Shown here piece after piece: positions 1 to 64,000 of a DNA stretch of 64,000 bases. The position numbers and the translations under genes were made by a program. Every line of letters begins with the position of its first letter. Within the stretch, counting starts at the first letter, position 1. The stretch is taken from the NCBI GenBank assembly GCA_034044135.1, contig CP139021.1, forward strand, positions 1,999,635-2,063,634, given 5' to 3'. Below the pieces are notes generated by a model. It made no database searches. It saw only the letters and a program-made list of their open reading frames with translations, and had not been told where the DNA came from. This stretch comes from Flammeovirgaceae bacterium SG7u.111. GTDB lineage: Bacteria; Bacteroidota; Bacteroidia; Cytophagales; Flammeovirgaceae.

Positions 1-366
1 ATTAAATTCTTGAACTTGAAGAAAATAATTTTGAATACTTCCTGTTACAGAAATCAAATTAAATTCTACAATACCATTTATAGGATCCAACGGAAGTAAC
101 TTGGGAGAAGCTCCATCAACGTTAAAAATTCTATTGGCATATAGTCCTGCAGCATCATCCATTTTTAAGATTGCAGTTCCATTGCCAGAAAGTTGCCATG
201 CTCCCGTTCCATTGTCTTCTATAAGGTTCCATTCATTAATTTCTGATGTTGTACTGAAATTAGTGAGATAAGTAGAGTTCCCTACCCAGTAGCGATTTTG
301 AGAAAAAAGAAATGTTGAGAAAAAATAAAGAGGAATAAAAAATAATGTTGTTAATAATCCTTTCAT
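1..366 (-). CDS. Secreted protein, N-terminal part only (runs off the window)
   Basis: On the minus strand an ATG at 364-366 opens a frame that stays open to base 1, giving about 122 residues. The first 22 residues are a clear signal peptide (MKGLLTTLF, then a hydrophobic stretch ending FLFSQ), so the protein is exported. The next residues begin NRYWVGNST, a style common at the start of mature Bacteroidota T9SS cargo. No domain is recognisable in what is visible, and the C-terminus, where a sorting tail would lie, is outside the window. The start is well supported because the signal peptide follows it at once. Confidence 0.75.
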   Translation of the reverse strand, partial: MKGLLTTLFFIPLYFFSTFLFSQNRYWVGNSTYLTNFSTTSEINEWNLIEDNGTGAWQLSGNGTAILKMDDAAGLYANRIFNVDGASPKLLPLDPINGIVEFNLISVTGSIQNYFLQVQEFN

Positions 367-431
367 TACTCTAATTTAAATTAGAAACACTACTTGATGT
401 AATTTGTCAAATACTTATTGTACGAGTATCA

Positions 432-575
432 TTATAAGAAATTTTTGGTAGATATGTTAAAGAATCTAAGAGTTTTTTTAATGAGACCACCCAACAGGTT
501 ACCTTCTTCCAAGGGTATGTTGGATTGTCCCTTGTTAGAAGTCTTAATGTTGAACTGATATTTATTTTGTGTCAT
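432..575 (-). CDS. Small ORF of 47 codons, unknown
   Basis: ATG at 573-575 to TAA at 432-434, coding a hydrophilic 47-residue peptide that begins MTQNKYQFNIKTSNKG and contains LEEGNLLGGL. It has no signal peptide or membrane segment. It lies between the partial secreted gene and the palindromic block at 582-688, in a stretch that also carries a possible group II intron remnant, so it could be a scrap of a mobile element. I do not recognise a family; the residue pattern looks protein-like, but the length alone does not prove a gene. Confidence 0.3.
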   Translation of the reverse strand: MTQNKYQFNIKTSNKGQSNIPLEEGNLLGGLIKKTLRFFNISTKNFL

Positions 576-581
576 TGTTTC

Positions 582-688
582 GACTATGAGTAGTTGCGCG
601 GTTTGCACTTAACTTTGCAAGTACACACTAAGCTGAAAATCCGCGAGGATTTTCAGAAGTAGGCGAGAACAAGCAATTACTTATAGTC
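582..688. repeat. Nested inverted repeat (long imperfect stem-loop)
   Basis: The outer arms are 582-596 and 674-688, which pair at 13 of 15 positions. Inside is a perfect 10-bp stem at 633-642 and 647-656 with a GCGA loop. The block lies downstream of the SDR gene (minus strand). It could fold as RNA or extrude as a cruciform; its role is unknown. Confidence 0.6.
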
Positions 689-698
689 TTAGAATTCT

Positions 699-778
699 AG
701 TCCGTACGCTGGGTGGTGTGACCGGGCTGGCGTTCCAGAGGTGCACCGTGGGTTTATGGCTCACGGCCGTCTCGATTA
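699..778 (+). other. Possible remnant of a group II intron 3' end
   Basis: A GC-rich block in an AT-rich spacer. It contains GGGTGGTGTGA (711-721), AGAGGTGCACCGTGGG (737-752), a CCGTG/CACGG hairpin (746-750, 762-766) and GGCCGTCTCGATT (765-777). From memory this resembles the domain V-VI end of bacterial group II introns, with about 15 extra bases between the two conserved parts. No reverse-transcriptase ORF is present. This is inference from pattern memory only. Confidence 0.3.
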
Positions 779-809
779 CCTGTTGCCATTTTTTTAAAGT
801 TTCTTTATA

Positions 810-1727
810 TTATTCTGTAAATGTGGTTTTTGTCAGTTCTAGGCTGCCATTCCACAGACTTTTTTGAAAAACTTTATTATAAGAATCAACAGATGTTTTA
901 ACCACTTTACCATCCGAGAAATAAATTCCTTTTAAGTATTTGTACTTTTCAGAAAATGCAAGGTTTGCTAAATTTTTTCCTGCTTGCGCTGGTGTATGGA
1001 TATTGCTTTTGAATAAGGTCAAAACAGGGAAGATATTTTTCCATAAAAATCGCATAACAGGTGTGTAAGTTCTCGCAAGTCCTGTACCTGGTGTTAATCC
1101 TGGATCGTATGCGTTTACCCTAATATTTGTATGTTTTAAGCGCTCTTGCAATTCGTATGTTGTCATTATGTTGCACAATTTTGATGTAGAATACCTTCTT
1201 TGTCCAACTATGTTAGGTTTTTCGGAAGTTTCTTTTGGGTAAGCAAGTTCTTTGGCACTCGTATAAATAGGTGGTTCTATTGGTGTTTTGAGTGCTGGGT
1301 CGTGTGTTTCACTCGATGTGAATATTATATGTCCGTCATTTTTCATAAAGGGTAATAATTGCATAGTCAAGGCAAACGACCCAAGATGATTTACACCAAA
1401 TGTCTGTTCAAATCCATCTGCCGTAAATTGTGTTTCGCCAATATTCTGTACTCCTGCATTATTTATCAAGATAGAAATGGAGTTGTTTTTTTCTTTGGCA
1501 AATGATTCAGAAAACTTTCTTATAGATTCTAAAGAAGCCAAATCTAATTCCAAGCATTTTAGGTTTTTATGACCTGTTTTGGATTTTATTTTTTCTATTA
1601 TTCCTTTTCCTGCTTTAATATTTCTGGCAGGAATGATAATTTGTTCGTTTTTGGTTTTTTTAGCCATTTGTAAAGCACACTCAAAACCAATTCCACTGGT
1701 TGCTCCTGTAATAATTATTGAATCCAT
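810..1727 (-). CDS. Short-chain dehydrogenase/reductase (SDR family)
   Basis: A 305-residue NAD(P)-dependent oxidoreductase with a Rossmann fold. Visible motifs are the glycine-rich nucleotide-binding TGATSGIG at residues 7-14, the NNAG segment near residue 90 and the catalytic YSTSK near residue 180. The length and the extended C-terminus resemble the retinol dehydrogenase/protochlorophyllide-reductase-like SDR branch rather than the 250-residue classical type. The substrate cannot be read from sequence. It lies 84 bases downstream of the Crp/Fnr regulator gene on the same strand and is probably co-transcribed with it. The gene is AT-rich and sits between palindromic spacers, which suggests an acquired unit. 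Confidence 0.9.
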   Translation of the reverse strand: MDSIIITGATSGIGFECALQMAKKTKNEQIIIPARNIKAGKGIIEKIKSKTGHKNLKCLELDLASLESIRKFSESFAKEKNNSISILINNAGVQNIGETQFTADGFEQTFGVNHLGSFALTMQLLPFMKNDGHIIFTSSETHDPALKTPIEPPIYTSAKELAYPKETSEKPNIVGQRRYSTSKLCNIMTTYELQERLKHTNIRVNAYDPGLTPGTGLARTYTPVMRFLWKNIFPVLTLFKSNIHTPAQAGKNLANLAFSEKYKYLKGIYFSDGKVVKTSVDSYNKVFQKSLWNGSLELTKTTFTE

Positions 1728-1811
1728 ATTTTTTTTGTTTTCTATTAAAATGATGAAGCAAAGTTCAGCACTTCAAAAGCAAAAACTTTTGCCATTTGGC
1801 AAATAATGAAT

Positions 1812-2378
1812 TCAGATGCTTTTTCGAATCCTGCTTAATGATGATTGCGTGATTCCTAAATAAGAAGCGAGATAGGAAAGTGGAATTCTGTTGGCTAAAT
1901 TCGGGAATTTGTCTAAAAAACTAAGATACCTTGTTTTGGCATCTTCGGCTAACATTGGACTTAGTTTATTTACCTTTTCAACCAATGCTTTTTCGGTTAT
2001 TTTATTGATAATGCCATCCCACTGAATGATAGTGGCTGACAAATCGTTGAGTGATTCTGTGGAAAACACAAGTAGTGTACAATCTGTTACGGATTGCACA
2101 TATTCTGAAGAGGGGATTTTTTGATTGAAGCTGTTTATGTCCACAGCAAAATTGTTTTCATCAACAAAGTATTTGGTGATTTCATCCCCTTGGCTGTTGT
2201 AGTAACATACCCGTAAAATACCTTCTTCAATAAAAGCTACTTGTTTTGGTATTTTTCCTGCTTCGGAAAAGTAATCGCCCTTTTTCAATTCCAATACCTG
2301 TGCTTTTCTCTTTATCAAGTCAATTTGCTGTTGATTTAGCTGCCCAAATTCCAACAGATAGTTTATCAATTTATCCAT
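1812..2378 (-). CDS. Crp/Fnr-family transcriptional regulator
   Basis: About 188 residues: an N-terminal cyclic-nucleotide-binding-like beta-roll (roughly residues 20-120, with EEGILRVCYYNSQGDE typical of the family) and a C-terminal winged helix-turn-helix (about 145-188, LASYLGITQSSLSRIR as the recognition region). This is the small Bacteroidota Crp type that often controls a neighbouring oxidoreductase gene. The frame extends six codons upstream to an ATG at 2396, but the ATG at 2378 (MDKLINYLLEF) fits the family start better. It probably heads a two-gene unit with the SDR. The ligand is unknown. Confidence 0.88.
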   Translation of the reverse strand: MDKLINYLLEFGQLNQQQIDLIKRKAQVLELKKGDYFSEAGKIPKQVAFIEEGILRVCYYNSQGDEITKYFVDENNFAVDINSFNQKIPSSEYVQSVTDCTLLVFSTESLNDLSATIIQWDGIINKITEKALVEKVNKLSPMLAEDAKTRYLSFLDKFPNLANRIPLSYLASYLGITQSSLSRIRKSI

Positions 2379-2546
2379 AGTCACAAAGATTGTCATTACA
2401 TTTTATTCGGAATTTGTCAAATGGCAAAAAGGGTTGGTTGATTTTAGTTTTGCTTCATTTGGTTGGGTTTTATGCTTGCAGGTAACAACGTTTTTATGTA
2501 TGAGCATTAGCGGGTTTAAGCAACTACTTTTCAGATTACAATATAC

Positions 2547-2609
2547 TTTAATATCCCTGTAAAAATCCACGTCCGTCCATAGGACGTGGATTTTTACAGG
2601 GATATTAAA
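2547..2609. repeat. Perfect 28-bp hairpin, 7-base loop
   Basis: Bases 2547-2574 are the exact reverse complement of 2582-2609, with loop GTCCATA. The stem reads TTTAATATCCCTGT and on. It is much longer than an ordinary terminator and has no following T-run on either strand. It lies about 170 bases upstream of the Crp/Fnr start. Confidence 0.85.
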
Positions 2610-2762
2610 TTCAAAAATTGTTATCGCTTATTTTGGATGCAGAATGAGGTAAAACCGACAAGCATAGCAGCGCTACGTGCGGAGGTTTTAAGTATCTTGT
2701 AAACTAAGTTTTCGTGTTTTTTAAATAAAGCCTATTGTTGGTTTGCTACCGTAATTGATTGT

Positions 2763-2899
2763 TGCTGACGGTCCGCCGCTGCGATTGCTAGTTTTTTCTT
2801 AAAAAAATAATCTTTCACTTTTTAAGAAAAAGATAGTTAATCAACTCATTACTTAGTTGAAACTAGTAACCCGTAACTAGCACCTAGTAACCGTCAGCA
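2763..2899. repeat. Nested inverted repeat with 10-bp outer arms
   Basis: Outer arms TGCTGACGGT (2763-2772) and ACCGTCAGCA (2890-2899) are perfect. Inside is an AT-rich stem of about 14 bp (TTTTTTCTTAAAAA pairing with TTTTTAAGAAAAA), then several CTAGTAAC-like repeats. This looks like a small non-coding palindromic element. Confidence 0.6.
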
Positions 2900-3071
2900 G
2901 GGTCTAAAAATCAGAATAGTGATTCCCATTAAAATACCCGGTTATTTAGTTTACAGTGTACTTAACGAAAAAGAAGCACATAAGAATTTTGAAGTTATGT
3001 TTCTAAACAGCTTCTTAGGGCCTGACCAGTTCTTTTCATTACTATATGGTTCTTAATCGATGTTTTTATAA

Positions 3072-4073
3072 TTACACCTCTGCCAAATGTAATTCCTTCA
3101 AAATCTCATAAGAGCGAAGTCTTGCTGCATGATCGTAGATATGCGAAGTGACCATGAGTTCATCTATTTGAGTGTTTTCCACAAACTTGCCGAGCTTGTC
3201 GCTTACTTTTTCCGCATCGCCAATGAATGAATAGGCTAGGAAAGGTTTGAGCGCCTGTTCAAATTCTGGGGGCAATACAAAGGAGCTATCCGGCGCTTGT
3301 AATGGGCGACGATCTTGCGTTAAGATACCCATGAATATTTTCTTCATGGAAGTAGCGAGGAGTTCTGCTTCCTTGTTGCTGTTGGCCGCGATCACGTTAA
3401 CGCAGGCAATAGTGTAGGGTTTTTGTAACTGCTCCGAAGGCGTGAATTCGTTGTGGTAAATTTGCAAAGCTTGGTGGAGTTGTTGTGGGGCAAAGTGGCT
3501 GGCAAAGGCATAAGGCAAGCCAAAAGATGCTGCCAAATGTGCACTCTCCGTGCTCGATCCCAAAATCCAAATGGGGATATCCATACCCTCGCCTGGGATG
3601 GCTCTTACTGGCGAATGTCTATTATCTGTCGAAAAGTATTTTTGTAGTTCCCGAACGGTCTGGGGGAATTTGTATGCAGCACGTTCATCTCTTTGCAAGG
3701 CTTTGGCGGTATGTTGGTCGGTGCCGGGCGCTCTGCCCAAGCCCAAGTCGATCCTGTTGGGGTATAAGGATGCCAAGGTGCCAAATTGCTCGGCGACCAT
3801 CAAGGGCGCATGGTTGGGTAACATGATGCCACCAGATCCTACTCTAATGCTGGAAGTTCCCCCTGCTACATGACCGATCAGTACGGAAGTAGCCGAGCTG
3901 GCGATGCTTGCCATGTTGTGGTGCTCGGCCAACCAAAACCGTTTGTAGCCTAATTCCTCTACTTTTTGTGCTAAGCTGAGGCTATTTTTAAATGCTTCTT
4001 TTGGACCAAAGCTCTCCAGTATCACTGCCAAGTCTAGCACAGATAGCGGGATGTTTTTCAATCTATTGTTCAT
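3072..4073 (-). CDS. LLM-class flavin-dependent oxidoreductase (luciferase-like)
   Basis: A 333-residue TIM-barrel protein of the bacterial luciferase-like monooxygenase family. Typical segments are [23 protein letters not shown] in two parts near residues 48-70, [20 protein letters not shown] (about 79-98), [14 protein letters not shown] (about 108-121) and [10 protein letters not shown] near 170. It is expected to use reduced FMN; the substrate is unknown. The length matches the YhbW-like subgroup. It is a single gene: the upstream neighbour is divergent and the downstream side is the palindromic spacer. ATG at 4073 is the only good start. Confidence 0.92.
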
Positions 4074-4331
4074 ATCGTCGATTCTCTCTTAGGTTAGTCT
4101 ATTGGTTGATTTTAACTTAGTCTGTAACCGTATTTTGGGGCAAAAGTTCCATTTTAAGATTGAAAGGCAGGTAAACCAGCAGAAGAAGCGTCTCTACTCC
4201 ACATAATATTTATTGAATTCTCTGTCCAATCTGAGCATACACCTTACGTTCTTTAAAAAATCGTGAACTACTGATCTATCGTTGAGCAGTTTTTATTCTA
4301 AAAAAAACCTTTCACAAACCAAATTGTATCT

Positions 4332-5024
4332 ATGAGAATTCTTACGTTGTTAACTTTTTTTGCTCTCGCTTATTCAAGCACCCAAGCACAGTTTTTTGTA
4401 CAAAAACTACCTCAAAGCGAGATTTTAAACAGTGAAAAAGCTTATGTGATTACCAATGCAGGTGATACTATTCGGGGACGAATTAGCGGGGCATCTCAAT
4501 CTAATGGTCAGCTAAAAGCCTTTACCCTAAAAACTGACGAGGAAAAGCTGAAATTTAAGCCAATGGAGATTAGGTCGGTAGCCGTAGTGCCAGGAATGGG
4601 GGCTAATTATGAAGATATGGCCTTGATTACAACAATCAAAAGGGCTTCAGATACTACTTTCTTGAAGTTGGTAGAAACAGAGTGGGTGATTTTTGAGCGT
4701 ATTCAGTTGCCAACCAAGAGAGAAAGTTACGCTTTAGTTCAGTTGGTGAACCCTGGCTTCGATTCCAAGATCAAGGTGTATGCAAACCCAGAAGCAAATG
4801 AAACTAGTACGCTTTCATCGGAGTCGATGATGCTAACTGGCGGTGACGATACTTCCCATTTTATTTCAGTAAACGGGGAAAGACCTACGCTGATAAAAAA
4901 GGGGAAGTATAAGAAAGAAGGTTTTGCCCAGCTATTTGGTGGATGTGATGCGCTGAACGATGAAGAACCAAAATGGAAATATTTCGCCAAGCATATTTTT
5001 ATCTATGATCAAAAGTGCGAATAA
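4332..5024 (+). CDS. Secreted protein, Bacteroidota-specific, unknown
   Basis: 230 residues with a signal peptide (first 19 residues, ending STQAQ). The mature part opens with a small beta-rich segment containing NAGDTIRGRISG, a motif seen in many uncharacterised Bacteroidota exported proteins. The C-terminal third is KKGKYKKEGFAQLFGGCD followed by a lysine-rich segment. There is no lipobox, sorting tail or enzymatic motif. It is a single-gene unit closed by a good terminator at 5055. No function can be assigned. Confidence 0.8.
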   Translation: MRILTLLTFFALAYSSTQAQFFVQKLPQSEILNSEKAYVITNAGDTIRGRISGASQSNGQLKAFTLKTDEEKLKFKPMEIRSVAVVPGMGANYEDMALITTIKRASDTTFLKLVETEWVIFERIQLPTKRESYALVQLVNPGFDSKIKVYANPEANETSTLSSESMMLTGGDDTSHFISVNGERPTLIKKGKYKKEGFAQLFGGCDALNDEEPKWKYFAKHIFIYDQKCE

Positions 5025-5054
5025 GCTTTCTTAGTAGCTTCTTAAATAGAAAAG

Positions 5055-5084
5055 GCTCTCCAATTAGATTTGGAGAGCTTTTTT
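5055..5084 (+). terminator. Rho-independent terminator
   Basis: A 9-bp perfect stem (GCTCTCCAA/TTGGAGAGC), 6-base loop, then six T. It ends transcription of the secreted protein gene 30 bases upstream. Confidence 0.85.
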
Positions 5085-5106
5085 GTTTTCAACAAAGTAT
5101 GATTTG

Positions 5107-5119
5107 AATGATAATCATT
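5107..5119. promoter_or_regulatory. Fur-box-like 6-1-6 palindrome
   Basis: AATGATAATCATT is a perfect 6-1-6 palindrome and matches the core of the classic Fur box (GATAATGATAATCATTATC style). It lies about 59 bases before the GNAT start, in the promoter zone. Iron regulation is inferred from the motif only. Confidence 0.45.
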
Positions 5120-5177
5120 ATTTATGTAGTAAGAAGAGCCCCGATCAATAGTTCAAAGTCAAACAAAACAATGCAAC

Positions 5178-5654
5178 TTGGGAAATAACAATCATTCATC
5201 TGACTATATCATAGAAGGGTTACCAGCTGATTTGTCTAACGCTGCCCTAGAGTTTTTGGAAAGTGTTTTTTCCAAAGAGCAAAATATTCCTAAGGAATTG
5301 ATTCCGCTTACCCAAGAAGAGCAAAAATGGTGGTGTATCCGAAAAGGTAAGGAGGTTGTGGGGACGGTTGCTGCTTGGAATCTTAATGCTGAATGGCACT
5401 GGGGAAGGCTGGCGGTTCATCAGCAATTGAGAGGGCTTGGCTTAGGCAAACAATTGGTGAGGAAATCTTTTAACGAGCTTTTCCAAATGGAAGTGGAAAA
5501 AGTGGTGATCGATGCGAGGGATATAACCGTTGAGATGGTCTTGGGGCTAGGGGGAAAAGTTACAGGGGAAAAGAGCTCCTTTTATAACTATCCTATAACG
5601 CCGATGGTGATTGAGAAAAAAGATTATATCTTTAAGTCAGAGCCAGGTTCGTGA
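5178..5654 (+). CDS. GNAT-family N-acetyltransferase
   Basis: A 158-residue GNAT protein. Motif A is visible as LAVHQQLRGLGLGKQLV (about residues 76-92), the acetyl-CoA pyrophosphate-binding loop, preceded by a core strand KEVVGTVAAWNL. The acceptor substrate is unknown. The start is uncertain: the frame opens with TTG at 5178, the nearest ATG (5171) is out of frame, and no internal ATG precedes motif A, so TTG is the likely start. The Fur-box-like site 59 bases upstream suggests control by iron. A new gene starts 125 bases downstream on the same strand. Confidence 0.85.
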   Translation: MGNNNHSSDYIIEGLPADLSNAALEFLESVFSKEQNIPKELIPLTQEEQKWWCIRKGKEVVGTVAAWNLNAEWHWGRLAVHQQLRGLGLGKQLVRKSFNELFQMEVEKVVIDARDITVEMVLGLGGKVTGEKSSFYNYPITPMVIEKKDYIFKSEPGS

Positions 5655-5779
5655 CCTGGTCTTACAACTTTTACCACAGAATCATCCTTCCTTACATATT
5701 ATTTCACGCCTTAGCGAGCTTGCTTTTGGGTACGCTACACTGATTTATTTCACATTATTTACAACCACAAAAAAAGTCC

Positions 5780-6529
5780 ATGAGAAAGTTTATTATTTTA
5801 AGTGTTATTTCTGTTTTTATTGCCAGAATGGCGGTTGCCCAAGACCAATATATTTTCCCTTCAGGAAGTGGGCCGAACAAACTGTTCATGAAGGAGATTA
5901 TCAAACTTACTGGAAAGGAGCGACCAAAGATCTGTTTTTTGCCCACGGCTTCGGGAGATAGCGAGCGTGGAATTATCAGGTGGTACGATCTGGTGCACGA
6001 CCTTTCGGTAGAACCCTATGTGCAGCGAGTTTGGATCAGCTCTTATAGGCAAAAAGAGTCGTTTGAGGATGTGTTGTTGGGTATGGATGCCATAGTGGTA
6101 GGAGGGGGGAATACCCTTAATATGATAGCCATTTGGAAGGTGCAGGGAATTGATACGGTGCTGCAAAAGGCGCTGGAAAAGGGTATTGTATTAGCAGGAG
6201 GAAGTGCCGGGTCACTTTGCTGGTTCGACAACGGGACTACGGATTCTCGACCTATTGAATTGACCGTGGTAGAAGGTTTGGGCTTTCTTCCATTTAGCCA
6301 TTGCCCTCATTATGACAGCGAGGAGTACCGCAGGCCATTGTACCATAAGAATATAAAAAATGGCATTTTCAGAGCTGGGTATGCGATGGATAACAACGCA
6401 GGAATTATTTTCAAGAATGGAGAGCCTTTTAAGATAGTATCTTTAGATGAAGACCATAATTGCTATTTCGTTTCCATGAAAGATGGAGAAATAGTTGAAG
6501 AGAAACTCGACTCGGTTATTCTTAAATAA
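5780..6529 (+). CDS. Secreted S51-type peptidase (peptidase E/cyanophycinase-like)
   Basis: 249 residues. Residues 1-20 are a signal peptide ending MAVAQ, unlike cytosolic peptidase E. The mature region matches the S51 alpha/beta fold: ICFLPTASGDSE, AIVVGGGNTLNMI and the nucleophile elbow AGGSAGSLCW, with Ser near residue 141. SHCPHYDSEEYR likely carries the catalytic His region. S51 enzymes are serine peptidases acting on Asp-X dipeptides or on cyanophycin; which applies here is not visible. It is a single gene running toward a minus-strand GH5 pseudogene. Confidence 0.85.
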   Translation: MRKFIILSVISVFIARMAVAQDQYIFPSGSGPNKLFMKEIIKLTGKERPKICFLPTASGDSERGIIRWYDLVHDLSVEPYVQRVWISSYRQKESFEDVLLGMDAIVVGGGNTLNMIAIWKVQGIDTVLQKALEKGIVLAGGSAGSLCWFDNGTTDSRPIELTVVEGLGFLPFSHCPHYDSEEYRRPLYHKNIKNGIFRAGYAMDNNAGIIFKNGEPFKIVSLDEDHNCYFVSMKDGEIVEEKLDSVILK

Positions 6530-6551
6530 TTCCAAAACAGCTTCTTGGAAT

Positions 6552-6899
6552 TTATTTCTTCATGATGGTGAAGGTTTTCGTTCCTGTGGCTTCATATACT
6601 CGTAGGAAGTACATTAGCCTATCGGCAATTACATCGGTAGGCATCGAAAAGTAATCAAGTTCAGATCATATGTAGGAGTTATAGGTCTGCACTATAAGGT
6701 TACGGTAGGCATTTGAGCTGCCCTTGGCTCTCATCGTATCTATAAAAGTGTGGTTGTACGATTCTTGTACATCTATGTATTCGGCAGTAGGAGTGTTGTA
6801 GCCCGCACGAACCTCGTTTGTTCCTGAAAAAATCAAGTGCCCATCATAGCCTGTGTGGGCTGTGAGTAAAATAATTGGACCACAGTCTCGTGTGGTTTG
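6552..6899 (-). pseudogene. GH5 endoglucanase remnant joined to a T9SS tail
   Basis: Minus-strand translation shows YDGHLIFSGTNEVRAGYN (the GH5 strand carrying the acid/base NE), then YNHTFIDTMRAKGSSNAYRN and LDYFSMPTDVIADRLM, all typical of GH5 cellulases. One in-frame TGA interrupts it after QTYNSYI. Directly after ADRLM the frame continues YFLRVYEATGTKTFTIMKK and stops, which is a T9SS type A C-terminal end. So the C-terminal part of the catalytic domain and most of the sorting domain are missing, and no start is present. The enzyme is dead. Confidence 0.75.
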
Positions 6900-7349
6900 A
6901 TTATTATAAGAATTTGCATTGTTACTTTGTTGTTGACATTGCTTGTAACATTTTTCCAGAATGAGAATAGAGATGGAAAAATTTTATGAAAAAATAAAAA
7001 CAACTTTCGCGTGCCTTTGGTTAGGTCAGTAATTGCTTTGTTAAAGGTGTGACTTCCTGTTCTGTTGCAAGATTGGCATTAGCTAATTTTAATGAAGTTC
7101 TATTCTACTATAAAAGTAAACCAGCATTTTTCTAACCAGCTCCGTTTTAATCAACATTGGTAAAACAGTTTTTATCAATACTTAGCTATGTATTACTATT
7201 CAACCTGCTGCAAAAGGGTTGAACATTACAATTGTGAGGGATTATTTCTACTGCTTTAATTGGAAAGAGTTGAGCTGAGCTCCCAAGGCCTCGGTGTGCC
7301 TAATCGTCTTGATTTAAGAATTATATAAATATTTGAACCATATATTCTC
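6900..7349. other. Spacer without a gene
   Basis: About 450 bases. The minus-strand frame of the GH5 remnant meets a TAA about 80 bases upstream of the recognisable part. A weak CAACC/GGGTTG-type hairpin near 7200-7225 is the only structure noted. The promoter for the genes at 7350 and 7434 should lie here, but no clear TAnnTTTG box was found. Confidence 0.4.
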
Positions 7350-7427
7350 ATGAAGAAAACGCTTCTGATTTTACTGGTAACATTTTTCTGCTTCAGTAGC
7401 GCTATTCATCAAACCTATAAAAACTGA
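7350..7427 (+). CDS. Signal-peptide-only mini-ORF (25 codons)
   Basis: ATG at 7350 to TGA at 7427 codes MKKTLLILLVTFFCF plus ten residues: a complete-looking signal peptide with almost no mature part. It ends 6 bases before the start of the next exported protein. It could be a leader peptide, a decayed signal sequence left by a deletion, or translationally coupled to 7434. Confidence 0.35.
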   Translation: MKKTLLILLVTFFCFSSAIHQTYKN

Positions 7428-7433
7428 AAAAGA

Positions 7434-7982
7434 ATGAAAGCACCTGTACTTCTTATGTTTTTTTTCTTCTTGGTAAGCACCCTGAGTTGGGGGCAAGAGT
7501 ATGAGACAGAACACGAAGAACTTGAAAGTGGGTTAAAACATCACAAAATCATGTTGGTTTTGGGGCATACTCATGTGCCTTCTGGAATAAATGTAGAGGG
7601 GAAAAAGACATGGTTGGCGCTAAGTAGTTGGGGGATAGATTACGACTATCGCATCAACCGACTATGGAGCGTAGGGCTTCACACCGACATGGTGCTGGAA
7701 AATTTTGAAATTGAAAATGAAAAAGAGGTCATAAAGGACAGAAGTCGCCCAATAGCTATGGCTCTTATGGCTTCCCGAAAATTGAATGGACACTTTTCTT
7801 TAATGGCCGGAGGTGGTGGCGAATATGCCAAGGAGGAAAGTTTCGCCTTGGTTCGGCTAGGCGCAGAATATAGCTTAGAATATAAAGAAGAATGGGAGTT
7901 TGGAGCTAGCTTGATGGCAGATTTTAAAATTGAAGGGTACAACTCTTGGGTAATAGGATTTGGGGTTGCCAAGCTATTTTGA
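7434..7982 (+). CDS. Small outer-membrane beta-barrel-like protein
   Basis: 182 residues with a signal peptide (1-20, ending LSWGQ). The mature part alternates polar and hydrophobic residues in short strands (LWSVGLHTDMVLENF, FSLMAGGGGEY, FALVRLGAEYSLEY) and ends in aromatic Phe (GVAKLF*), as outer-membrane barrels do. With this length an 8-strand barrel is plausible. The mature N-terminus is acidic and Glu-rich. It lies 88 bases upstream of a sulfatase on the same strand, perhaps one unit. The specific function is not recognisable. Confidence 0.7.
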   Translation: MKAPVLLMFFFFLVSTLSWGQEYETEHEELESGLKHHKIMLVLGHTHVPSGINVEGKKTWLALSSWGIDYDYRINRLWSVGLHTDMVLENFEIENEKEVIKDRSRPIAMALMASRKLNGHFSLMAGGGGEYAKEESFALVRLGAEYSLEYKEEWEFGASLMADFKIEGYNSWVIGFGVAKLF

Positions 7983-8070
7983 AAAGGATGTTTATACATT
8001 AATAATGCATAAAACCTGATAGGTATTTGAGAATTTTTAATAGATAATATTTAACCTAATAACTGAAGCA

Positions 8071-9582
8071 ATGAAGAAAATCTATTTTATCACATTATTG
8101 AGCATCTTTTTTAGCTCGGCAGTATTTGCCCAGAAAAAACCTAATATTTTGGTGATATGGGGCGATGATATTGGTTGGGCGAATGTGAGTGCTTATAACC
8201 ACGGGATGATGGGGTACAAAACCCCAAATATTGATAGGATTGCCAACGAAGGTGCGATGTTCACCGATTGGTATGCCCAGCAATCATGTACTGCAGGTCG
8301 TGCGGCTTTTATCCTTGGACAGCACCCGTTCAGAACTGGTTTATTGACTATTGGAATGCCTGGCTCTAAGCAGGGTATTAAAGAGAATCAACCGACTATT
8401 GCGGAGCTGTTAAAGCCTCATGGCTACACTTCAGGTCAGTTCGGTAAAAACCACCTAGGTGACCGAGATGAACACCTGCCAACCAACCATGGTTTTGATG
8501 AGTTTTTTGGCAATTTGTATCATTTGAATGCTGAAGAAGAACCAGAATCGTACTACTATCCTAAGGACGAAGAGTTCCACAAGAAATATGGCCCAAGGGG
8601 AGTGCTGCATTCTTATGCCGATGGAAAAGTGGAAGATACAGGCCCTCTTACCAGAAAACGTATGGAGACTGCCGATGAAGAGTTTACCGATGCGGCCATT
8701 GCTTTTATAGAAAAAGCCCATGCACAAGGAAAGCCATTCTTTGTTTGGTTGAGCGCTACCCGTATGCACGTTTGGACGCACCTAAAAGAGGAAAGCCAAG
8801 GAGTGACAGGAATTGGTCTGTATCCTGACGGTATGGTAGAGCACGATAAAGCGATAGGAAGAGTACTTGCCAAGCTAGAGGAACTGAAGATTATTGATAA
8901 CACCATCATTATGTATTCTACCGACAACGGTGCTGAGAAATTCACATGGCCTGATGGCGGAACTACTCCATTTGCAGGTGAGAAAGGATCGACTTGGGAA
9001 GGAGGTTTCCGTGCTCCATGTGCCATTCGCTGGCCGGGCGTTATCGAACCTGGGACTATTTATAATGACATCTTCTCGCATGAGGACATGATGCCTACCT
9101 TGGTAGCTGCTGCTGGTGAGCCTAAGGTTAAAGAAAAGTTGCTAAATGGCTATGAAGCTGCTGGCAAAACATTCAATGCCCACTTGGATGGGTACAACCT
9201 GCTGCCTTATTTTAAAGGGGAAGTAGATGAGGCGCCACGTAAGGAAATCTTTTATTTTGATGCGGCAGGTAACTTGAACGCCATCCGTTATAAAGATTGG
9301 AAGTTGCATTTTACCATTATGGAAGGTTCAATTAACGAAGCTTATCGTAAGTCTCCAAGCTGGCCAATCGCTATCAACTTAAGAGCAGATCCATATGAGG
9401 TTTCTTGGAAAGCTGCTTTGTACACAAGATGGTACGCTGATAATATGTGGCTATTTGTTCCTGCCCAAGAGTTTACTGCTAACTTCCTCGAAACATTTAA
9501 GAAGTACCCTCCTGTGATGGGTTCGTCTTTATCGGTTGATAAAATAGTGCAGAGCATGACTTCTCAATCTGGAAGGCAATAA
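8071..9582 (+). CDS. Secreted arylsulfatase (S1 family)
   Basis: 503 residues with a signal peptide (1-21, ending VFAQ). N-terminal metal-binding region NILVIWGDDIGW carries the paired Asp. The maturation motif is CTAGR with Cys73, to be converted to formylglycine; GKNHLGD and the later STDNGAE segment supply further active-site residues. It hydrolyses sulfate esters, probably on polysaccharide or small aryl substrates, in the periplasm. No formylglycine-generating enzyme or anSME gene is in the window. It is followed by a terminator at 9632. Confidence 0.93.
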   Translation: MKKIYFITLLSIFFSSAVFAQKKPNILVIWGDDIGWANVSAYNHGMMGYKTPNIDRIANEGAMFTDWYAQQSCTAGRAAFILGQHPFRTGLLTIGMPGSKQGIKENQPTIAELLKPHGYTSGQFGKNHLGDRDEHLPTNHGFDEFFGNLYHLNAEEEPESYYYPKDEEFHKKYGPRGVLHSYADGKVEDTGPLTRKRMETADEEFTDAAIAFIEKAHAQGKPFFVWLSATRMHVWTHLKEESQGVTGIGLYPDGMVEHDKAIGRVLAKLEELKIIDNTIIMYSTDNGAEKFTWPDGGTTPFAGEKGSTWEGGFRAPCAIRWPGVIEPGTIYNDIFSHEDMMPTLVAAAGEPKVKEKLLNGYEAAGKTFNAHLDGYNLLPYFKGEVDEAPRKEIFYFDAAGNLNAIRYKDWKLHFTIMEGSINEAYRKSPSWPIAINLRADPYEVSWKAALYTRWYADNMWLFVPAQEFTANFLETFKKYPPVMGSSLSVDKIVQSMTSQSGRQ

Positions 9583-9631
9583 GTGCTAGGAAATAAAGAT
9601 TAGAAAAGGTTTAGTTTGCTAAATTATTCGG

Positions 9632-9662
9632 TGGCCGTAGATATTTTCTATGGCCATTTTTT
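9632..9662 (+). terminator. Terminator after the sulfatase
   Basis: Stem TGGCCGTAGA/TCTATGGCCA (one G-T pair), 5-base loop, then a T-run at 9657-9662; 50 bases after the sulfatase stop. Confidence 0.75.
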
Positions 9663-9821
9663 ATGACCTTCTAAAACTCGTCTATCCTCAAAAACTCCTG
9701 TTCAGCAGAGATTATTCCTGTTCAAATAGTTTGGTATGTGGAGAGGGGGAAATTCAGTGCATATTTGTACCAAGCAAGAAGAAAAGCAGAATTCAATGAG
9801 TGTTTTAAGTTAGAGAGGTAT

Positions 9822-9858
9822 AAAAAAAACTCGGCGTTTTGCGCCGAGCTTTTTTTTG
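9822..9858. terminator. Bidirectional terminator
   Basis: Stem CTCGGCG/CGCCGAG with a 5-base loop, flanked by an A-run on the left and a T-run on the right. It sits directly after the stop of the DUF4837 gene (minus strand) and can also stop plus-strand transcription. Confidence 0.85.
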
Positions 9859-9860
9859 AA

Positions 9861-10943
9861 TTAAAACGTCTGGAAAGTACGGAGGAGGACTTCCAGTTCG
9901 CGGATATGCTCCCGTTTGGTAGTGCCTGGAGCACTTACAAATCCTTCAATATAGAACAAGCGTTCACCAGCTTTGTCCACAAAAGTATAGCTTAAGAAAG
10001 GACCGCCCATAAACCGGTGTTTTAGCTTCCAAAGTCCTCTGGCCTCAATAGCATAGTTTCCGTTTATAGAAGTCTCTTTGAACACAGGCGGAATCAGTTC
10101 TTCGGTAACTACAAAGTAAGCGGCATTGTCAGGATCCTGCGTTTGTTTTTGCATGATATCGTTCCTGAGCTGTACTATATTTTCATGCTGAAACTCTTCG
10201 GTAGAGCGGTACGGTTTGTAGCTGATGAGAATATTTTTGTCAAACTCGTACTCGGTAAAGCGCAACCAAATAAAGTTGGTCGTGTCTTTTGCCAGCTTGT
10301 AACCTTGGGGAATCCTCATGCTGAAGTTGTGCTTCGTTTTCACTATTTCCATCAGCTTATTGTTCATTTTAGTTTTCCTGATGTCGCTGATAAGCCGTTC
10401 TCTTTCCACCTTATTGAAGGTTTCTCTTATTTTTTCCGCATTATTTTTTAGTTTTTGAAGAAGGGTGGCATCGTCTATGCCAAATAGGTTCACAACGAAC
10501 TGCCCTTTGGCATATTCATCGGTGCTGGTTTGCATATAAAGGCTAGTGTCTATCTTGATGCGCTCGAGCGCTTCTGGCGAAAATTTTTTGATCATTTTCC
10601 TGTTTCCGGGCGTGTTGTCTTCCAAAGAGGTGACGAACAAAAGGTTTTTGTGCTGGGTAAGAAAGCTGCTAAACTTGAACGGGTCGATAGCCCTCACGGT
10701 GAACATGGGTTCTGGCTGCGGTAAGCCAGGTACTCGGGAGAGAAATATTTTCCTGAGCTCATCGCCTAAAGGACCGTTCCATCTTGCAGTGTCCATCACT
10801 AGTATTATCTCACCTTTGTCGCCCTTGGCAGAAGGAAGAAGCCCTGCGGCTTTTTTCTGTTTTTTATTACAAGAACCTAGTATGAGAAGGAAAACAGACA
10901 AAAAGAGTAGTTGGGAAATAGTTTGTTTCAGGGTTGAAATCAT
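9861..10943 (-). CDS. DUF4837 family lipoprotein
   Basis: 360 residues. N-terminal signal with lipobox LILGSC (Cys about residue 25), so an anchored lipoprotein. The mature part matches the Bacteroidota-only DUF4837 family as I know it: KGEIILVMDTARWNGPLGDE near the start, FSMRIPQGYKLAKDTTNFIWLR in two adjacent parts in the middle, and a C-terminal YIEGFVSAPG segment. The function of the family is unknown. It is divergent from the type B adhesin-like gene across a 357-base spacer and ends at a strong terminator. Confidence 0.88.
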   Translation of the reverse strand: MISTLKQTISQLLFLSVFLLILGSCNKKQKKAAGLLPSAKGDKGEIILVMDTARWNGPLGDELRKIFLSRVPGLPQPEPMFTVRAIDPFKFSSFLTQHKNLLFVTSLEDNTPGNRKMIKKFSPEALERIKIDTSLYMQTSTDEYAKGQFVVNLFGIDDATLLQKLKNNAEKIRETFNKVERERLISDIRKTKMNNKLMEIVKTKHNFSMRIPQGYKLAKDTTNFIWLRFTEYEFDKNILISYKPYRSTEEFQHENIVQLRNDIMQKQTQDPDNAAYFVVTEELIPPVFKETSINGNYAIEARGLWKLKHRFMGGPFLSYTFVDKAGERLFYIEGFVSAPGTTKREHIRELEVLLRTFQTF

Positions 10944-11300
10944 AAGTAATGGATGTTGTCTTTATAAAAAATATTCGGTTGATAATGTTCTTATTTATCT
11001 AATGCGATTAGCTAAAAAAGATACACATGTTTGGAGAGAATTGTTTTAGATTTATTCTTTTATAATGTCCTAAACAATGTTTAGCCGTGAGTATCTTATA
11101 GGTTAGCCCCAGCAAATTGAAGGTTTATTGAGCGGAAATGAAAGTGAAATAGAGAATATGTATTGCAAGGCTGTAAAATCAGTACTACTGCATAAGTACT
11201 TGGAAACCATAAGCAAAGTGAAAATTTAAAGAAGAGTGGCTGGAATAGTGAAAATAAGGTGCGAAATTTGTTCATTCTTGAGTACTATTTTTGACGAAAT
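10944..11300. other. Divergent promoter spacer
   Basis: 357 bases between the DUF4837 gene (minus) and the type B adhesin-like gene (plus). Apart from the TAnnTTTG box at 11286 I see no gene or strong structure. Confidence 0.5.
11286..11293 (+). promoter_or_regulatory. Bacteroidota -7 box (TATTTTTG)
   Basis: Matches TAnnTTTG. A TTTG lies about 15 bases upstream, somewhat closer than usual for the -33 element. If used, transcription starts near 11300, which argues for the ATG at 11385 over the GTG at 11301. Confidence 0.4.
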
Positions 11301-11384
11301 GTGAGAAAAATGGGTCTTGTGTTCATAAGCAATAAAGAAAAAGCGAATTGGGTCAAGCTCTTACGGAAAACTGAAATCTATAAA

Positions 11385-13319
11385 ATGAAGACAATTTTGA
11401 ATGTACATACCATCCAATCTATCATCAAACCAGCAAGCTTCTTCAGTTTGTTTTTTATGCTAACTTTTTTTTGGGCAGAAGTAAAAGGGCAGGGAGATCA
11501 AGCATGTTTTAGTTTAGTCGATTTCAACAAAGGTTGTGCTGCATTAACTGTTACAATTAGCGATTGCTCAGGCGCAAACCCAGCCAACGTTACATATAAT
11601 TATGGCGAAGACCCTAATGAGTTCACCTCAGATATTACACATACATACACTGTTCCTGGTGTTTATACCATAACACAATATGTATCAATAGGTGATGATC
11701 GCCCCACCAAAACATTAACAGTACCTGTGTATGAACCAATTAGTCCTAAGTTTGAAGTGGCGGTCTGTGAGGGCAGAAAGGTAAGTGTCCAACTGCCCGA
11801 TGATGAGGACTATACGGTATATACAATTGATTTTGGTGATGGAAGTATGGAGGTTACGGCAAATGCTGGAGAAGAGGTTGAGTACACATATGCAGATTTG
11901 AACTTAAAAAATATTACTGTCACAGGAGGCTTCGTGCAAGGCGGCGGTACATGTGGGTCTGCAGGTTTTCCTGTAACTCCCGTCGATAATATTCAGACGC
12001 CGAGCATTAGTCAAGTTTCCGTATTGCCTTCTGGCAATATCCGTTTGGATTTCAACCTTCCTCAAAATATTCCTTATGTATTGGAAGAAGCTTTAGGAAA
12101 TACGGCATTTAACGAAATAGAGTCGCTTTCTGGATTCCAAAATAGCATAGAGTTGCCTAATAGGGAGTCGGATAATTTCAGCTATTGCTACCGTATAAAA
12201 GCCGTTGATGGTTGTACAGGAGGCGAGGTTTTTTCCAATGTGGTTTGTTCTATGTCCCTAACGGCTTTGGCAGATAACGGGCAGAACTTGGCAAACTGGA
12301 GGGAGTACCCTATTGTAAACGCCTTCCAATCTTATAAACTTGTGCGGACGAATGGCAGCAATGTGAGTGAGGTTGACTTTAACGATATAACAACTACTGT
12401 TTATATTGATACGGATGTGACTTGCAATGTGGAATACTGCTACCAAATTGAGGCGAATATTGCTCCAAATGTGAAATCTATTTCCCAATCGAAATGTGTG
12501 ACTGCTCTTACCGATGAGCCGCCGGTAGCAGCTACGGATGTAATGGCGAGCGTGGAAGGCGAGTCAGTGGTGATCAGTTGGGAAAACCCAAGCGGAGCTA
12601 CTATTACGAAACTAAGGAAAACGGATAGCGATGGCAATCAGCGTGATTATTTGGCTGGGGGAACGGATATACTAGACGATTCGGTCGATGTGAATACTAC
12701 GGTGTATTGCTACGTAGTGACTTTTGAAGACCAATGTGGGAATTCTTCCCCAGAAAGTGCCGAAGCATGTACTATTCTCACTTCGGGTCAAAAATCAGGA
12801 GAAGATAACGAAATAAGCTGGACGCCATTTGCCGGCATGCAAGAAGGTTTTACTTATACCATAGAAGTGCTGGATGAAAGAGGGCAAGTTATTCGAACCA
12901 TTGACGGCATAGACTCCTCTACCAATTCTTATATAGATCCTGCGGAAGATTTGGCAAACCCTATTGCCTATTACAGGGTGGTTGCCATTTCGGCAACTGA
13001 TCCTCGTGTAAGGTCAAATTCGAATATAGCGGTAGTGGTGGAGTTGGCTCAACTAGATGTACCCACGGCTTTTTCACCCAACGGCGATAATCTGAACGAT
13101 ACTTTTTATCCAAGGGGAAAAGCATTGGTTGAGTTCAGGATGAAAATATTTAACCGTTGGGGAGAGCAGGTGTTTGAAGGGACAAACCCTCAAGAAGGCT
13201 GGGACGGAACTTACTTAGGAAGGGTACTTGAAGCGGGCCCTTATACCTACCAAATAGAGGCAATGGACTATAATGGAAATCAGTTGAACGCTGCGGGAAT
13301 TGTGACGTTGGTGAAGTAG
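11385..13319 (+). CDS. Secreted PKD/FN3-type protein with T9SS type B sorting domain
   Basis: About 644 residues from the ATG at 11385; the frame extends to a GTG at 11301, but a TAnnTTTG promoter box at 11286 and the signal peptide favour 11385. Domain order: signal peptide, one PKD-like domain (about 45-110, PGVYTITQYVSIGDD), a second PKD-like segment (IDFGDGSMEV), several FN3-like domains with paired Cys, and a CHU_C/gliding type B C-terminal domain (about 560-644: PTAFSPNGDNLNDTF, IFNRWGEQVFEG, GPYTYQIEA). It is exported by type IX secretion, likely as a surface protein. It is monocistronic and ends at a strong terminator. Confidence 0.9.
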   Translation: MKTILNVHTIQSIIKPASFFSLFFMLTFFWAEVKGQGDQACFSLVDFNKGCAALTVTISDCSGANPANVTYNYGEDPNEFTSDITHTYTVPGVYTITQYVSIGDDRPTKTLTVPVYEPISPKFEVAVCEGRKVSVQLPDDEDYTVYTIDFGDGSMEVTANAGEEVEYTYADLNLKNITVTGGFVQGGGTCGSAGFPVTPVDNIQTPSISQVSVLPSGNIRLDFNLPQNIPYVLEEALGNTAFNEIESLSGFQNSIELPNRESDNFSYCYRIKAVDGCTGGEVFSNVVCSMSLTALADNGQNLANWREYPIVNAFQSYKLVRTNGSNVSEVDFNDITTTVYIDTDVTCNVEYCYQIEANIAPNVKSISQSKCVTALTDEPPVAATDVMASVEGESVVISWENPSGATITKLRKTDSDGNQRDYLAGGTDILDDSVDVNTTVYCYVVTFEDQCGNSSPESAEACTILTSGQKSGEDNEISWTPFAGMQEGFTYTIEVLDERGQVIRTIDGIDSSTNSYIDPAEDLANPIAYYRVVAISATDPRVRSNSNIAVVVELAQLDVPTAFSPNGDNLNDTFYPRGKALVEFRMKIFNRWGEQVFEGTNPQEGWDGTYLGRVLEAGPYTYQIEAMDYNGNQLNAAGIVTLVK

Positions 13320-13340
13320 AAGATATATTTTATAAAATAG

Positions 13341-13374
13341 AACAGCCCCGTTTGCTTCTGCAAACGGGGCTGTT
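13341..13374. terminator. Strong bidirectional terminator
   Basis: A 15-bp perfect stem (AACAGCCCCGTTTGC and its complement) with loop TTCT, flanked by AAAA and TTTT. It separates the converging adhesin-like gene and proA. Confidence 0.9.
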
Positions 13375-13397
13375 TTGTATATGCTAAAACCAAATAA

Positions 13398-14645
13398 CTA
13401 ACTCCTAATCTGGCCATTGCCTATGATCAGCCATTTGTAACTGGTCAGTTCTTCAAGAGCCATAGGTCCTCTGGCATGTAGCTTTTGGGTGCTGATGCCT
13501 ATTTCTGCCCCAAGGCCAAACTGTGCCCCGTCGGTGTAAGCCGTGGTAGTGTTCACATATACAGCCGCCGCATCTATCAGCTTTAAGAAAAGCTCTGCTG
13601 TTTCCTTATTTTCGGTGACGATGGCCTCGCTGTGTTTAGAACTGAACTCAGTAATGTGCTCTACCGCCTCATCAAAGCTCTCCACTGTTTTGATGGACAT
13701 TTTGTGAGACAAGAACTCAATGCCAAAATGCTCTTCCGAAGCGTGCTGCAATAGCTCGGCAGGGTAGTGGCCGTTTATGAAAGAAAAGGCTTTTGCATCG
13801 GCAAAAATCTCTACATTAAAAGCTTTCATCCCTTCCACTATGGCGGGCAAATCGCTTAGGCGATCTTGATGGATTACCAAGCAATCGAGCGCATTGCATA
13901 CGCTTACCCTTCTTGTTTTGGCATTTACAATAATTGCCTTTCCTTTCTCAAGATCGGCTTCTTTGTCATAGTATGTATGGACGATACCTGCACCTGTTTC
14001 TATCACAGGTACTTTTGAATTATCTCTTACAAAGTTTATAAGCCCTTGGCTACCCCTTGGGATGATGATGTCTACATAATCTACCGCTTCCATGAGCTCG
14101 CCGGTCGCAGCCCTTTCTGCTGGAAGCAATTGGGCAACATTTGTGTCTATTTCATGTTTCTGCAATACTCGATGTATTAAATCGATGATGGCCAAGTTGG
14201 AATATTCCGCATCGCTGCTGCCTTTTAGTAAGCAGGCATTTCCTGTTTTAAAACAAAGGGAAAACACATCGAAAGTAACATTTGGGCGCGATTCGTAAAT
14301 TACGCTTACTACACCCAAGGGCACGGTGATTTTAGAGAGCTCCAAGCCATTTGGAAGCGTCTTTTCCATCAATACTTTTCCTAGTGGGCTTTGCAATTTC
14401 GATACATTTATAATATCTGCGGCAATTCCTTCAATTCGCTCTGCAGTCAATTTCAAGCGGTCGTACTTGGGGTCTTCGGGATCCATGCGGTCTAGGTCTT
14501 TTTTGTTTTCCACCAACAAATATTCCGTGTTGGCCACAGCCTCTGCTGCCAAGTCCGCTAGTACTGCCTCAATTTTTTCATCAGACAGAATTCCTACTAC
14601 CCTGCTTCCCTTCCGCACATTCTCAAAATACGCTAAGTACTTCAT
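13398..14645 (-). CDS. proA: Glutamate-5-semialdehyde dehydrogenase (gamma-glutamyl phosphate reductase)
   Basis: 415 residues, the usual ProA length. It reduces gamma-glutamyl phosphate to glutamate-5-semialdehyde with NADPH in proline synthesis. Visible hallmarks: [15 protein letters not shown] (about 104-118), [12 protein letters not shown], the catalytic Cys in [13 protein letters not shown] near residue 255, and the C-terminal [15 protein letters not shown]. No proB or proC is adjacent. The gene directly upstream on the same strand is an unrelated lipoprotein separated by a terminator, so proA is probably transcribed alone. Confidence 0.96.
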
Positions 14646-14673
14646 TTTTTTATGGTATTATTTAGTAAAATAA

Positions 14674-14709
14674 AACCCTTTCCCATAAGGTGATTAAAGG
14701 GAAAGGGTT
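14674..14709 (-). terminator. Terminator of the lipoprotein gene
   Basis: An 11-bp stem (AACCCTTTCCC/GGGAAAGGGTT) with a 14-base loop. On the minus strand it is followed by TTATTTTA. It lies between the lipoprotein stop and the proA start. Confidence 0.7.
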
Positions 14710-14753
14710 GTTTGTTTAATAGCAAATATAAAACTTCTAATTAACTTCAGCTT

Positions 14754-15590
14754 TTAGCTGGCTGGTTTTACGTTTGACAAGTCAACCGTTTCGAAAGAAG
14801 AATATACCGATTCGGGGAGTGTGTCAAATACATAGATGTCCGATAACTTGCGACCGCCTCTATCACCAGAGAGCCTGATTTTTCCATAAGTTTTATAATC
14901 GAGCCAAGGCATGGTGAACCGAGCTTCTTCATCTTCGGCTTTTGGGAAATAGGCCCATTGGCTTACCAAAGAAGTCTCATTGTCAACCCAGATACAGTAC
15001 TTGTTTTGAGGGGTTACGCCCACGCCATCGAACCGTAGTTCGAGCAGTTTAGCTTCTCTGCCGTCTTCCGTGGTGCTGTCACCAAGGTAGGAGAGGGTCA
15101 CGCCCGAGTCTTTCAACTTGAAAGGCATCACCAACCAATAAGAATCGTTTATCCATGCCCTGCGACCTTTTTCTACATATTTCGCTACCGAATCGGGTTC
15201 GGTCAATTCCTCTCCATCCATCATTACCTTTCCAGTGTTATCGTTGATGTTGAGCAAAATAACCTGTGGGTCTTTTAGGCTTTCTACACGTACATTTCCA
15301 GTCCATTTGTCCCAAATAAGTTTTCGAGAGCCAAAGAATGTCCAAGCGATGTGCCTAGTGTTGTCCCAAGCTTTTCTTCCGCCCATTGCTTTCATTACTT
15401 CATCTGCTATCATGATGGCCTCCACGTCCGAGGAGTCAGTGTTGAAGCCTTCCATCGCAGGGTTTTTGGCTTGTAGGGTTGCGGGTTCTTGCGAGGCAAT
15501 TTCTGTGCTTCCTTGCTCTTCAGTAGCTTTTTGTGGGCTGGAGCAAGCCAAAAGATAAAGGAACGGTATTACGAGTAATAACTTTTTCAT
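14754..15590 (-). CDS. Lipoprotein, LolA-like fold suspected
   Basis: 278 residues with signal peptide and lipobox LLACS (Cys16). The mature part starts with a Glu/Gln-rich linker, then IADEVMKAMGGRKAWDNTRH, a phrase common in Bacteroidota lipoproteins with an outer-membrane-lipoprotein-carrier-like beta half-barrel. The rest is strand-rich (FDGVGVTPQNKYCIWVDNET). No catalytic residues are evident. It may handle or sense a lipid or lipoprotein; that is inference. It faces the aminotransferase gene across a 424-base divergent spacer. Confidence 0.8.
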   Translation of the reverse strand: MKKLLLVIPFLYLLACSSPQKATEEQGSTEIASQEPATLQAKNPAMEGFNTDSSDVEAIMIADEVMKAMGGRKAWDNTRHIAWTFFGSRKLIWDKWTGNVRVESLKDPQVILLNINDNTGKVMMDGEELTEPDSVAKYVEKGRRAWINDSYWLVMPFKLKDSGVTLSYLGDSTTEDGREAKLLELRFDGVGVTPQNKYCIWVDNETSLVSQWAYFPKAEDEEARFTMPWLDYKTYGKIRLSGDRGGRKLSDIYVFDTLPESVYSSFETVDLSNVKPAS

Positions 15591-16014
15591 GTTTGAGGTT
15601 TTTTGATTTTTATAATGTGACTGCTGGTATATTGATGGTTACTGGTTCCCGATTTTAGTTGCTGTATTGGTTATTAAAGCAATAAGGCTTTCATGGTGAA
15701 GAGGTTAGATAAAAAAGATGGAATTTTGCCACTTTCTCCCAAAACTCTAAACCTTTTTACTAGAGATGTTAAATCATAAATAAACATCTTATTCTACCTA
15801 ATTAAGATTCTTGCTTTGAAAATGTTTTGAAAACCTAGATAGTTCAGATTAGTAGGCTTTTAACCTATCCTAGTTTTGGGTGAAAGTTTTCACTGAAAAC
15901 TAGGTAATTATTGAGCTAAATTGTAAAAAAGTGATGTAAGTTTGCGAAAATTAAAAACTGCTGATAGCTAGCAGTTCAATATTCACCTGATTTACAAATA
16001 TAAATACTGTTATT
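15591..16014. other. Divergent promoter spacer
   Basis: 424 AT-rich bases between the lipoprotein (minus) and aspartate aminotransferase (plus) genes. It contains a TAnnTTTG box at 15937 and no ORF or RNA gene that I can support. Confidence 0.5.
15937..15944 (+). promoter_or_regulatory. Bacteroidota -7 box (TAAGTTTG)
   Basis: Exact TAnnTTTG match, 71 bases before the aminotransferase ATG; TTG triplets lie 13 and 23 bases upstream, neither at ideal spacing. Confidence 0.4.
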
Positions 16015-17289
16015 ATGCCCGCTTACGAAGATTTGTCGAGAGAAGAATTGCAGCAACTTTTAGCAGCATCAGAAGATAGGTATAAAAAATTGCAAGCTGA
16101 AGGCTTAGCCTTGGACATGACCCGTGGTAAACCTTGCCCAGAGCAATTGGATTTGAGCTTAGAAATGCTCAGCTTGGTTACTCCAGAAGATTATAAATCT
16201 GCCAACGGAACCGATACTAGGAACTACGGAGGCCTCGATGGTTTGCCAGAAGCAAAGGAGCTCATGGCAGATTTCATGGAAGTGGGAAAAGACGAGGTGA
16301 TTATAGGGGGAAACTCTAGTTTGAGCTTAATGCACGACACCATAGTACATGCATTGATCCACGGCGTGCCTGGTAGCGAAACTCCTTGGGGAAAGTTACC
16401 TGTCAAATTCCTTTGCCCAGCACCGGGCTACGATCGCCACTTCGCTATTTGCCAGCACAAAGGCATCGAAATGATCACTGTTGCCTGCAACGAAGACGGC
16501 CCGGATATGGACGAAGTAGAAAAACTTCTTGCTGAAGATGATACTATAAAAGGCATATGGTGTGTGCCAAAATATGGCAACCCATTGGGCAATACTTACT
16601 CCGACGAGGTAGTAGACAGGCTGGCGAAAATGACCACTAAAGCACCGGATTTCAGGATTTTCTGGGACAACGCTTATACCGTACACCACCTTGGCGAAGA
16701 AAAAGATAGCTTGAAAAACCTATTGGAAGCATGTAAGGCTGCGGGAAACCCTGACCGTGTGTTCATGTTCGGCTCTACCTCAAAAATCTCTTTTGCAGGT
16801 TCTGGGCTTTCGGTTTTGGCGGCAAGCCAAGCCAACCTCGATTGGATGCGCTCGCACCTTTCTATCCAGACCATTGGTCCAGACAAATTGAACCAACTTC
16901 GCCACGTTCGCTTTTTCAAAAACATGGCTGGAATTGAAGCACACATGCAAAAGCATGCGGCTATTATCAAACCTAAGTTTGAAGTAGTGTTGGATATTTT
17001 GGAAAGCGAATTGGCTGCATTGGACTTTGCCAGCTGGAGCAATCCTAAAGGTGGATATTTCATCAGCCTCGATACACTTGAAAACTGTGCAAAAGATGTA
17101 GTGGTAATGGCTTCTGCTGCTGGAGTGAAAATGACAGGAGCTGGTGCTACTTTCCCTTACAAGAAAGACCCTAAAAACAATAACATCCGAATTGCCCCAA
17201 CTTTGCCTTCACTAGAAGAAATCAAGAAAGCGATGGAGGTAGTAGCGGTTTGTGTGAAAATAGTTTCTGCCAAAAAGTTGTTAGGATAA
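16015..17289 (+). CDS. Aspartate aminotransferase, type Ic
   Basis: 424 residues, PLP-dependent fold type I, matching the unusual Ic aspartate aminotransferases (Pfam Asp_aminotransf, as in Corynebacterium) rather than AspC. Hallmarks: LDMTRGKPCPEQLDLS near residue 33, GGNSSLSLMHD near 98, CPAPGYDRHFAI, VPKYGNPLGNTYS, DNAYTVHHL and the PLP lysine in FGSTSKISFAGSG (about 255-267). It interconverts aspartate/2-oxoglutarate and oxaloacetate/glutamate. It is monocistronic with its own promoter box and a strong terminator. Confidence 0.9.
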   Translation: MPAYEDLSREELQQLLAASEDRYKKLQAEGLALDMTRGKPCPEQLDLSLEMLSLVTPEDYKSANGTDTRNYGGLDGLPEAKELMADFMEVGKDEVIIGGNSSLSLMHDTIVHALIHGVPGSETPWGKLPVKFLCPAPGYDRHFAICQHKGIEMITVACNEDGPDMDEVEKLLAEDDTIKGIWCVPKYGNPLGNTYSDEVVDRLAKMTTKAPDFRIFWDNAYTVHHLGEEKDSLKNLLEACKAAGNPDRVFMFGSTSKISFAGSGLSVLAASQANLDWMRSHLSIQTIGPDKLNQLRHVRFFKNMAGIEAHMQKHAAIIKPKFEVVLDILESELAALDFASWSNPKGGYFISLDTLENCAKDVVVMASAAGVKMTGAGATFPYKKDPKNNNIRIAPTLPSLEEIKKAMEVVAVCVKIVSAKKLLG

Positions 17290-17322
17290 CAAATTGAAGA
17301 ATTTATTTTTTTTGTAGTATCT

Positions 17323-17351
17323 AGCCCCACGACTTGCCGTGGGGCTTTTTT
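17323..17351 (+). terminator. Strong rho-independent terminator
   Basis: A 9-bp perfect stem AGCCCCACG/CGTGGGGCT, 6-base loop, then a T-run; 34 bases after the aminotransferase stop. Confidence 0.92.
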
Positions 17352-17532
17352 ATGTTGCTTACGTTTCTCTGTAAGATGAATGTTGTGTTAGGTATTTGTG
17401 ACTAAACGTTTTTCTTTTTAATAAAAACAGGAAAAATACTGTATAAACGTTATCTATCACTAATTTTATACAGGAGATAATAGAAGGGGGGAGACGAAAA
17501 TTAACTCAAAGCTCAATTAACTACTTTTTGAA

Positions 17533-19494
17533 ATGAAATCTTACGAATTAGCAGAGAACTCGTTGGCAGAGCTCACAGAGAAAGAATGGATAGTGACCAA
17601 TGGACTTGGTGGTTATGCTTCATCCACTCTTTGCCACATGAATACGCGGAAATATCACGGTTTGCTAGTGGCTTCTCATTTCGCTCCCGTCAATCGCCAT
17701 GTGCATATCAGCAAAATCGATGAAACGGTGGTTACAAATTTCGGTTCGGAATCTAAGCTGGCTAATAATCAGTTTCCCGGCTTGGTGAGCCCAGAGGGGT
17801 ATAAGTTCATAAAAACCTTCGAAAGAGATCCGATGCCGAGCTTTGTATACGAAGGAGAGGGATTTCGTTTGCAAAAAACAGTTTTTATGGTGAACCGTTC
17901 TAACACAACGGTGGTGGAATACCAAAATATTTACGAGCATGGGTTTCACCTTCGCCTAGCACCTTTATTTGTAGAGAAGGATTTTCACCACTTGTTTTCT
18001 AAAAGTGAGGCCTTTAACTACCACATGGAGGATATGGGCAATGAATATGAAATATATCCTTGCTATGGAGCTAGTCCCATCCATTTGTCTTTTTCCACAG
18101 GGGAATTTAAAGAAAAACGTTTTTGGCTTGATAACATAGAATATTTAGCTGATATGAAAATGGGGCAAGCGTTCAGGGAAGGCCTGTTCCATTTGGGAGA
18201 AAATAGCTGCTATTTAAATCCAGGAGAGAAAGTGTATGTGGTGATGAGTTTGGATAAAGCGCTGATGGGACAGTCACCTGAAGAGCTGAAGAACCGAGAA
18301 CTCGACAGGCTTGCTTTTGTAGGGTCGAATTTGCCTGAAGGGAGTTTTGCTAGGGACTTGGCAAAATCTGCAGACCAGTTTTTTGCTTACAGGGAGAGTA
18401 CTCATTCGGAAACCATTATGGCTGGTTTCCCTTGGGTGACCGATCGTGCTCGGGATACGTTGATAGCTATGCGTGGAATGACCATTGCTGCAGGGCATTA
18501 CGAGCGTTCGAAGCAGCTGATAAGAAGCCTTGCCCAGCAGGTCAGAAGAGGTTTGCTACCCCATAAATTTGCCGACTACAAAGGGCATGAATTTCATTAC
18601 GATGCCGTGGATACCTCGTTGTGGCTTTTCCAAGTGCTTTACGAGTTCGATCAGAAATTTGACGATACCGACTTTTTGAAGGAAATGTACGATTCATTGG
18701 TTGATATCCTCAATTGGTATATAAAGGGAACAGATTATAACATTCACCTTACTGAAGAAGGCTTTATCTATGCTGGGTTTATCAATACGCACGTAACATG
18801 GATGGACGCACAAACAGATGAATTTGTTGTCACGCCCAGAAATGGCTGCCCTGTAGAGGTGAATTTGCTTTGGTACAATGCACTTGAGGTACTTGAATAT
18901 GTAGGCGGGCGTACCAATAAAATCGGTTTTCAGTTTCGCTACCTAAAGGAGCTTTTCAAGGAGAATTTCAAATCATATTTCTGGAATAGAAAAGGATATT
19001 TGAACGACTTGGTGAGGCCTGGGGCCACGCCGGATAACCGCATTAGACCTAACCAAATTATTGCGCTCAGTCTTCCTTTCAGTCTGTTGACAGAGGCGGA
19101 GGAAAAGAAAGTGCTTAAAGCTATGGACAACGAGCTATGGACTCCTTACGGCTTGCGGACGGTTAGCGTGAAAGACCCGGGTTTCCAACCAAACTACGAG
19201 GGGGACAGATGGGCTCGCGACAAAGCTTATCATCAAGGAACTGTGTGGCCATTTTTGCTAATGGATTACTACTTGGCATATTTGAAGGTGTACAAAAACT
19301 CGGTAAGAGCAAGGAAAAAAGTGGCAAAAGACCTAGCGCAGCTCAAGCACCATTTTTATGAGGAAAACTGCTTGTATGGAGTTTCAGAAATTTTTGATGG
19401 ACTTGCTCCTGAAAAAGGGAAGGGGTTGCCAAATCAGGCTGTGGCAATTGGGGCATTGCTCAAGATTTTGCTTGATTTTGACCTAAAAGTTTAA
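17533..19494 (+). CDS. Glycogen debranching enzyme (amylo-alpha-1,6-glucosidase, GH133-type)
   Basis: 653 residues. N-terminal GDE_N-type domain (about 1-230) with WIVTNGLGGYASSTLCHMNT near residue 20 and RKYHGLLVA. C-terminal (alpha/alpha)6 barrel (about 270-650) with GFPWVTDRARDTLIAM, AVDTSLWLFQ and WARDKAYHQGTVWPFLL, the family's active-site segments. It hydrolyses alpha-1,6 branch residues of glycogen or starch, in the cytosol. No glycosyltransferase is adjacent, unlike in some relatives. It is monocistronic. Confidence 0.93.
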   Translation: MKSYELAENSLAELTEKEWIVTNGLGGYASSTLCHMNTRKYHGLLVASHFAPVNRHVHISKIDETVVTNFGSESKLANNQFPGLVSPEGYKFIKTFERDPMPSFVYEGEGFRLQKTVFMVNRSNTTVVEYQNIYEHGFHLRLAPLFVEKDFHHLFSKSEAFNYHMEDMGNEYEIYPCYGASPIHLSFSTGEFKEKRFWLDNIEYLADMKMGQAFREGLFHLGENSCYLNPGEKVYVVMSLDKALMGQSPEELKNRELDRLAFVGSNLPEGSFARDLAKSADQFFAYRESTHSETIMAGFPWVTDRARDTLIAMRGMTIAAGHYERSKQLIRSLAQQVRRGLLPHKFADYKGHEFHYDAVDTSLWLFQVLYEFDQKFDDTDFLKEMYDSLVDILNWYIKGTDYNIHLTEEGFIYAGFINTHVTWMDAQTDEFVVTPRNGCPVEVNLLWYNALEVLEYVGGRTNKIGFQFRYLKELFKENFKSYFWNRKGYLNDLVRPGATPDNRIRPNQIIALSLPFSLLTEAEEKKVLKAMDNELWTPYGLRTVSVKDPGFQPNYEGDRWARDKAYHQGTVWPFLLMDYYLAYLKVYKNSVRARKKVAKDLAQLKHHFYEENCLYGVSEIFDGLAPEKGKGLPNQAVAIGALLKILLDFDLKV

Positions 19495-19738
19495 CTTTGA
19501 CTTAATGACTGTTTGTTAAGGATTTGTTAAAAATGGGCTAGGGATTACTTCTGAGGTTAGAGATATTGAAAATAATTCTTTGTTTGTTAATGATATTTTT
19601 ATCATAAAAGCTTTCCTTCAAAAGGAATAATCCCTAACCTTGCTAAAATTTTTAGAGGGGAGAAAAAAAGTGAGTATATAAAAAAAAGTAGAGGGGATGA
19701 ATGGTTTTTACCAAAATCTCTCGTTATAAAATAAAAAA

Positions 19739-19770
19739 CACTGACCTAGTAAGTCAGTGCAATTTTTTTT
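19739..19770 (+). terminator. Terminator hairpin
   Basis: Stem CACTGAC/GTCAGTG, 7-base loop, then CAATTTTTTTT. Confidence 0.75.
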
Positions 19771-19809
19771 GATAAAAATTTGTAGTTTAATATAATTGAT
19801 CGATAGTTG

Positions 19810-19847
19810 AGAACGGCTTTACTTTTAGTGAGGTCGTTCTTTTTTTA
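19810..19847 (+). terminator. Second terminator hairpin
   Basis: Stem AGAACG/CGTTCT with a long loop of about 19 bases, then a T-run. Weaker than the one just before. Confidence 0.5.
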
Positions 19848-20199
19848 ATGAATTGTCAAAACCTTATGGTCTTCAATAATTAGAAAGAAAGCCTTTATAA
19901 CTTCTTCTTATTCCAAATCTAACAAATGATTTTCTTTTTAACCAAAATTATTTCAATAATAGCTTTGGAAAATGCTATTTTCCAAATTGAGCTTGATTAT
20001 AAAATATTAAATAGAACAGGCTTTAAATCAGCAAGTTTGAATTAATAGGCTAACCTGCTCAAATCCATTTCCAGCTTTTAAAAAAAAGATTTTGAGTAGA
20101 TTGGTAAAGCATAATTCATAAGTCCAGTATTTTAATAAGGTTTTGTGAATAGATAGTTTTATTTTTACCCCATCATTCACCGTTTGGTTAAACTGACAG

Positions 20200-20760
20200 A
20201 TGAAGAAAATTTTAAAAAGAACTTTGCCTTTGCTTCTTATCGGTTTGCTTATGTCTTGTGGGGAGAAGCTTGATATTTATAATTGGACGAAAATCCGAAT
20301 TTACTCGCACGATAGCAGTAAAGTTGAAGATATTCCAACAGAAGGCTCGGTCGAATTGGACAATTATGCAATCAGGCTTGAGTTTACTCCTGAAGCTATC
20401 ATTTCGGTGAGCTCAAGTGACTGGGTAAATGCGAGTAGTGCATATCAGTCTAATGATAAGATTGTAAGCCTTGAGATAAGGAGCGTGAATACAATTAACG
20501 AGAATATTGGTCCCGATGAAATTCTGAACGAAGTATTTAGGGCGGGTCCTATTGGGGCTACCTCTTCAGAGCTGAGATCTATTGAGGATTATATCGAAGC
20601 CTTTGGGTCTAAGTCTGGAGAAGTTGATTCTGAATTTGCCTTGTACCTCACTCCTGGGCTCACGGTCATAGATGATTTTATTCAATTGAATGTGTTGGTA
20701 GAATTACAGAATGGTGGCTCTTTAGGTTCAAAAACAGACAAAGTCACGCTTATCAGGTAA
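20200..20760 (+). CDS. Lipoprotein, unknown
   Basis: 186 residues with a signal peptide and lipobox LLMSC (Cys about 20). The mature part is beta-rich (IRLEFTPEAIISVSSSDW, IVSLEIRSVNT) and has no enzymatic motif or sorting tail. It resembles small Bacteroidota lipoproteins of DUF style, but I cannot name the family. The next gene, an unknown cytosolic protein, starts 63 bases later on the same strand, so the two may form a transcription unit. Confidence 0.75.
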   Translation: MKKILKRTLPLLLIGLLMSCGEKLDIYNWTKIRIYSHDSSKVEDIPTEGSVELDNYAIRLEFTPEAIISVSSSDWVNASSAYQSNDKIVSLEIRSVNTINENIGPDEILNEVFRAGPIGATSSELRSIEDYIEAFGSKSGEVDSEFALYLTPGLTVIDDFIQLNVLVELQNGGSLGSKTDKVTLIR

Positions 20761-20823
20761 ACCTTTTAGAAGCCCTCAGGTTCATTAGAAGTGTACCAAC
20801 TTATTCATTCCAACGTATAAGCT

Positions 20824-21384
20824 ATGCCCGAAAACCAAACTGTTGAGTCATCTTTGAAAGCTGAAGAAGATGGATTTTTTGTATTGCCTACTGGAGTTTC
20901 TGGTTTTTTTGAAAGTGGGGGAGAGTTGCCCCAAATTTTGTTCGAGGACTTTGAGAAAGCCTGCCTCCAAATTGCTGCTGCGAGTCATTTTGACTTAAAA
21001 GAAACGTATGCATTTGAAGATGAACCTACCAGAAACTATTATTTAGCATTTCTTACTTCCGAGCAAGGCAATGTGCTGGTTTTTTGCAATAAATATTTCC
21101 AGCTGATAGCAGTTAGCGAGCTGATGGAAAAGATTAGCTCGCTTAAAGAATTCTTGGCAAAAGGGAAAATGCCCCAAAATCAATTTGCCGATGTCCCCGA
21201 GGTTTTCCAAAGTCTTCCTAAAGGATATGATTACCTTACCCCTACCTATTTGGCTAAATCGGTCAATGCTGATAACGAGGAAGATGCGCTGGCGGTAAAT
21301 GCGCTGTCAGATATTGAATTTGCCGAATTTTCCTACTGGGAGCCCCGCCAACTCAGTGATATTGTTTTCAATAATTGGGGCTAG
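20824..21384 (+). CDS. Cytosolic protein of unknown function
   Basis: 186 residues, acidic, with no signal peptide or membrane segment. Features: an N-terminal FFVLPTGVSGFFESGG, a central LAFLTSEQGNVLVFCNKYFQ, and a C-terminal EFSYWEPRQLSDIVFNNWG. The alternating pattern looks like a compact alpha/beta protein. No family was recognised. It lies 63 bases after a lipoprotein gene, and its stop nearly touches the stop of the converging EamA gene (1 base between them), so the ends overlap in mRNA terms. Confidence 0.65.
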   Translation: MPENQTVESSLKAEEDGFFVLPTGVSGFFESGGELPQILFEDFEKACLQIAAASHFDLKETYAFEDEPTRNYYLAFLTSEQGNVLVFCNKYFQLIAVSELMEKISSLKEFLAKGKMPQNQFADVPEVFQSLPKGYDYLTPTYLAKSVNADNEEDALAVNALSDIEFAEFSYWEPRQLSDIVFNNWG

Positions 21385-21385
21385 G

Positions 21386-22294
21386 CTAAGCTGTCAGTTC
21401 TTGTTTGCGCCTCCTGCGCTTCGATAAGTATTTGTCGAGAACAGGGTAAAGAAGAACCGAAACAAGAATAACCAACGTGCCTGCATAAAACCCTGGGCTC
21501 ATTTGTTCCTTCTCCCCAAACATTACAAAAGCTAGGATTATTCCATAAACGGGTTCGAGGTTAATGGTAAGGTTTACATTGAAAGCAGAGACTCTTTTCA
21601 TGATATCTACACTCACATAAAAAGCCAGTACGGTGCATACCAAAGCCAAAATAGACAAATAAATTCCATCCATAAGCGTGATGTCAAGTTGTAGGCTTCC
21701 GCTTTCAGAGAGGAAATTACTGTAAAAAGGGAAGACGAGTATGCAACATAGGCAAGCTCCTACCATTTCATAAAAAGTGATGACAATAGGGTCTTCTGCT
21801 TTGGAAAAATTGCTGTTTAAAATAGAAAAGATGGCGGCAGTGAAGGCTGCCATTAGGGAAAGGCTTAAGCCGAGGAAATGCCCAAATTCGAAGTGGAAGA
21901 TAATGTAAAGGCCGGATAATACCATTAACCCTATCATTACTTCGTACCATTTTATGCTTGTTTTTTTGATGAGAGGTTCTAAGAATGCGGTGAAAAGAGA
22001 GCAAGTAGCCACTCCAGCCAAACAAATACTGACATTGGATACTTTCGCCGAGGCAAAAAATAAAATCCAATGGAGCCCTACTAAAAAGCCTGTACCTACT
22101 AATTTTAAGACCATTCGCCACTTAATAAAGGGCGTTTTATTAAAAGCCCAAAGCACGCCCACAAGCGCTATGGCTGAAATTAAGGTGCGATAGAACACGA
22201 TTTCTACGGAGGGAATGCTGATCAATACGCCCAGTATTGATGTGAACCCCCATATGAACACAATGAGGTGTAACTTGATTTGGTCAGAATACAT
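21386..22294 (-). CDS. EamA/DMT-family transporter
   Basis: 302 residues with about ten predicted membrane helices in two EamA halves (roughly 1-140 and 150-290). The second half carries NLTINLEPVYGIILAFVMFG, the typical EPV segment at the start of helix 9 in this superfamily. It ends with a basic cytosolic tail (KYLSKRRRRKQ). It is an inner-membrane exporter or importer of small metabolites; the substrate is not predictable. It lies 68 bases downstream of the LptG-like gene start-to-stop order on the same strand and may be co-transcribed with it. Confidence 0.9.
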   Translation of the reverse strand: MYSDQIKLHLIVFIWGFTSILGVLISIPSVEIVFYRTLISAIALVGVLWAFNKTPFIKWRMVLKLVGTGFLVGLHWILFFASAKVSNVSICLAGVATCSLFTAFLEPLIKKTSIKWYEVMIGLMVLSGLYIIFHFEFGHFLGLSLSLMAAFTAAIFSILNSNFSKAEDPIVITFYEMVGACLCCILVFPFYSNFLSESGSLQLDITLMDGIYLSILALVCTVLAFYVSVDIMKRVSAFNVNLTINLEPVYGIILAFVMFGEKEQMSPGFYAGTLVILVSVLLYPVLDKYLSKRRRRKQELTA

Positions 22295-22362
22295 CTTTTA
22301 TAAACCAAAGACAAAAGTGAACAATAGACTAAGAAGTGCTATAGGATAGGTCGGTCATTAAG

Positions 22363-23439
22363 TTATCTAGGTACGGTAAAGTACATAAAGGTAGTAATAA
22401 AGGTAAATATAATATTTGGTATCCATGCAGCCAACATAGGGTCAAACCCTCCTTTTTGGGCAAGGTTCCGGCTCATGATGAAGAAAATGATATACACAAA
22501 GGCGAGCATAAACCCGATGGCAATTTGCATACCTGTCCCTTGTCTCGATTTTCTAGCAGAGAGAATGACGCCCATAGCTGTGAGGATAATAATAGCAAAA
22601 GGATAGGCGTACCGCTCGTATTTAACGCTTAAAAAGCGCTCTATATCGCCAACTCCTCTAAGCTTTTGTTCGGCTATAAAACGGTCAAGTTCTTCAAATG
22701 TAAAAGTTTCCTCTAGGTGATAGTCGTTTTCAAAATATTTTGGGAGTACATTGAGGGCTGTATCGAGGTTGGTCCCTTCCCATTTTTTCTCTTTCTTACC
22801 ATCAAATTCGTACACCTCGTATTTGTCGATGTGCCATTTTTGTAGCGTAGAATCCCACACAATTTTATCGGCGCTCATCTTAGAGAGAAGCTCCTGCTCT
22901 TTTATTTTTTCAAGGGTGAATTTAAAACCCGTCTTCACGCGGTTGTTATAGTGCTGCATGTACACATACGTGCTGTCACTCGTGCGGAAGTGGATATCTC
23001 TGGCATCGTAATAGAATGGCCCTTTTACATATTTTACCTCAAATTTTACCTTCCCAGCCGCAGCTTTAGGAATTACCCAGCCAACCAAGTAAAAAGTGAC
23101 GGCAGCTAGAATACATGCCCCAAATACATAAATGCCTATCAGCCGCCTAAAGCTTACGCCTGAGCTGAGTATAGCAATGATCTCACTGTGAGAAGCCATC
23201 TTTGAAGTAACGAACACCACAGTGATGAACACGGCAATAGGGCTGAGCGTATTGGCCATGTATGGGATGTAGTTCAAATAATATTCTTTCAAGATGAAGG
23301 CGAAGGTGAGGTTATTTTTGAGGAAGTCTCCCGACTTTTCGGTATAGTCTATCACGCAGATGACCGCTATTAGAATTAGCACAACAAAGAAAAAGGTTAC
23401 AAAAAACTTTTTCAGGATATAACGGTCAAGTATTTTCAT
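22363..23439 (-). CDS. LptF/LptG-family permease (YjgP/YjgQ)
   Basis: 358 residues: N-terminal helices (about 10-30, 50-80, 100-120), a central periplasmic beta-jellyroll (about 130-265), and three C-terminal helices. The opening MKILDRYILKKFFVTFFFV is the classic LptG/LptF start, and the region after the jellyroll (ERFLSVKYERYAYPFAIIIL) is also typical. It forms the membrane part of the LPS-transporting ABC exporter with LptB. Assignment to LptG rather than LptF is by feel, so no symbol is given. The 68-base gap to the EamA gene suggests co-transcription. Confidence 0.92.
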   Translation of the reverse strand: MKILDRYILKKFFVTFFFVVLILIAVICVIDYTEKSGDFLKNNLTFAFILKEYYLNYIPYMANTLSPIAVFITVVFVTSKMASHSEIIAILSSGVSFRRLIGIYVFGACILAAVTFYLVGWVIPKAAAGKVKFEVKYVKGPFYYDARDIHFRTSDSTYVYMQHYNNRVKTGFKFTLEKIKEQELLSKMSADKIVWDSTLQKWHIDKYEVYEFDGKKEKKWEGTNLDTALNVLPKYFENDYHLEETFTFEELDRFIAEQKLRGVGDIERFLSVKYERYAYPFAIIILTAMGVILSARKSRQGTGMQIAIGFMLAFVYIIFFIMSRNLAQKGGFDPMLAAWIPNIIFTFITTFMYFTVPR

Positions 23440-23778
23440 TGGTTAAATTTTTGAAATTTCTGCTTGCTTTGTTCTAAACCGCTAAGGTTTCGTGCTGCAA
23501 AGTTATCTATTTTTTATGCCTCGAATAAATCAGATAGTAAAAATTCAACCTGATGGTAATCCCTCTTTTTCAAACCTGAAAAATGACAGGCTCAGATTAG
23601 CTTGGAAACGAAAGAATATACTTTCAAATATGCTCTAATAGAGACAAATAAAAAAACTTTGCCAACAAGCTATTGAACTCCTACCGACGACTTTTGTCAT
23701 CTTTTATAGGTTTTTAACAGTTGGGCAAAGTTTTTTAACAATAATAGGGGAAAGTAGAGCTTGTTCAAGCCTGGCTTT
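23440..23778. other. Spacer without a gene
   Basis: 339 bases between the LptG-like start and the pyruvate kinase stop (both minus strand). It holds the upstream region of the permease gene; no RNA gene, repeat or clear terminator was seen. Confidence 0.4.
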
Positions 23779-25209
23779 CTATTCTACTATTTGGAATTTC
23801 ATCATGTTGGTATGCAGCTCTCCTCCTAGCGGTAAGCTACCAGTGTTTACATACACGTCACCTTTTCTCAACAACCCTTCTTTTACAAGGATTTTTTCGA
23901 AATCGGCGAAGATATTATCAATAGCACCTTCCTTGTTGTAAAAGAAAGCTCTTACTCCCCATACCAAGTTGAGAGTGCTAAGCAAGTCTTTGTTTGAGGT
24001 AAAGATGAAGATGTCAGCTTTTGGTCTGTGGCGAGCCAACCTGAAAGCGGTAAAGCCAGAATCTGTAATTCCTATAATTGCTTTTGCCCCAATTTTATTG
24101 GCAAGCTTTGTGGATGTCTCTACCAAGATGTTACTGCCAAAGTGTTGGCTTAATGGGTCGTACTCATAATATTTATTATAAATATTGTCCATGTTTTGCT
24201 CAACTACCCTAATGATGTTGGTCATGTGCTGGATAGTTTGTACAGGGAATTTACCCATGGCAGTTTCTCCACTTAACATTACCGCATCCGCGCCGTCAAG
24301 TACTGCATTGGCAACGTCGTTTGCTTCAGCTCTTGTAGGCCTAGGGTTTTCAATCATGCTTTCCATCATCTGGGTGGCAATGATCACCGGTTTTGCTGCC
24401 TCGTTAGCGTAGGTAACAATCCTTTTTTGCTCCAAAGGCACTTCCTCCATTTGAATTTCAACACCCAAATCGCCCCTTGCTACCATCAAAGCATCGGCAG
24501 CTTTCACAATATCCTTAATATTTTTGATAGCCTCAGGTCGCTCTATTTTAGCGATCACCTTGGTTTTCTTTCCTTGTTCTTTGATGTGGCGTTTTAGTTC
24601 CAAAACATCGCCAGGAGTTCTTACGAATGAAATAGCTACCCAGTCTACATCGTGCTCCAAACCAAACTCTAAATCTCTATTATCCTTTTTGGTGAGGGAT
24701 GGTTCTGAAATGTCGGTATCAGGAAGGTTCATTCCTTTTCTTGACCTTAGAACACCTCCATAAACTACCTTGGTGTGTACATTTTGCCCACTTACTTTGT
24801 ATACCCTAAGTTCGATTTTGCCATCGTCAATCAAAATCGAATCTCCAGCTTTTACATCCCTTGGCAGTGCAGTATATGAAGTACTGGCTTGAGTACTATC
24901 ACCTTCTATTTCCTGCTTTGTGGTAAGCATAAAATCATCGCCTTCTTTTAGCTCTGATCCTTCCTTCATAGTCCCAATTCTTATTTTAGGACCTTGCAAA
25001 TCTTGGAGGATAGTGATGTTGTAGTTGAAAGTCTTGTTGAGGTCTTTTATCGCCTCAATCACTTTTAAGTGGTCTTCATGTGCTCCGTGTGAAAAATTGA
25101 GCCTAAAAACGTTAACCCCTGCAATGATCAATTCCAAGAGTTTTTCTTTGGTGTTGGATGCGGGCCCAACGGTGGCAATGATTTTGGTGTTGTTGAAAAC
25201 TGTACTCAT
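23779..25209 (-). CDS. pyk: Pyruvate kinase
   Basis: 476 residues, the usual bacterial length. It converts phosphoenolpyruvate and ADP to pyruvate and ATP. Hallmarks: FRLNFSHGAHEDH near residue 36, LQDLQGPKIRIG, the catalytic-lysine region VIAKIERPEAIKNI, ARGDLGVEIQ, KPVIIATQMMESMIENPRPT and MLSGETAMGKFPV. The C-terminal allosteric domain (about 350-476) is present. It is monocistronic, divergent from the GGGP synthase gene across a 683-base spacer. Confidence 0.97.
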   Translation of the reverse strand: MSTVFNNTKIIATVGPASNTKEKLLELIIAGVNVFRLNFSHGAHEDHLKVIEAIKDLNKTFNYNITILQDLQGPKIRIGTMKEGSELKEGDDFMLTTKQEIEGDSTQASTSYTALPRDVKAGDSILIDDGKIELRVYKVSGQNVHTKVVYGGVLRSRKGMNLPDTDISEPSLTKKDNRDLEFGLEHDVDWVAISFVRTPGDVLELKRHIKEQGKKTKVIAKIERPEAIKNIKDIVKAADALMVARGDLGVEIQMEEVPLEQKRIVTYANEAAKPVIIATQMMESMIENPRPTRAEANDVANAVLDGADAVMLSGETAMGKFPVQTIQHMTNIIRVVEQNMDNIYNKYYEYDPLSQHFGSNILVETSTKLANKIGAKAIIGITDSGFTAFRLARHRPKADIFIFTSNKDLLSTLNLVWGVRAFFYNKEGAIDNIFADFEKILVKEGLLRKGDVYVNTGSLPLGGELHTNMMKFQIVE

Positions 25210-25892
25210 ATTGTTAAACTGTTTTTCTTTTCAAATTTGAAAAAATATGGGTAGAACTATGTTCCGAACTTAATTATTCATGTAAGATTAATTGCTAGCG
25301 TTTTCGTCAATAATAATAACGCTCTATTTTACAAACGTTTGCGGTAGCCGAAAGCACTACATGTTTTCAGTTATTCTGCAAAAATACATTGATTTTAATA
25401 AATAGAGGGTTTATGGTCTGAACAGAGCATGTGGTATACAAGCGTGTGAAAACTAAAAATCACTAAAGATATGTTCAAATTAATATTGAGTTAACTGGCT
25501 ATTGTAAATCTAAATCTTGTCGGCTTTTGCTTTTGCAAGCGAGCTAATTGAAGCCTAAAAGAGGCTTCTTTTATAGTTGCGGAAGGTTCTGTTTTATATC
25601 CTCCCATCTTGTTGGTGTTTTTCCATATTTCAAACGAAGGCGTAAAGTAAATAAAACTTTATGAAAGGAGCATCGATATTTTTATACAAAATTCAAATCT
25701 GAAGCTTGAACTTTAATTTTTCTGCTCAAAGAAAGTATACGTTTTGTCCGCTGGCCTCCCAATTGAATCGGGATTTCAAATTTGTTTGTAAGTGCTTATT
25801 GGTTTTGGTTGTTGAAAAGAGATTTGTTTTAAATTCCTTTTTCGGGTAAAATTGTGTCTTCAAATGAAAGGTGATACCACTTTATACAAGGC
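25210..25892. other. Long divergent spacer
   Basis: 683 bases between pyruvate kinase (minus) and GGGP synthase (plus). It must hold both promoters. No ORF, tRNA-like fold or strong hairpin was found by eye; its length is more than two simple promoters need. Confidence 0.4.
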
Positions 25893-26642
25893 ATGGCAAA
25901 CAAAATTATCAGCAACATCTTAGGCGGAAAGTCAAAAGGGAGAAAACAGTTGGCTGTTTTGGTAGATCCCGATAAGGTGGATAAAAAGAAATGTGAGACC
26001 TTTTGCCAATTGGCTGCACAAGCCAAGCCCGATGTTGTGTTAGTAGGAGGAAGCGTCATCACTACGGGCGATCTTGAAGAAACCGTAAATACCATTAAGG
26101 AAAATTTGGCTATTCCAGTTGTTTTGTTCCCTGGTAATAGCATGCATATAGCCTCTCAGGCAGACGGTATTTTGTTTTTGAGCTTGGTTTCGGGACGAAA
26201 CCCTGAATACTTGATAGGTCAACAAGTTGCAGCAGCCCCTCGGTTGAAAAAAACTGACATAGAGGTAATTCCCACTGGATATATATTAATAGATGGAGGA
26301 GTGACCACTACGGTTCATTACATAAGTAATACTCAGCCAATTCCACATGGAAATACTGCGCTGGCTATGGCTACTTCTTTAGCTTCTGAAATGTTGGGAC
26401 AGCAATTGGTATACCTCGACTGCGGAAGCGGTGCGAAGAACCCTGTAAGCTCTGATATGGTCAAGATCGTAAGTGATCATTTGAGTGTTCCGCTTTTAGT
26501 AGGAGGGGGGATAAAAACCAAAGCCCAAGCTGAAATTGCTTATGCTTCTGGTGCGGACATGCTTGTGATAGGCACTGCGATTGAAGATAAGCTAGGACTT
26601 ATGCAAGAAATGTGTGGGGTGAGGGATCGATTCAATGCTTGA
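25893..26642 (+). CDS. Geranylgeranylglyceryl phosphate synthase, PcrB-type group II
   Basis: 249 residues, TIM barrel. It joins a polyprenyl diphosphate to sn-glycerol-1-phosphate. Hallmarks: LAVLVDPDKVD (about 20-30), DVVLVGGSVIT, FPGNSMHIASQADGILFLSL, PTGYILIDGG, YLDCGSGAKNPVS and LLVGGGIKTKAQAE, the phosphate-binding loop. Group II enzymes occur in Archaea and some Bacteroidota, where they make ether-linked prenylglycerols whose role is poorly understood. A glycerol-1-phosphate dehydrogenase is not in the window. It converges with an AraC-type regulator. Confidence 0.93.
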   Translation: MANKIISNILGGKSKGRKQLAVLVDPDKVDKKKCETFCQLAAQAKPDVVLVGGSVITTGDLEETVNTIKENLAIPVVLFPGNSMHIASQADGILFLSLVSGRNPEYLIGQQVAAAPRLKKTDIEVIPTGYILIDGGVTTTVHYISNTQPIPHGNTALAMATSLASEMLGQQLVYLDCGSGAKNPVSSDMVKIVSDHLSVPLLVGGGIKTKAQAEIAYASGADMLVIGTAIEDKLGLMQEMCGVRDRFNA

Positions 26643-26678
26643 GTCTCTTTTTTACTTCGGAAGATAGTTTTTTATTTA

Positions 26679-27605
26679 TTAAACATCGATCAAGCTTTCT
26701 CTGCGGCGCATTTTTCCAGCAGGAATTCCAAACATCATTTTGAACCTACGGCAAAAATATGCAGTGTCCTTATAGCCCACCTCTGTTCCAATAGCACGGA
26801 TACTTTTCTTGGAAGTCCTTAAGAGACTTACAGCCTGTTCCATCCGTTGGTATTCAATATAATCTTGAGGATTGATACCAGTGAGCATTTTGAAATATTG
26901 CCCCACATAATCTTCCGAAACATTGGCAACGTTAGCCAAAACTTTGTTGGAAAGATCTCCTGCCAGGTTCTCTTTTATATAATTGAATATATCGATGAGG
27001 CGTGGGTCTTTGAAATAGTTGATGTTGGTAGACAGCTGTTCCACAAAAAAGTTGTTGTTCAAGATGTACCTAAACAAGTCTATCACCAACTGGTCTATGT
27101 AAAGATTGGTCATGCGTGAGCTGCCAATCTTGTTTTCATGCAATTCTTGGTTGATGTTGTCGATCAACCTTGTGATGTTGCCATTTTGAGCAAGCAGGAA
27201 AGGAGGTACGTCTAGCGAGGTGAAGAAATGGACAGAGTCAAAAGCCTTTACATCGAAGCTTACCGAGGCCATGCTGGCTACGGTTTCTATCATTATCCCA
27301 TTGCTATTTGTCCGAGGTTTTACAAAATCGTCTTTCTTCCCGATAAAATCCTCATTAGTGACTTCTTCAGCAGTTCCAGTGCCAAATGTGAGCCTTACGT
27401 TACTTCCACCCGGAATAAAGAGGATGTCTCCTGGGCTCAATGTTTCATTATTAGGGCCAAAAGAGATGCTCCCGCTTTTGAGAAGTAACATTGTATTTTG
27501 GAAATCGTAATAATTGGTGATAGTCACTGGTTTTACCACGTTCAAATAACCAGATCGGATAAACTTGGAAGTGAGGGATTCTATGATTTTGTTATAATCT
27601 TCCAT
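26679..27605 (-). CDS. AraC-family transcriptional regulator
   Basis: 308 residues. The N-terminal half (about 25-130) is a cupin-like sensor (GDILFIPGGSNVRLTFGTGT); the C-terminal 100 residues carry two helix-turn-helix motifs, with LSNKVLANVANVSEDYVGQY as the first and KSIRAIGTEVGYKDTAYFCR as the second, ending in FKMMFGIPAGKMRRR. The effector is unknown. It lies 147 bases downstream of a TPR gene on the same strand. Confidence 0.93.
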   Translation of the reverse strand: MEDYNKIIESLTSKFIRSGYLNVVKPVTITNYYDFQNTMLLLKSGSISFGPNNETLSPGDILFIPGGSNVRLTFGTGTAEEVTNEDFIGKKDDFVKPRTNSNGIMIETVASMASVSFDVKAFDSVHFFTSLDVPPFLLAQNGNITRLIDNINQELHENKIGSSRMTNLYIDQLVIDLFRYILNNNFFVEQLSTNINYFKDPRLIDIFNYIKENLAGDLSNKVLANVANVSEDYVGQYFKMLTGINPQDYIEYQRMEQAVSLLRTSKKSIRAIGTEVGYKDTAYFCRRFKMMFGIPAGKMRRRESLIDV

Positions 27606-27752
27606 GTGCCTGCTAATTCAAAAAGTCCTGTGTAATAAGTGTTTTTTGATAAGTTGAAAAGAGAATTGTTCTTAAAAAATAAATCTAAACAAAATCTTTG
27701 AAAAATTAAATATTTCCTCGAAAAAATGATGGAATTATTAAAAAATAATCTA

Positions 27753-28082
27753 CTACAAATCGTCTGTATCGAAGAGGAAATTATTGTATGCACTTTGCAA
27801 TTCTGAATAAGCATGATGCTCACCGAGTTTTTGGCAAATTTCCATCCCTTTTTTGTATGTTTCTTCTGCCTTTGTATTGTCACCTAAAAGCGCATACAAA
27901 TTTGCTGCGTGGTAATAGGTCGCAAAATAATCTTCATGTTTTTCGAGTAAGAATTCATATTGTTTTATAGCCTTTTGAGGATCTTTCTCCAAATATTCTC
28001 CTGCAAGGGCATAAATTAGGAAGGGATCATTTGGGTCTTCTTTCAAAAACTCCTGCAATTTCTTGATTCTGGCTTCTTTCAT
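27753..28082 (-). CDS. Small TPR-repeat protein
   Basis: 109 residues, made of about three tetratricopeptide helix pairs: DPFLIYALAGEYLEKDPQKA, YFATYYHAANLYALLGDNTK and AEETYKKGMEICQKLG. It is cytosolic, without a signal peptide. TPR proteins are protein-interaction scaffolds; the partner is not evident. The short length and the position upstream of the AraC gene are seen in several Bacteroidota, but no functional link can be claimed. Confidence 0.85.
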   Translation of the reverse strand: MKEARIKKLQEFLKEDPNDPFLIYALAGEYLEKDPQKAIKQYEFLLEKHEDYFATYYHAANLYALLGDNTKAEETYKKGMEICQKLGEHHAYSELQSAYNNFLFDTDDL

Positions 28083-28383
28083 ATGTTCTCTGTCCTGTCA
28101 AAATTAGTTTGCTAATATAGGGCAGCCATCAGGAAAAAATGCAAATACCAAATAAATTCTTAATTCTCACAACTTTTTTGGACGAGAAAAGGTTATTTAT
28201 TAAAATTGTTATGCATGCATACAAAAAAATGCTTTATTTGCATTCGTAAACGTTTTAACTAAGTCTAGTTCTCCAAAAGCTTATGTTGTGGTAAAAATAT
28301 TTCAGAAGCTTGGGTTTGGGGATTGGTTGATGAGTAAATGAAATAAATCGTAGTTTAATTCAACTTTATAAAATTATAGAAAT
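28083..28383. other. Divergent promoter spacer
   Basis: 301 AT-rich bases between the TPR gene (minus) and etfB (plus); no further feature supported. Confidence 0.4.
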
Positions 28384-29115
28384 ATGAAAATATTGGTTTG
28401 TATTAGCCACGTGCCAGACACTACTACCAAGATCAAATTTGTAGACAATAAACTTGATAAAAATGGTGTACAGTTCATTATTGCCCCTTATGATGATTAT
28501 GCGCTTGCAAGGGCTATTGAGCTGAAAGAACAACATGGGGGAACAGTTACCGTGCTAAATGTAGGCACAGCCGAAACCGAACCTACCATCCGCAAAGCGC
28601 TGGCTATTGGGGCAGACGATGCAATTAGGGTAGATGCCGACCCGATAGATGCATTTTTTGTGGCGACACAGATTGCCGAAGTGGCAAAAGAGGAAAATTA
28701 TGACCTTATCCTGATGGGGCGCGAGTCTAGTGATTTCAACGGTGGTTTAGTGCATGGGATGGTAGGGGAAATGCTGGGCGTGCCGTCTGTTTCCCCTTGC
28801 ATGAAAATGGAAATTGAAGGAACTACCGGTACGCTTTCGAGAGAAATTGAGGGAGGGAAAGAGGTTTTAACTGTTGAATTGCCGTTTGTGGCAGGTTGCC
28901 AAGAGCCAATTGCCGAATGGAAAATCCCTAATATAAGGGGGATTATGATGGCACGGAAAAAGCTGTTGAAAGTAGTGCCTGCTACTGGGGTAGAAGGGGT
29001 GACTGAATATCGGTCATTTGAGTTGCCAGCTGAAAAAGCAGGTTGCAAAATGGTGGACGCAGATGATATGGCGGGCTTGGTTAGCTTATTGAAAAATGAA
29101 GCCAAAGTGCTTTAG
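28384..29115 (+). CDS. etfB: Electron transfer flavoprotein beta subunit
   Basis: 243 residues. With EtfA it forms the heterodimer that passes electrons from acyl-CoA and other flavin dehydrogenases to the quinone pool. Hallmarks: MKILVCISHVPDTTTKI, APYDDYALARAIELKE, the AMP-binding region LILMGRESSDFNGGLVHGMV and the recognition-loop area PNIRGIMMARKKLL near residue 180. The gene is followed 44 bases later by etfA, so one operon. No partner dehydrogenase is in the window. Confidence 0.96.
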   Translation: MKILVCISHVPDTTTKIKFVDNKLDKNGVQFIIAPYDDYALARAIELKEQHGGTVTVLNVGTAETEPTIRKALAIGADDAIRVDADPIDAFFVATQIAEVAKEENYDLILMGRESSDFNGGLVHGMVGEMLGVPSVSPCMKMEIEGTTGTLSREIEGGKEVLTVELPFVAGCQEPIAEWKIPNIRGIMMARKKLLKVVPATGVEGVTEYRSFELPAEKAGCKMVDADDMAGLVSLLKNEAKVL

Positions 29116-29159
29116 TACCCTCATTCCTTAAGATATTTTTCATTCAAAATAAAGATAGT

Positions 29160-30128
29160 ATGTCAGTATTAGTTTTTGTAGAATCGGATGGCGGTAAGGT
29201 AAAAAACTCCTCTTTAGAAGCGGTAGTTTACGGAAGAGAAGTCGCCAAGTTGACTTCGGGAAGTGTAGTTGCCCTTGCCATGGGCGATGGCGTTAGTGCC
29301 GATGGGTTGGCTAGCTTAGGTAAATACGGAGCTGAGAAAGTTTTTCATGCTTCAGATTCAAAATTCAATGAGGCAAATATAAACGCAACATCTAGTTTAG
29401 TAGCTAGTGTAGCCAAAGAATCAGCTGCGCAAACAGTGGTGATGGCTCGTTCATCTTTAGTAGATGCAATTGCGAGTAGGGTGGCCATAAAATTGGGCGC
29501 TGGCGTAGCTGCCAATGTAGTTGCAGTTCCCGATGTATCGGCAGGTTTTGTAGTGAAAAGAGGTGTTTACACAAGTAAGGCATTTGCTAATGTATCCATT
29601 CCTCAATCTGCTAGGGTGCTTACCATAGCCAAAAATGCTGTAGGGCTTGAAGCTGGAGAAGGCACGGCAGAAGTTGTTGACTTCAATACGACCATCGATG
29701 ACACTGATTTTACAGTGAAAAGAGTTTCAGTTGAAAAAGCAGAAGGGGATGTGCTATTGCCAGAAGCTGATATGGTTGTTTCGGCAGGAAGGGGCTTGAA
29801 AGGACCAGAGAACTGGGGAATGATAGAGAGTTTGGCAAAGACTCTTGGAGCGGCTACGGCATGTTCAAAACCTGTATCGGATATGGACTGGAGACCTCAT
29901 CACGAACACGTTGGGCAAACGGGTATCAAAATTAGTCCGAACCTTTATATTGCCGTGGGTATTTCAGGGGCCATCCAACACTTAGCAGGGGTAAACTCCT
30001 CAAAAGTGATTGTCGCGATCAACAAAGATCCAGAAGCTCCTTTCTTCAAAGCAGCCGATTACGGAGTAGTTGGAGATGCTTTTGAAGTTGTTCCTAAATT
30101 GGAAGAAGCGTTGAAAGCTGCTTTGTAA
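29160..30128 (+). CDS. etfA: Electron transfer flavoprotein alpha subunit
   Basis: 322 residues, the normal EtfA length. The C-terminal FAD-binding domain (about 195-315) shows [18 protein letters not shown], the loop [33 protein letters not shown] and [20 protein letters not shown], all diagnostic. It is the second gene of the etfBA operon and ends at a strong hairpin terminator at 30151. Confidence 0.97.
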
Positions 30129-30150
30129 AGGCAGGTTCAAATGATAAATA

Positions 30151-30188
30151 GAAACCCTGTAAGCTAGCTATTTTGCTTACAGGGTTTC
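30151..30188 (+). terminator. Terminator of the etfBA operon
   Basis: A perfect 14-bp stem GAAACCCTGTAAGC and complement, 10-base loop, followed by TTTG. It may also serve the converging FKBP gene from the other side. Confidence 0.8.
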
Positions 30189-30210
30189 TTTGTGTAAAAC
30201 ACTGGATAGA

Positions 30211-30702
30211 TCACTCAAAATCTATCAGCTTTATTTCATAAACCATTACTGAATTAGCAGGTATAATTCCTTGGTCATTGTTTCCATATCCCAAATGACT
30301 AGGGATGAAAAGCTGTATTTCACCACCTCTTTTTATCAATTGCACCCCTTCTTTTATACCATCAACCAATTGCCACAGACCAATTACAAAAGCTTCTTCT
30401 CTATCGCCTAAGTTTTCAAAAACTTCACCGTCTAAAAAGTAACCCTTGTATTCTAATGTAACTGTTGCGTCAGAGGTAGGATAATCATTGCCCTCTTCAC
30501 CTTCGTCTATAATCACATAATAAAGACCTGAATATGATTTGGTAGCATTGATATTGTTTTTGCTTAAATAATTTTGAATTAGTTGATCGTCAATAAGTTT
30601 CTGTGCTTCAACCAGCTCTGCTGCTTCATCTTCACTGTTGCTGCATGCCCCCAAAATGCTCAAAAAAAGCCCAGCTGTCATTATTGTAAAGGCATATTTC
30701 AT
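30211..30702 (-). CDS. FKBP-type peptidyl-prolyl isomerase lipoprotein, one domain
   Basis: 163 residues. Signal peptide with lipobox LGACS (Cys about 20), an acidic linker, then one FKBP domain (about 55-163): VTLEYKGYFLDGEVFEN, LVDGIKEGVQLIKRGGEIQL, IPSHLGYGNNDQGIIPANSV. It should catalyse proline isomerisation in the periplasm. It has a paralogue with two such domains 111 bases upstream on the same strand, so probably a tandem duplication and one transcription unit. Confidence 0.93.
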   Translation of the reverse strand: MKYAFTIMTAGLFLSILGACSNSEDEAAELVEAQKLIDDQLIQNYLSKNNINATKSYSGLYYVIIDEGEEGNDYPTSDATVTLEYKGYFLDGEVFENLGDREEAFVIGLWQLVDGIKEGVQLIKRGGEIQLFIPSHLGYGNNDQGIIPANSVMVYEIKLIDFE

Positions 30703-30812
30703 AATCGATAGTAAATGTGGTTGAATTTGATTGTTGTTGTGGTAATTAAAGAAAATAGTTTATCGGGGTTGGCTTCCAACCCCGATATGTAAGTTGAATT
30801 AAACTCGTTTGT

Positions 30813-31715
30813 TTAAAAACCGAAATCGATCAATTCTATTTCAAAAATTAGGACAGAATTTGCAGGTATTGATCCAGTAGCGTTGCTTCTATAAGCTAAT
30901 GGGCTAGGTATTATCAATTGGGCTTTTTCTCCTTTTTTCATTTTTTGTACGCCTTCCGTCCATCCTTTTATTAGATTGTTGTCAAGTATAAAACTAATAC
31001 TTTCGCCATCTGCAGTGCCGTCAAATTCCTCATCATTTATAAGTGAGCCTGTATATGCTACTTTTATAGAATCGTTAAGTGCAGGATGCTCGGTGCCCGT
31101 CCCTTCTTCCAACACCCTATAATGCAAGCCCGATGCCGTTACTTCTGTATCGGTAATATTTTTCTTTTCTAGGTACATGCGAATTGTTTCTGCGCTTGCA
31201 ACAGAATATACGGTGTCATAGCTAGCTGTAGAAGGAAAGAAATCGAGAACTTCCATTTCAAATTTCAAAACGGAATTAGCAGGAATAGTTCCCAGTTGCT
31301 GGTTGCCGTATCCTAAGTGACTAGGAACGTAAAGCGTCGCTTTTGAGCCTCTATTGAGCAAAGGCAAAGCAATTTGCCAACCATATATCAGGTTTTGTGG
31401 AATGAGTACTGCCGGTGCAGCTCTCTCTTTTGAGCTATCGAACAGCGTACCGTCTAGTAATCTCCCTTCGTAATGGAGCACTACAGGGCTATTGTAAATG
31501 ATAGAGTCTGTACTGCTAATTCCAGGCTCGTCTATGGTGTAATAGAGGCCTGAAGAATGCCTTGTGGCATTAGTGATCCCATTTTCAGCAAGGTGGGTAG
31601 ATATTAGTTCTTCGTCCCTTTCGCTGTAGTCCACCGCTGGTTCAGGGTCACCAATACAGCCAGCAAGCCAAAATGTAAAAAATGTAAATACTAAGTAAAT
31701 AAACGTGTTTTTCAT
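30813..31715 (-). CDS. FKBP-type peptidyl-prolyl isomerase lipoprotein, two domains
   Basis: About 300 residues. The frame opens MVM; I take the second ATG (31715) because the signal peptide MKNTFIYLVF begins there. Lipobox LAGCI, then two FKBP domains: about 55-160 (VLHYEGRLLDGTLFDS, VPSHLGYGNQQLGTIPANSV) and about 195-300 (VAYTGSLINDEEFDG, IPSPLAYRSNATGSIPANSV). Each is preceded by the same linker style (ENGITNATRHSSGLYYTI). The second domain has IPSPLAYRSN in place of IPSHLGYGN, so its active site may be altered. Confidence 0.92.
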   Translation of the reverse strand: MKNTFIYLVFTFFTFWLAGCIGDPEPAVDYSERDEELISTHLAENGITNATRHSSGLYYTIDEPGISSTDSIIYNSPVVLHYEGRLLDGTLFDSSKERAAPAVLIPQNLIYGWQIALPLLNRGSKATLYVPSHLGYGNQQLGTIPANSVLKFEMEVLDFFPSTASYDTVYSVASAETIRMYLEKKNITDTEVTASGLHYRVLEEGTGTEHPALNDSIKVAYTGSLINDEEFDGTADGESISFILDNNLIKGWTEGVQKMKKGEKAQLIIPSPLAYRSNATGSIPANSVLIFEIELIDFGF

Positions 31716-31984
31716 TACCATTAATTAGTTTATAAAATGTATCATTTAAGTCCGCCAAGCATGTAACTTGGTTTGCTATAGATCAAGACCCTGCCTTTAA
31801 TAAAAAGGCTGCAAGTGCTATGGGTTGAGTAGTGAGAGGGGATAGTAACGGGCGTGCAAATATCCTTTTGGTTTTGAAGGTGCAAATATCGGTAAAAAAT
31901 CATTCCGAGTAGCACTCCTTTAAATATGTGCTTGGAGATGAGACAGGTGATGTGATAAGGTTGACAAAATCATTAACTTTCAAA

Positions 31985-33277
31985 TTACCCCAACATCTCC
32001 TTCAAATAATTAGGCAAGGCAAAAGAAGCTTGGTGGAGCTCAGGGTTGTAATAAGCAAGTCTGTGATTTTCTACCAAGTTTTTTTGTTTTTTCGAATCAA
32101 TTTGGATGGTCGGGCTTCCTTTTTTACACAGAGCCAAGCCCCACATACCCGAAGGGTAGGTTGGAATGGAAGTGAGGTAACAGCGGACATTTTCTTTACC
32201 AAACTGCTGCTTTAAGCTCTGGAAAACCTCTTTGAACTGATAATCGTTGAGGTTTGGCGATCCTGCTTGGGTTACTAAAATCCCATCTTGCTTTAGGGCT
32301 TCGTAGGCAAGTGAAAATAGTTCGCCTCCATTAATTCCTTCGCCTATTCCCACGGCATCGGCGGTGTCTACCAAGATGATGTCCAAACTTTCTTTTTGTA
32401 CTTTTTTAAAGAATTTGAAGGCATCCATCAGTACTAGGGATGTTTTTTTATTCTCAAGTCCTTGGGCAGCAATACTTGGGAAAAATCGCTTGCTTACGGC
32501 CACAATTTCCTCGTCTTGTTCTAGTACTGTCACATTTTCTACTTCAGGGTGCATCAAAACCTGCTTCACAATTCCACCGTCCCCCCCGCCAACTACTAAT
32601 ATGTTTTGAGGTGTGGAGTGGGAGAGAAGAGGTACATGCGCCAGCATTTCGTGGTAAGCGGCTTCATCTTTCTCGGTAGTAGCTATCACGCCGTCAAGCA
32701 CCAACATTTTTCCAAAAAGCTCGGTCTGATACACCTCTATTTTCTGAAATTCACTTTGGGTTCGGAAGAGTAGTTCCCCACTGTGCCGCACCGAAAGAGC
32801 CATGTTTTTGGTGCGCTCGGTGAACCAAAGTTCCCGTCCTTCGTGCTCGGCTTTTTCGTAGGAATCCAACCCTTCGGGCAATGCGGGTTGGGGCAAGAGG
32901 TGCTTTTGTCCCCTCAACATTTCTATGGGGGAATAATGGTCGGCTTGGAGTGCTTCCGATAAATATTCGGAGGAAACCCAAGGGTCAATGTCTTCACCAC
33001 ACGTAAAAATATCGACCGAGGCAAAGCCATATTCGGGCCAAGTATGGATAGCCAAGTGGCTTTCTTGGATTACGACTACTCCCGAAACCCCATAGGGTGA
33101 AAAGTGGTGGAATGTAGAGTTGATGATAGTTGCATTGGCTTTTTTTGCCGCCTCTATCATACTTTTTTCTATGAAAACAACATCGTTTAATAGAGTTTTT
33201 TCACAACCAAAATATTCTGCTATAATATGTTTTCCTAAAGATTTCAACTGCTCTGTGGTATTTGCTTGTTTGTTCAA
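31985..33277 (-). CDS. S-adenosylmethionine decarboxylase-spermidine synthase fusion (SpeD-SpeE)
   Basis: 430 residues in two domains. Residues 1-125: a bacterial SpeD proenzyme; the self-cleavage site is ESHLAIHTWPEYG, giving a pyruvoyl group from Ser73, with His78 and Cys93 (IFTCG) also conserved. Residues 145-430: spermidine synthase with KMLVLDGVIATTEKDE, AAYHEMLAHVPL and VVGGGDGGIVKQVL. After cleavage, the alpha chain would carry the pyruvoyl group and the whole SpeE domain. So one polypeptide makes decarboxylated SAM and uses it to aminopropylate putrescine or a related diamine. The usual DSTDPVG-like loop reads DTADAVGIGEG. No other polyamine gene is adjacent. Confidence 0.93.
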   Translation of the reverse strand: MNKQANTTEQLKSLGKHIIAEYFGCEKTLLNDVVFIEKSMIEAAKKANATIINSTFHHFSPYGVSGVVVIQESHLAIHTWPEYGFASVDIFTCGEDIDPWVSSEYLSEALQADHYSPIEMLRGQKHLLPQPALPEGLDSYEKAEHEGRELWFTERTKNMALSVRHSGELLFRTQSEFQKIEVYQTELFGKMLVLDGVIATTEKDEAAYHEMLAHVPLLSHSTPQNILVVGGGDGGIVKQVLMHPEVENVTVLEQDEEIVAVSKRFFPSIAAQGLENKKTSLVLMDAFKFFKKVQKESLDIILVDTADAVGIGEGINGGELFSLAYEALKQDGILVTQAGSPNLNDYQFKEVFQSLKQQFGKENVRCYLTSIPTYPSGMWGLALCKKGSPTIQIDSKKQKNLVENHRLAYYNPELHQASFALPNYLKEMLG

Positions 33278-33393
33278 ATGTAGAAGAACTTAGCTCTTTT
33301 AAGGGGTTAAAATGAATTCTCTTGCTTGTCTTTGTTTTTGCTTCTAAGCTTTTTAGCTTGAGTAAAACTTTTCAAATCCCTTACGAACTTACT

Positions 33394-35001
33394 ATGAAAT
33401 TCACATTGCCTTTACTCCTTATTTTGCTTTATTTAAGTGCTTGTAATTCTACAAAAGAAGAAGCTCAAACCGAAGAAAAACGTCCCAATATTCTATTTGC
33501 TATTAGCGACGACCAGTCCTTTGCCCACACAAGTTTTGCTGGGGCTAAGTTTGTAAATACCCCCGCCTTCGACCGAATTGCCAACGAAGGGATCTATTTT
33601 AAAAATTGCATAGCAGGTTCTCCGGGTTGCGCCCCTTCCCGGAGTGCTATAGTAACAGGGCGCTACCCTTGGCAAAATGAACAATCGGGGCAACATGCTT
33701 CCTCGTGGATGAAAAAGCATGTTCCATTCATAGATTTACTCGATGCAAATGGCTACAAAACCGGGCGGACTGGAAAAGGGGTTGGACCTTTTTATTTCGA
33801 TAAAAACGGAGAAAATCCGACTTGGAGAGCGAGCGATCCGGGAGGGAAACTCCACAGCAATATTACTTATGGAAAAGACAACGATGAGCGGACAGGAGGC
33901 GGGATAAGTTCAAAAAACTACTTTGCCAACTTTAAATTCTTTTTAGATTCTGTGGTAACCGATGAGCCATTTTTCTTTTGGTACGGAGGGCATGAACCAC
34001 ATTTGCCCTACGAGCAGTATTCTTGGAAGAAAAACCAAAAGCAGTTGGAGTCAGCCGAAGTTCCGGGTTTTTTGCCCGATGTAGATGTAGCCCAAGGCGA
34101 TTTGCTGGACTATGCAGTGGAAATAGAATGGTTCGACTTGCACCTGATGCGGATGCTCGATTACCTAGAGGAAATAGGGGAATTGGATAACACCATCGTG
34201 ATCGTTACAGCCGATAATGGGATGCCTTTTCCAAGGGCTAAAGCGAATGGGTATGAATACGGAATCCATGTGCCTTTTGCAGTTCGCTACCCAAAAAGTT
34301 TTCCCGGCAAGAGGGTGGTGGGAGATGTGATTGATTTTACCGATATAGCACCGACCATTTTGGAGATGACAGGAACAAGTCCTGAAGGGATGATGGCTAT
34401 TTCGGGGAAAAGTATCCGTGATATTTTGGAGTCTGATAAGGAAGGAATGGTTCATGAATCAAATAAATACGCTTTTTCTGGCAGGGAGCGCCACTCCTCA
34501 TCTCGGTACCAAAACTGGGGTTATCCGCAACGAATGATCCGAAGCGAGGATTATTTGCTAGTATGGAACGCAAAACCTGATAGGTGGCCGGCTGGAGCTC
34601 CTCAAAGGATCAAACCTGAAACTAAAGGCGAGTTATTGCCCATGTATGGAATAGATGATGATGGGAAATTCCACAGTGATTGGGCATATACCGATATCGA
34701 TGCCATCCCAACCAAAAGCTTTATAGTAGAGAACAGAGAGAACCCGAAATTCAAAAAGTACTTTGGATGGGCGACAGCCAAACGGCAAGAATTTGAGCTT
34801 TTCGATATTAAAAAAGACCCTTACTGTATTACTGATTTGAGTGGAGATGAAAACTTGGCTGTAGTGGAAAAAGAACTGAAAAAAGCCTTGTTTGCCAAGC
34901 TAACAGAAACTCAAGACCCTCGGGTCGTTGGCCCAGATAAGGAAATATTTGATAGCTATATTCGGTACAGCAGGATGCGAGAGTTTCCGAAGCCGGAGTA
35001 A
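33394..35001 (+). CDS. Sulfatase lipoprotein (S1 family, N-sulfoglucosamine-sulfohydrolase-like)
   Basis: About 535 residues from the ATG at 33394; the frame extends to a TTG at 33322, but the lipoprotein signal (MKFTLPLLLILLYLSACN, Cys17) starts at 33394. Metal site ILFAISDDQSFAH; maturation motif CAPSR with Cys79; GKGVGPFYFD, GHEPHLPYEQ and VTADNGMPFPRAKANGYEYG are in the SGSH-like style. The likely substrate is a sulfated sugar or glycosaminoglycan-type chain at the outer membrane; this is family inference. It lies 45 bases from the divergent speDE start. Confidence 0.92.
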   Translation: MKFTLPLLLILLYLSACNSTKEEAQTEEKRPNILFAISDDQSFAHTSFAGAKFVNTPAFDRIANEGIYFKNCIAGSPGCAPSRSAIVTGRYPWQNEQSGQHASSWMKKHVPFIDLLDANGYKTGRTGKGVGPFYFDKNGENPTWRASDPGGKLHSNITYGKDNDERTGGGISSKNYFANFKFFLDSVVTDEPFFFWYGGHEPHLPYEQYSWKKNQKQLESAEVPGFLPDVDVAQGDLLDYAVEIEWFDLHLMRMLDYLEEIGELDNTIVIVTADNGMPFPRAKANGYEYGIHVPFAVRYPKSFPGKRVVGDVIDFTDIAPTILEMTGTSPEGMMAISGKSIRDILESDKEGMVHESNKYAFSGRERHSSSRYQNWGYPQRMIRSEDYLLVWNAKPDRWPAGAPQRIKPETKGELLPMYGIDDDGKFHSDWAYTDIDAIPTKSFIVENRENPKFKKYFGWATAKRQEFELFDIKKDPYCITDLSGDENLAVVEKELKKALFAKLTETQDPRVVGPDKEIFDSYIRYSRMREFPKPE

Positions 35002-35032
35002 AAAAAATCCCCGAAGCTCGCACTCCGGGGAT
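35001..35032 (-). terminator. Terminator of the 3590-residue protein gene
   Basis: Stem ATCCCCG/CGGGGAT (35007-35013, 35026-35032), 12-base loop. Read on the minus strand it is followed by a T-run (A-run at 35001-35007 on plus). It follows the stop at 35056. Confidence 0.8.
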
Positions 35033-35055
35033 CATTCGTCGACCAGATTTATAAT

Positions 35056-38000
35056 CTACTGTTTTAACACTTTTTTCAGAGAAGTTCCCTGATCAGAAAC
35101 GAGCTGGATGAGCAGCATACCGCTAGGCGCAGTAGAAAGATCGATGGTGATCAGTTCGCCTGCCTTTCCATCTTGTTCAAGAATCAGCTTACCAGTATAA
35201 TCAGTCACCCTGATCTTAAGGGTTTCCCCATTTCCTTGCGGGCTTTCTATATTGAGCAACCCGCTGGTTGGGTTGGGGTAAGCTTCATATGAATTGAATT
35301 CTGGTTGAAAAGTAGGGGCAAAGCCGCTAGCTATTCCAATAGAAGCTTTTCTGGCGAAGCTTCCTTTTGCCCAAACTTCCAAGCCACTGAGGGCAGCCTC
35401 TCCACCTTCGGTCTCAATGCTGATGCTGCCATCGGTTACATCTACATCCCAAGGTCCGAGCTTTCTCCATTCCTTGGCTTCCAAGCCGAAGTCATCTTCT
35501 ACTATCTTTCCATTCAGCTTAATATCGTATTGCTTGTTGCCTTCCCATTCCATCACGTACAAGTAGACCTGGTACTCGCCGTTCGGTACTTCGTTCATTT
35601 CTATTCCTGATCCTTCAGGTTCTTTAATGAGTGCCTTGCCAAGCATCGTGTTCTTGTTGGCTTCGGTAGGGGCATCGTTGAGAGGAATCCAGCCCATGTT
35701 ATAAGATCCACCATGGTTCACAAGGTCAGCTGAATAAGTTGCTTCCCAAGGATTGCCCTCAATAGTGAGTGCCTCACCGCCAAGGTTCACAGCTCGGTAA
35801 AGTTCGAGTTCTTCGGTTGGAGGTTCTGGTTCTTCCGATTTCTCCCATGTTGCGATGTTGCTATAGCTGGACTCCCCAGTGTTATTCCAAGCTTTCAGCC
35901 TAAAGGTAGCCACCGAGTCAGTAGGGGTGCTCATTATGTAGGAGATGAACCCTTCACCCAAGCTATCAAGTACCGTAAAATTCCCATACGTTTTGGATTC
36001 GAGTACAAAACCAAGCTCGTTATCCGAGTTGTCCGACCATGTTAACTCCAATTGGTCATCTATTTTGGTAACAACTAAGCCACTTGGTGCAGCAGGTGCT
36101 ACTTTTGGTTTAGCAGGAGTAAATATCCAAGCTGTATCACTAGTTTCCGATCTGTTTCCTGCTTCGTCTTTTGCGTAAACTTTGAAAATATATTCGCTTT
36201 CTTCGGAAAGGTCTGTCACATCGAACACGGTATCGGTTACCAATTCGCTGTTGAGCTTGGTACTTCCTTCAAAGACGTCGTATCCTGCAAGTGCAACGTC
36301 ATCTGTAGACGATTCCCAAATTAGTGTCAATGAATTGTAAGTGACATTTTTGGCTGAAAGATGCCTCGGTGTAGAAGGAGGCGTGGTATCTTTTGGAGCA
36401 GGAGTTCCTGTTCCTTTCCATACTTCCAAGCCGCAAATTGCCGCTTTTCCGCCCTCGGTCTCAATGCTGATCTTCCCATCGGTCACGTCCACTTCCCAAG
36501 GGCCGAGCTTTCTCCATTCCTTGGCTTCCAATCCAAAATCGTCCGCTACAACTTCTCCGTTCAGTTTTATGTCGTATTGCTTGTTGCCTTCCCATTCCAT
36601 CACATACAGGTACACCGAATAGGTGCCTTCTGGAATGTTGAGCATATCCATACCTGCACCCGAAGGGTCTTTTATCAGTGCCTTGCCCAGCATCGTATTT
36701 TTGTTGACCTCGGCAGGTGCATCGTTGAGTGGGATCCAGCTCATGTTGTACGAACTACCCCTTATAGCAAGGTTCGTGGCATAACCCGATTCAAAATCAA
36801 GCTCGTCGATGGTGAGTGCCTCGCCTGCAAGATTCACTGCTCGGTATAGCTCTAGCTCTTCCTCAACAGGTTGGTTCATTGCATCGTGAAGTGCTTGGAT
36901 CTCCTCTTCGTTTAGCTCTCTATCATAAACCCTCATTTCGTCCATCGCTCCATTGAAGTGGTAGCCATTTGGTACGTCCAATGTAGGTTCAAAACCAATA
37001 TAAGTATTAGCAAAACCAGGGTCAATTACATTTTCCATCAGACTATTTGACCCACTTAACACACCATTGATGTATACTTTTCCAGTGTTGTACCCATTTG
37101 AATTATAGTTAAAAGTATATGTAACCATATACCATGCGTCCAAACTTAAGGTTTGATTTCCCATAACCTGACTACTTTCATTCAGACCTTTAACCGTGAG
37201 CGCTGGGCGTCCCCACTGACCTGTAGCATTTCCTTTTCCTTCAATAGCAGGTGAAGAACCCTTGAAGGGAGTGCCATTAGCTCTGTTGGAAAGGATTACT
37301 GAGCCTGCTACCTCTGAATAGGCATTCAATTTCACCCAAACATTGATAGAGAAATCAGAACTATACCTTTTTAGGTCTGGGTGGTAGCCACAATCGATGT
37401 AGCTACTTGTTCCGTCAAACTGAGCTGCTCCACTAGCATTGCCCAACTTGTCTTCAGCGAAAGTGATGTTTGCAGGCGTACCATCTTGTTGGTTGGTAGA
37501 ATAATCTTTAGTATCTCCATCAAAAGGATAGTAAACTACTAAGCCACTTTCCAAATTAATTCCAGTTGGCTCTGTTTCTTCCCAATCAACTTCGTTGGAA
37601 TATTCAGATTCTCCGTGGTTGTTCCATGCTTTCACCCTAAAGGTAAACAGGGTATCGTTTGCTGGGCTTATGGCATGGTTGTAGGAAGACGTTCCTGCAG
37701 CCAAGCTATCGAGAAGTTCAAAGTTGCCATTGCTATTTTTTTCTATCACAAAGCCAAGCTCGTTGTCCGAGTTATCCGTCCAAGTGAAGTTGAGCTGCCC
37801 ATCTGTTTCAGCAACTGCTAATTCAGATGGAGCTGTAGGGACAGTTGGTAGTGGAGGTAACGTGCTGATAGTTAGAGTTCCACTAGTATCCGAAGAGTTG
37901 CCTGCCGAGTCTTTCGCCAATACAATGAACTTATATTCAGTATCGATCTCAAGGCTATCAATGAACAATTCTGTTTCGGTAATGAGTTCTTCGCCTAGTT

Positions 38001-41000
38001 TTTGCCCGTCTTGGTAAACTTCGTAACCAGCGAGAGCTGTTTCGTCCGCAGAGGCATCCCAAAGGAGCTTAAGCGAGGTCATGGCGATGTTTTCGGCTCG
38101 TAGATTTTCCGGAACAGTTGGAGGTATGGTATCGCCTGGTTCAGGAGTGTCGGCATTTCCAGACCAAACTTCCAGACCGCATAGCGCCGCTTTTCCGCCC
38201 TCGGTCTCAATGCTGATCTTTCCATCGGTTACCGCAACTTCCCAAGGGCCGAGCTTTTTCCATTCCTTGGCTTCCAGACCGAAGTCATCTTCTATTATCT
38301 CTCCATTAAGTTTTATGTCGTATTGCTTATTCCCTTCCCATTCCATCACATACAGGTACACCGAATAAGTGCCTTCTGGTACATTGAGCATATCTGCTCC
38401 AGCTCCATTTGGATCTTTGATAAGTGCTTTGCCCAACATGGCAAGTTTGTTGGCATCGGCAGGAGCGTCGTTCAGTGGCAGCCAGCTCATGTTGTAAGAG
38501 CTGCCCCGAATAGCTAAGTCAGCTGCATAGTTCGATTCCCAGTCATAACCATCAATTGTAAGCGCTTCACCGGCAAGGTTTACCGCTCGGTAGAATGCCA
38601 GTTCCTCGGCAACTTCCTGCACTTCCACAAACACCGTGTCGCTGAAGAGCGTAAGGTCAGGAACGTTTACGTTCGTCGCGCTGGCGTGGTACTCGCCCGA
38701 AAGCGACGGGTCAAACTCGGTAAAGAACAGTGTATCGGTAGAAGTAGTCGCCACCAACGAATCTCCCCTAAACCACTCGTACGTGCTCCCCGCAACATCC
38801 TTGTCTATGCCCCAAGTAATGAACTTGTCGCCTTCTCCACCGACCATCATCGAGTCTGACTGGAAGGGGATGGTTTTTTGTGCTTGGAGACCTGCTTTTA
38901 TGTTTAAATGAGAGTTTCGGGTAAAATCTTCAAAAGTAAAAAAGTTGCTCTTGATATATAATCTCATATGAATATCATCGAAATTATGAAAAATTGTCAG
39001 TTTTGGAAGGTGATGTAATTTATTGTTATAAACCTGAAAATATTTGATGTCCTTTAGTTTATTTAGGCTTTCAGGAACTTCCCCTTCAATGAAATTGTCG
39101 TTTAATAGAATTGTATTGATTTTCTTTAAATTGCCAATGTTGTTTGGTATCGAACCCGTTAAATGGTTTTTATTTAAGAATAGGTATTCTAGTGAATCTA
39201 AATAGGTAATTGAGTCAGGTATATTTCCATTCAATTGATTTGTGCTTAATTCAAGCCAATTCAATTTTTGAAGTTGTCCTATTGTTGATGGAATTTTTCC
39301 AGTCAATTCATTGTTATATAATTCTAATTTCTGCAGGTTAGAAAGTTTGCCAATTGAAGTAGGTATATTGCCCTCTAGCTTATTGTTTTCTGCTTCAAAT
39401 TTTACGAGATTAATTAAGTTGCCTATCGAGCTTGGTATTTTTCCACTGAGTTTGTTATTAAAAAGGTGTAAAATTTTTAACTTTTTTAAATTACCGAAGG
39501 ACTCAGGTATTGGACCTTCAAAGTCCGATACAAAAAGTCTGAGATCTTGGAGGTTAATCAGTTTACCATAACTTTCTGGGATAGAACCTGTAAATTTATT
39601 AGCTCCTATTTCTAAGGTTTCAAGATTGGTTAATTCTGAAATCCATTCTGGAAGATTGCCTTCAAAATTATTGAGGACGATATCAAGATGTTTTAGCTTT
39701 GACCAATTTCTCATTCCTTCTGGCAAGCTTCCATACAATTCATTGGATCTAACATTAAAAATTTCAATTTCTGATAAATATTGTATGGAGTTTGGTAGTA
39801 CTCCATATAAATTATTATATGCTGCACCTGAATTAATAAAGTCAACTCCTTTCACTCTGCCAGATGAGCTTGTGGATATCCCTAGCCAATTATCTATTGG
39901 GTTAGTACTTAACCAGTTATTGTTTTTTACCCATTCGTCCCCATTAGTAGCATGATAAAAGTCCACTAAAACTAGTGAGTCTAATTTTCTAGAATGCTCC
40001 AAAGGTTCAAATCTTATTTCCCATTGGAAGGCTTTGTCAGAAGCCCATTTGATTAGGAAAGTATCTTGAACATCAGTAAGGAGGCTGGATTCTGATTGTA
40101 AGCCATCAGAGTCATCGTTATATGCGATTAAGCTACTTTCGCAATCTTTGTATATTTCAAGTTCTGTATCCGCATCTGTATGGTATACAGAAGAAATAAC
40201 AAGGTTGCCCAATGAAGGTGCTACAAATTTGTAATAGACTAGGGTGTTTTCAGTTTGATATATTCCTTCGGGAATAAATTGAGCAGACTCACAATCTAGG
40301 CCTTTAACCTCTTCAACTTCCACAAACACCGTATCGCTGTAGAGCGTAAGGTCAGGTACATTCACGTTCGTAACGCTGGCATGGTACCCTCCCGAAAGCG
40401 ACGGGTCGAACTCGGTAAAGAACAGCGTATCGGTAGAAGTAGTCGCCACCAACGAATCTCCCCTAAACCACTCGTACGTACTCCCCGTAACATTCTTATC
40501 TATGCCCCAAGTGATAAACTGTTCGCCTTCGCCACCGACCATCATCGAGTCTGACTGGAAGGGGATGTTTTTTTGTGGGGAGATGCTGTAATCTAATAAG
40601 GTATTATCTTTATTTAAATTTAAAAGAATAGATGAAAACGTTAATTTGTTATTGTCAATATGAAATGTGGAATAATAACCTGATAGTTTTTCTACAATAT
40701 TTGGGAAGGTGGTAAAATTGTTTTTTTCGGCTTTAAAGTGATATATCGATGATGATTCAATGTTGGGAAAGCTACCTTCAAAATTATTATTATCTACAAA
40801 AATGTCGTATAAAGCTATTGAAGAGGATAAACTAGAAGGGAGTTTACCATAAAATTCATTGTTAGATAGATTAAGGTAAAATAAATGATAATTGTATGGT
40901 AAATAATAATCAGAGGTTCTAAAAAGACTGTCAGGAAGTTCTTGCCTGATTTCATTATTAGATAAATTTAGATAGTGAAGTTGACCAATAATAGGAAAAG

Positions 41001-44000
41001 CATCTTTTGATATACTTACCAATTTATTTTTACTTAAGTCTAAGTAACTTAAGTGTTTGAGTTTACTCAATTCAGCTGGAATGTCTCCATCAATATTGCA
41101 ATCGATTATCCCTAGTTGAGTTAGCTCATTAATTCTAGTAACAGATAATGGAAACTTAGTTCCAAGATTACATTGGTCGAAGGTAAGCCCAGTAATTGAA
41201 TATTCTAAAAAACGGTTTAGATCTTCCTCAAGAAGAATATAATTACCTAGTGAGAGGGTTTCAATATTAGTCAATTCTTTGACAAAGTCTGGAATGTATC
41301 TATGGGGCTCGTTTTGAGTTTTTAAAGCGGTTAGTGTTAGTCGCTTTATACCTTTTAAAAGATTCAGGTTGTAATCAAATTTAAATGTATCATTTATTTG
41401 ATATAGATATAGATATTCCAATTTGGATAGATGGATTATTTCTTCAGGTATCCCTTTGACTTTGCTTGTATTTCTGATATATAATGATCTTAGTTTACTT
41501 AATAAACCAATTGTTCGGGGTAATTGACCAGATAAGTTTAAATCATAAAGGGTTAAATATTGTACTCTTTCATCTCTTAATCCTATACCATTCCAGTAAT
41601 TCATTGACCTCAAAGAGTCCCACCTTTTAAAGCTCCAATTCTCCCCATTCAAATTATGGTACATATCAACCAATACCAACGAGTCCAACCTCCTAGAAGG
41701 CTCGATACTTTCGAAGCTTAAATTCCATTCAAAAGTGGAGCCTGCGTCCCATTTTATGAGGAAGGTGTCTTGTGCATAGGATAGCTCGCTTGCTTTGGAC
41801 TGCAAGCCCTCGGCATCGTCGCTAAAGGCGAGGAGGTCGCCACCGCATTGGAGGTAGATTTCCAAGTAGGTATCGGCATCGGTATGCCCCACGGAGGAAA
41901 CAGTGAGTTGTCCAGTAGAAGGGGCGATGAACTTGTAAAAAGAGGTGTCTAAACCGCTTTGGTGGATGCCCTCGGTTATAAATTGGGCAGACTCACAGTC
42001 TGAGCCTGAAACTTCCTGCACCTCCACAAATACCGTATCGCTATAGAGCGTAAGGTCAGGTACGTTTACGTTCGTAGCGCTGGCATGGTACGTACCCGAA
42101 AGTGACGGGTCGAACTCGGTAAAGAACAGCGTATCGGTAGAAGTAGTCGCCACCAACGAACCGCCCCTAAACCACTTGTAGGTACTCCCCGTAACATCCT
42201 TGTCTATGCCCCAAGTGATGAGCTTGTCGCCTTCTCTTCCAACTTTTAGTGAGTCTGATGAGAAAGGAATGCTTTTTTGGGGAGAGATGCTGAAGTCGTA
42301 TATGCCATCTTTAAAATTAAAATTTGGAATTAATGATGAAAAGGAAAGTCTATTGTTTTCTGCCTTGAATTGTTTAACAGAATAATCTTGAGCTGATTTG
42401 AAGATGTCGGCTATCAACGGAACTGAAGTAAACCTATTGTTGTGAACATCAAAACGGGTCATTTTATCTGATGATAATTGAGGGAAATCCCCTTCAAACT
42501 CATTGTTACCTAGTTTAAGAGTTTGTAAGTTGCTCCAGTCATTAATAAAATCAGGTATTTTACCAAAAAACTTGTTGTTTGATAAGTCTAATGATGTAAT
42601 ATTTTTTAAGTTTTTAAAACTAGAAGGGATTTCACCTTTGAGGTTATTATTGTTTAAGGATAGTGTTCTGAGTTTTTCTATCTTAAAAATTTCACTTGGT
42701 ATAGTATCTACAAGATTGTTGTATGAGAGATCGAGAAAGTAAAGCTCGGGTAGTAATGATAAAGAATTACTTTCAATGGTTGATACATTATTTTTATAAA
42801 GTGATAATCGCCCAAGGTTTGCTAGTTTATTTATGGATGCTGGTAAGGCTCCTGAAAAATTGTTGAATCCCAAGTCTAAAATTTGTAGGTTATTGAGGTT
42901 TGAAAGCTCATCGAGTATATCAAACGTAAGATTGTTGTGATCTGCATCAAAAAGCATCAGGTCATTAAGCTTTGACAAAGCTCCTGTTTCTATCCCATTA
43001 AACTCGTTTTCATAAATAAAAAGTTGTTCAAGTTTAGTTAGGTTATTTAATTCTTGGGGGATTTGTCCCTTTATTTCACAATTGGTAAGATATAAAATTT
43101 CTAATGTGTTTATTTTCGTTACTTGTTTTGGGAACATGTTGTTTAGGTTACAGCTCTTTATCCTTAAGTGACTTAAAGGGATATTAGAAATTCCATTCAA
43201 TTCATCATCATATATGGTTAAGTTGTTCAGAAATAATTGTTTAAGTGAGCTTAATTGATTGACAAAACTCGGAATATGAGAATTGCTGTTATAGAATGAA
43301 AGGGATAGATTCTTTAATTGGATTAAAGAATCTGGAAATAAAAAGTGTTCAGGAATGTTATTGATTTCAAGATTTGTTAATTTACTTAGATTTTTTGTTT
43401 GATTAGGTAGTTCATGTAAATGTTGAGCATATGAAATACGCAGATCTCTTAACTCTTCCAAGAAACCAATAGATCTTGATATTTTTCCGTATTCAAATGA
43501 TTCCCAAAGGTATAGACGATCAACCCTATCGTTAGTACCTAGGAAATATATACCTGCCCAAGAATCAATTGGTGTTGAAAAATCCCATTTATTATTATCT
43601 GGCCAATTTTCACCATCTAGTGCATAGTACATGTCAACCAAAACCAACGAATCCAGTCTCCTAGAAGGTTCGATAGATTCAAATCTAAGCTCCCAATCAA
43701 AAGGCTTATCAGATTGCCATTTGATAAGGAAAGTATCTTGTGCGTAGGATAATTGGCTAGCTTTGGACTGCAATCCTTCTGCATCGTCATTGTAAGCGAG
43801 TAGCTCACCACCGCACTGGAGGTAGATTTCTAAGTAAGTGTCGGCATCGGTATGCCCCACAGAAGAAACGGTGAGTTGCCCAGTTGAAGGGGCGATGAAC
43901 TTGTAGAAAGATGTTGTTGAATCACTTTGGTGGATGCCTTCGGTTATAAATGGATAGCTAGAGCAATCCAAACTATTTTGTGGAACGATTTGTATCTCCG

Positions 44001-45828
44001 TAGTTTCAAGGAAAAAATCAGGGACAGAATCGTGTTCTATCTGACAATAATATGTTCCAAACATATCAGGAGTCAGTTCTTTGATTTCTAATGTGTCGGA
44101 ATTTGTCGTTTGGAAAAAATTATTGTTTTTATACCAATTGTACTTCAGTCCTTCAACTTTGGACTCTTCTTTTAAACCTAATACTATTTCAAGAGGTTGG
44201 TTTTGAGTTCCCCATATAGTGTCATTTTTGATTTCAATTGATGCTTGGGGGTGTACTGAAAAGTTGATTATATGTTTAAGTGCTTGATTCGGGAAAATAG
44301 ATGAAAAGTCTAACTTGTTGTTTTTTAATTCAACTGTTCTATAATAGTGTTTTTTACTTCTATCGAAGCAATGAGTCAAATCAGGAATATTAGTAAATCT
44401 ATTTTGAGTTATGTTAAATATGTAAAGAGAGTCAATGTTATTTGCAAAACTATTTGGGAATTCGCCCTCAAAATCATTTTGCTTAAGATAGAGATCAGTT
44501 AAGTTTTTTAAATTACCTATTTCTTTAGGAATGCTTCCATAAAATGAATTTTGAGATAAATCTAACTCGTGTAGAGCAATAATATTACAAAGTTCGATAG
44601 GAAACACTTGGGTGAATTGATTGTCAGAAAGGTATAGAATATTGAGGTTAGAAAGTTCAGCAAGCACATTGATTCCCCCAGTTAAATTATTTTGGGATAA
44701 ATTAAGTGATTGAAGGTTTGTAAGTTGGTTAAATGTAGAAGGGATGTCTCCAGTGAATTTATTGGAATATAAATTTAGGCTTCTGAGATTTTTTAGAGTT
44801 CCTATTTCTTCTGGTAATGTTCCTTCAATATTTCCATTGGTAACTGATAGGCTTTCTAAATTTTTCAATTCGATGAGAGATATTGGAAACGTTTTATCTT
44901 CCCATTCTCCGTCTAAATAAATTGATGTTAAACTTTTAAGATTACCTATACTTGTAGGTAGAGAGTCTTCAAATTTAGAGGCTGAAATAGATAAAATTTT
45001 TAGTTGAGGTAAAGTAGTGATGCTAATCGGGAATTTAACCAAAGATTGATTATCGTATTCATAAAATATCCTAAGTTCTGAGAGTTGTTCAAGGGTTTCA
45101 AATGATTTGGGTAAAATAATATCTACATCTATATAGTCGAGATACATATTTCTCAAGCTGGATAGATAGTCTATTTCATATGGCAATCTCGTTACATTGT
45201 TTGAAGAAAATCCAAAAATGCTTAATTCATTTAAAAGCCCAATACTTCTCGGGATTTTACCATGTACATGGTTACCAGAAAAATAGAGTGAATATATTCT
45301 GTCATTTGAAATGTAATAAGGACCATCAGGCCAAGTATCAAAATTTTCAGCTAAATTCCATTGCTTCTCTTCAGGCCAATTCTCCCCATCTAAAGCATAA
45401 TACATATCCACCAACACCAGTGAATCCAACCTCCTAGAAGGCTCGATGCTTTCAAAACTTAGATTCCATACGAAAGCGGTATCTGCATCCCATTTGATGA
45501 GGAAGGTGTCTTGTGCGTAGGTGAGCTGGCTGGCTTTGGACTGCAAGCCCTCGGCATCGTCGCTAAAGGCTAGGAGGTCGCTACCGCATTGGAGGTAGAT
45601 CTCCAAGTAGGTGTCCGCATCGGTATGCCCTACGGAGGAAACGGTCAGTTGCCCAGTTGAAGGGGTGATGAATTTGTAGAAAGATGTTGTTGAATCGCTT
45701 TGATGGATGCCTTCTGTTATAAATTGGGCATTTTGGCAATCACTTCCGACTTGAGCGAATAGCAATTGGGTGGAGAAAAGTATGCCCAACAAGGACAGCA
45801 GGAGCTTTGGAGATAGAGTTCTCTTCAT
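35056..45828 (-). CDS. Giant modular T9SS-exported LRR/Ig/malectin/FN3/LamG protein
   Basis: 3590 residues. Signal peptide 1-26 (ends LLFAQ). Four modules follow (starts about 27, 620, 1275, 1844), each with a PPC-like beta-sandwich (FYKFIAPSTGQLTVSSVGH), then RLDSLVLVDMYYALDGENW, a long run of plant-like leucine-rich repeats (SLNLSQNNLTG type), and an Ig-like domain (TWGIDKDVTGSTYEWFRG). Then malectin-like domains at about 2408, 2986 and 3340 (YRAVNLAGEALTID), pairs of FN3 domains (about 2566, 2660, 3146, 3240), one LamG domain (about 2756-2980, VVYYPFDGDTKDYS), and a T9SS type A tail (about 3511-3590, AYPNPTSGLLNIES). Probably a surface adhesin or glycan binder. LRR parts are very AT-rich, repeated domains GC-rich. 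Confidence 0.93.
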   Translation of the reverse strand: MKRTLSPKLLLSLLGILFSTQLLFAQVGSDCQNAQFITEGIHQSDSTTSFYKFITPSTGQLTVSSVGHTDADTYLEIYLQCGSDLLAFSDDAEGLQSKASQLTYAQDTFLIKWDADTAFVWNLSFESIEPSRRLDSLVLVDMYYALDGENWPEEKQWNLAENFDTWPDGPYYISNDRIYSLYFSGNHVHGKIPRSIGLLNELSIFGFSSNNVTRLPYEIDYLSSLRNMYLDYIDVDIILPKSFETLEQLSELRIFYEYDNQSLVKFPISITTLPQLKILSISASKFEDSLPTSIGNLKSLTSIYLDGEWEDKTFPISLIELKNLESLSVTNGNIEGTLPEEIGTLKNLRSLNLYSNKFTGDIPSTFNQLTNLQSLNLSQNNLTGGINVLAELSNLNILYLSDNQFTQVFPIELCNIIALHELDLSQNSFYGSIPKEIGNLKNLTDLYLKQNDFEGEFPNSFANNIDSLYIFNITQNRFTNIPDLTHCFDRSKKHYYRTVELKNNKLDFSSIFPNQALKHIINFSVHPQASIEIKNDTIWGTQNQPLEIVLGLKEESKVEGLKYNWYKNNNFFQTTNSDTLEIKELTPDMFGTYYCQIEHDSVPDFFLETTEIQIVPQNSLDCSSYPFITEGIHQSDSTTSFYKFIAPSTGQLTVSSVGHTDADTYLEIYLQCGGELLAYNDDAEGLQSKASQLSYAQDTFLIKWQSDKPFDWELRFESIEPSRRLDSLVLVDMYYALDGENWPDNNKWDFSTPIDSWAGIYFLGTNDRVDRLYLWESFEYGKISRSIGFLEELRDLRISYAQHLHELPNQTKNLSKLTNLEINNIPEHFLFPDSLIQLKNLSLSFYNSNSHIPSFVNQLSSLKQLFLNNLTIYDDELNGISNIPLSHLRIKSCNLNNMFPKQVTKINTLEILYLTNCEIKGQIPQELNNLTKLEQLFIYENEFNGIETGALSKLNDLMLFDADHNNLTFDILDELSNLNNLQILDLGFNNFSGALPASINKLANLGRLSLYKNNVSTIESNSLSLLPELYFLDLSYNNLVDTIPSEIFKIEKLRTLSLNNNNLKGEIPSSFKNLKNITSLDLSNNKFFGKIPDFINDWSNLQTLKLGNNEFEGDFPQLSSDKMTRFDVHNNRFTSVPLIADIFKSAQDYSVKQFKAENNRLSFSSLIPNFNFKDGIYDFSISPQKSIPFSSDSLKVGREGDKLITWGIDKDVTGSTYKWFRGGSLVATTSTDTLFFTEFDPSLSGTYHASATNVNVPDLTLYSDTVFVEVQEVSGSDCESAQFITEGIHQSGLDTSFYKFIAPSTGQLTVSSVGHTDADTYLEIYLQCGGDLLAFSDDAEGLQSKASELSYAQDTFLIKWDAGSTFEWNLSFESIEPSRRLDSLVLVDMYHNLNGENWSFKRWDSLRSMNYWNGIGLRDERVQYLTLYDLNLSGQLPRTIGLLSKLRSLYIRNTSKVKGIPEEIIHLSKLEYLYLYQINDTFKFDYNLNLLKGIKRLTLTALKTQNEPHRYIPDFVKELTNIETLSLGNYILLEEDLNRFLEYSITGLTFDQCNLGTKFPLSVTRINELTQLGIIDCNIDGDIPAELSKLKHLSYLDLSKNKLVSISKDAFPIIGQLHYLNLSNNEIRQELPDSLFRTSDYYLPYNYHLFYLNLSNNEFYGKLPSSLSSSIALYDIFVDNNNFEGSFPNIESSSIYHFKAEKNNFTTFPNIVEKLSGYYSTFHIDNNKLTFSSILLNLNKDNTLLDYSISPQKNIPFQSDSMMVGGEGEQFITWGIDKNVTGSTYEWFRGDSLVATTSTDTLFFTEFDPSLSGGYHASVTNVNVPDLTLYSDTVFVEVEEVKGLDCESAQFIPEGIYQTENTLVYYKFVAPSLGNLVISSVYHTDADTELEIYKDCESSLIAYNDDSDGLQSESSLLTDVQDTFLIKWASDKAFQWEIRFEPLEHSRKLDSLVLVDFYHATNGDEWVKNNNWLSTNPIDNWLGISTSSSGRVKGVDFINSGAAYNNLYGVLPNSIQYLSEIEIFNVRSNELYGSLPEGMRNWSKLKHLDIVLNNFEGNLPEWISELTNLETLEIGANKFTGSIPESYGKLINLQDLRLFVSDFEGPIPESFGNLKKLKILHLFNNKLSGKIPSSIGNLINLVKFEAENNKLEGNIPTSIGKLSNLQKLELYNNELTGKIPSTIGQLQKLNWLELSTNQLNGNIPDSITYLDSLEYLFLNKNHLTGSIPNNIGNLKKINTILLNDNFIEGEVPESLNKLKDIKYFQVYNNKLHHLPKLTIFHNFDDIHMRLYIKSNFFTFEDFTRNSHLNIKAGLQAQKTIPFQSDSMMVGGEGDKFITWGIDKDVAGSTYEWFRGDSLVATTSTDTLFFTEFDPSLSGEYHASATNVNVPDLTLFSDTVFVEVQEVAEELAFYRAVNLAGEALTIDGYDWESNYAADLAIRGSSYNMSWLPLNDAPADANKLAMLGKALIKDPNGAGADMLNVPEGTYSVYLYVMEWEGNKQYDIKLNGEIIEDDFGLEAKEWKKLGPWEVAVTDGKISIETEGGKAALCGLEVWSGNADTPEPGDTIPPTVPENLRAENIAMTSLKLLWDASADETALAGYEVYQDGQKLGEELITETELFIDSLEIDTEYKFIVLAKDSAGNSSDTSGTLTISTLPPLPTVPTAPSELAVAETDGQLNFTWTDNSDNELGFVIEKNSNGNFELLDSLAAGTSSYNHAISPANDTLFTFRVKAWNNHGESEYSNEVDWEETEPTGINLESGLVVYYPFDGDTKDYSTNQQDGTPANITFAEDKLGNASGAAQFDGTSSYIDCGYHPDLKRYSSDFSINVWVKLNAYSEVAGSVILSNRANGTPFKGSSPAIEGKGNATGQWGRPALTVKGLNESSQVMGNQTLSLDAWYMVTYTFNYNSNGYNTGKVYINGVLSGSNSLMENVIDPGFANTYIGFEPTLDVPNGYHFNGAMDEMRVYDRELNEEEIQALHDAMNQPVEEELELYRAVNLAGEALTIDELDFESGYATNLAIRGSSYNMSWIPLNDAPAEVNKNTMLGKALIKDPSGAGMDMLNIPEGTYSVYLYVMEWEGNKQYDIKLNGEVVADDFGLEAKEWRKLGPWEVDVTDGKISIETEGGKAAICGLEVWKGTGTPAPKDTTPPSTPRHLSAKNVTYNSLTLIWESSTDDVALAGYDVFEGSTKLNSELVTDTVFDVTDLSEESEYIFKVYAKDEAGNRSETSDTAWIFTPAKPKVAPAAPSGLVVTKIDDQLELTWSDNSDNELGFVLESKTYGNFTVLDSLGEGFISYIMSTPTDSVATFRLKAWNNTGESSYSNIATWEKSEEPEPPTEELELYRAVNLGGEALTIEGNPWEATYSADLVNHGGSYNMGWIPLNDAPTEANKNTMLGKALIKEPEGSGIEMNEVPNGEYQVYLYVMEWEGNKQYDIKLNGKIVEDDFGLEAKEWRKLGPWDVDVTDGSISIETEGGEAALSGLEVWAKGSFARKASIGIASGFAPTFQPEFNSYEAYPNPTSGLLNIESPQGNGETLKIRVTDYTGKLILEQDGKAGELITIDLSTAPSGMLLIQLVSDQGTSLKKVLKQ
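35340..35810 (-). repeat. Intragenic repeat: malectin-like domain, copy 3 of 3
   Basis: Near-identical at DNA level to 36400-36870 (copy 2) and 38150-38605 (copy 1), including the stretch around AAGGTCCGAGCTTTCTCC or its close variant. Candidate for recombination between copies. Confidence 0.8.
40300..40560 (-). repeat. Intragenic repeat: Ig-like domain of module 3
   Basis: Closely matches 38620-38870 (module 4) and 42010-42250 (module 2) at DNA level. The module 1 version (43985-44230) is quite different. G+C of 40381-40440 is 32 of 60. Confidence 0.8.
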
Positions 45829-45966
45829 GACAAATTTAGAGTTTCAAAAATGAGTTTACCCATGTCAAAAAATGACATTGATTTAAAAAAGTTAGTTGTG
45901 CCCAAAGATTGGTACTTGGCAGTAGTATAGTGGTGGTAGGTTAATGTAATTTCCGAAAGAAAGTGC

Positions 45967-46437
45967 TTACTGCTTTTTGCTTTGCGCTTTTTTGATCCTT
46001 TCGTATTCTTCGGGGTTGGCGGCTATCCACGCTTTTTTTGCGTTGCGGTAGTTTTCCGCTTCTATGGCTGGGTCGCTGTTGGCTTCGTACTCAAAGGGGA
46101 GTGCCTTGCTTTGTTTCATTCTCGGGCCAGAAAGCAACTGCATTTGTGCCATTTGAGGCTGTGGGGCTTCCTTGCCGTTTAGGCCATAACGCTCTTCTAT
46201 AGAAGGTAACATTTCGGGGTGTTCTTTGGCTATTTCTAGTTCCATCTCTAGTCTGTGCACTGTTTCATACTGTTCGTGGATGGCTAGGCTGGTGTCTTGC
46301 ATGATTTTCATGCGATACTGCTCTACTAGTTCATTGAGCTTTGTTTGGTCAAGTTTAGTTCCCTTGCTAGGGTTTTCTTGTGAAAAGGCGATAGTGGAGA
46401 TAAAGAACGATAACAAGGTAATTAATGTAAGTCTCAT
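45967..46437 (-). CDS. Small secreted protein, unknown
   Basis: 156 residues with a signal peptide (1-19, ending TIAFSQ). The mature protein is highly charged and helical, with coiled-coil-like spacing (LDQTKLNELVEQYRMKIMQD, VHRLEMELEIAKEHPEM), and ends in a Lys/Gln tail. No domain was recognised. It lies 138 bases upstream of the giant gene's start on the same strand, so the two could be transcribed together, but no functional link is visible. Confidence 0.75.
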   Translation of the reverse strand: MRLTLITLLSFFISTIAFSQENPSKGTKLDQTKLNELVEQYRMKIMQDTSLAIHEQYETVHRLEMELEIAKEHPEMLPSIEERYGLNGKEAPQPQMAQMQLLSGPRMKQSKALPFEYEANSDPAIEAENYRNAKKAWIAANPEEYERIKKAQSKKQ

Positions 46438-46853
46438 TAGATAAGTGCAATTTTATGGTTGAAAAAAACAATTTATAACCCAATCTAATGTGCATTCTGT
46501 TTTGTAGCAAACCTTACACAGGTAACAAATGTTAATGTTGCGAGATGTTTTGAATTTTACAGATGAAAGGTGTTGCGCTTAGAGAGACTTAGGTGAAAAT
46601 CTCCCTAATTTTAGGGAGATAGACCTTGTGCATTACTTCAACATACCCAGTTGAGTTGGCTCAAGTGCCCAAACTCTTCTTTCCATATACAAATTGATAT
46701 TGTCCAAGACAGCCTTTCTCCATAAATTCTTTAGAAAATTCGATTCTTACCTTGAAGCTCTTAAAAAAAAGACGGTGCTAATTGAAATGTTAGGCAGACA
46801 TTGAAATCGATTTGCTTGCCTATATTGCATTGATAATTATCATAAAATTCTAC
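46438..46853. other. Spacer without a gene
   Basis: 416 bases between the trmN6 stop and the start of the small secreted protein (both minus). It contains a tight palindrome ATCTCCCTAA-TT-TTAGGGAGAT at 46599-46620, without a T-run on either side. Confidence 0.5.
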
Positions 46854-47558
46854 TTAAAAAATCAAAAAATAGTCTTTCAGAAGCTGAGCGTAGGCTACTG
46901 TATAGTCTCCTGTTTTGTTTTTTACTATAAGCACTTTTTGCTGATGTGGGGTTTTCTTTCTGCCAAACTTCAACACGTATCGAGCGGGGTTTTTACCTTC
47001 TACCGTCACTATTGCCAATTTCTCTTGTAGGAACAGGTTTAGTTTTGCTGTCAGTGTTTCATATTCATTTGCCGAAAGACTGGGGACTACCACATAAAAA
47101 AGACCTTGTTCGCCGAGTAAAGAGTCTGCTTTTTTTAGTAACGTTTGGGTGCTGAGCGAATCGCTGTGGCGAGCGAGTTGGCGTTTTTGGTCGGGAGAAG
47201 CCAAGGAGCGGTGAAAATAAGGAGGGTTGCTCACGATCAGGTCGTATTTATTTTCCCCTTCAAAGGTTTTTATATCTTGCTGGTAGACGTTCAGTCTTGT
47301 TGCCCAAGGGCTGTTTTTGAAATTAGAAGTTGCTTGCGCAGAGGCTTCGGGTTCGATCTCCACAGCGTGTATGGGGCATGTGAACCGTTGGGCTAGCATC
47401 AAAGCCAAAATGCCGGTACCGGTTCCTATGTCCAAGATGGCAGAAGGGTCGGGGTGGTTTGCCCATGCTCCCAGCACAGCACTGTCCGTCCCAAACTTCA
47501 TTCCTGCCAAGGCTTGCTCTAAGCGGAACTGTTTGAATTGAAAATAGGAATTTGCCAT
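46854..47558 (-). CDS. trmN6: tRNA1(Val) (adenine-37-N6)-methyltransferase
   Basis: 234 residues. SAM-dependent methyltransferase fold with motif I ILDIGTGTGILALMLAQR (about 40-57), the acidic loop AVEIEPEAS, and the N6-adenine methylase motif IVSNPPYFHRS (about 108-118). The start FRFEQ-type segment (FKQFRLEQALAGMKFGTDS) is typical of YfiC/TrmN6. It methylates A37 of tRNA-Val in the family's characterised members. It lies 77 bases downstream of the DoxX gene on the same strand. Confidence 0.92.
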   Translation of the reverse strand: MANSYFQFKQFRLEQALAGMKFGTDSAVLGAWANHPDPSAILDIGTGTGILALMLAQRFTCPIHAVEIEPEASAQATSNFKNSPWATRLNVYQQDIKTFEGENKYDLIVSNPPYFHRSLASPDQKRQLARHSDSLSTQTLLKKADSLLGEQGLFYVVVPSLSANEYETLTAKLNLFLQEKLAIVTVEGKNPARYVLKFGRKKTPHQQKVLIVKNKTGDYTVAYAQLLKDYFLIF

Positions 47559-47635
47559 ATGTTGGTTTTATACTAAGGCACAAAAAAACCTGTGAAATCC
47601 ACAGGTTTGAACAAGTTGCAAAGTAAATACTTTGT

Positions 47636-48064
47636 CTAATATCTTCTCGACTGTTGGAACATGCCGTCGATGCCGTACTTGCCAGAGCCGGTTATCAGCA
47701 AGGCTATAGCTACAACAAAATAGAGGATAGCTTTTTCTTTGATGCTGTATGAATCAGGGCCGTGGCGCAAGAAAGCGGCAACTCCCATGGTAATTGCTAA
47801 GAAAAACGCGGAAGGTCTAGTAAACAAACCAAGGGCAATGAAAAGACCGCCTACAAATTCGGAAAGACCAGCTGCCCAAGCAAAAATTTCAGGTAGGGGA
47901 AAGCCTAGTTGTTTGGTGCTATTGATGAAGCCAAGGCTTGGGGGCAATTTGCCAAGACCATGGGCAAAAACCATAGACAAGCCAAAATATATTCGAAGTA
48001 GAAGTAAGCTGAAGTTTATAGAAGATGATTGAGTTTGGGCAGTCCCCATTAAAAAATCGCGCAT
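47636..48064 (-). CDS. DoxX-family membrane protein
   Basis: 142 residues, four hydrophobic helices (about 20-40, 60-80, 85-105, 115-132). Typical DoxX segments: LLLRIYFGLSMVFAHGLGKL, FAWAAGLSEFVGGLFIALGL and FTRPSAFFLAITM. DoxX-type proteins are inner-membrane proteins linked to redox or quinone-associated functions, mostly uncharacterised. An internal ATG (MGTAQTQSS) six codons in is an alternative start. It is probably co-transcribed with trmN6. Confidence 0.9.
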   Translation of the reverse strand: MRDFLMGTAQTQSSSINFSLLLLRIYFGLSMVFAHGLGKLPPSLGFINSTKQLGFPLPEIFAWAAGLSEFVGGLFIALGLFTRPSAFFLAITMGVAAFLRHGPDSYSIKEKAILYFVVAIALLITGSGKYGIDGMFQQSRRY

Positions 48065-48417
48065 AATATTTTTGTTGATGTGAAGTAAACGTCCAAAATT
48101 AGCAACTATCTGTTAGAGATAAAAGCGATGTTAAATCAATGCCACATATATCACTATTTATAGTGATATTCTTTTGCCCAAAAATAAACTTCAAAAGGTT
48201 AAAAAATAAGGATTGAAGCTAAAAATAAGATCTATGTCATAGAAGAAAGATTACAAAATGTATTTGATTGCCCTTCTTATCTGCCTAGCTTTGCAGACAA
48301 AAAAAAGAGTATTGCTGTGGTTGGGATTCAACTTTTTGAAAACCAATTGATTAATGAACTATCTTCTTTTGAAATGGTTTTATATTATTACAAGCCAAGG
48401 CTTAAATCACTCATCAA
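48065..48417. other. Divergent promoter spacer
   Basis: 353 bases between DoxX (minus) and the TonB-dependent receptor (plus). I looked for a cobalamin riboswitch and a Fur box, because of the receptor, and saw neither. Confidence 0.45.
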
Positions 48418-50253
48418 ATGAAAAAAAATCTACTATTACTAATCTTTTTTTTACTCGGTTTTTTTGCTGTTAATGCCCAAACCGATACCACGACTACCAT
48501 CATTTTGGAAGATGTAGTGATTGAAAGCAACCGTCTTTCTGTTCCTTTTCCCGAAACTTCACGTACCTTGGAAGTGCTTACGAAGCAGTCGCTAAAGAAC
48601 TTGCCTGTACAAAGTGTGGTGGAAGTGCTTACGTTCATTCCCGGAGTGGATATCCGCCAGCGCGGGGTGATGGGCGTACAAGCTGACCTGAGCATAAGGG
48701 GAAGCAGCTTTGAACAAACCTTGGTCCTGCTCAACGGTATGAAAATGACCGACCCGCAAACGGGACACCACGCCATGAACCTTCCTATGGATTACGATAA
48801 CGTGGAACAGATTGTGGTGCTGAAAGGGCCTGGGGCCAGAATTTATGGGCAAAATGCTTTTGCCGGAGCGGTAAACATTATTACTAAAGTTCCCCATCAG
48901 CGAGGGGTTTCTTTCAATGCTTTTGGCGGTGATTTTGGCTCATACGGAGTGCAAGCTTCTGTTGCCTTACCTTTCGAATCTAACAAACATTATATTTCTG
49001 TTTCCCGAAAGGCTTCAGATGGCTACCGTCATAATACCGACTTTTTCATCAACAATGCTTTTTATCAGTCCGAAATAGAGGCTGGAAATGGCGTGTTCAA
49101 ATTGCAAGGTGGCTATACTACCCGCGAGTTTGGGGCAAATGGATTTTATGCTTCGCCCGATGCTACAGAGCAGTGGGAAAAAGTGAAAACTGGCATGGCT
49201 GCTGTAGCTTATGAAACTACCGTAGGCAACGTCACTTTTAAGCCAAGGGTGTATTGGAGGAACAACTACGACCAGTACCAGTTTGTGAGGGGCAAGCCAG
49301 AAATTTATGAAAATATCCACAAAACCAATGTGTATGGCGCAGAGCTAAATACGAGTATAAAAAGCAAGTTGGGAACGACTGGTTTGGGTGTTGAACTAAG
49401 GAAAGAAGACATAAACAGCAGCAACTTAGGTGACTGGGAAAGGGATAATTTTGGTGTGTTTGCCGAACACCGTTTCCTTTTGGGCGAGCGCTTCGACATG
49501 ACTCCCGGTGTGTATGTAAACTGGTATTCGGACTATGGTTGGAATGCTTTTCCCGGCATAGACATGGGCTACAAAATATCGCAGAAGTTGAGGTTGTACG
49601 GAAACGTGGGTCGCTCGTTCCGTATCCCAACCTACACCGATTTGTACTACGTGGACCCTGCCAACCAAGGCAATCCTGACCTAAAGCCAGAAGAAGCTCT
49701 TTCGGGGGAAATTGGTCTGAAGCATGCTGTGAAAGGGCTTTTTGTGCAAGGAAATGTTTTTATGAGGGAAACGGATAACCTGATTGACTGGATAAAAAAT
49801 ACGCCTGATGACAAATGGAACGCTCGCAACATTACCAATTTAACAACCAAAGGGACAGAGCTTTCGGCTGAACTGTTCTTTGATGAATTGGTAGGGGAGA
49901 ACAGCTTTGTGAAATCGCTGAACGTGAGCTATGTATATATCGAAAACGAAGCAGAGGAAAGTGGCGATTACCAATCGCGCTATGCTTTGGAAAATATCCG
50001 CAACCAGTTTGTAGCAGGGCTGAGGCATAAAATTTTCAAAAATATTTACCATCAGTTCACATTTCGCTATGTGGACCGAGTGAACATGGACAACTACAAC
50101 GTGGCCGATTCGAGGATTAGCTGGCAACCAAGCACCTACATGGTATATGTGGAGGCAACCAACATCTTCGATGCCCAATACACCGAAGTAAACCTAGTGC
50201 CCATGCCTGGGCGTTGGTTCAGGGCTGGTGTAAAGCTGAACTTTGGGTTTTAA
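48418..50253 (+). CDS. TonB-dependent outer-membrane receptor
   Basis: 611 residues, shorter than SusC-type receptors. Signal peptide 1-20 (ends AVNAQ); no carboxypeptidase-regulatory domain. Plug domain about 35-160: VEVLTFIPGVDIRQRG, LSIRGSSFEQTLVLLNGMKM, VEQIVVLKGPGARIYGQNAF and AGAVNIITK. The C-terminal barrel ends in VKLNFGF with terminal Phe, as required for Bam insertion. It takes up a large or scarce substrate using TonB energy; the ligand is unknown (a vitamin B12 or siderophore type is possible by plug style, but no regulatory site supports it). No SusD partner, so not a PUL pair. Confidence 0.93.
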   Translation: MKKNLLLLIFFLLGFFAVNAQTDTTTTIILEDVVIESNRLSVPFPETSRTLEVLTKQSLKNLPVQSVVEVLTFIPGVDIRQRGVMGVQADLSIRGSSFEQTLVLLNGMKMTDPQTGHHAMNLPMDYDNVEQIVVLKGPGARIYGQNAFAGAVNIITKVPHQRGVSFNAFGGDFGSYGVQASVALPFESNKHYISVSRKASDGYRHNTDFFINNAFYQSEIEAGNGVFKLQGGYTTREFGANGFYASPDATEQWEKVKTGMAAVAYETTVGNVTFKPRVYWRNNYDQYQFVRGKPEIYENIHKTNVYGAELNTSIKSKLGTTGLGVELRKEDINSSNLGDWERDNFGVFAEHRFLLGERFDMTPGVYVNWYSDYGWNAFPGIDMGYKISQKLRLYGNVGRSFRIPTYTDLYYVDPANQGNPDLKPEEALSGEIGLKHAVKGLFVQGNVFMRETDNLIDWIKNTPDDKWNARNITNLTTKGTELSAELFFDELVGENSFVKSLNVSYVYIENEAEESGDYQSRYALENIRNQFVAGLRHKIFKNIYHQFTFRYVDRVNMDNYNVADSRISWQPSTYMVYVEATNIFDAQYTEVNLVPMPGRWFRAGVKLNFGF

Positions 50254-50496
50254 AAAATAGCTTTTCAGAGTATGAAGTCGCAGCTTTTTTTGTGTTTTTC
50301 CTCATTTGGGTAAATGGACAATTGTAACCATACAATGAGATTCTGTGGGGGGAAACCTAATCCAATATTTTATTTAACCCTCTGGAGCTGATTGAAAATA
50401 GGTGTTAGAAATAAACAACATAGCTAGTAACACTGTTGAAAAAAACAAATAACATTTGACCAAGCCGTGTATTTTAAAACATCTAAATCAATAGAA

Positions 50497-51723
50497 ATGT
50501 ATTTGAAACTAACTGTAGTTATTTGGTGTGCCTTTCTTTTTATGTCAATCCATGTTGACACTTTAGCACAAAGCGATTACACCACTATAACAGGAAAAAT
50601 ACTTAACAAGAAAACGAAGGAGCCTATACCATTTGCCTCAATTTATTTGAAAAACACGTCCAACGGGACAAGATCCAATAGTGAAGGCGTCTTTGTCTTT
50701 CACATTCCTAAAAACCTTCACAATGTAAATGTTGTGGTTTCGAGCATTGGCTACAATGCGGTTGAGCGGCTTCCTTCAGTGTTTGAAAAAGAGAATGTCA
50801 TATACCTAGAGGAATCGGTTTTAGAATTAAATGAAGTGGTGATTAGCGCAGAAGAACAACTTACCGCCAAACAAATTATAAAAAGAGCTTATAAATTATT
50901 GGAAGAAAATTATCCAACTAGTGAATATATACTTGAAGGGTTTATTAGAGATCTTCAGAACGAAGATAGTTCTTATGTAGAATTTCTAGAGTGTGCGGTT
51001 AAGTTAAAATACCAGAAATACAACGTGAAATTTGAGCCACAAGTGGAATTGCAAGAAGTGAGACGAAGTTTTATAGCTAACAAAAATCCTTGGAACGATG
51101 AGTGGGACCGTAAAAACTTGATTTTTGATATAATAGAAGATGATTTTATAAGGTTCAATTATGGTCCAATTAAAGTTAAGAAAGGCTGGGACTACGAAGT
51201 TGAATCTGTGTTGCCATTTGGCAATAGTTATGTATATAAAATCAATGCTGGAAATAAAGGAAATAGTAAAGCTGTACTGTTTATTGATATTGATACTTTT
51301 GCGTTTGTAAGAATTGAATATAGCCGCTCAATGCGTAATGGGAAGTATTACTCGCGAAGACTTTCCAATGGGCAACAAGAAAAGTCATATAACCTTGTTG
51401 TTGAGTATCAGGAATATAAGGGCAAATGGTATTTAAAGTATCAGAAAGAAGAAGATTCTTGGAGTATATTTAAGGGTTTGGAATCTGATGAACTATTGTT
51501 TACTAAATACCCTAAAAAAGAGCTTTTTATAAATAAAATAATTGCTGAAAATGTCAACCAATATCTTTTCAATAAGAACCTTGTAATTAGTAAGAGTGTA
51601 GAAAGCCAAGCGAAACCCTATAATCCAGAATTTTGGGAACACTATAATGCTCCAGCTCAGACGTATGAATTGAGTAAAATAGAGGAGTTTTTAAAGCAGG
51701 CAACCAATTCTGCTAAAGAATAA
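50497..51723 (+). CDS. Carboxypeptidase-regulatory-like domain protein (DUF5686-like)
   Basis: About 408 residues. The frame extends to a GTG at 50467, but the ATG at 50497 opens the signal peptide MYLKLTVVIW. Residues 30-110 form a CarboxypepD_reg domain (ITGKILNKKTKEPIPFASIY, GTRSNSEGVFVFHI, VVVSSIGYNAVE), then EVVISAEEQLTAKQIIKRAY, a linker typical of the DUF5686 family, and a beta-rich C-terminal part. No full C-terminal barrel is present, so it is shorter than the DUF5686 proteins of about 800 residues. Likely outer-membrane associated; function unknown. Confidence 0.82.
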   Translation: MYLKLTVVIWCAFLFMSIHVDTLAQSDYTTITGKILNKKTKEPIPFASIYLKNTSNGTRSNSEGVFVFHIPKNLHNVNVVVSSIGYNAVERLPSVFEKENVIYLEESVLELNEVVISAEEQLTAKQIIKRAYKLLEENYPTSEYILEGFIRDLQNEDSSYVEFLECAVKLKYQKYNVKFEPQVELQEVRRSFIANKNPWNDEWDRKNLIFDIIEDDFIRFNYGPIKVKKGWDYEVESVLPFGNSYVYKINAGNKGNSKAVLFIDIDTFAFVRIEYSRSMRNGKYYSRRLSNGQQEKSYNLVVEYQEYKGKWYLKYQKEEDSWSIFKGLESDELLFTKYPKKELFINKIIAENVNQYLFNKNLVISKSVESQAKPYNPEFWEHYNAPAQTYELSKIEEFLKQATNSAKE

Positions 51724-52053
51724 ATAAATTTTAGTTAAACACTATTCTCGAAACTGGGAATAGTGTTTAACTAAAATTTAGTGCACAAAAAGGAAATATA
51801 AAATAGATGATCTGCATCTCCACCAGGTCTGTCCCTTCTCAGAGTATTTTTTTTGATAGTCATTGACTTGAGGATTAGTAAACGTAGAGAAAAGCAATCA
51901 TTTGTCTAAAATTACGGTTTACAGAACTTCTATAGGGACTATACTAGCTCCAAAAATAATTCCCAAAGAATCAATCAATTTATCTGAACAAAAAACCATT
52001 TTTGGCCTTATAGAAAAACTATAGTCAATTGACTTTTCACATAGACTAAAACA
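51724..52053. other. Spacer with a long hairpin
   Basis: 330 bases. The first 57 are the 23-bp hairpin listed separately; the remainder has no feature that I can support. Confidence 0.45.
51725..51780. terminator. Perfect 23-bp AT-rich hairpin after the DUF5686-like gene
   Basis: Arms 51725-51747 and 51758-51780 are exact reverse complements (TAAATTTTAGTTAAACAC and on), 10-base loop. It begins two bases after the stop codon. There is no T-run beyond the stem, but the outer arm itself ends AAAATTTA, so it may still terminate or protect the mRNA 3' end. Confidence 0.7.
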
Positions 52054-53148
52054 ATGAAAATATACTCTTGTCAAAACTGTGGGAACTCTCTTTATTTTGA
52101 GAACACAAGTTGCTTAAAATGCAAGTATTCGGTAGGTTTTATGCCCGAAGAGTTTTCCCTGTTAACGCTTCGCCCTTTCGACCAAAATGGTGTTTTTTCT
52201 AAGGTCAAAAACCATCGCAAAAAATATAAATACTGTGAAAACCACCAGCATGGAGTTTGTAATTGGTTGATACCTGCCCACCAAGACAAACCATATTGCA
52301 GAGCCTGTGAGTTGAACAATATAGTGCCACCGCTCAACGACGATGAAGTGAAAACGAAATGGGAAGGGATAGAAAAAGCAAAGCACCGTTTGGCGTATTC
52401 TCTGCTTAAGTTGAACCTGCCTTTATATCCAAAAGATGAAGATTCAGAAGTAGATAATGGAGGGCTTGCTTTCGATTTTCTTTCCCCAAAATACACCGAA
52501 AAACCAGTAATGACGGGGCATGCCAATGGGCTGATTACCATAAATATAGTAGAAGCAAATGAGGCGGAAATGGTAAAAAACAAGGTGGAAATGGGTGAGA
52601 AGTACCGTACGCTTTTGGGGCATTTTAGGCACGAAGTAGGCCATTATTACTGGGAAGTACTGATTAGGGATAATCCGAAAAACTTGGCAAAATTCCGCCT
52701 GCTTTTTGGCGATGAGCGGGAGAGTTACCAAGAAGCACTAAAAGTTTATTACAGCATAGTGACGCCCAAAACCTGGACGGAAGAATACATTAGCAAGTAT
52801 GCTACAGCTCACCCTTGGGAAGATTGGGCGGAGACTTGGGCGCATTATCTCCACATTATGGATACCTTGGAGACGGCGAGTTATTTCAATATTGCCATAA
52901 AGCCGAAGGGGGTAAAGCGGCTGCTTATGAGCACCAGTTCTATCCCCGATCCGTACAAAATCAAGGATTTCCAAAAGATAGTAGATATGTGGTTCCCTTT
53001 GTCGTTTGCGGTGAACAGCCTCAACAGAAGCATGGGCTACCAAGATTTTTACCCGTTTGTTTTTTCAAATAAGATCATAGAAAAACTGTCTTTTATCCAT
53101 GAAGTAACGCACCAGCCTAGGGTACTAAGGCATCTGTCAGGAGCATAG
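52054..53148 (+). CDS. Putative zinc-binding metallopeptidase with zinc ribbon
   Basis: 364 residues. An N-terminal zinc ribbon (CQNCGNSLYFENTSCLKC, residues 5-22) is followed by two further Cys pairs (CENHQHGVC, CRAC). The middle has a zincin-type HExxH motif (HFRHEVGHYYW, about 190-200), and WAETWAHYLHIMDTL supplies a possible third ligand. This matches the family annotated as putative zinc-binding metallopeptidase (Peptidase_Mx with zinc-ribbon_6). Cytosolic, no signal peptide; substrate unknown. The next gene starts 35 bases later, so one transcription unit is likely. Confidence 0.88.
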   Translation: MKIYSCQNCGNSLYFENTSCLKCKYSVGFMPEEFSLLTLRPFDQNGVFSKVKNHRKKYKYCENHQHGVCNWLIPAHQDKPYCRACELNNIVPPLNDDEVKTKWEGIEKAKHRLAYSLLKLNLPLYPKDEDSEVDNGGLAFDFLSPKYTEKPVMTGHANGLITINIVEANEAEMVKNKVEMGEKYRTLLGHFRHEVGHYYWEVLIRDNPKNLAKFRLLFGDERESYQEALKVYYSIVTPKTWTEEYISKYATAHPWEDWAETWAHYLHIMDTLETASYFNIAIKPKGVKRLLMSTSSIPDPYKIKDFQKIVDMWFPLSFAVNSLNRSMGYQDFYPFVFSNKIIEKLSFIHEVTHQPRVLRHLSGA

Positions 53149-53183
53149 ATTTTTATATTTTTCACCTTTCAAATTCAGATTTT

Positions 53184-53474
53184 ATGTTTATCGTATCATT
53201 GACCTACAAAGTGCCTATAGAGCGTGTAGAGGAGGAGTTGGCAAACCATGTAAGTTATTTGAAAGAGCAATATGCTCTGGGTACTTTCCACGCTTCGGGC
53301 AGGAAAGTACCCAGAACTGGCGGCGTGATCTTGTCGCAGCTCAAGGACAAGGAACAACAACAAGAGGCATTGGAAAAAGACCCATTTTATATCCACGAAT
53401 TAGCAGATTACAGCATCACAGAATTCATCCCAACCATGACCAGTAAAGAGTTAGAGTGCTTGTTGGAAGGGTAA
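53184..53474 (+). CDS. YciI-like protein
   Basis: 96 residues, matching the YciI/dimeric alpha+beta barrel family: MFIVSLTYKVPIERVEEELA, HVSYLKEQYALGTFHASGRK, and EKDPFYIHELADYSITEF. The conserved His and Asp (H22 and D in KDPF) form the putative active site. YciI-family proteins are mostly uncharacterised. It sits between the metallopeptidase and a methyltransferase on the same strand with short gaps (35 and 45 bases), suggesting a three-gene unit. Confidence 0.88.
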   Translation: MFIVSLTYKVPIERVEEELANHVSYLKEQYALGTFHASGRKVPRTGGVILSQLKDKEQQQEALEKDPFYIHELADYSITEFIPTMTSKELECLLEG

Positions 53475-53519
53475 GGACTGTGCTTTGTGTTTTGGTTTCA
53501 ATCTATTCAACAAAAGAAA

Positions 53520-54230
53520 ATGAGTAAGGAAAAAATAATTTCCGCCTATGAAAGTATGGCGGAAAGCTATAATGACAAGATTGATCACAAACCGCATAAT
53601 GCTTATTACGATCGTCCGAATACCCTTGGGCTGATACCTGATGTGGATGGTAAAACAGTGCTTGATGCAGCTTGCGGACCGGGGAAATATGCAGAAATTC
53701 TACTTTCCCAAGGCGCAACCGTTACAGGGTTCGATATAAGCCCACAGATGGTAAAATTTGCCAAGGAACGTAACAAAGGGAAAGGCGAGTTTTTTGTCCA
53801 TGACCTTACCCAACCTTTCTCTAGCTTAGAAGATGAATCTTTTGATATAGTGCTATGTGCCTTAGCGATGCATTATGTAGAAGATTGGAAGCAGACCATT
53901 CAGGAGTTTTGCAGGGTGCTCAAGCCTTCGGGGCAATTGATTATTTCTATAGAACATCCTTTTTTCGAATTTAACTATTTCAACTCGACGAAGTATTTTG
54001 AGGTAGAGCCAGTGAAGTGTACTTGGCAGGGCTTTGGAAAACCTATTGAGGTAAATAGTTTCAGAAGACCCCTCGGCGAATGCCTCATTCCCCTTACGGA
54101 CAATGGGTTTTATATAGATAAACTGATAGAGCCAAAGCCTGTTGACGAATTTGAAAAACTTGATCCAAAGCATTTTAAGGAGCTAAATGAGTTTCCCGCA
54201 TTCATGTGCATAAAGGCGGTGAAGAAATGA
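53520..54230 (+). CDS. Class I SAM-dependent methyltransferase
   Basis: About 236 residues from the ATG at 53520; the frame extends to a GTG at 53487, which has no support. Motif I is VLDAACGPGKYAEILLSQGA (about 47-66), followed by GFDISPQMVKFAKERN and DIVLCALAMHYVEDW (motif II area), then LKPSGQLIISIEHPFFEF. This is the Methyltransf_11/25 type; the acceptor is unknown. It is the last gene of the probable metallopeptidase-YciI-methyltransferase unit, ending just before the insertion-sequence zone. Confidence 0.92.
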   Translation: MSKEKIISAYESMAESYNDKIDHKPHNAYYDRPNTLGLIPDVDGKTVLDAACGPGKYAEILLSQGATVTGFDISPQMVKFAKERNKGKGEFFVHDLTQPFSSLEDESFDIVLCALAMHYVEDWKQTIQEFCRVLKPSGQLIISIEHPFFEFNYFNSTKYFEVEPVKCTWQGFGKPIEVNSFRRPLGECLIPLTDNGFYIDKLIEPKPVDEFEKLDPKHFKELNEFPAFMCIKAVKK

Positions 54231-54348
54231 TTTTTTGAAGAACTTATTTAGAGTATGTTTAAATTTTTAGGTAAATTGGTTTAAGTCTCCTCTGCCAGAA
54301 ATTGTTTATGTAAGAAAATTGGTGTTTCCATCATATATTTTACCAAGG

Positions 54349-54862
54349 AATGGAAGATCGTCCATTGATAGGCTCTGTCGAAATGACCTTCGGCGGACAC
54401 TTCCAAGGCCTCCGAGACATGCACCTGCCTTGGTTATTGGCATCAGGGCTGCCCACGGCAAACTCGTCCACCTCGGCATGTCCCGTAAGCGGATGGTTAG
54501 GGCTGCTTTCCATCGCTTTTAGACTTTTCTCCTAAAATTCAGGCAGGTCTCATAATGGATGCCCAGCTCTTCGAACAAGGATAGACTCGACACGGTCTTT
54601 TTCTTACATGAGACCTGAAATATCAAATCAAAAGCACTGCGAGCAAAAACTTGACCTTATGGAACAAGGTATGGCTGGTAACCGATTCGTCATATTTGCG
54701 GTGGCGGCAACGCCTAGAGTAGGCACATATCATGGCCGCATTTCCTACAAGTAAATGCCCAAGGCCGCTACAGCCCCGATAGGTACTCCATGCTACTTAG
54801 GTCATCCACAAAACGGGCGTAAAACTCTTAGCTTTTGATTCCTGTAAAGATCATGATAAACG
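54349..54862 (-). pseudogene. Decayed IS1595-family transposase
   Basis: Minus-strand translation in shifting frames gives the IS1595 pattern in order: EFYARFVDDLSSMEYLSGL, then CRKCGH (zinc ribbon), SRRCRHRKYDESVTSHTLFH, FEELGIHYETCLNFRRKV, and HAEVDEFAVG (the DDE-type start). At least two frame changes and two or three stop codons interrupt it, and nothing after about ten residues past EVDEFAVGSPDANNQG looks like a full catalytic domain. So it is inactive and truncated. The intact IS630 element lies directly beside it, so this stretch is a landing zone for insertion sequences. Confidence 0.7.
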
Positions 54863-54887
54863 GGAGGGATGGTTTGGGACGAAAGAT

Positions 54888-54929
54888 AACCATCTCGTAG
54901 TACTGCTAGTTAAGTACTATGAGATGGTT
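54888..54929. repeat. 17-bp hairpin next to the IS630 element
   Basis: Arms AACCATCTCGTAGTACT and AGTACTATGAGATGGTT with one mismatch and an 8-base loop, ending 22 bases before the IS630 edge. It could be the original terminator of the SGNH-hydrolase gene displaced by the IS, or the end of the IS1595 remnant. Confidence 0.6.
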
Positions 54930-54957
54930 GAAGGGTATCTATCTCTTTTTTAAGTAC

Positions 54958-55773
54958 CTACCCAAAAGAAATCGAATATTGTTTTCCATAATTTTGTAGG
55001 ATGTACAAGGTGGCCTCTATGAGAGATTGCATGGATGCATAGTGCCTTGGCCTGATCCAATAATGCTTGAGCATCTTCCACAAGATCTCTATCAGGTTGA
55101 GTTCGGGACAGTATGCAGGGATAAACTGTAGGTACAGGCCTTTTTTCTTCCATTTTCCCATAGCTTCCCCTACCTCTTTGGATCTATGTATCGCTGCGTT
55201 GTCCAAGACCAGTACGGTCTTCTTCGTGATCGTCTCGGAGAAACTGTCCAGTACCTGTATGACACATGCCGAGTTTGCCGCGCCATGGTAATAGCTCCCC
55301 GTGAAGGTGTTGGCCAACGGGTCGAGTATGCCCAAGACGGAGACCCCGTTGCCCCGCCGGGCGGGCAGCTTGTTTGCCGTGCCAACGGGCTGCCACGCAT
55401 ACGGAACGTTCGGGCACAGGCTTATCCCCGTCTCGTCAAAATAACACAGGTCGATCTCCCCTTGCCGGGCCTGCTGTCCCAGACAGTCGAGTTCTTGTTG
55501 GAAGAAACGGAACATCTCTTCGTCACGGTTGTTTTCCAGGGAGTTGCGCATGCGCTTCCAGACAAGACCCGACTTTTTCAATATCCGCTTGACGGTCTTC
55601 CCACAGGCGTCCTTGCCGAACTTGGTGGAGACCTCTTGGGCAAAAAAACGGAGACAGGTGACAGGCCCTTCCCGGGCAAGGGATGCTATTTTTTTTGCTC
55701 TTCCACCGTATAGATACTCGGCCGCCCACTCTTGGGGGCATCCATCAATCCTGCCGCCTTTGAGGATTCCCAT
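54958..55773 (-). CDS. IS630 transposase, catalytic part (frame B)
   Basis: A 271-residue open frame, of which the part after the A8 run (IASLAREGPVTC onward, about 240 residues) is the real domain. The DDE triad is visible: LCYFDETGIS, VLVLDNAAIHRS and CPELNLIEILWKMLKHY. It ends YSISFG. It is expected to be made only as a fusion with frame A by -1 frameshifting. The listed ATG is only the limit of the open frame and is not a likely start. Confidence 0.9.
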   Translation of the reverse strand: MGILKGGRIDGCPQEWAAEYLYGGRAKKIASLAREGPVTCLRFFAQEVSTKFGKDACGKTVKRILKKSGLVWKRMRNSLENNRDEEMFRFFQQELDCLGQQARQGEIDLCYFDETGISLCPNVPYAWQPVGTANKLPARRGNGVSVLGILDPLANTFTGSYYHGAANSACVIQVLDSFSETITKKTVLVLDNAAIHRSKEVGEAMGKWKKKGLYLQFIPAYCPELNLIEILWKMLKHYWIRPRHYASMQSLIEATLYILQNYGKQYSISFG

Positions 55774-55964
55774 CTGTCAAACCACTCCGAGATGGTGGCC
55801 CTGCGCACCTCGAATATGTCCCTGAGCATATCTATCGTATGTCCTTTGTTGCTCAGGAGCAGCGCATGGGCACGGTCGCGCTCGCGTTCAGAACCACCCT
55901 GCTTTTTCAAGGTTTTTAGTTCCATCTCTTCTGACGCACTTAGTGTGATATAGCGTTTTTCCAT
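55686..55964 (-). CDS. IS630 transposase, DNA-binding part (frame A)
   Basis: About 92 residues with a helix-turn-helix: SERERDRAHALLLSNKGHTI, then LRDIFEVRRATISEWFDRWE and SGRPSIYTVEEQKK. The frame ends in GAG CAA AAA AAA TAG, and slipping back one base on the A8 run enters frame B (AAA ATA GCA). A TTG three bases before the ATG at 55964 is the other possible start; ATG is preferred. It binds the terminal repeats in the family. Confidence 0.88.
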   Translation of the reverse strand: MEKRYITLSASEEMELKTLKKQGGSERERDRAHALLLSNKGHTIDMLRDIFEVRRATISEWFDRWESSKAAGLMDAPKSGRPSIYTVEEQKK

Positions 55965-56013
55965 CAAGCTAATTTAAGGCTTTTTTATTATACGGTTTCT
56001 TTTGTCCACTTAC

Positions 56014-59000
56014 TTAATTACCGCATGGGCTTAGTGGCGCTAAACACTCGACTTTCCCGTTGACTGTAAGACCTGCGTTATTGGCCTCATGGGAGCCTTC
56101 TTTGGTTAACATTACAGTGCCATACACATCTAGCCTAGCGCTAGAGCTAATGATAAGTGTTGAGGTAGCTTCAGAAATATCAAAGATATTGACCCCAGAA
56201 CAAAGCCTTGTGTCAGAGATGGTAACTTGAAAGCCCTTTACATTTACTTTGGTGTTTTTATCTGGTACTATATTGCCTGCACTTCCTCCTTCAGTGATTG
56301 ACCAAGTAGAAGGGTCATTCCAATCTCCATTTGCAATTGCCCAGAGTTCATTTGTGCTTCCTGAGTGTACCCCAATATCAAATGTAGTTATATTCGATTC
56401 ACCATAAGTATCCGTCACAACTACTTCTACTTGTTCATAAGTGCCTTGATCTTCTGTAGTTGGCGTAAGAACTAGCTCAATAAGACCGTTTTCTATATGA
56501 TTTAAGGTTGCAAAAGTTGGTAAATTTGTAGCAGTGAAAGTTAATTTTTCGTTCAGTTTTGCAATTACCTCATTAAAGATATAGGCATGTCCAATTTCAA
56601 CTAAATGAATCCCATCAGTAGCAGCATATCGAGCTTTAATCGTGAAATCATTGCTTTCATCAGCTAATTCATCATAAATATCAATTATTTGAGTTCCAAA
56701 ATTATCCCTGAATAGCTGAGCTTGGTTTTTGAGCTCATTTCTTTTATCGGTATCTCCTGCACTGAAGTTTCTGGGTTGGGTAGTAGTAATATAAAATAGG
56801 GCGCCACTAGTTTTAGCAATATTTTTGACAGTAGTTAAGTTTTGTATAGTAATACTAGCAGGGATATTTGCTGCTACATCATTTGTAGGCATATTTACAA
56901 TAATGATATCAGGGTTTAGTGTAAGTGCCTTATCAATATTAATATCGCCATCCCCACTTGGTAGTATGACATCCGAAGTAATACCACCACGAGCTAAGTT
57001 TATTACCTCACCAGTACCTGATTGTGTTACATAACTTTCTAATTTTCCAACCCATGCATTTGCATAATTACTTAGACCATGCCCTTCTGCTGTAGAAGAG
57101 CCTAACACTACTATTTTTTTATTGGTCCAATCTGGGCTGCCTCCATTTAGAAAATCTACACCATCTAAATCATTTGCAGTAATATTAATAGTCGAAGAAG
57201 TATTAATTGGTGCACATACAAAGTTTAATTGACTGATTTCAGGAGGATTATTTGGCGATATTTCCACGACTCCGTTCTCCTCTATGACGAGGGAGTTGAT
57301 GTATGCGAACGAGGAGGCTGCGTCCTTGACGACCTGTATGGTGACCTCCCCGTTTGCGTCGGGCAGTACGCCGGAAATGCGTGCGACTTCGCCCGTGTTG
57401 TTGACCGCGTCCAGGCTCACGGTCTGCGCCCCGATAGTGTAGTGGGTGAGGCGCTGCCCGGAGACCCCCGCCCTGCTGGCGAAGAACTCGAAGCTGTACG
57501 TCCTGGTAATGTCCAGCCCGCTCACCTTTAAGTGTTTGGCAGTCATGTCGTTCTCGAAGTAGAAGCTCCTCGTCACCTCGGGGGGGTATACCCCGGAGGC
57601 TGCGCCCGTGTTCCCCTCCAGGTCCCATGTGTCGAGTAGCTCGATGCCTATCCCGCTGCTCGCCCCTGTGTGGTCGAGCATGTCTGGGATGGAGTTGCCC
57701 GCGGTGGGTGCGCCGGTGACGTTGTTCCAGGGCGCCGGCGCGAGTGCGACCCCGTCCGCGCCGCCGTGGAAGTTCACGTGGATCACACGCAGCCCTCCCT
57801 TTGTAATGGTGTATACTACAGTGCTAAACTCGGAGTGCCCCGCCCCCTTGACGGCCCTGACCTTGTAGTAGTAGGTGGTGCCCTCCTCCAGTCCGGTGTC
57901 CGCGTAGGCGAGCTCGGAAGCGCCGGTGGTCCCCACCAGTGCGTACCCCCCCGCCAGCTCGAGGGACCTGTGGACCTCGAACCCGGTGGCCCCGGCGTGG
58001 TCGTAGGCCCATGCGATCTCTGCGGTGGCCTCCGAGTCGCCGTGCGCGGTGACGCTTGTGGGCGCGTCCACGACTCCGTTCTCCTCTATGACGAGGGAGT
58101 TGATGTATGCGAACGAGGAGGCTGCGTCCTTGACGACCTGTATGGTGACCTCCCCGTTTGCGTCGGGCAGTACGCCGGAAATGCGTGCGACTTCGCCCGT
58201 GTTGTTGACCGCGTCCAGGCTCACGGTCTGCGCCCCGATAGTGTAGTGGGTGAGGCGCTGCCCGGAGACCCCCGCCCTGCTGGCGAAGAACTCGAAGCTG
58301 TACGTCCTGGTAATGTCCAGCCCGCTGACCTTCAGCCGCTTGGTGGCCATGTCGTTCTCGAAGTAGAAGCTCCTCGTCACCTCGGGGGGGTATACCCCGG
58401 AGGCTGCGCCCGTGTTCCCCTCCAGGTCCCATGTGTCGAGTAGCTCGATGCCTATCCCGCTGCTCGCCCCTGTGTGGTCGAGCATGTCTGGGATGGAGTT
58501 GCCCGCGGTGGGTGCGCCGGTGACGTTGTTCCAGGGCGCCGGCGCGAGTGCGACCCCGTCCGCGCCGCCGTGGAAGTTCACGTGGATCACACGCAGCCCT
58601 CCCTTTGTAATGGTGTATACTACAGTGCTAAACTCGGAGTGCCCCGCCCCCTTGACGGCCCTGACCTTGTAGTAGTAGGTGGTGCCCTCCTCCAGTCCGG
58701 TGTCCGCGTAGGCGAGCTCGGAAGCGCCGGTGGTCCCCACCAGTGCGTACCCCCCCGCCAGCTCGAGGGACCTGTGGACCTCGAACCCGGTGGCCCCGGC
58801 GTGGTCGTAGGCCCATGCGATCTCTGCGGTGGCCTCCGAGTCGCCGTGCGCGGTGACGCTTGTGGGCGCGTCCACGACTCCGTTCTCCTCTATGACGAGG
58901 GAGTTGATGTATGCGAACGAGGAGGCTGCGTCCTTGACGACCTGTATGGTGACCTCCCCGTTTGCGTCGGGCAGTACGCCGGAAATGCGTGCGACTTCGC

Positions 59001-60582
59001 CCGTGTTGTTGACCGCGTCCAGGCTCACGGTCTGCGCCCCGATAGTGTAGTGGGTGAGGCGCTGCCCGGAGACCCCCGCCCTGCTGGCGAAGAACTCGAA
59101 GCTGTACGTCCTGGTAATGTCCAGCCCGCTGACCTTCAGCCGCTTGGTGGCCATGTCGTTCTCGAAGTAGAAGCTCCTCGTCACCTCGGGGGGGTATACC
59201 CCGGAGGCTGCGCCCGTGTTCCCCTCCAGGTCCCATGTGTCGAGTAGCTCGATGCCTATCCCGCTGCTCGCCCCTGTGTGGTCGAGCATGTCTGGGATGG
59301 AGTTGCCCGCGGTGGGTGCGCCGGTGACGTTGTTCCAGGGCGCCGGCGCGAGTGCGACCCCGTCCGCGCCGCCGTGGAAGTTCACGTGGATCACACGCAG
59401 CCCTCCCTTTGTAATGGTGTATACTACAGTGCTAAACTCGGAGTGCCCCGCCCCCTTGACGGCCCTGACCTTGTAGTAGTAGGTGGTGCCCTCCTCCAGT
59501 CCGGTGTCCGCGTAGGCGAGCTCGGAAGCGCCGGTGGTCCCCACCAGTGCGTACCCCCCCGCCAGCTCGAGGGACCTGTGGACCTCGAACCCGGTGGCCC
59601 CGGCGTGGTCGTAGGCCCATGCGATCTCTGCGGTGGCCTCCGAGTCGCCGTGCGCGGTGACGCTTGTGGGCGCGTCCACGACTCCGTTCTCCTCTATGAC
59701 GAGGGAGTTGATGTATGCGAACGAGGAGGCTGCGTCCTTGACGACCTGTATGGTGACCTCCCCGTTTGCGTCGGGCAGTACGCCGGAAATGCGTGCGACT
59801 TCGCCCGTGTTGTTGACCGCGTCCAGGCTCACGGTCTGCGCCCCGATAGTGTAGTGGGTGAGGCGCTGCCCGGAGACCCCCGCCCTGCTGGCGAAGAACT
59901 CGAAGCTGTACGTCCTGGTAATGTCCAGCCCGCTGACCTTCAGCCGCTTGGTGGCCATGTCGTTCTCGAAGTAGAAGCTCCTCGTCACCTCGGGGGGGTA
60001 TACCCCGGAGGCTGCGCCCGTGTTCCCCTCCAGGTCCCATGTGTCGAGTAGCTCGATGCCTATCCCGCTGCTCGCCCCTGTGTGGTCGAGCATGTCTGGG
60101 ATGGAGTTGCCCGCGGTGGGTGCGCCGGTGACGTTGTTCCAGGGCGCCGGCGCGAGTGCGACCCCGTCCGCGCCGCCGTGGAAGTTCACGTGGACGCTAC
60201 GGACTACTTCCTCTATAGAATTAGAGGTTGAGGGCTCGTTATAACTATTGAACGAAGGGATGAATGATGGATAATTTACCTTGTCTATAATATCAACTTC
60301 ATCATCAATAGTTGGATTAAATTCTTCGATAGTTTTAACGTCCGAATGAACTAAAGCAATTAACGAGTTAATATAGAAAGATTGCTCCATATCCTTAGAG
60401 GATGGAATTCCACTGGAAGTCACATGGTTTTCATACCCAATTTGATAGTATTGGTATTCCTTTTGTGTGGTTTTCAGAGTATTTGTTTTGTAGCCGAAGG
60501 GCGTATTAAGGTTGTGGTTTTTGGCTTGAGATCCAATTGCTAAACCAATGAGCCAACATAGCAACAAAGTAGTTTTTTTCAT
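56014..60582 (-). CDS. Giant SGNH-hydrolase protein with an 804-bp tandem domain array
   Basis: 1522 residues. Signal peptide 1-20 (ends GSQA). A unique N-terminal region reaches about 128, then three full copies of a 268-residue unit (about 130-933) and a fourth lacking the second half (934-1106). Each unit is a beta-rich carbohydrate-binding-like domain (VHVNFHGGADGVALAPAPW) plus an FN3 domain (TAEIAWAYDHAGATGFEVHR). Then an SGNH/GDSL hydrolase (about 1150-1345): VVLGSSTAEGHG, NLARGGITSD, IIVNMPTNDVA, DGIHLVEIGH. A cadherin-like domain and a C-terminal segment LWAIANGDWNDPSTW follow. No T9SS tail is present; the stop lies on the IS630 edge. Probably an exported glycan esterase. Confidence 0.9.
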   Translation of the reverse strand: MKKTTLLLCWLIGLAIGSQAKNHNLNTPFGYKTNTLKTTQKEYQYYQIGYENHVTSSGIPSSKDMEQSFYINSLIALVHSDVKTIEEFNPTIDDEVDIIDKVNYPSFIPSFNSYNEPSTSNSIEEVVRSVHVNFHGGADGVALAPAPWNNVTGAPTAGNSIPDMLDHTGASSGIGIELLDTWDLEGNTGAASGVYPPEVTRSFYFENDMATKRLKVSGLDITRTYSFEFFASRAGVSGQRLTHYTIGAQTVSLDAVNNTGEVARISGVLPDANGEVTIQVVKDAASSFAYINSLVIEENGVVDAPTSVTAHGDSEATAEIAWAYDHAGATGFEVHRSLELAGGYALVGTTGASELAYADTGLEEGTTYYYKVRAVKGAGHSEFSTVVYTITKGGLRVIHVNFHGGADGVALAPAPWNNVTGAPTAGNSIPDMLDHTGASSGIGIELLDTWDLEGNTGAASGVYPPEVTRSFYFENDMATKRLKVSGLDITRTYSFEFFASRAGVSGQRLTHYTIGAQTVSLDAVNNTGEVARISGVLPDANGEVTIQVVKDAASSFAYINSLVIEENGVVDAPTSVTAHGDSEATAEIAWAYDHAGATGFEVHRSLELAGGYALVGTTGASELAYADTGLEEGTTYYYKVRAVKGAGHSEFSTVVYTITKGGLRVIHVNFHGGADGVALAPAPWNNVTGAPTAGNSIPDMLDHTGASSGIGIELLDTWDLEGNTGAASGVYPPEVTRSFYFENDMATKRLKVSGLDITRTYSFEFFASRAGVSGQRLTHYTIGAQTVSLDAVNNTGEVARISGVLPDANGEVTIQVVKDAASSFAYINSLVIEENGVVDAPTSVTAHGDSEATAEIAWAYDHAGATGFEVHRSLELAGGYALVGTTGASELAYADTGLEEGTTYYYKVRAVKGAGHSEFSTVVYTITKGGLRVIHVNFHGGADGVALAPAPWNNVTGAPTAGNSIPDMLDHTGASSGIGIELLDTWDLEGNTGAASGVYPPEVTRSFYFENDMTAKHLKVSGLDITRTYSFEFFASRAGVSGQRLTHYTIGAQTVSLDAVNNTGEVARISGVLPDANGEVTIQVVKDAASSFAYINSLVIEENGVVEISPNNPPEISQLNFVCAPINTSSTINITANDLDGVDFLNGGSPDWTNKKIVVLGSSTAEGHGLSNYANAWVGKLESYVTQSGTGEVINLARGGITSDVILPSGDGDINIDKALTLNPDIIIVNMPTNDVAANIPASITIQNLTTVKNIAKTSGALFYITTTQPRNFSAGDTDKRNELKNQAQLFRDNFGTQIIDIYDELADESNDFTIKARYAATDGIHLVEIGHAYIFNEVIAKLNEKLTFTATNLPTFATLNHIENGLIELVLTPTTEDQGTYEQVEVVVTDTYGESNITTFDIGVHSGSTNELWAIANGDWNDPSTWSITEGGSAGNIVPDKNTKVNVKGFQVTISDTRLCSGVNIFDISEATSTLIISSSARLDVYGTVMLTKEGSHEANNAGLTVNGKVECLAPLSPCGN
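57265..60194 (-). repeat. 804-bp tandem repeat array (3.6 copies), GC-rich
   Basis: The landmark GTGGAAGTTCACGTGGA recurs at about 60177, 59373, 58569 and 57765, always 804 bases apart. The copies appear identical by eye, except for a patch at 57521-57547 in the last one. 58681-58740 is 44 of 60 G+C, against 19 of 60 at 56821-56880 in the same gene. The last copy (57265-57783) has no FN3 half. Confidence 0.95.
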
Positions 60583-60906
60583 TTCAAAAAATTCTTGTTA
60601 ACAGTTCGTTTCCTTTATGATTAAGTCCTCTTTGAGGATGCCGAAGGAGGATGAAAATTTTTACATTTCTGAAGTATATTCTCGATTAACAATTGGTAAA
60701 TATTTGCAATGTCCTTTGTGATACATCATTAGTTATGAGTAAATCAATGATATTAAAGAGTTTAGGAAAAATCCTGTTCTCTGAGTGAGTCTATGATTCC
60801 TTGGAAGTGAACATTTTGATTTTGGATGTAACTGGATTTTGGTCGATGTTTTCTACTAATAAGTTTGGTTGTAGTGAATGAGTTGCCAAATGACTCTTGT
60901 AAAGCA
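60583..60906. other. Spacer without a gene
   Basis: 324 AT-rich bases upstream of the SGNH-hydrolase gene (minus strand); presumably its promoter. No clear TAnnTTTG box was identified. Confidence 0.4.
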
Positions 60907-61323
60907 TTATAACCTTTTCCTCTTCTTAAACCATAATCCTACACCTGATTTAATGGTGTAATAAATATGTAATTTTTCAAGGTGTTGTTTCAATTCATTT
61001 CTAGCATTCAATTCTTTGGCATTTATCAAATAACTATGGCTAAGTATGTTTTTTAATAGTGTCATGCAAAGTGAATTACTAAGCAGCTTTTGTAGATTAT
61101 CGTTTTGGTATAAATATTCTAAAATGGTACGGTTCTCAAAAAAAATGGAAAAGCTATGCAATTTGCTTTCGTATAAGTTTGGATTAATCAATTCAGAAAC
61201 CTGAATATTGCCATTTTCCAAAGAACAAAATCTAGTTGATATTTTAAAAAGATGAATTTTCTTTAGGGCAACTTGAAAATTGCAGTGTGAATATAAATTT
61301 GAATTAAATAATTCTAGAGGCAT
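60907..61323 (-). CDS. Hypothetical protein, 138 residues
   Basis: An AT-rich frame beginning MPLELFNSNLYSHCNFQVAL. It is rich in Leu, Asn and Ser, and ends in a basic tail GLWFKKRKRL. No signal peptide; no known domain. The LQKLLSNSLCMTLLKNILSH and ELNARNELKQHLEKLHIYY segments look helical. It could be the remnant of a longer gene, such as a glycosyltransferase end, but I cannot support that. It stands alone, 324 bases upstream of the SGNH-hydrolase start on the same strand. Confidence 0.4.
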   Translation of the reverse strand: MPLELFNSNLYSHCNFQVALKKIHLFKISTRFCSLENGNIQVSELINPNLYESKLHSFSIFFENRTILEYLYQNDNLQKLLSNSLCMTLLKNILSHSYLINAKELNARNELKQHLEKLHIYYTIKSGVGLWFKKRKRL

Positions 61324-61743
61324 TTAAAAGTTGTTTGAGTTACATTTTTGTTTGATAAAGTTGCTGATTTATATAGGGGAAAAGGTTAAGCTTTACTTAT
61401 CGCAAGTTAAGCTTTGTTTTTTAATAATAATACACAAAAGTGTTATTGGGGATAAAAATTTACAATTGTTTAATAATTGAAATAAAATTAAATGTTTAAA
61501 TCATCTTCCAATTGTTATAAAGACTATAAGATCAAATCAACACAGTATAACTATCAATAACTATTAAAATAGTTGGTAGTGTTTTAGAATAGCGCTGCTA
61601 TTCTAAAATTTTCTTATTTCGTGAGAACCCAAAAGCGGTCCGCCGCCGCAACGAACGTTTTCGTTTGAAAACCTAAATTTTAAACATGCTCTTGCTCTCT
61701 TTTAACTTAAAGTTGTTACTCGAAAAAACTAAAATCGCTTGTT
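61324..61743. other. AT-rich spacer with a hairpin
   Basis: 420 bases. Contains a perfect 12-bp hairpin (61582-61608) and the motif CGGTCCGCCGC at 61636-61646, which also occurs at 2769-2779. Confidence 0.5.
61582..61608. terminator. 12-bp hairpin, terminator-like
   Basis: TTTTAGAATAGC and GCTATTCTAAAA around a GCT loop, followed by TTTTCTT. No plus-strand gene precedes it closely; the gene upstream in the minus direction starts at 61323. Confidence 0.45.
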
Positions 61744-62127
61744 ATGGAAAATACATTAGAACAGAACAAAAAAAACGCAATTGCCTTTTATAAAATGGCT
61801 TACGAAGGCGAGCCTCGAAAAGCAGTAGAGCTATACGTAGGCGAAAAATATATTCAGCACAACCCCGATGTGGAGGATGGAAAAGAAGGCTTTATCGCTT
61901 ATTTTGAGAAAATGCAGCGTGAGTACCCCGAAAAGTCTATCAAATTTGTGAGAAGTGTGGGCGAGGGCGATTTGGTTGCCCTGCATACGCACCAGACATG
62001 GCCGGGAAATGACCAATATGTGACCATGGATTTTTTCAGGTTCGATGGCGAGGGGAAAGTTGTTGAACATTGGGATGCTATCCAGCAAGTGCCGGCTTCA
62101 ATGAAGCATAGCAACGGAATGGTTTAG
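61744..62127 (+). CDS. SnoaL-like / NTF2-like protein
   Basis: 127 residues with the SnoaL-like fold: NAIAFYKMAYEGEPRKAVEL, YVGEKYIQHNPDVEDGKEGF, VALHTHQTWPGNDQYVTMDF, and FDGEGKVVEHWDAIQQVP. These are alpha+beta barrels of the ketosteroid-isomerase superfamily. Members include polyketide cyclases and many uncharacterised proteins, so the reaction is not known. Cytosolic; no signal peptide. It is a single gene with a 420-base spacer upstream. Confidence 0.9.
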   Translation: MENTLEQNKKNAIAFYKMAYEGEPRKAVELYVGEKYIQHNPDVEDGKEGFIAYFEKMQREYPEKSIKFVRSVGEGDLVALHTHQTWPGNDQYVTMDFFRFDGEGKVVEHWDAIQQVPASMKHSNGMV

Positions 62128-62436
62128 CTAAAGGATTATTACAACTTTGCCAAAGTCATGTTATCTTTACAGAAATTTTACCTGCCTTTTCTGACCGTCG
62201 AAATTGATTTTTTAATGAAGTTGTCTAAAGTAAGTGATTTCATGTCGAAAATGAGCAGGTTTTGGTTTAGGCGATACAATTTTTGACTCGGATCGGTCGC
62301 ACCGACGAATAATGGTGATTATTTAAGGAGAAATTGCGGAAGCATAGAACAAAACCAGCCATTTGCAGACGAAAGGCTTTACTTTAGGCAACTTCAATGT
62401 AAAAAACTCTGAAGGAGTGATTTAAACGCAATTGAT
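62128..62436. other. Spacer without a gene
   Basis: 309 bases between the SnoaL-like and patatin genes. A short TCGGT/ACCGA hairpin near 62290-62305 is all that I noticed. Confidence 0.4.
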
Positions 62437-63345
62437 ATGTCAAAAAAAGTATCGTTGGTGCTTTCTAGCGGAGGTGCTCGGGGGATGGCTCATGTGGGAG
62501 CAATTGAAGCATTGTTGACAGATGGCTACGAAATTGGTTCGGTGGCAGGCTCTTCCATGGGCGCTGTGGTAGGCGGGGTGTATGCCGCAGGTAAGCTGAA
62601 TGAGTTTAAGGAATGGATGTGCTCTCTCGACAAGGTGGACGTATTCAACTTGGTCGATTTTACCCTTACGGGCAATGGGCTGATACGTGGAGAAAAGGTG
62701 TTCAACGAGATAAAAAAGCTGATAGGCGATCCGAATATAGAAGAACTTTCCATTCCTTATGCAGCGGTAGCTACCGATATTTTGGAAAAAAAGGAAGTGG
62801 TTTTCAGAGAAGGAAAACTCTTCGATGCCATGCGTGCTTCCATCGCCATCCCTACGGTAATGACTCCCTTTTATGTGGAGAAAAAGCCGATGATTGATGG
62901 TGGAGTGCTTAACCCGCTTCCCATAGATGCGGTGAGCCGCTCGGAAAACGATTTGTTGGTTGTGGTGAATGTGAATGCGAATATTCCGTACGAGCGTCCT
63001 TTTGCCAAGCCCAAAGTGCAGGAAGAAGAGGACAGGAAATACAATATGGCGATGAAGCTTTTTAAAGAAAAGTGGAAAAGTTTAGTGCCCAAAAATACAA
63101 CTTCGGTGAAGAAAATGGGCTTCTTCGAACTGCTCTCCAAATCGTACGATCTTACCCAAGATTCCCTTACGTATATGCTTATCAAAGCCCATCAGCCAGA
63201 TTTGCTGATAGATATTTCTAGGGAAGCTTGTGGCACTTTTGAGTTTTACCGTTCGGCAGAGTTGATAGAGGCTGGTTCGAATGCTTATGAAAATACGCAG
63301 TCGGTTTCGGAAAATAGGCGTATTTTTGCAAAAGGCCTTTCATAA
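62437..63345 (+). CDS. Patatin-like phospholipase
   Basis: 302 residues. The oxyanion-hole motif SSGGARGMAHVGAIEAL (10-26), the nucleophile elbow GSSMGAVVGG (about 37-46, Ser39) and the catalytic Asp in MIDGGVLNPLP (about 152) are all present, as in RssA/NTE-type patatins. It acts as a lipid acyl hydrolase. There is no signal peptide, so it is cytosolic or membrane-associated. The last 100 residues carry a basic segment and SYDLTQDSLTYMLIKAHQPD. It lies 46 bases upstream of a DUF2027/Smr gene and may be co-transcribed with it. Confidence 0.93.
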   Translation: MSKKVSLVLSSGGARGMAHVGAIEALLTDGYEIGSVAGSSMGAVVGGVYAAGKLNEFKEWMCSLDKVDVFNLVDFTLTGNGLIRGEKVFNEIKKLIGDPNIEELSIPYAAVATDILEKKEVVFREGKLFDAMRASIAIPTVMTPFYVEKKPMIDGGVLNPLPIDAVSRSENDLLVVVNVNANIPYERPFAKPKVQEEEDRKYNMAMKLFKEKWKSLVPKNTTSVKKMGFFELLSKSYDLTQDSLTYMLIKAHQPDLLIDISREACGTFEFYRSAELIEAGSNAYENTQSVSENRRIFAKGLS

Positions 63346-63391
63346 GGGAAGGCTTTTTTGAATTTAGCAAGTACAATAAATACGATTTCGG

Positions 63392-64000
63392 ATGAATATT
63401 GGAGATAAAGTGCGGAGTTTGGCGGGTGTAGAAGAGGGCTTCGTGACGAAGATAATGCCTGGCGACCAGGTAGAAGTGGAGATTGAAGACGGTTTTAGAA
63501 TCCCGTTTATGAAAAGGGATTTGGTAGTGGTGTCAGAAGCGGAAAATAAAGCTTTTGGCGCAAAGCCTAAACCAGTGAAGAAAGCTACGGCAGCTAGCCA
63601 AAGCTCTGCTAGTAATACCATCAGGGTCGATAAAGGGATTTTTGTGGCATTTACCAAGCAGAATGACAAGCTTTTGGAGATGCATTTGATCAATAATACA
63701 GATTTGCACCTTCCCTTTACTTTTGGAGAAGAAAAAGAGCGGAATTATTACGGCTTGACTGCTGGTGGACTCAAGCCCAAATCTTCTACCAAAATCCACG
63801 AAGTAAACATCGATAAGTTTGAGCGGTGGCCAATTATGGTGTTGCAAATACTGTATCATTCGTATGGGTATTTCAAATACAAAGAGCCTTTGCTCAGGCG
63901 TATGAAATTTAAAGCTGCTACATTTTTCAAAAGCTTGAATATGGCGCCTATTCTTGAAAAAGAAGCTTATCTGTTCCAAGTAGATGCAAACATAGGCGTG
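63392..64000 (+). CDS. DUF2027/Smr-type protein, N-terminal part (runs off the window)
   Basis: ATG at 63392 starts MNIGDKVRSLAGVEEGFVTK, and the frame is open to base 64000 (203 codons). The N-terminal 45 residues are a small KOW/SH3-like domain (VRSLAGVEEGFVTKIMPGDQ), followed by a Lys/Ala/Ser-rich linker and the start of the DUF2027 domain (NTIRVDKGIFVAFTKQND, DLHLPFTFGE). In Bacteroidota this architecture usually ends in an Smr nuclease-like domain, which would lie beyond the window. Confidence 0.85.
   Translation, partial: MNIGDKVRSLAGVEEGFVTKIMPGDQVEVEIEDGFRIPFMKRDLVVVSEAENKAFGAKPKPVKKATAASQSSASNTIRVDKGIFVAFTKQNDKLLEMHLINNTDLHLPFTFGEEKERNYYGLTAGGLKPKSSTKIHEVNIDKFERWPIMVLQILYHSYGYFKYKEPLLRRMKFKAATFFKSLNMAPILEKEAYLFQVDANIGV

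What the first reader, a model, noticed from the sequence alone, without database searches (positions are those of the whole stretch)
57265..60194. Tandem array of 804-bp units, apparently identical, in an SGNH-hydrolase gene
Three complete units (binding-like domain + FN3) and one partial unit recur at an exact 804-base period and look identical by eye, while the surrounding gene is AT-rich. Identity at this length implies very recent duplication or continuing homogenisation. Copy number probably varies by unequal recombination, changing how far the hydrolase stands from the surface or how many glycan-binding domains it has.
Basis: partly seen in the sequence, partly recalled or inferred. Interest (0 to 1): 0.7.

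Follow-up and report, generated by a model that had tools for sequence, protein, structure and literature searches.

The report
GC-rich identical repeats in AT-rich gene
A bacterial gene for a predicted hydrolase holds near-identical copies of a two-domain unit that are strikingly rich in G and C although the rest of the gene is rich in A and T, and a second case in the same genome suggests that the copying process itself, rather than import of foreign DNA, may drive the change.

Summary
The array is real: 57263-60194 on the minus strand of a 1,522-aa gene, three full 804-bp units plus a 520-bp partial one. Copies are identical except for nine differences within 21 bp of the last copy. The pattern recurs on the second contig. 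Two paralogous genes, whose domains are distantly homologous to the unit, share an exactly identical 1.1-kb tract with GC3 0.82 between diverged AT-rich flanks. Its orthologue in a relative is AT-rich, with protein identity (75%) close to the flanks (76-80%), yet silent differences run 166:10 towards GC. There, GC enrichment probably arose in place, together with homogenisation. Best explanation: recurrent GC-biased gene conversion between copies. For the window array this rests on analogy; no orthologue was found. Import of a GC-rich module followed by amplification is the main rival. The wider association of repeat identity with GC is significant in a small sample but has clear exceptions. 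Copy-number variation could not be tested.

The parts
56014..60582 (-). host gene, 1,522 aa: N-terminal part, repeat array, SGNH/GDSL-like hydrolase, C-terminal part without a detected T9SS sorting tail
   Evidence: ORF; Pfam
57263..60194 (-). tandem array, period 804 bp, 3.65 copies; GC 65%, GC3 0.87
59391..60194 (-). copy 1 (complete)
58587..59390 (-). copy 2 (complete)
57783..58586 (-). copy 3 (complete)
57263..57782 (-). copy 4 (partial, first domain only)
57523..57543 (-). patch in copy 4 with nine differences; six are A/T where the other copies have G/C, one the reverse, two neutral
   Evidence: no other place in the genome within 3 mismatches of the patch
56584..57108 (-). SGNH/GDSL-like hydrolase domain (PF13472, aa 1159-1333)
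   Evidence: 48.1 bits against cut-off 32.9
35056..45828 (-). 3,590-aa leucine-rich-repeat gene in the same window, a graded version of the pattern (GC3 rises with identity between its repeats)

Best explanation
The array is a homogenised tandem repeat. Copies are kept identical by recombination between them (unequal exchange and gene conversion), and the heteroduplex repair in that process favours G/C over A/T. Over many rounds silent sites in the converting tract drift to about 87% GC, and amino-acid-changing sites also shift towards GC, while the adjoining single-copy parts of the gene stay AT-rich because divergence stops the recombination tracts there. Shown: the repeat identity, the GC step and their shared borders. 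Supported by comparison for the second-contig case: a type-B-like tract now sits, exactly identical, in both paralogues, and its collinear orthologues in two relatives are AT-rich. Inferred: that the same process made the window array, that conversion is recurrent, and that the bias lies in mismatch repair.
For: Maximum-likelihood GC3 steps against identity borders, in codons: window gene 129-1106 against 130-1107; contig-2 gene B 533-890 against 534-899; gene A 1303-1662 against 1306-1671; the four orthologous A and B genes of two relatives have no comparable step (lnLR 7-10 against 167-288). Of 175 ORFs of 700 aa or more, the four strongest GC-rich segments lie on repeated tracts: two on intragenic repeats, two on the tract shared by the C2 paralogues. 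The island protein is 74% identical to the same position of gene B of relative G003 but 51% to gene A. G000 gene B against G003 gene B: silent changes GC-ward:AT-ward 166:10 in the island, 32:12 and 21:27 in the 200 aa on either side; codon positions 1 and 2 of changed residues 66:17 in the island. The island position has GC3 0.12-0.25 in the four genes of the relatives, 0.81 here. At fourfold sites A>C, A>G, T>C, T>G are 19, 21, 10, 19, so not a one-class mutator. The two islands prefer different GC-ending codons for Thr (ACC:ACG 16:4 against 3:25, p 6e-6) and Val (p 0.007), though not clearly for six other amino acids tested. Pooled intragenic repeats of 29 ORFs (13 own, 16 relatives): at DNA identity 0.9 or more 6 of 7 have raised GC3 (mean +0.21), below that 9 of 22 (mean 0.00), Mann-Whitney p 0.001.
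Against: No orthologue of the window gene and no close relative of its unit was found, so in-place GC enrichment is not shown for the array itself. Repeat identity without GC gain exists: in the ORFs at 1429566, 4311062 and C2 25329 the windows of 90% identity or more are no GC-richer than the rest, within 0.01; a gene of relative G070 at 92% shows none; by the HSP method GC3 was raised in 4 of 5 ORFs at 90-97% and 3 of 4 at 97% or more, not in all; several repeat pairs have GC like their flanks. GC-rich segments without intragenic repeats exist (1429566, 5319931). A second A/B tract at C2:3043-3243, about 88% identical, has ordinary GC. Between different ORFs, windows at 90-97% identity show hardly any rise (0.434 against 0.413). 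Repeat tracts end near domain borders, as a module swap would also give. The two islands carry distantly homologous domains (36% aa), so they are not fully independent cases. At the patch 6 of 14 aligned relatives have R, as in the GC-rich version, and none the H of copy 4, so the AT-rich patch need not be ancestral.
Confidence: 0.5

Rival explanations
1. A GC-rich module came in by horizontal transfer from a high-GC organism, replaced or joined the AT-rich gene and was then recently amplified in tandem; identity reflects youth, GC reflects the donor.
For: Sharp borders near domain edges. Transposase genes here are GC-richer: the IS630 gene has GC3 0.65 and a 260-aa IS4/5-type transposase 0.69. 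The SGNH part has no match in 17 other family genomes.
Against: No donor found: outside the array, no match of the unit over 44% identity among those listed for 390 genomes of the order, 395 of the phylum, or the GTDB contig scan, save a 36-residue FN3 piece at 50%; that scan finds close relatives only. For the contig-2 island the nearest relatives are the collinear AT-rich genes of the same family, and a donor would have had to reach the same tract of both genes. The two islands differ in Thr and Val codon preference.
Confidence: 0.28
2. Reverse causality: GC-rich stretches recombine more readily (more stable heteroduplex), so sequences that happened to be GC-rich became homogenised.
For: Would also give the association of identity with GC3.
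Against: The contig-2 island is AT-rich and unhomogenised in both relatives, so GC-richness was probably not the starting state. It does not explain why that segment differs 166:10 towards GC.
Confidence: 0.1
3. Selection on codon usage, mRNA structure or protein composition of these domains raised GC, with homogenisation incidental.
For: Changes at first and second codon positions are also GC-ward.
Against: The step occurs inside single reading frames at the identity border. Homologous domains next to the island and in relatives stay AT-rich. The two islands differ in Thr and Val codons.
Confidence: 0.05
4. Assembly artefact: collapsed or chimeric repeat.
For: Identical repeats are hard to assemble; no reads were available.
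Against: The reading frame is kept through 3.65 copies, the genome is in two contigs, and a GC island recurs in two other genes. Copy number could still be wrong.
Confidence: 0.05

Closest known systems
GC-biased gene conversion in bacteria (Lassalle et al. 2015, PMC4450053; abstract and found passages seen)
   Same: Higher GC where there is evidence of recombination, argued to be independent of selection on codon usage.
   Different: That work compares genes by evidence of intragenic recombination; the find call gave no occurrence of 'paralog' or 'duplicat' in its main text. Here it would be ectopic, between copies in one genome, with a step inside single genes from GC3 about 0.26 to 0.87.
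Primate X-chromosome palindromes (Jackson et al. 2021, PMC8981503; abstract seen)
   Same: Arms kept over 99% identical by gene conversion have higher GC than flanking single-copy sequence, with GC-ward replacements.
   Different: Primate chromosome palindromes; here bacterial coding sequence with a step inside a gene.
Tetrahymena group III LRR genes with 90-bp exon arrays (PMC6564038; passages seen)
   Same: The young LRR group has higher GC than the other LRR groups and different leucine codon preference; [quoted passage not shown]
   Different: Eukaryote; the passages seen do not attribute the GC to biased conversion.
Concerted evolution in bacteria (tuf, nifH, rRNA operons; passages of PMC8223754)
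   Same: Tract-wise homogenisation of copies within one genome.
   Different: No GC step was described in the passages seen.

Membership tests
GC-biased gene conversion | GC enrichment confined to the recombining tract | tested here: met
   Borders agree to 1-9 codons in three genes.
GC-biased gene conversion | A/T-to-G/C substitution excess against an orthologue, at silent and other sites | tested here: met
   Contig-2 island 166:10 silent and 66:17 at positions 1+2, pairwise and unpolarised by an outgroup; not testable for the window array (no orthologue found).
GC-biased gene conversion | GC-neutral changes not raised | tested here: inconclusive
   Island 23 among about 265 conserved codons; flanks 21 of about 160 and 28 of about 152, but fourfold sites outside the island are identical at only 146 of 295, near saturation.
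GC-biased gene conversion | Effect grows with recombination, here identity between copies | tested here: inconclusive
   Pooled trend p 0.001 over 29 ORFs and inside the LRR gene, with clear exceptions.
GC-biased gene conversion | Biased repair of heteroduplex in the cell | not testable with these tools
   Needs experiment.
Horizontally acquired module | Nearest relative in a GC-rich genome outside the family | tested here: not met
   none found in what was searched.
SGNH/GDSL hydrolase | Profile match above cut-off | tested here: met
   PF13472, 48.1 bits against 32.9; activity and catalytic residues not tested.
Fibronectin type III domain | Profile match above cut-off | tested here: met
   PF00041, 78.2 bits for the gene, 35.5 for one unit, cut-off 25.
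Malectin/carbohydrate-binding domain (first domain of the unit) | Profile match | tested here: not met
   No malectin or CBM family matched any of 15 homologues in Pfam at E 0.01; profile comparison with a stretch covering the malectin-like match of the window's LRR gene, 10% probability.
Type 9 secretion substrate | C-terminal sorting domain PF18962 | tested here: not met
   None in the window gene, although the contig-2 gene A has it.

The most novel reading that the evidence does not exclude
Ectopic gene conversion in this bacterium is GC-biased strongly enough to rewrite the codon usage of coding tracts it keeps homogenised, producing sharp intragenic GC islands (GC3 about 0.27 to above 0.8). 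Such islands would then mark ongoing intragenomic conversion in bacterial genomes and give a natural measure of the bias.
Probability: 0.45. Interest if true: 0.82.

Novelty: new variant of a known kind. Interest (0 to 1): 0.62.

Why it matters
[quoted passage not shown] their paper was not held). Comparisons between genes or species confound selection, transfer and recombination. A gene whose composition changes abruptly at the border of its homogenised repeat, inside one reading frame, together with a second case that has AT-rich orthologues, offers an internal control that helps to separate these causes and can be put to direct test.

Tried and rejected
Malectin or glycan-binding label for the first domain: not supported. 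AlphaFold of a single unit: mean pLDDT 37, not used further. I first took the high-GC3 single genes for highly expressed genes; five that I scanned are two transposases, an SSB, one with a sub-threshold replication-initiator match and one without a match, so that idea was dropped. Donor for the patch in copy 4: none within 3 mismatches. Orthologues of the SGNH part and of a second GC-raised gene (3271435) for another in-place test: none usable. The blastp version of the identity test lost all intragenic hits and only informs on paralogues. The first intragenic table included ORFs with masked letters and gave no significant excess (11 of 17, p 0.21); one search replaced it, leaving out 3 such ORFs of 965 and using slightly different thresholds; alone it is also not significant over its 13 ORFs (8 positive, p 0.11; identity correlation p 0.08, without the window gene p 0.24). 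The 16 relatives alone: 8 of 16 positive, p 0.78, identity correlation p 0.009. A single tblastn of the unit against plasmids found one record, an FN3 piece. Papers on GC steps in bacterial repeats: searches; no listed title describes it.

Full report
OBSERVATION. The window lies in a 7.72-Mb genome held as two contigs: C1, 7,664,104 bp, and C2, 53,590 bp. The gene at 56014-60582 (minus) encodes 1,522 aa with three FN3 stretches and a GDSL/SGNH-like hydrolase domain. Between 57263 and 60194 it carries an 804-bp period repeated 3.65 times. A base-by-base comparison at lag 804 shows no difference from 57544 to 59390 and nine differences before that, all between 57523 and 57543. The patch, in the last copy, is the AT-richer version: six positions have A/T where the other copies have G/C, one the reverse, two are neutral. 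The unit matches nowhere else in the genome at DNA level.

The array is 65% GC with GC3 0.87; the parts of the gene before and behind it are 36% and 37% GC, with GC3 0.26. A maximum-likelihood search for the single best GC3 segment in the gene returns codons 129-1106; the repeat runs from codon 130 to 1107. Composition and repetition change at the same place at both ends. In 2.11 Mb of this genome (27%), among 1,326 ORFs of at least 150 aa, the three highest 60-codon GC3 windows are this gene (0.97) and two genes on contig C2 (0.93 each); the ORF mean is 0.42, sd 0.08. The next ranks include mobile-element genes: the five that I scanned are two transposases, an SSB, a weak replication-initiator match and one unknown.

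A SECOND, INFORMATIVE CASE. The two C2 genes are paralogues: type A, 2,234 aa, and type B, split by the contig ends into 1,451 and 846 aa, which continue in frame across the ends, so C2 is probably circular. Their domains are distantly homologous to the unit (36-44% aa) but give no DNA-level match to it. A and B share an exact 1,098-bp match; on either side they are mostly well below 90% identical and about 40% GC. GC3 in this tract is 0.82 against 0.28-0.30 outside, and the GC3 borders (533-890 in B, 1303-1662 in A) are the identity borders (534-899, 1306-1671) within 9 codons. Two relatives of the same family, G003 and G011, have both genes; there the island position has GC 33-42% and GC3 0.12-0.25 and A and B are diverged. 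The island protein is 74% identical to the same position of G003 gene B but 51% to G003 gene A. So a B-like tract now sits in both genes of this genome. Between the two B genes, protein identity in the island (0.75) is close to that of the flanks (0.80 and 0.76), as expected for vertical descent, yet silent differences run 166:10 towards GC, against 32:12 and 21:27 in the 200 residues on either side; changed residues show 66:17 at codon positions 1 and 2. At fourfold sites transversions towards G/C are as common as transitions (38 and 31), unlike a deaminase. This makes it likely that the GC enrichment happened in this lineage, on an inherited segment, and exactly where two copies became identical. 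Silent sites are near saturation, so the argument rests on protein identity, gene order and the two AT-rich relatives.

HOW GENERAL. Of 175 ORFs of at least 700 aa, ranked by strength of a GC-rich segment, the first four are the window gene, the two C2 genes and a 1,774-aa gene at 1270234, where 96% of codons inside the segment and 4% outside lie in intragenic repeats; a partly matching gene at 1259616 (72% against 6%) is sixth, the LRR gene of the window (32% against 23%, no clear match) eighth and the gene at 3271435 (98% against 2%) eleventh. Fifth and seventh are exceptions: segments without intragenic repeats. For intragenic repeats in 962 own ORFs of at least 250 aa without masked letters, 13 qualified. 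The four with mean DNA identity of 0.9 or more have GC3 differences of +0.59, +0.18, +0.18 and +0.31; of the nine below, four are positive, with mean 0.01. Over all 13 the excess is not significant (p 0.11). Sixteen qualifying ORFs among 206 in regions of other genomes, chosen for domain or FN3 hits and not for GC (one of them, G020:C6, had prompted the test), are 8 of 16 positive (p 0.78) but give rank correlation 0.63 (p 0.009) between identity and GC3 difference; differences there are small, at most +0.11. Pooled: 6 of 7 against 9 of 22 positive, p 0.001, and p 0.003 without the window gene. By a different method, best-HSP identity, raised GC3 was seen in 28 of 47 ORF entries at 60-75%, 19 of 37 at 75-90%, 4 of 5 at 90-97% and 3 of 4 at 97% or more, mean differences 0.01, 0.04, 0.14 and 0.16. 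In the LRR gene at 35056-45828 of the same window GC3 climbs from about 0.3 where copies are below 60% identical to 0.63-0.65 where they are above 85%; these windows are not independent. Windows matched between different ORFs rise only at 97% identity or more (0.625 over 97 windows of 13 non-IS ORFs, background 0.413) and not at 90-97%; the C2 pair supplies much of the top class.

MECHANISM. The simplest account is recurrent gene conversion and unequal exchange with a G/C preference in repairing mismatches. Homogenisation and GC gain then share borders because tracts stop where homology ends. Silent sites respond most and replacement sites less. The two islands use different GC-ending codons for Thr (ACC:ACG 16:4 in the window unit, 3:25 in the C2 island) and Val (GTC:GTG 15:6 against 6:17), while the six other amino acids tested do not differ at p < 0.05; this speaks, within limits, against one translational optimum and against one common donor. 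Shown: the tract structure and the substitution asymmetry of the C2 island. Inferred: recurrence, the repair step, and the transfer of this account to the window array, for which no orthologue was found in 17 other family genomes (SGNH part) and no unit relative above 44% identity apart from a 36-residue FN3 piece.

RIVALS. Import of a GC-rich module followed by amplification remains open for the window array. It is weak for C2, where the nearest sequences are AT-rich, collinear and in the same family, and where a foreign piece would have to reach the same tract in two genes. Reverse causality (GC-rich DNA converts more) is not excluded in general but does not explain the directional change in C2. 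Selection does not readily explain a step inside one reading frame at the repeat border. Misassembly could affect copy number but hardly the GC island.

FUNCTION OF THE PROTEIN. From the domains, a secreted or surface hydrolase with repeated modules is likely (inference). No sorting tail was found in this gene, and an IS630-type transposase gene lies just downstream (54958-55773).

NOVELTY. GC-biased conversion in bacteria has been proposed and disputed (PMC4450053 and PMC8153448 abstracts; PMC6867656 passage). Similar signatures are described for primate palindromes (PMC8981503 abstract), and Tetrahymena LRR arrays combine raised GC with proposed ectopic recombination (PMC6564038 passages). 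No title listed by the searches describes step-like intragenic GC islands on homogenised bacterial repeats; subscription papers are largely missing from that library. I rate it a new variant of a known kind, with confidence 0.5.

Noticed in passing
window 35056-45828 (-): 3,590-aa protein with leucine-rich repeats, laminin-G, FN3 and a T9SS tail whose more identical repeats have higher GC3 (graded pattern).
   Followed up: partly
window 54958-55773 (-): IS630-family transposase, GC-richer than its surroundings, just downstream of the SGNH gene, which lacks a detectable T9SS tail; a truncation is possible but not shown.
   Followed up: partly
L033-L035 (contig C2, 53,590 bp): Probably a circular plasmid: one reading frame continues across the ends. 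It carries the A/B surface genes among genes that look like polysaccharide-synthesis genes (by eye, not scanned). Contigs G003:C30 (50.5 kb) and G011:C129 (62.2 kb) carry the same gene pair with the two genes in opposite orientation.
   Followed up: partly
G000 C1 1254196, 2221167 and five other places in the sampled blocks: A 260-aa IS4/5-type transposase in seven near-identical copies with GC3 0.69, well above the ORF mean of 0.42; import, or the same bias in multi-copy DNA.
   Followed up: partly
L074 about 6431-7587 (G020:C6): Tandem 291-bp repeat, 93-96% identical, with GC3 0.59 in repeats against 0.50 elsewhere, in a genome of another family of the order.
   Followed up: partly
G000 C1 1429566-1434563: A 1,666-aa gene with a strong GC-rich segment outside its repeats and AT-rich repeats: the clearest exception.
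   Followed up: no
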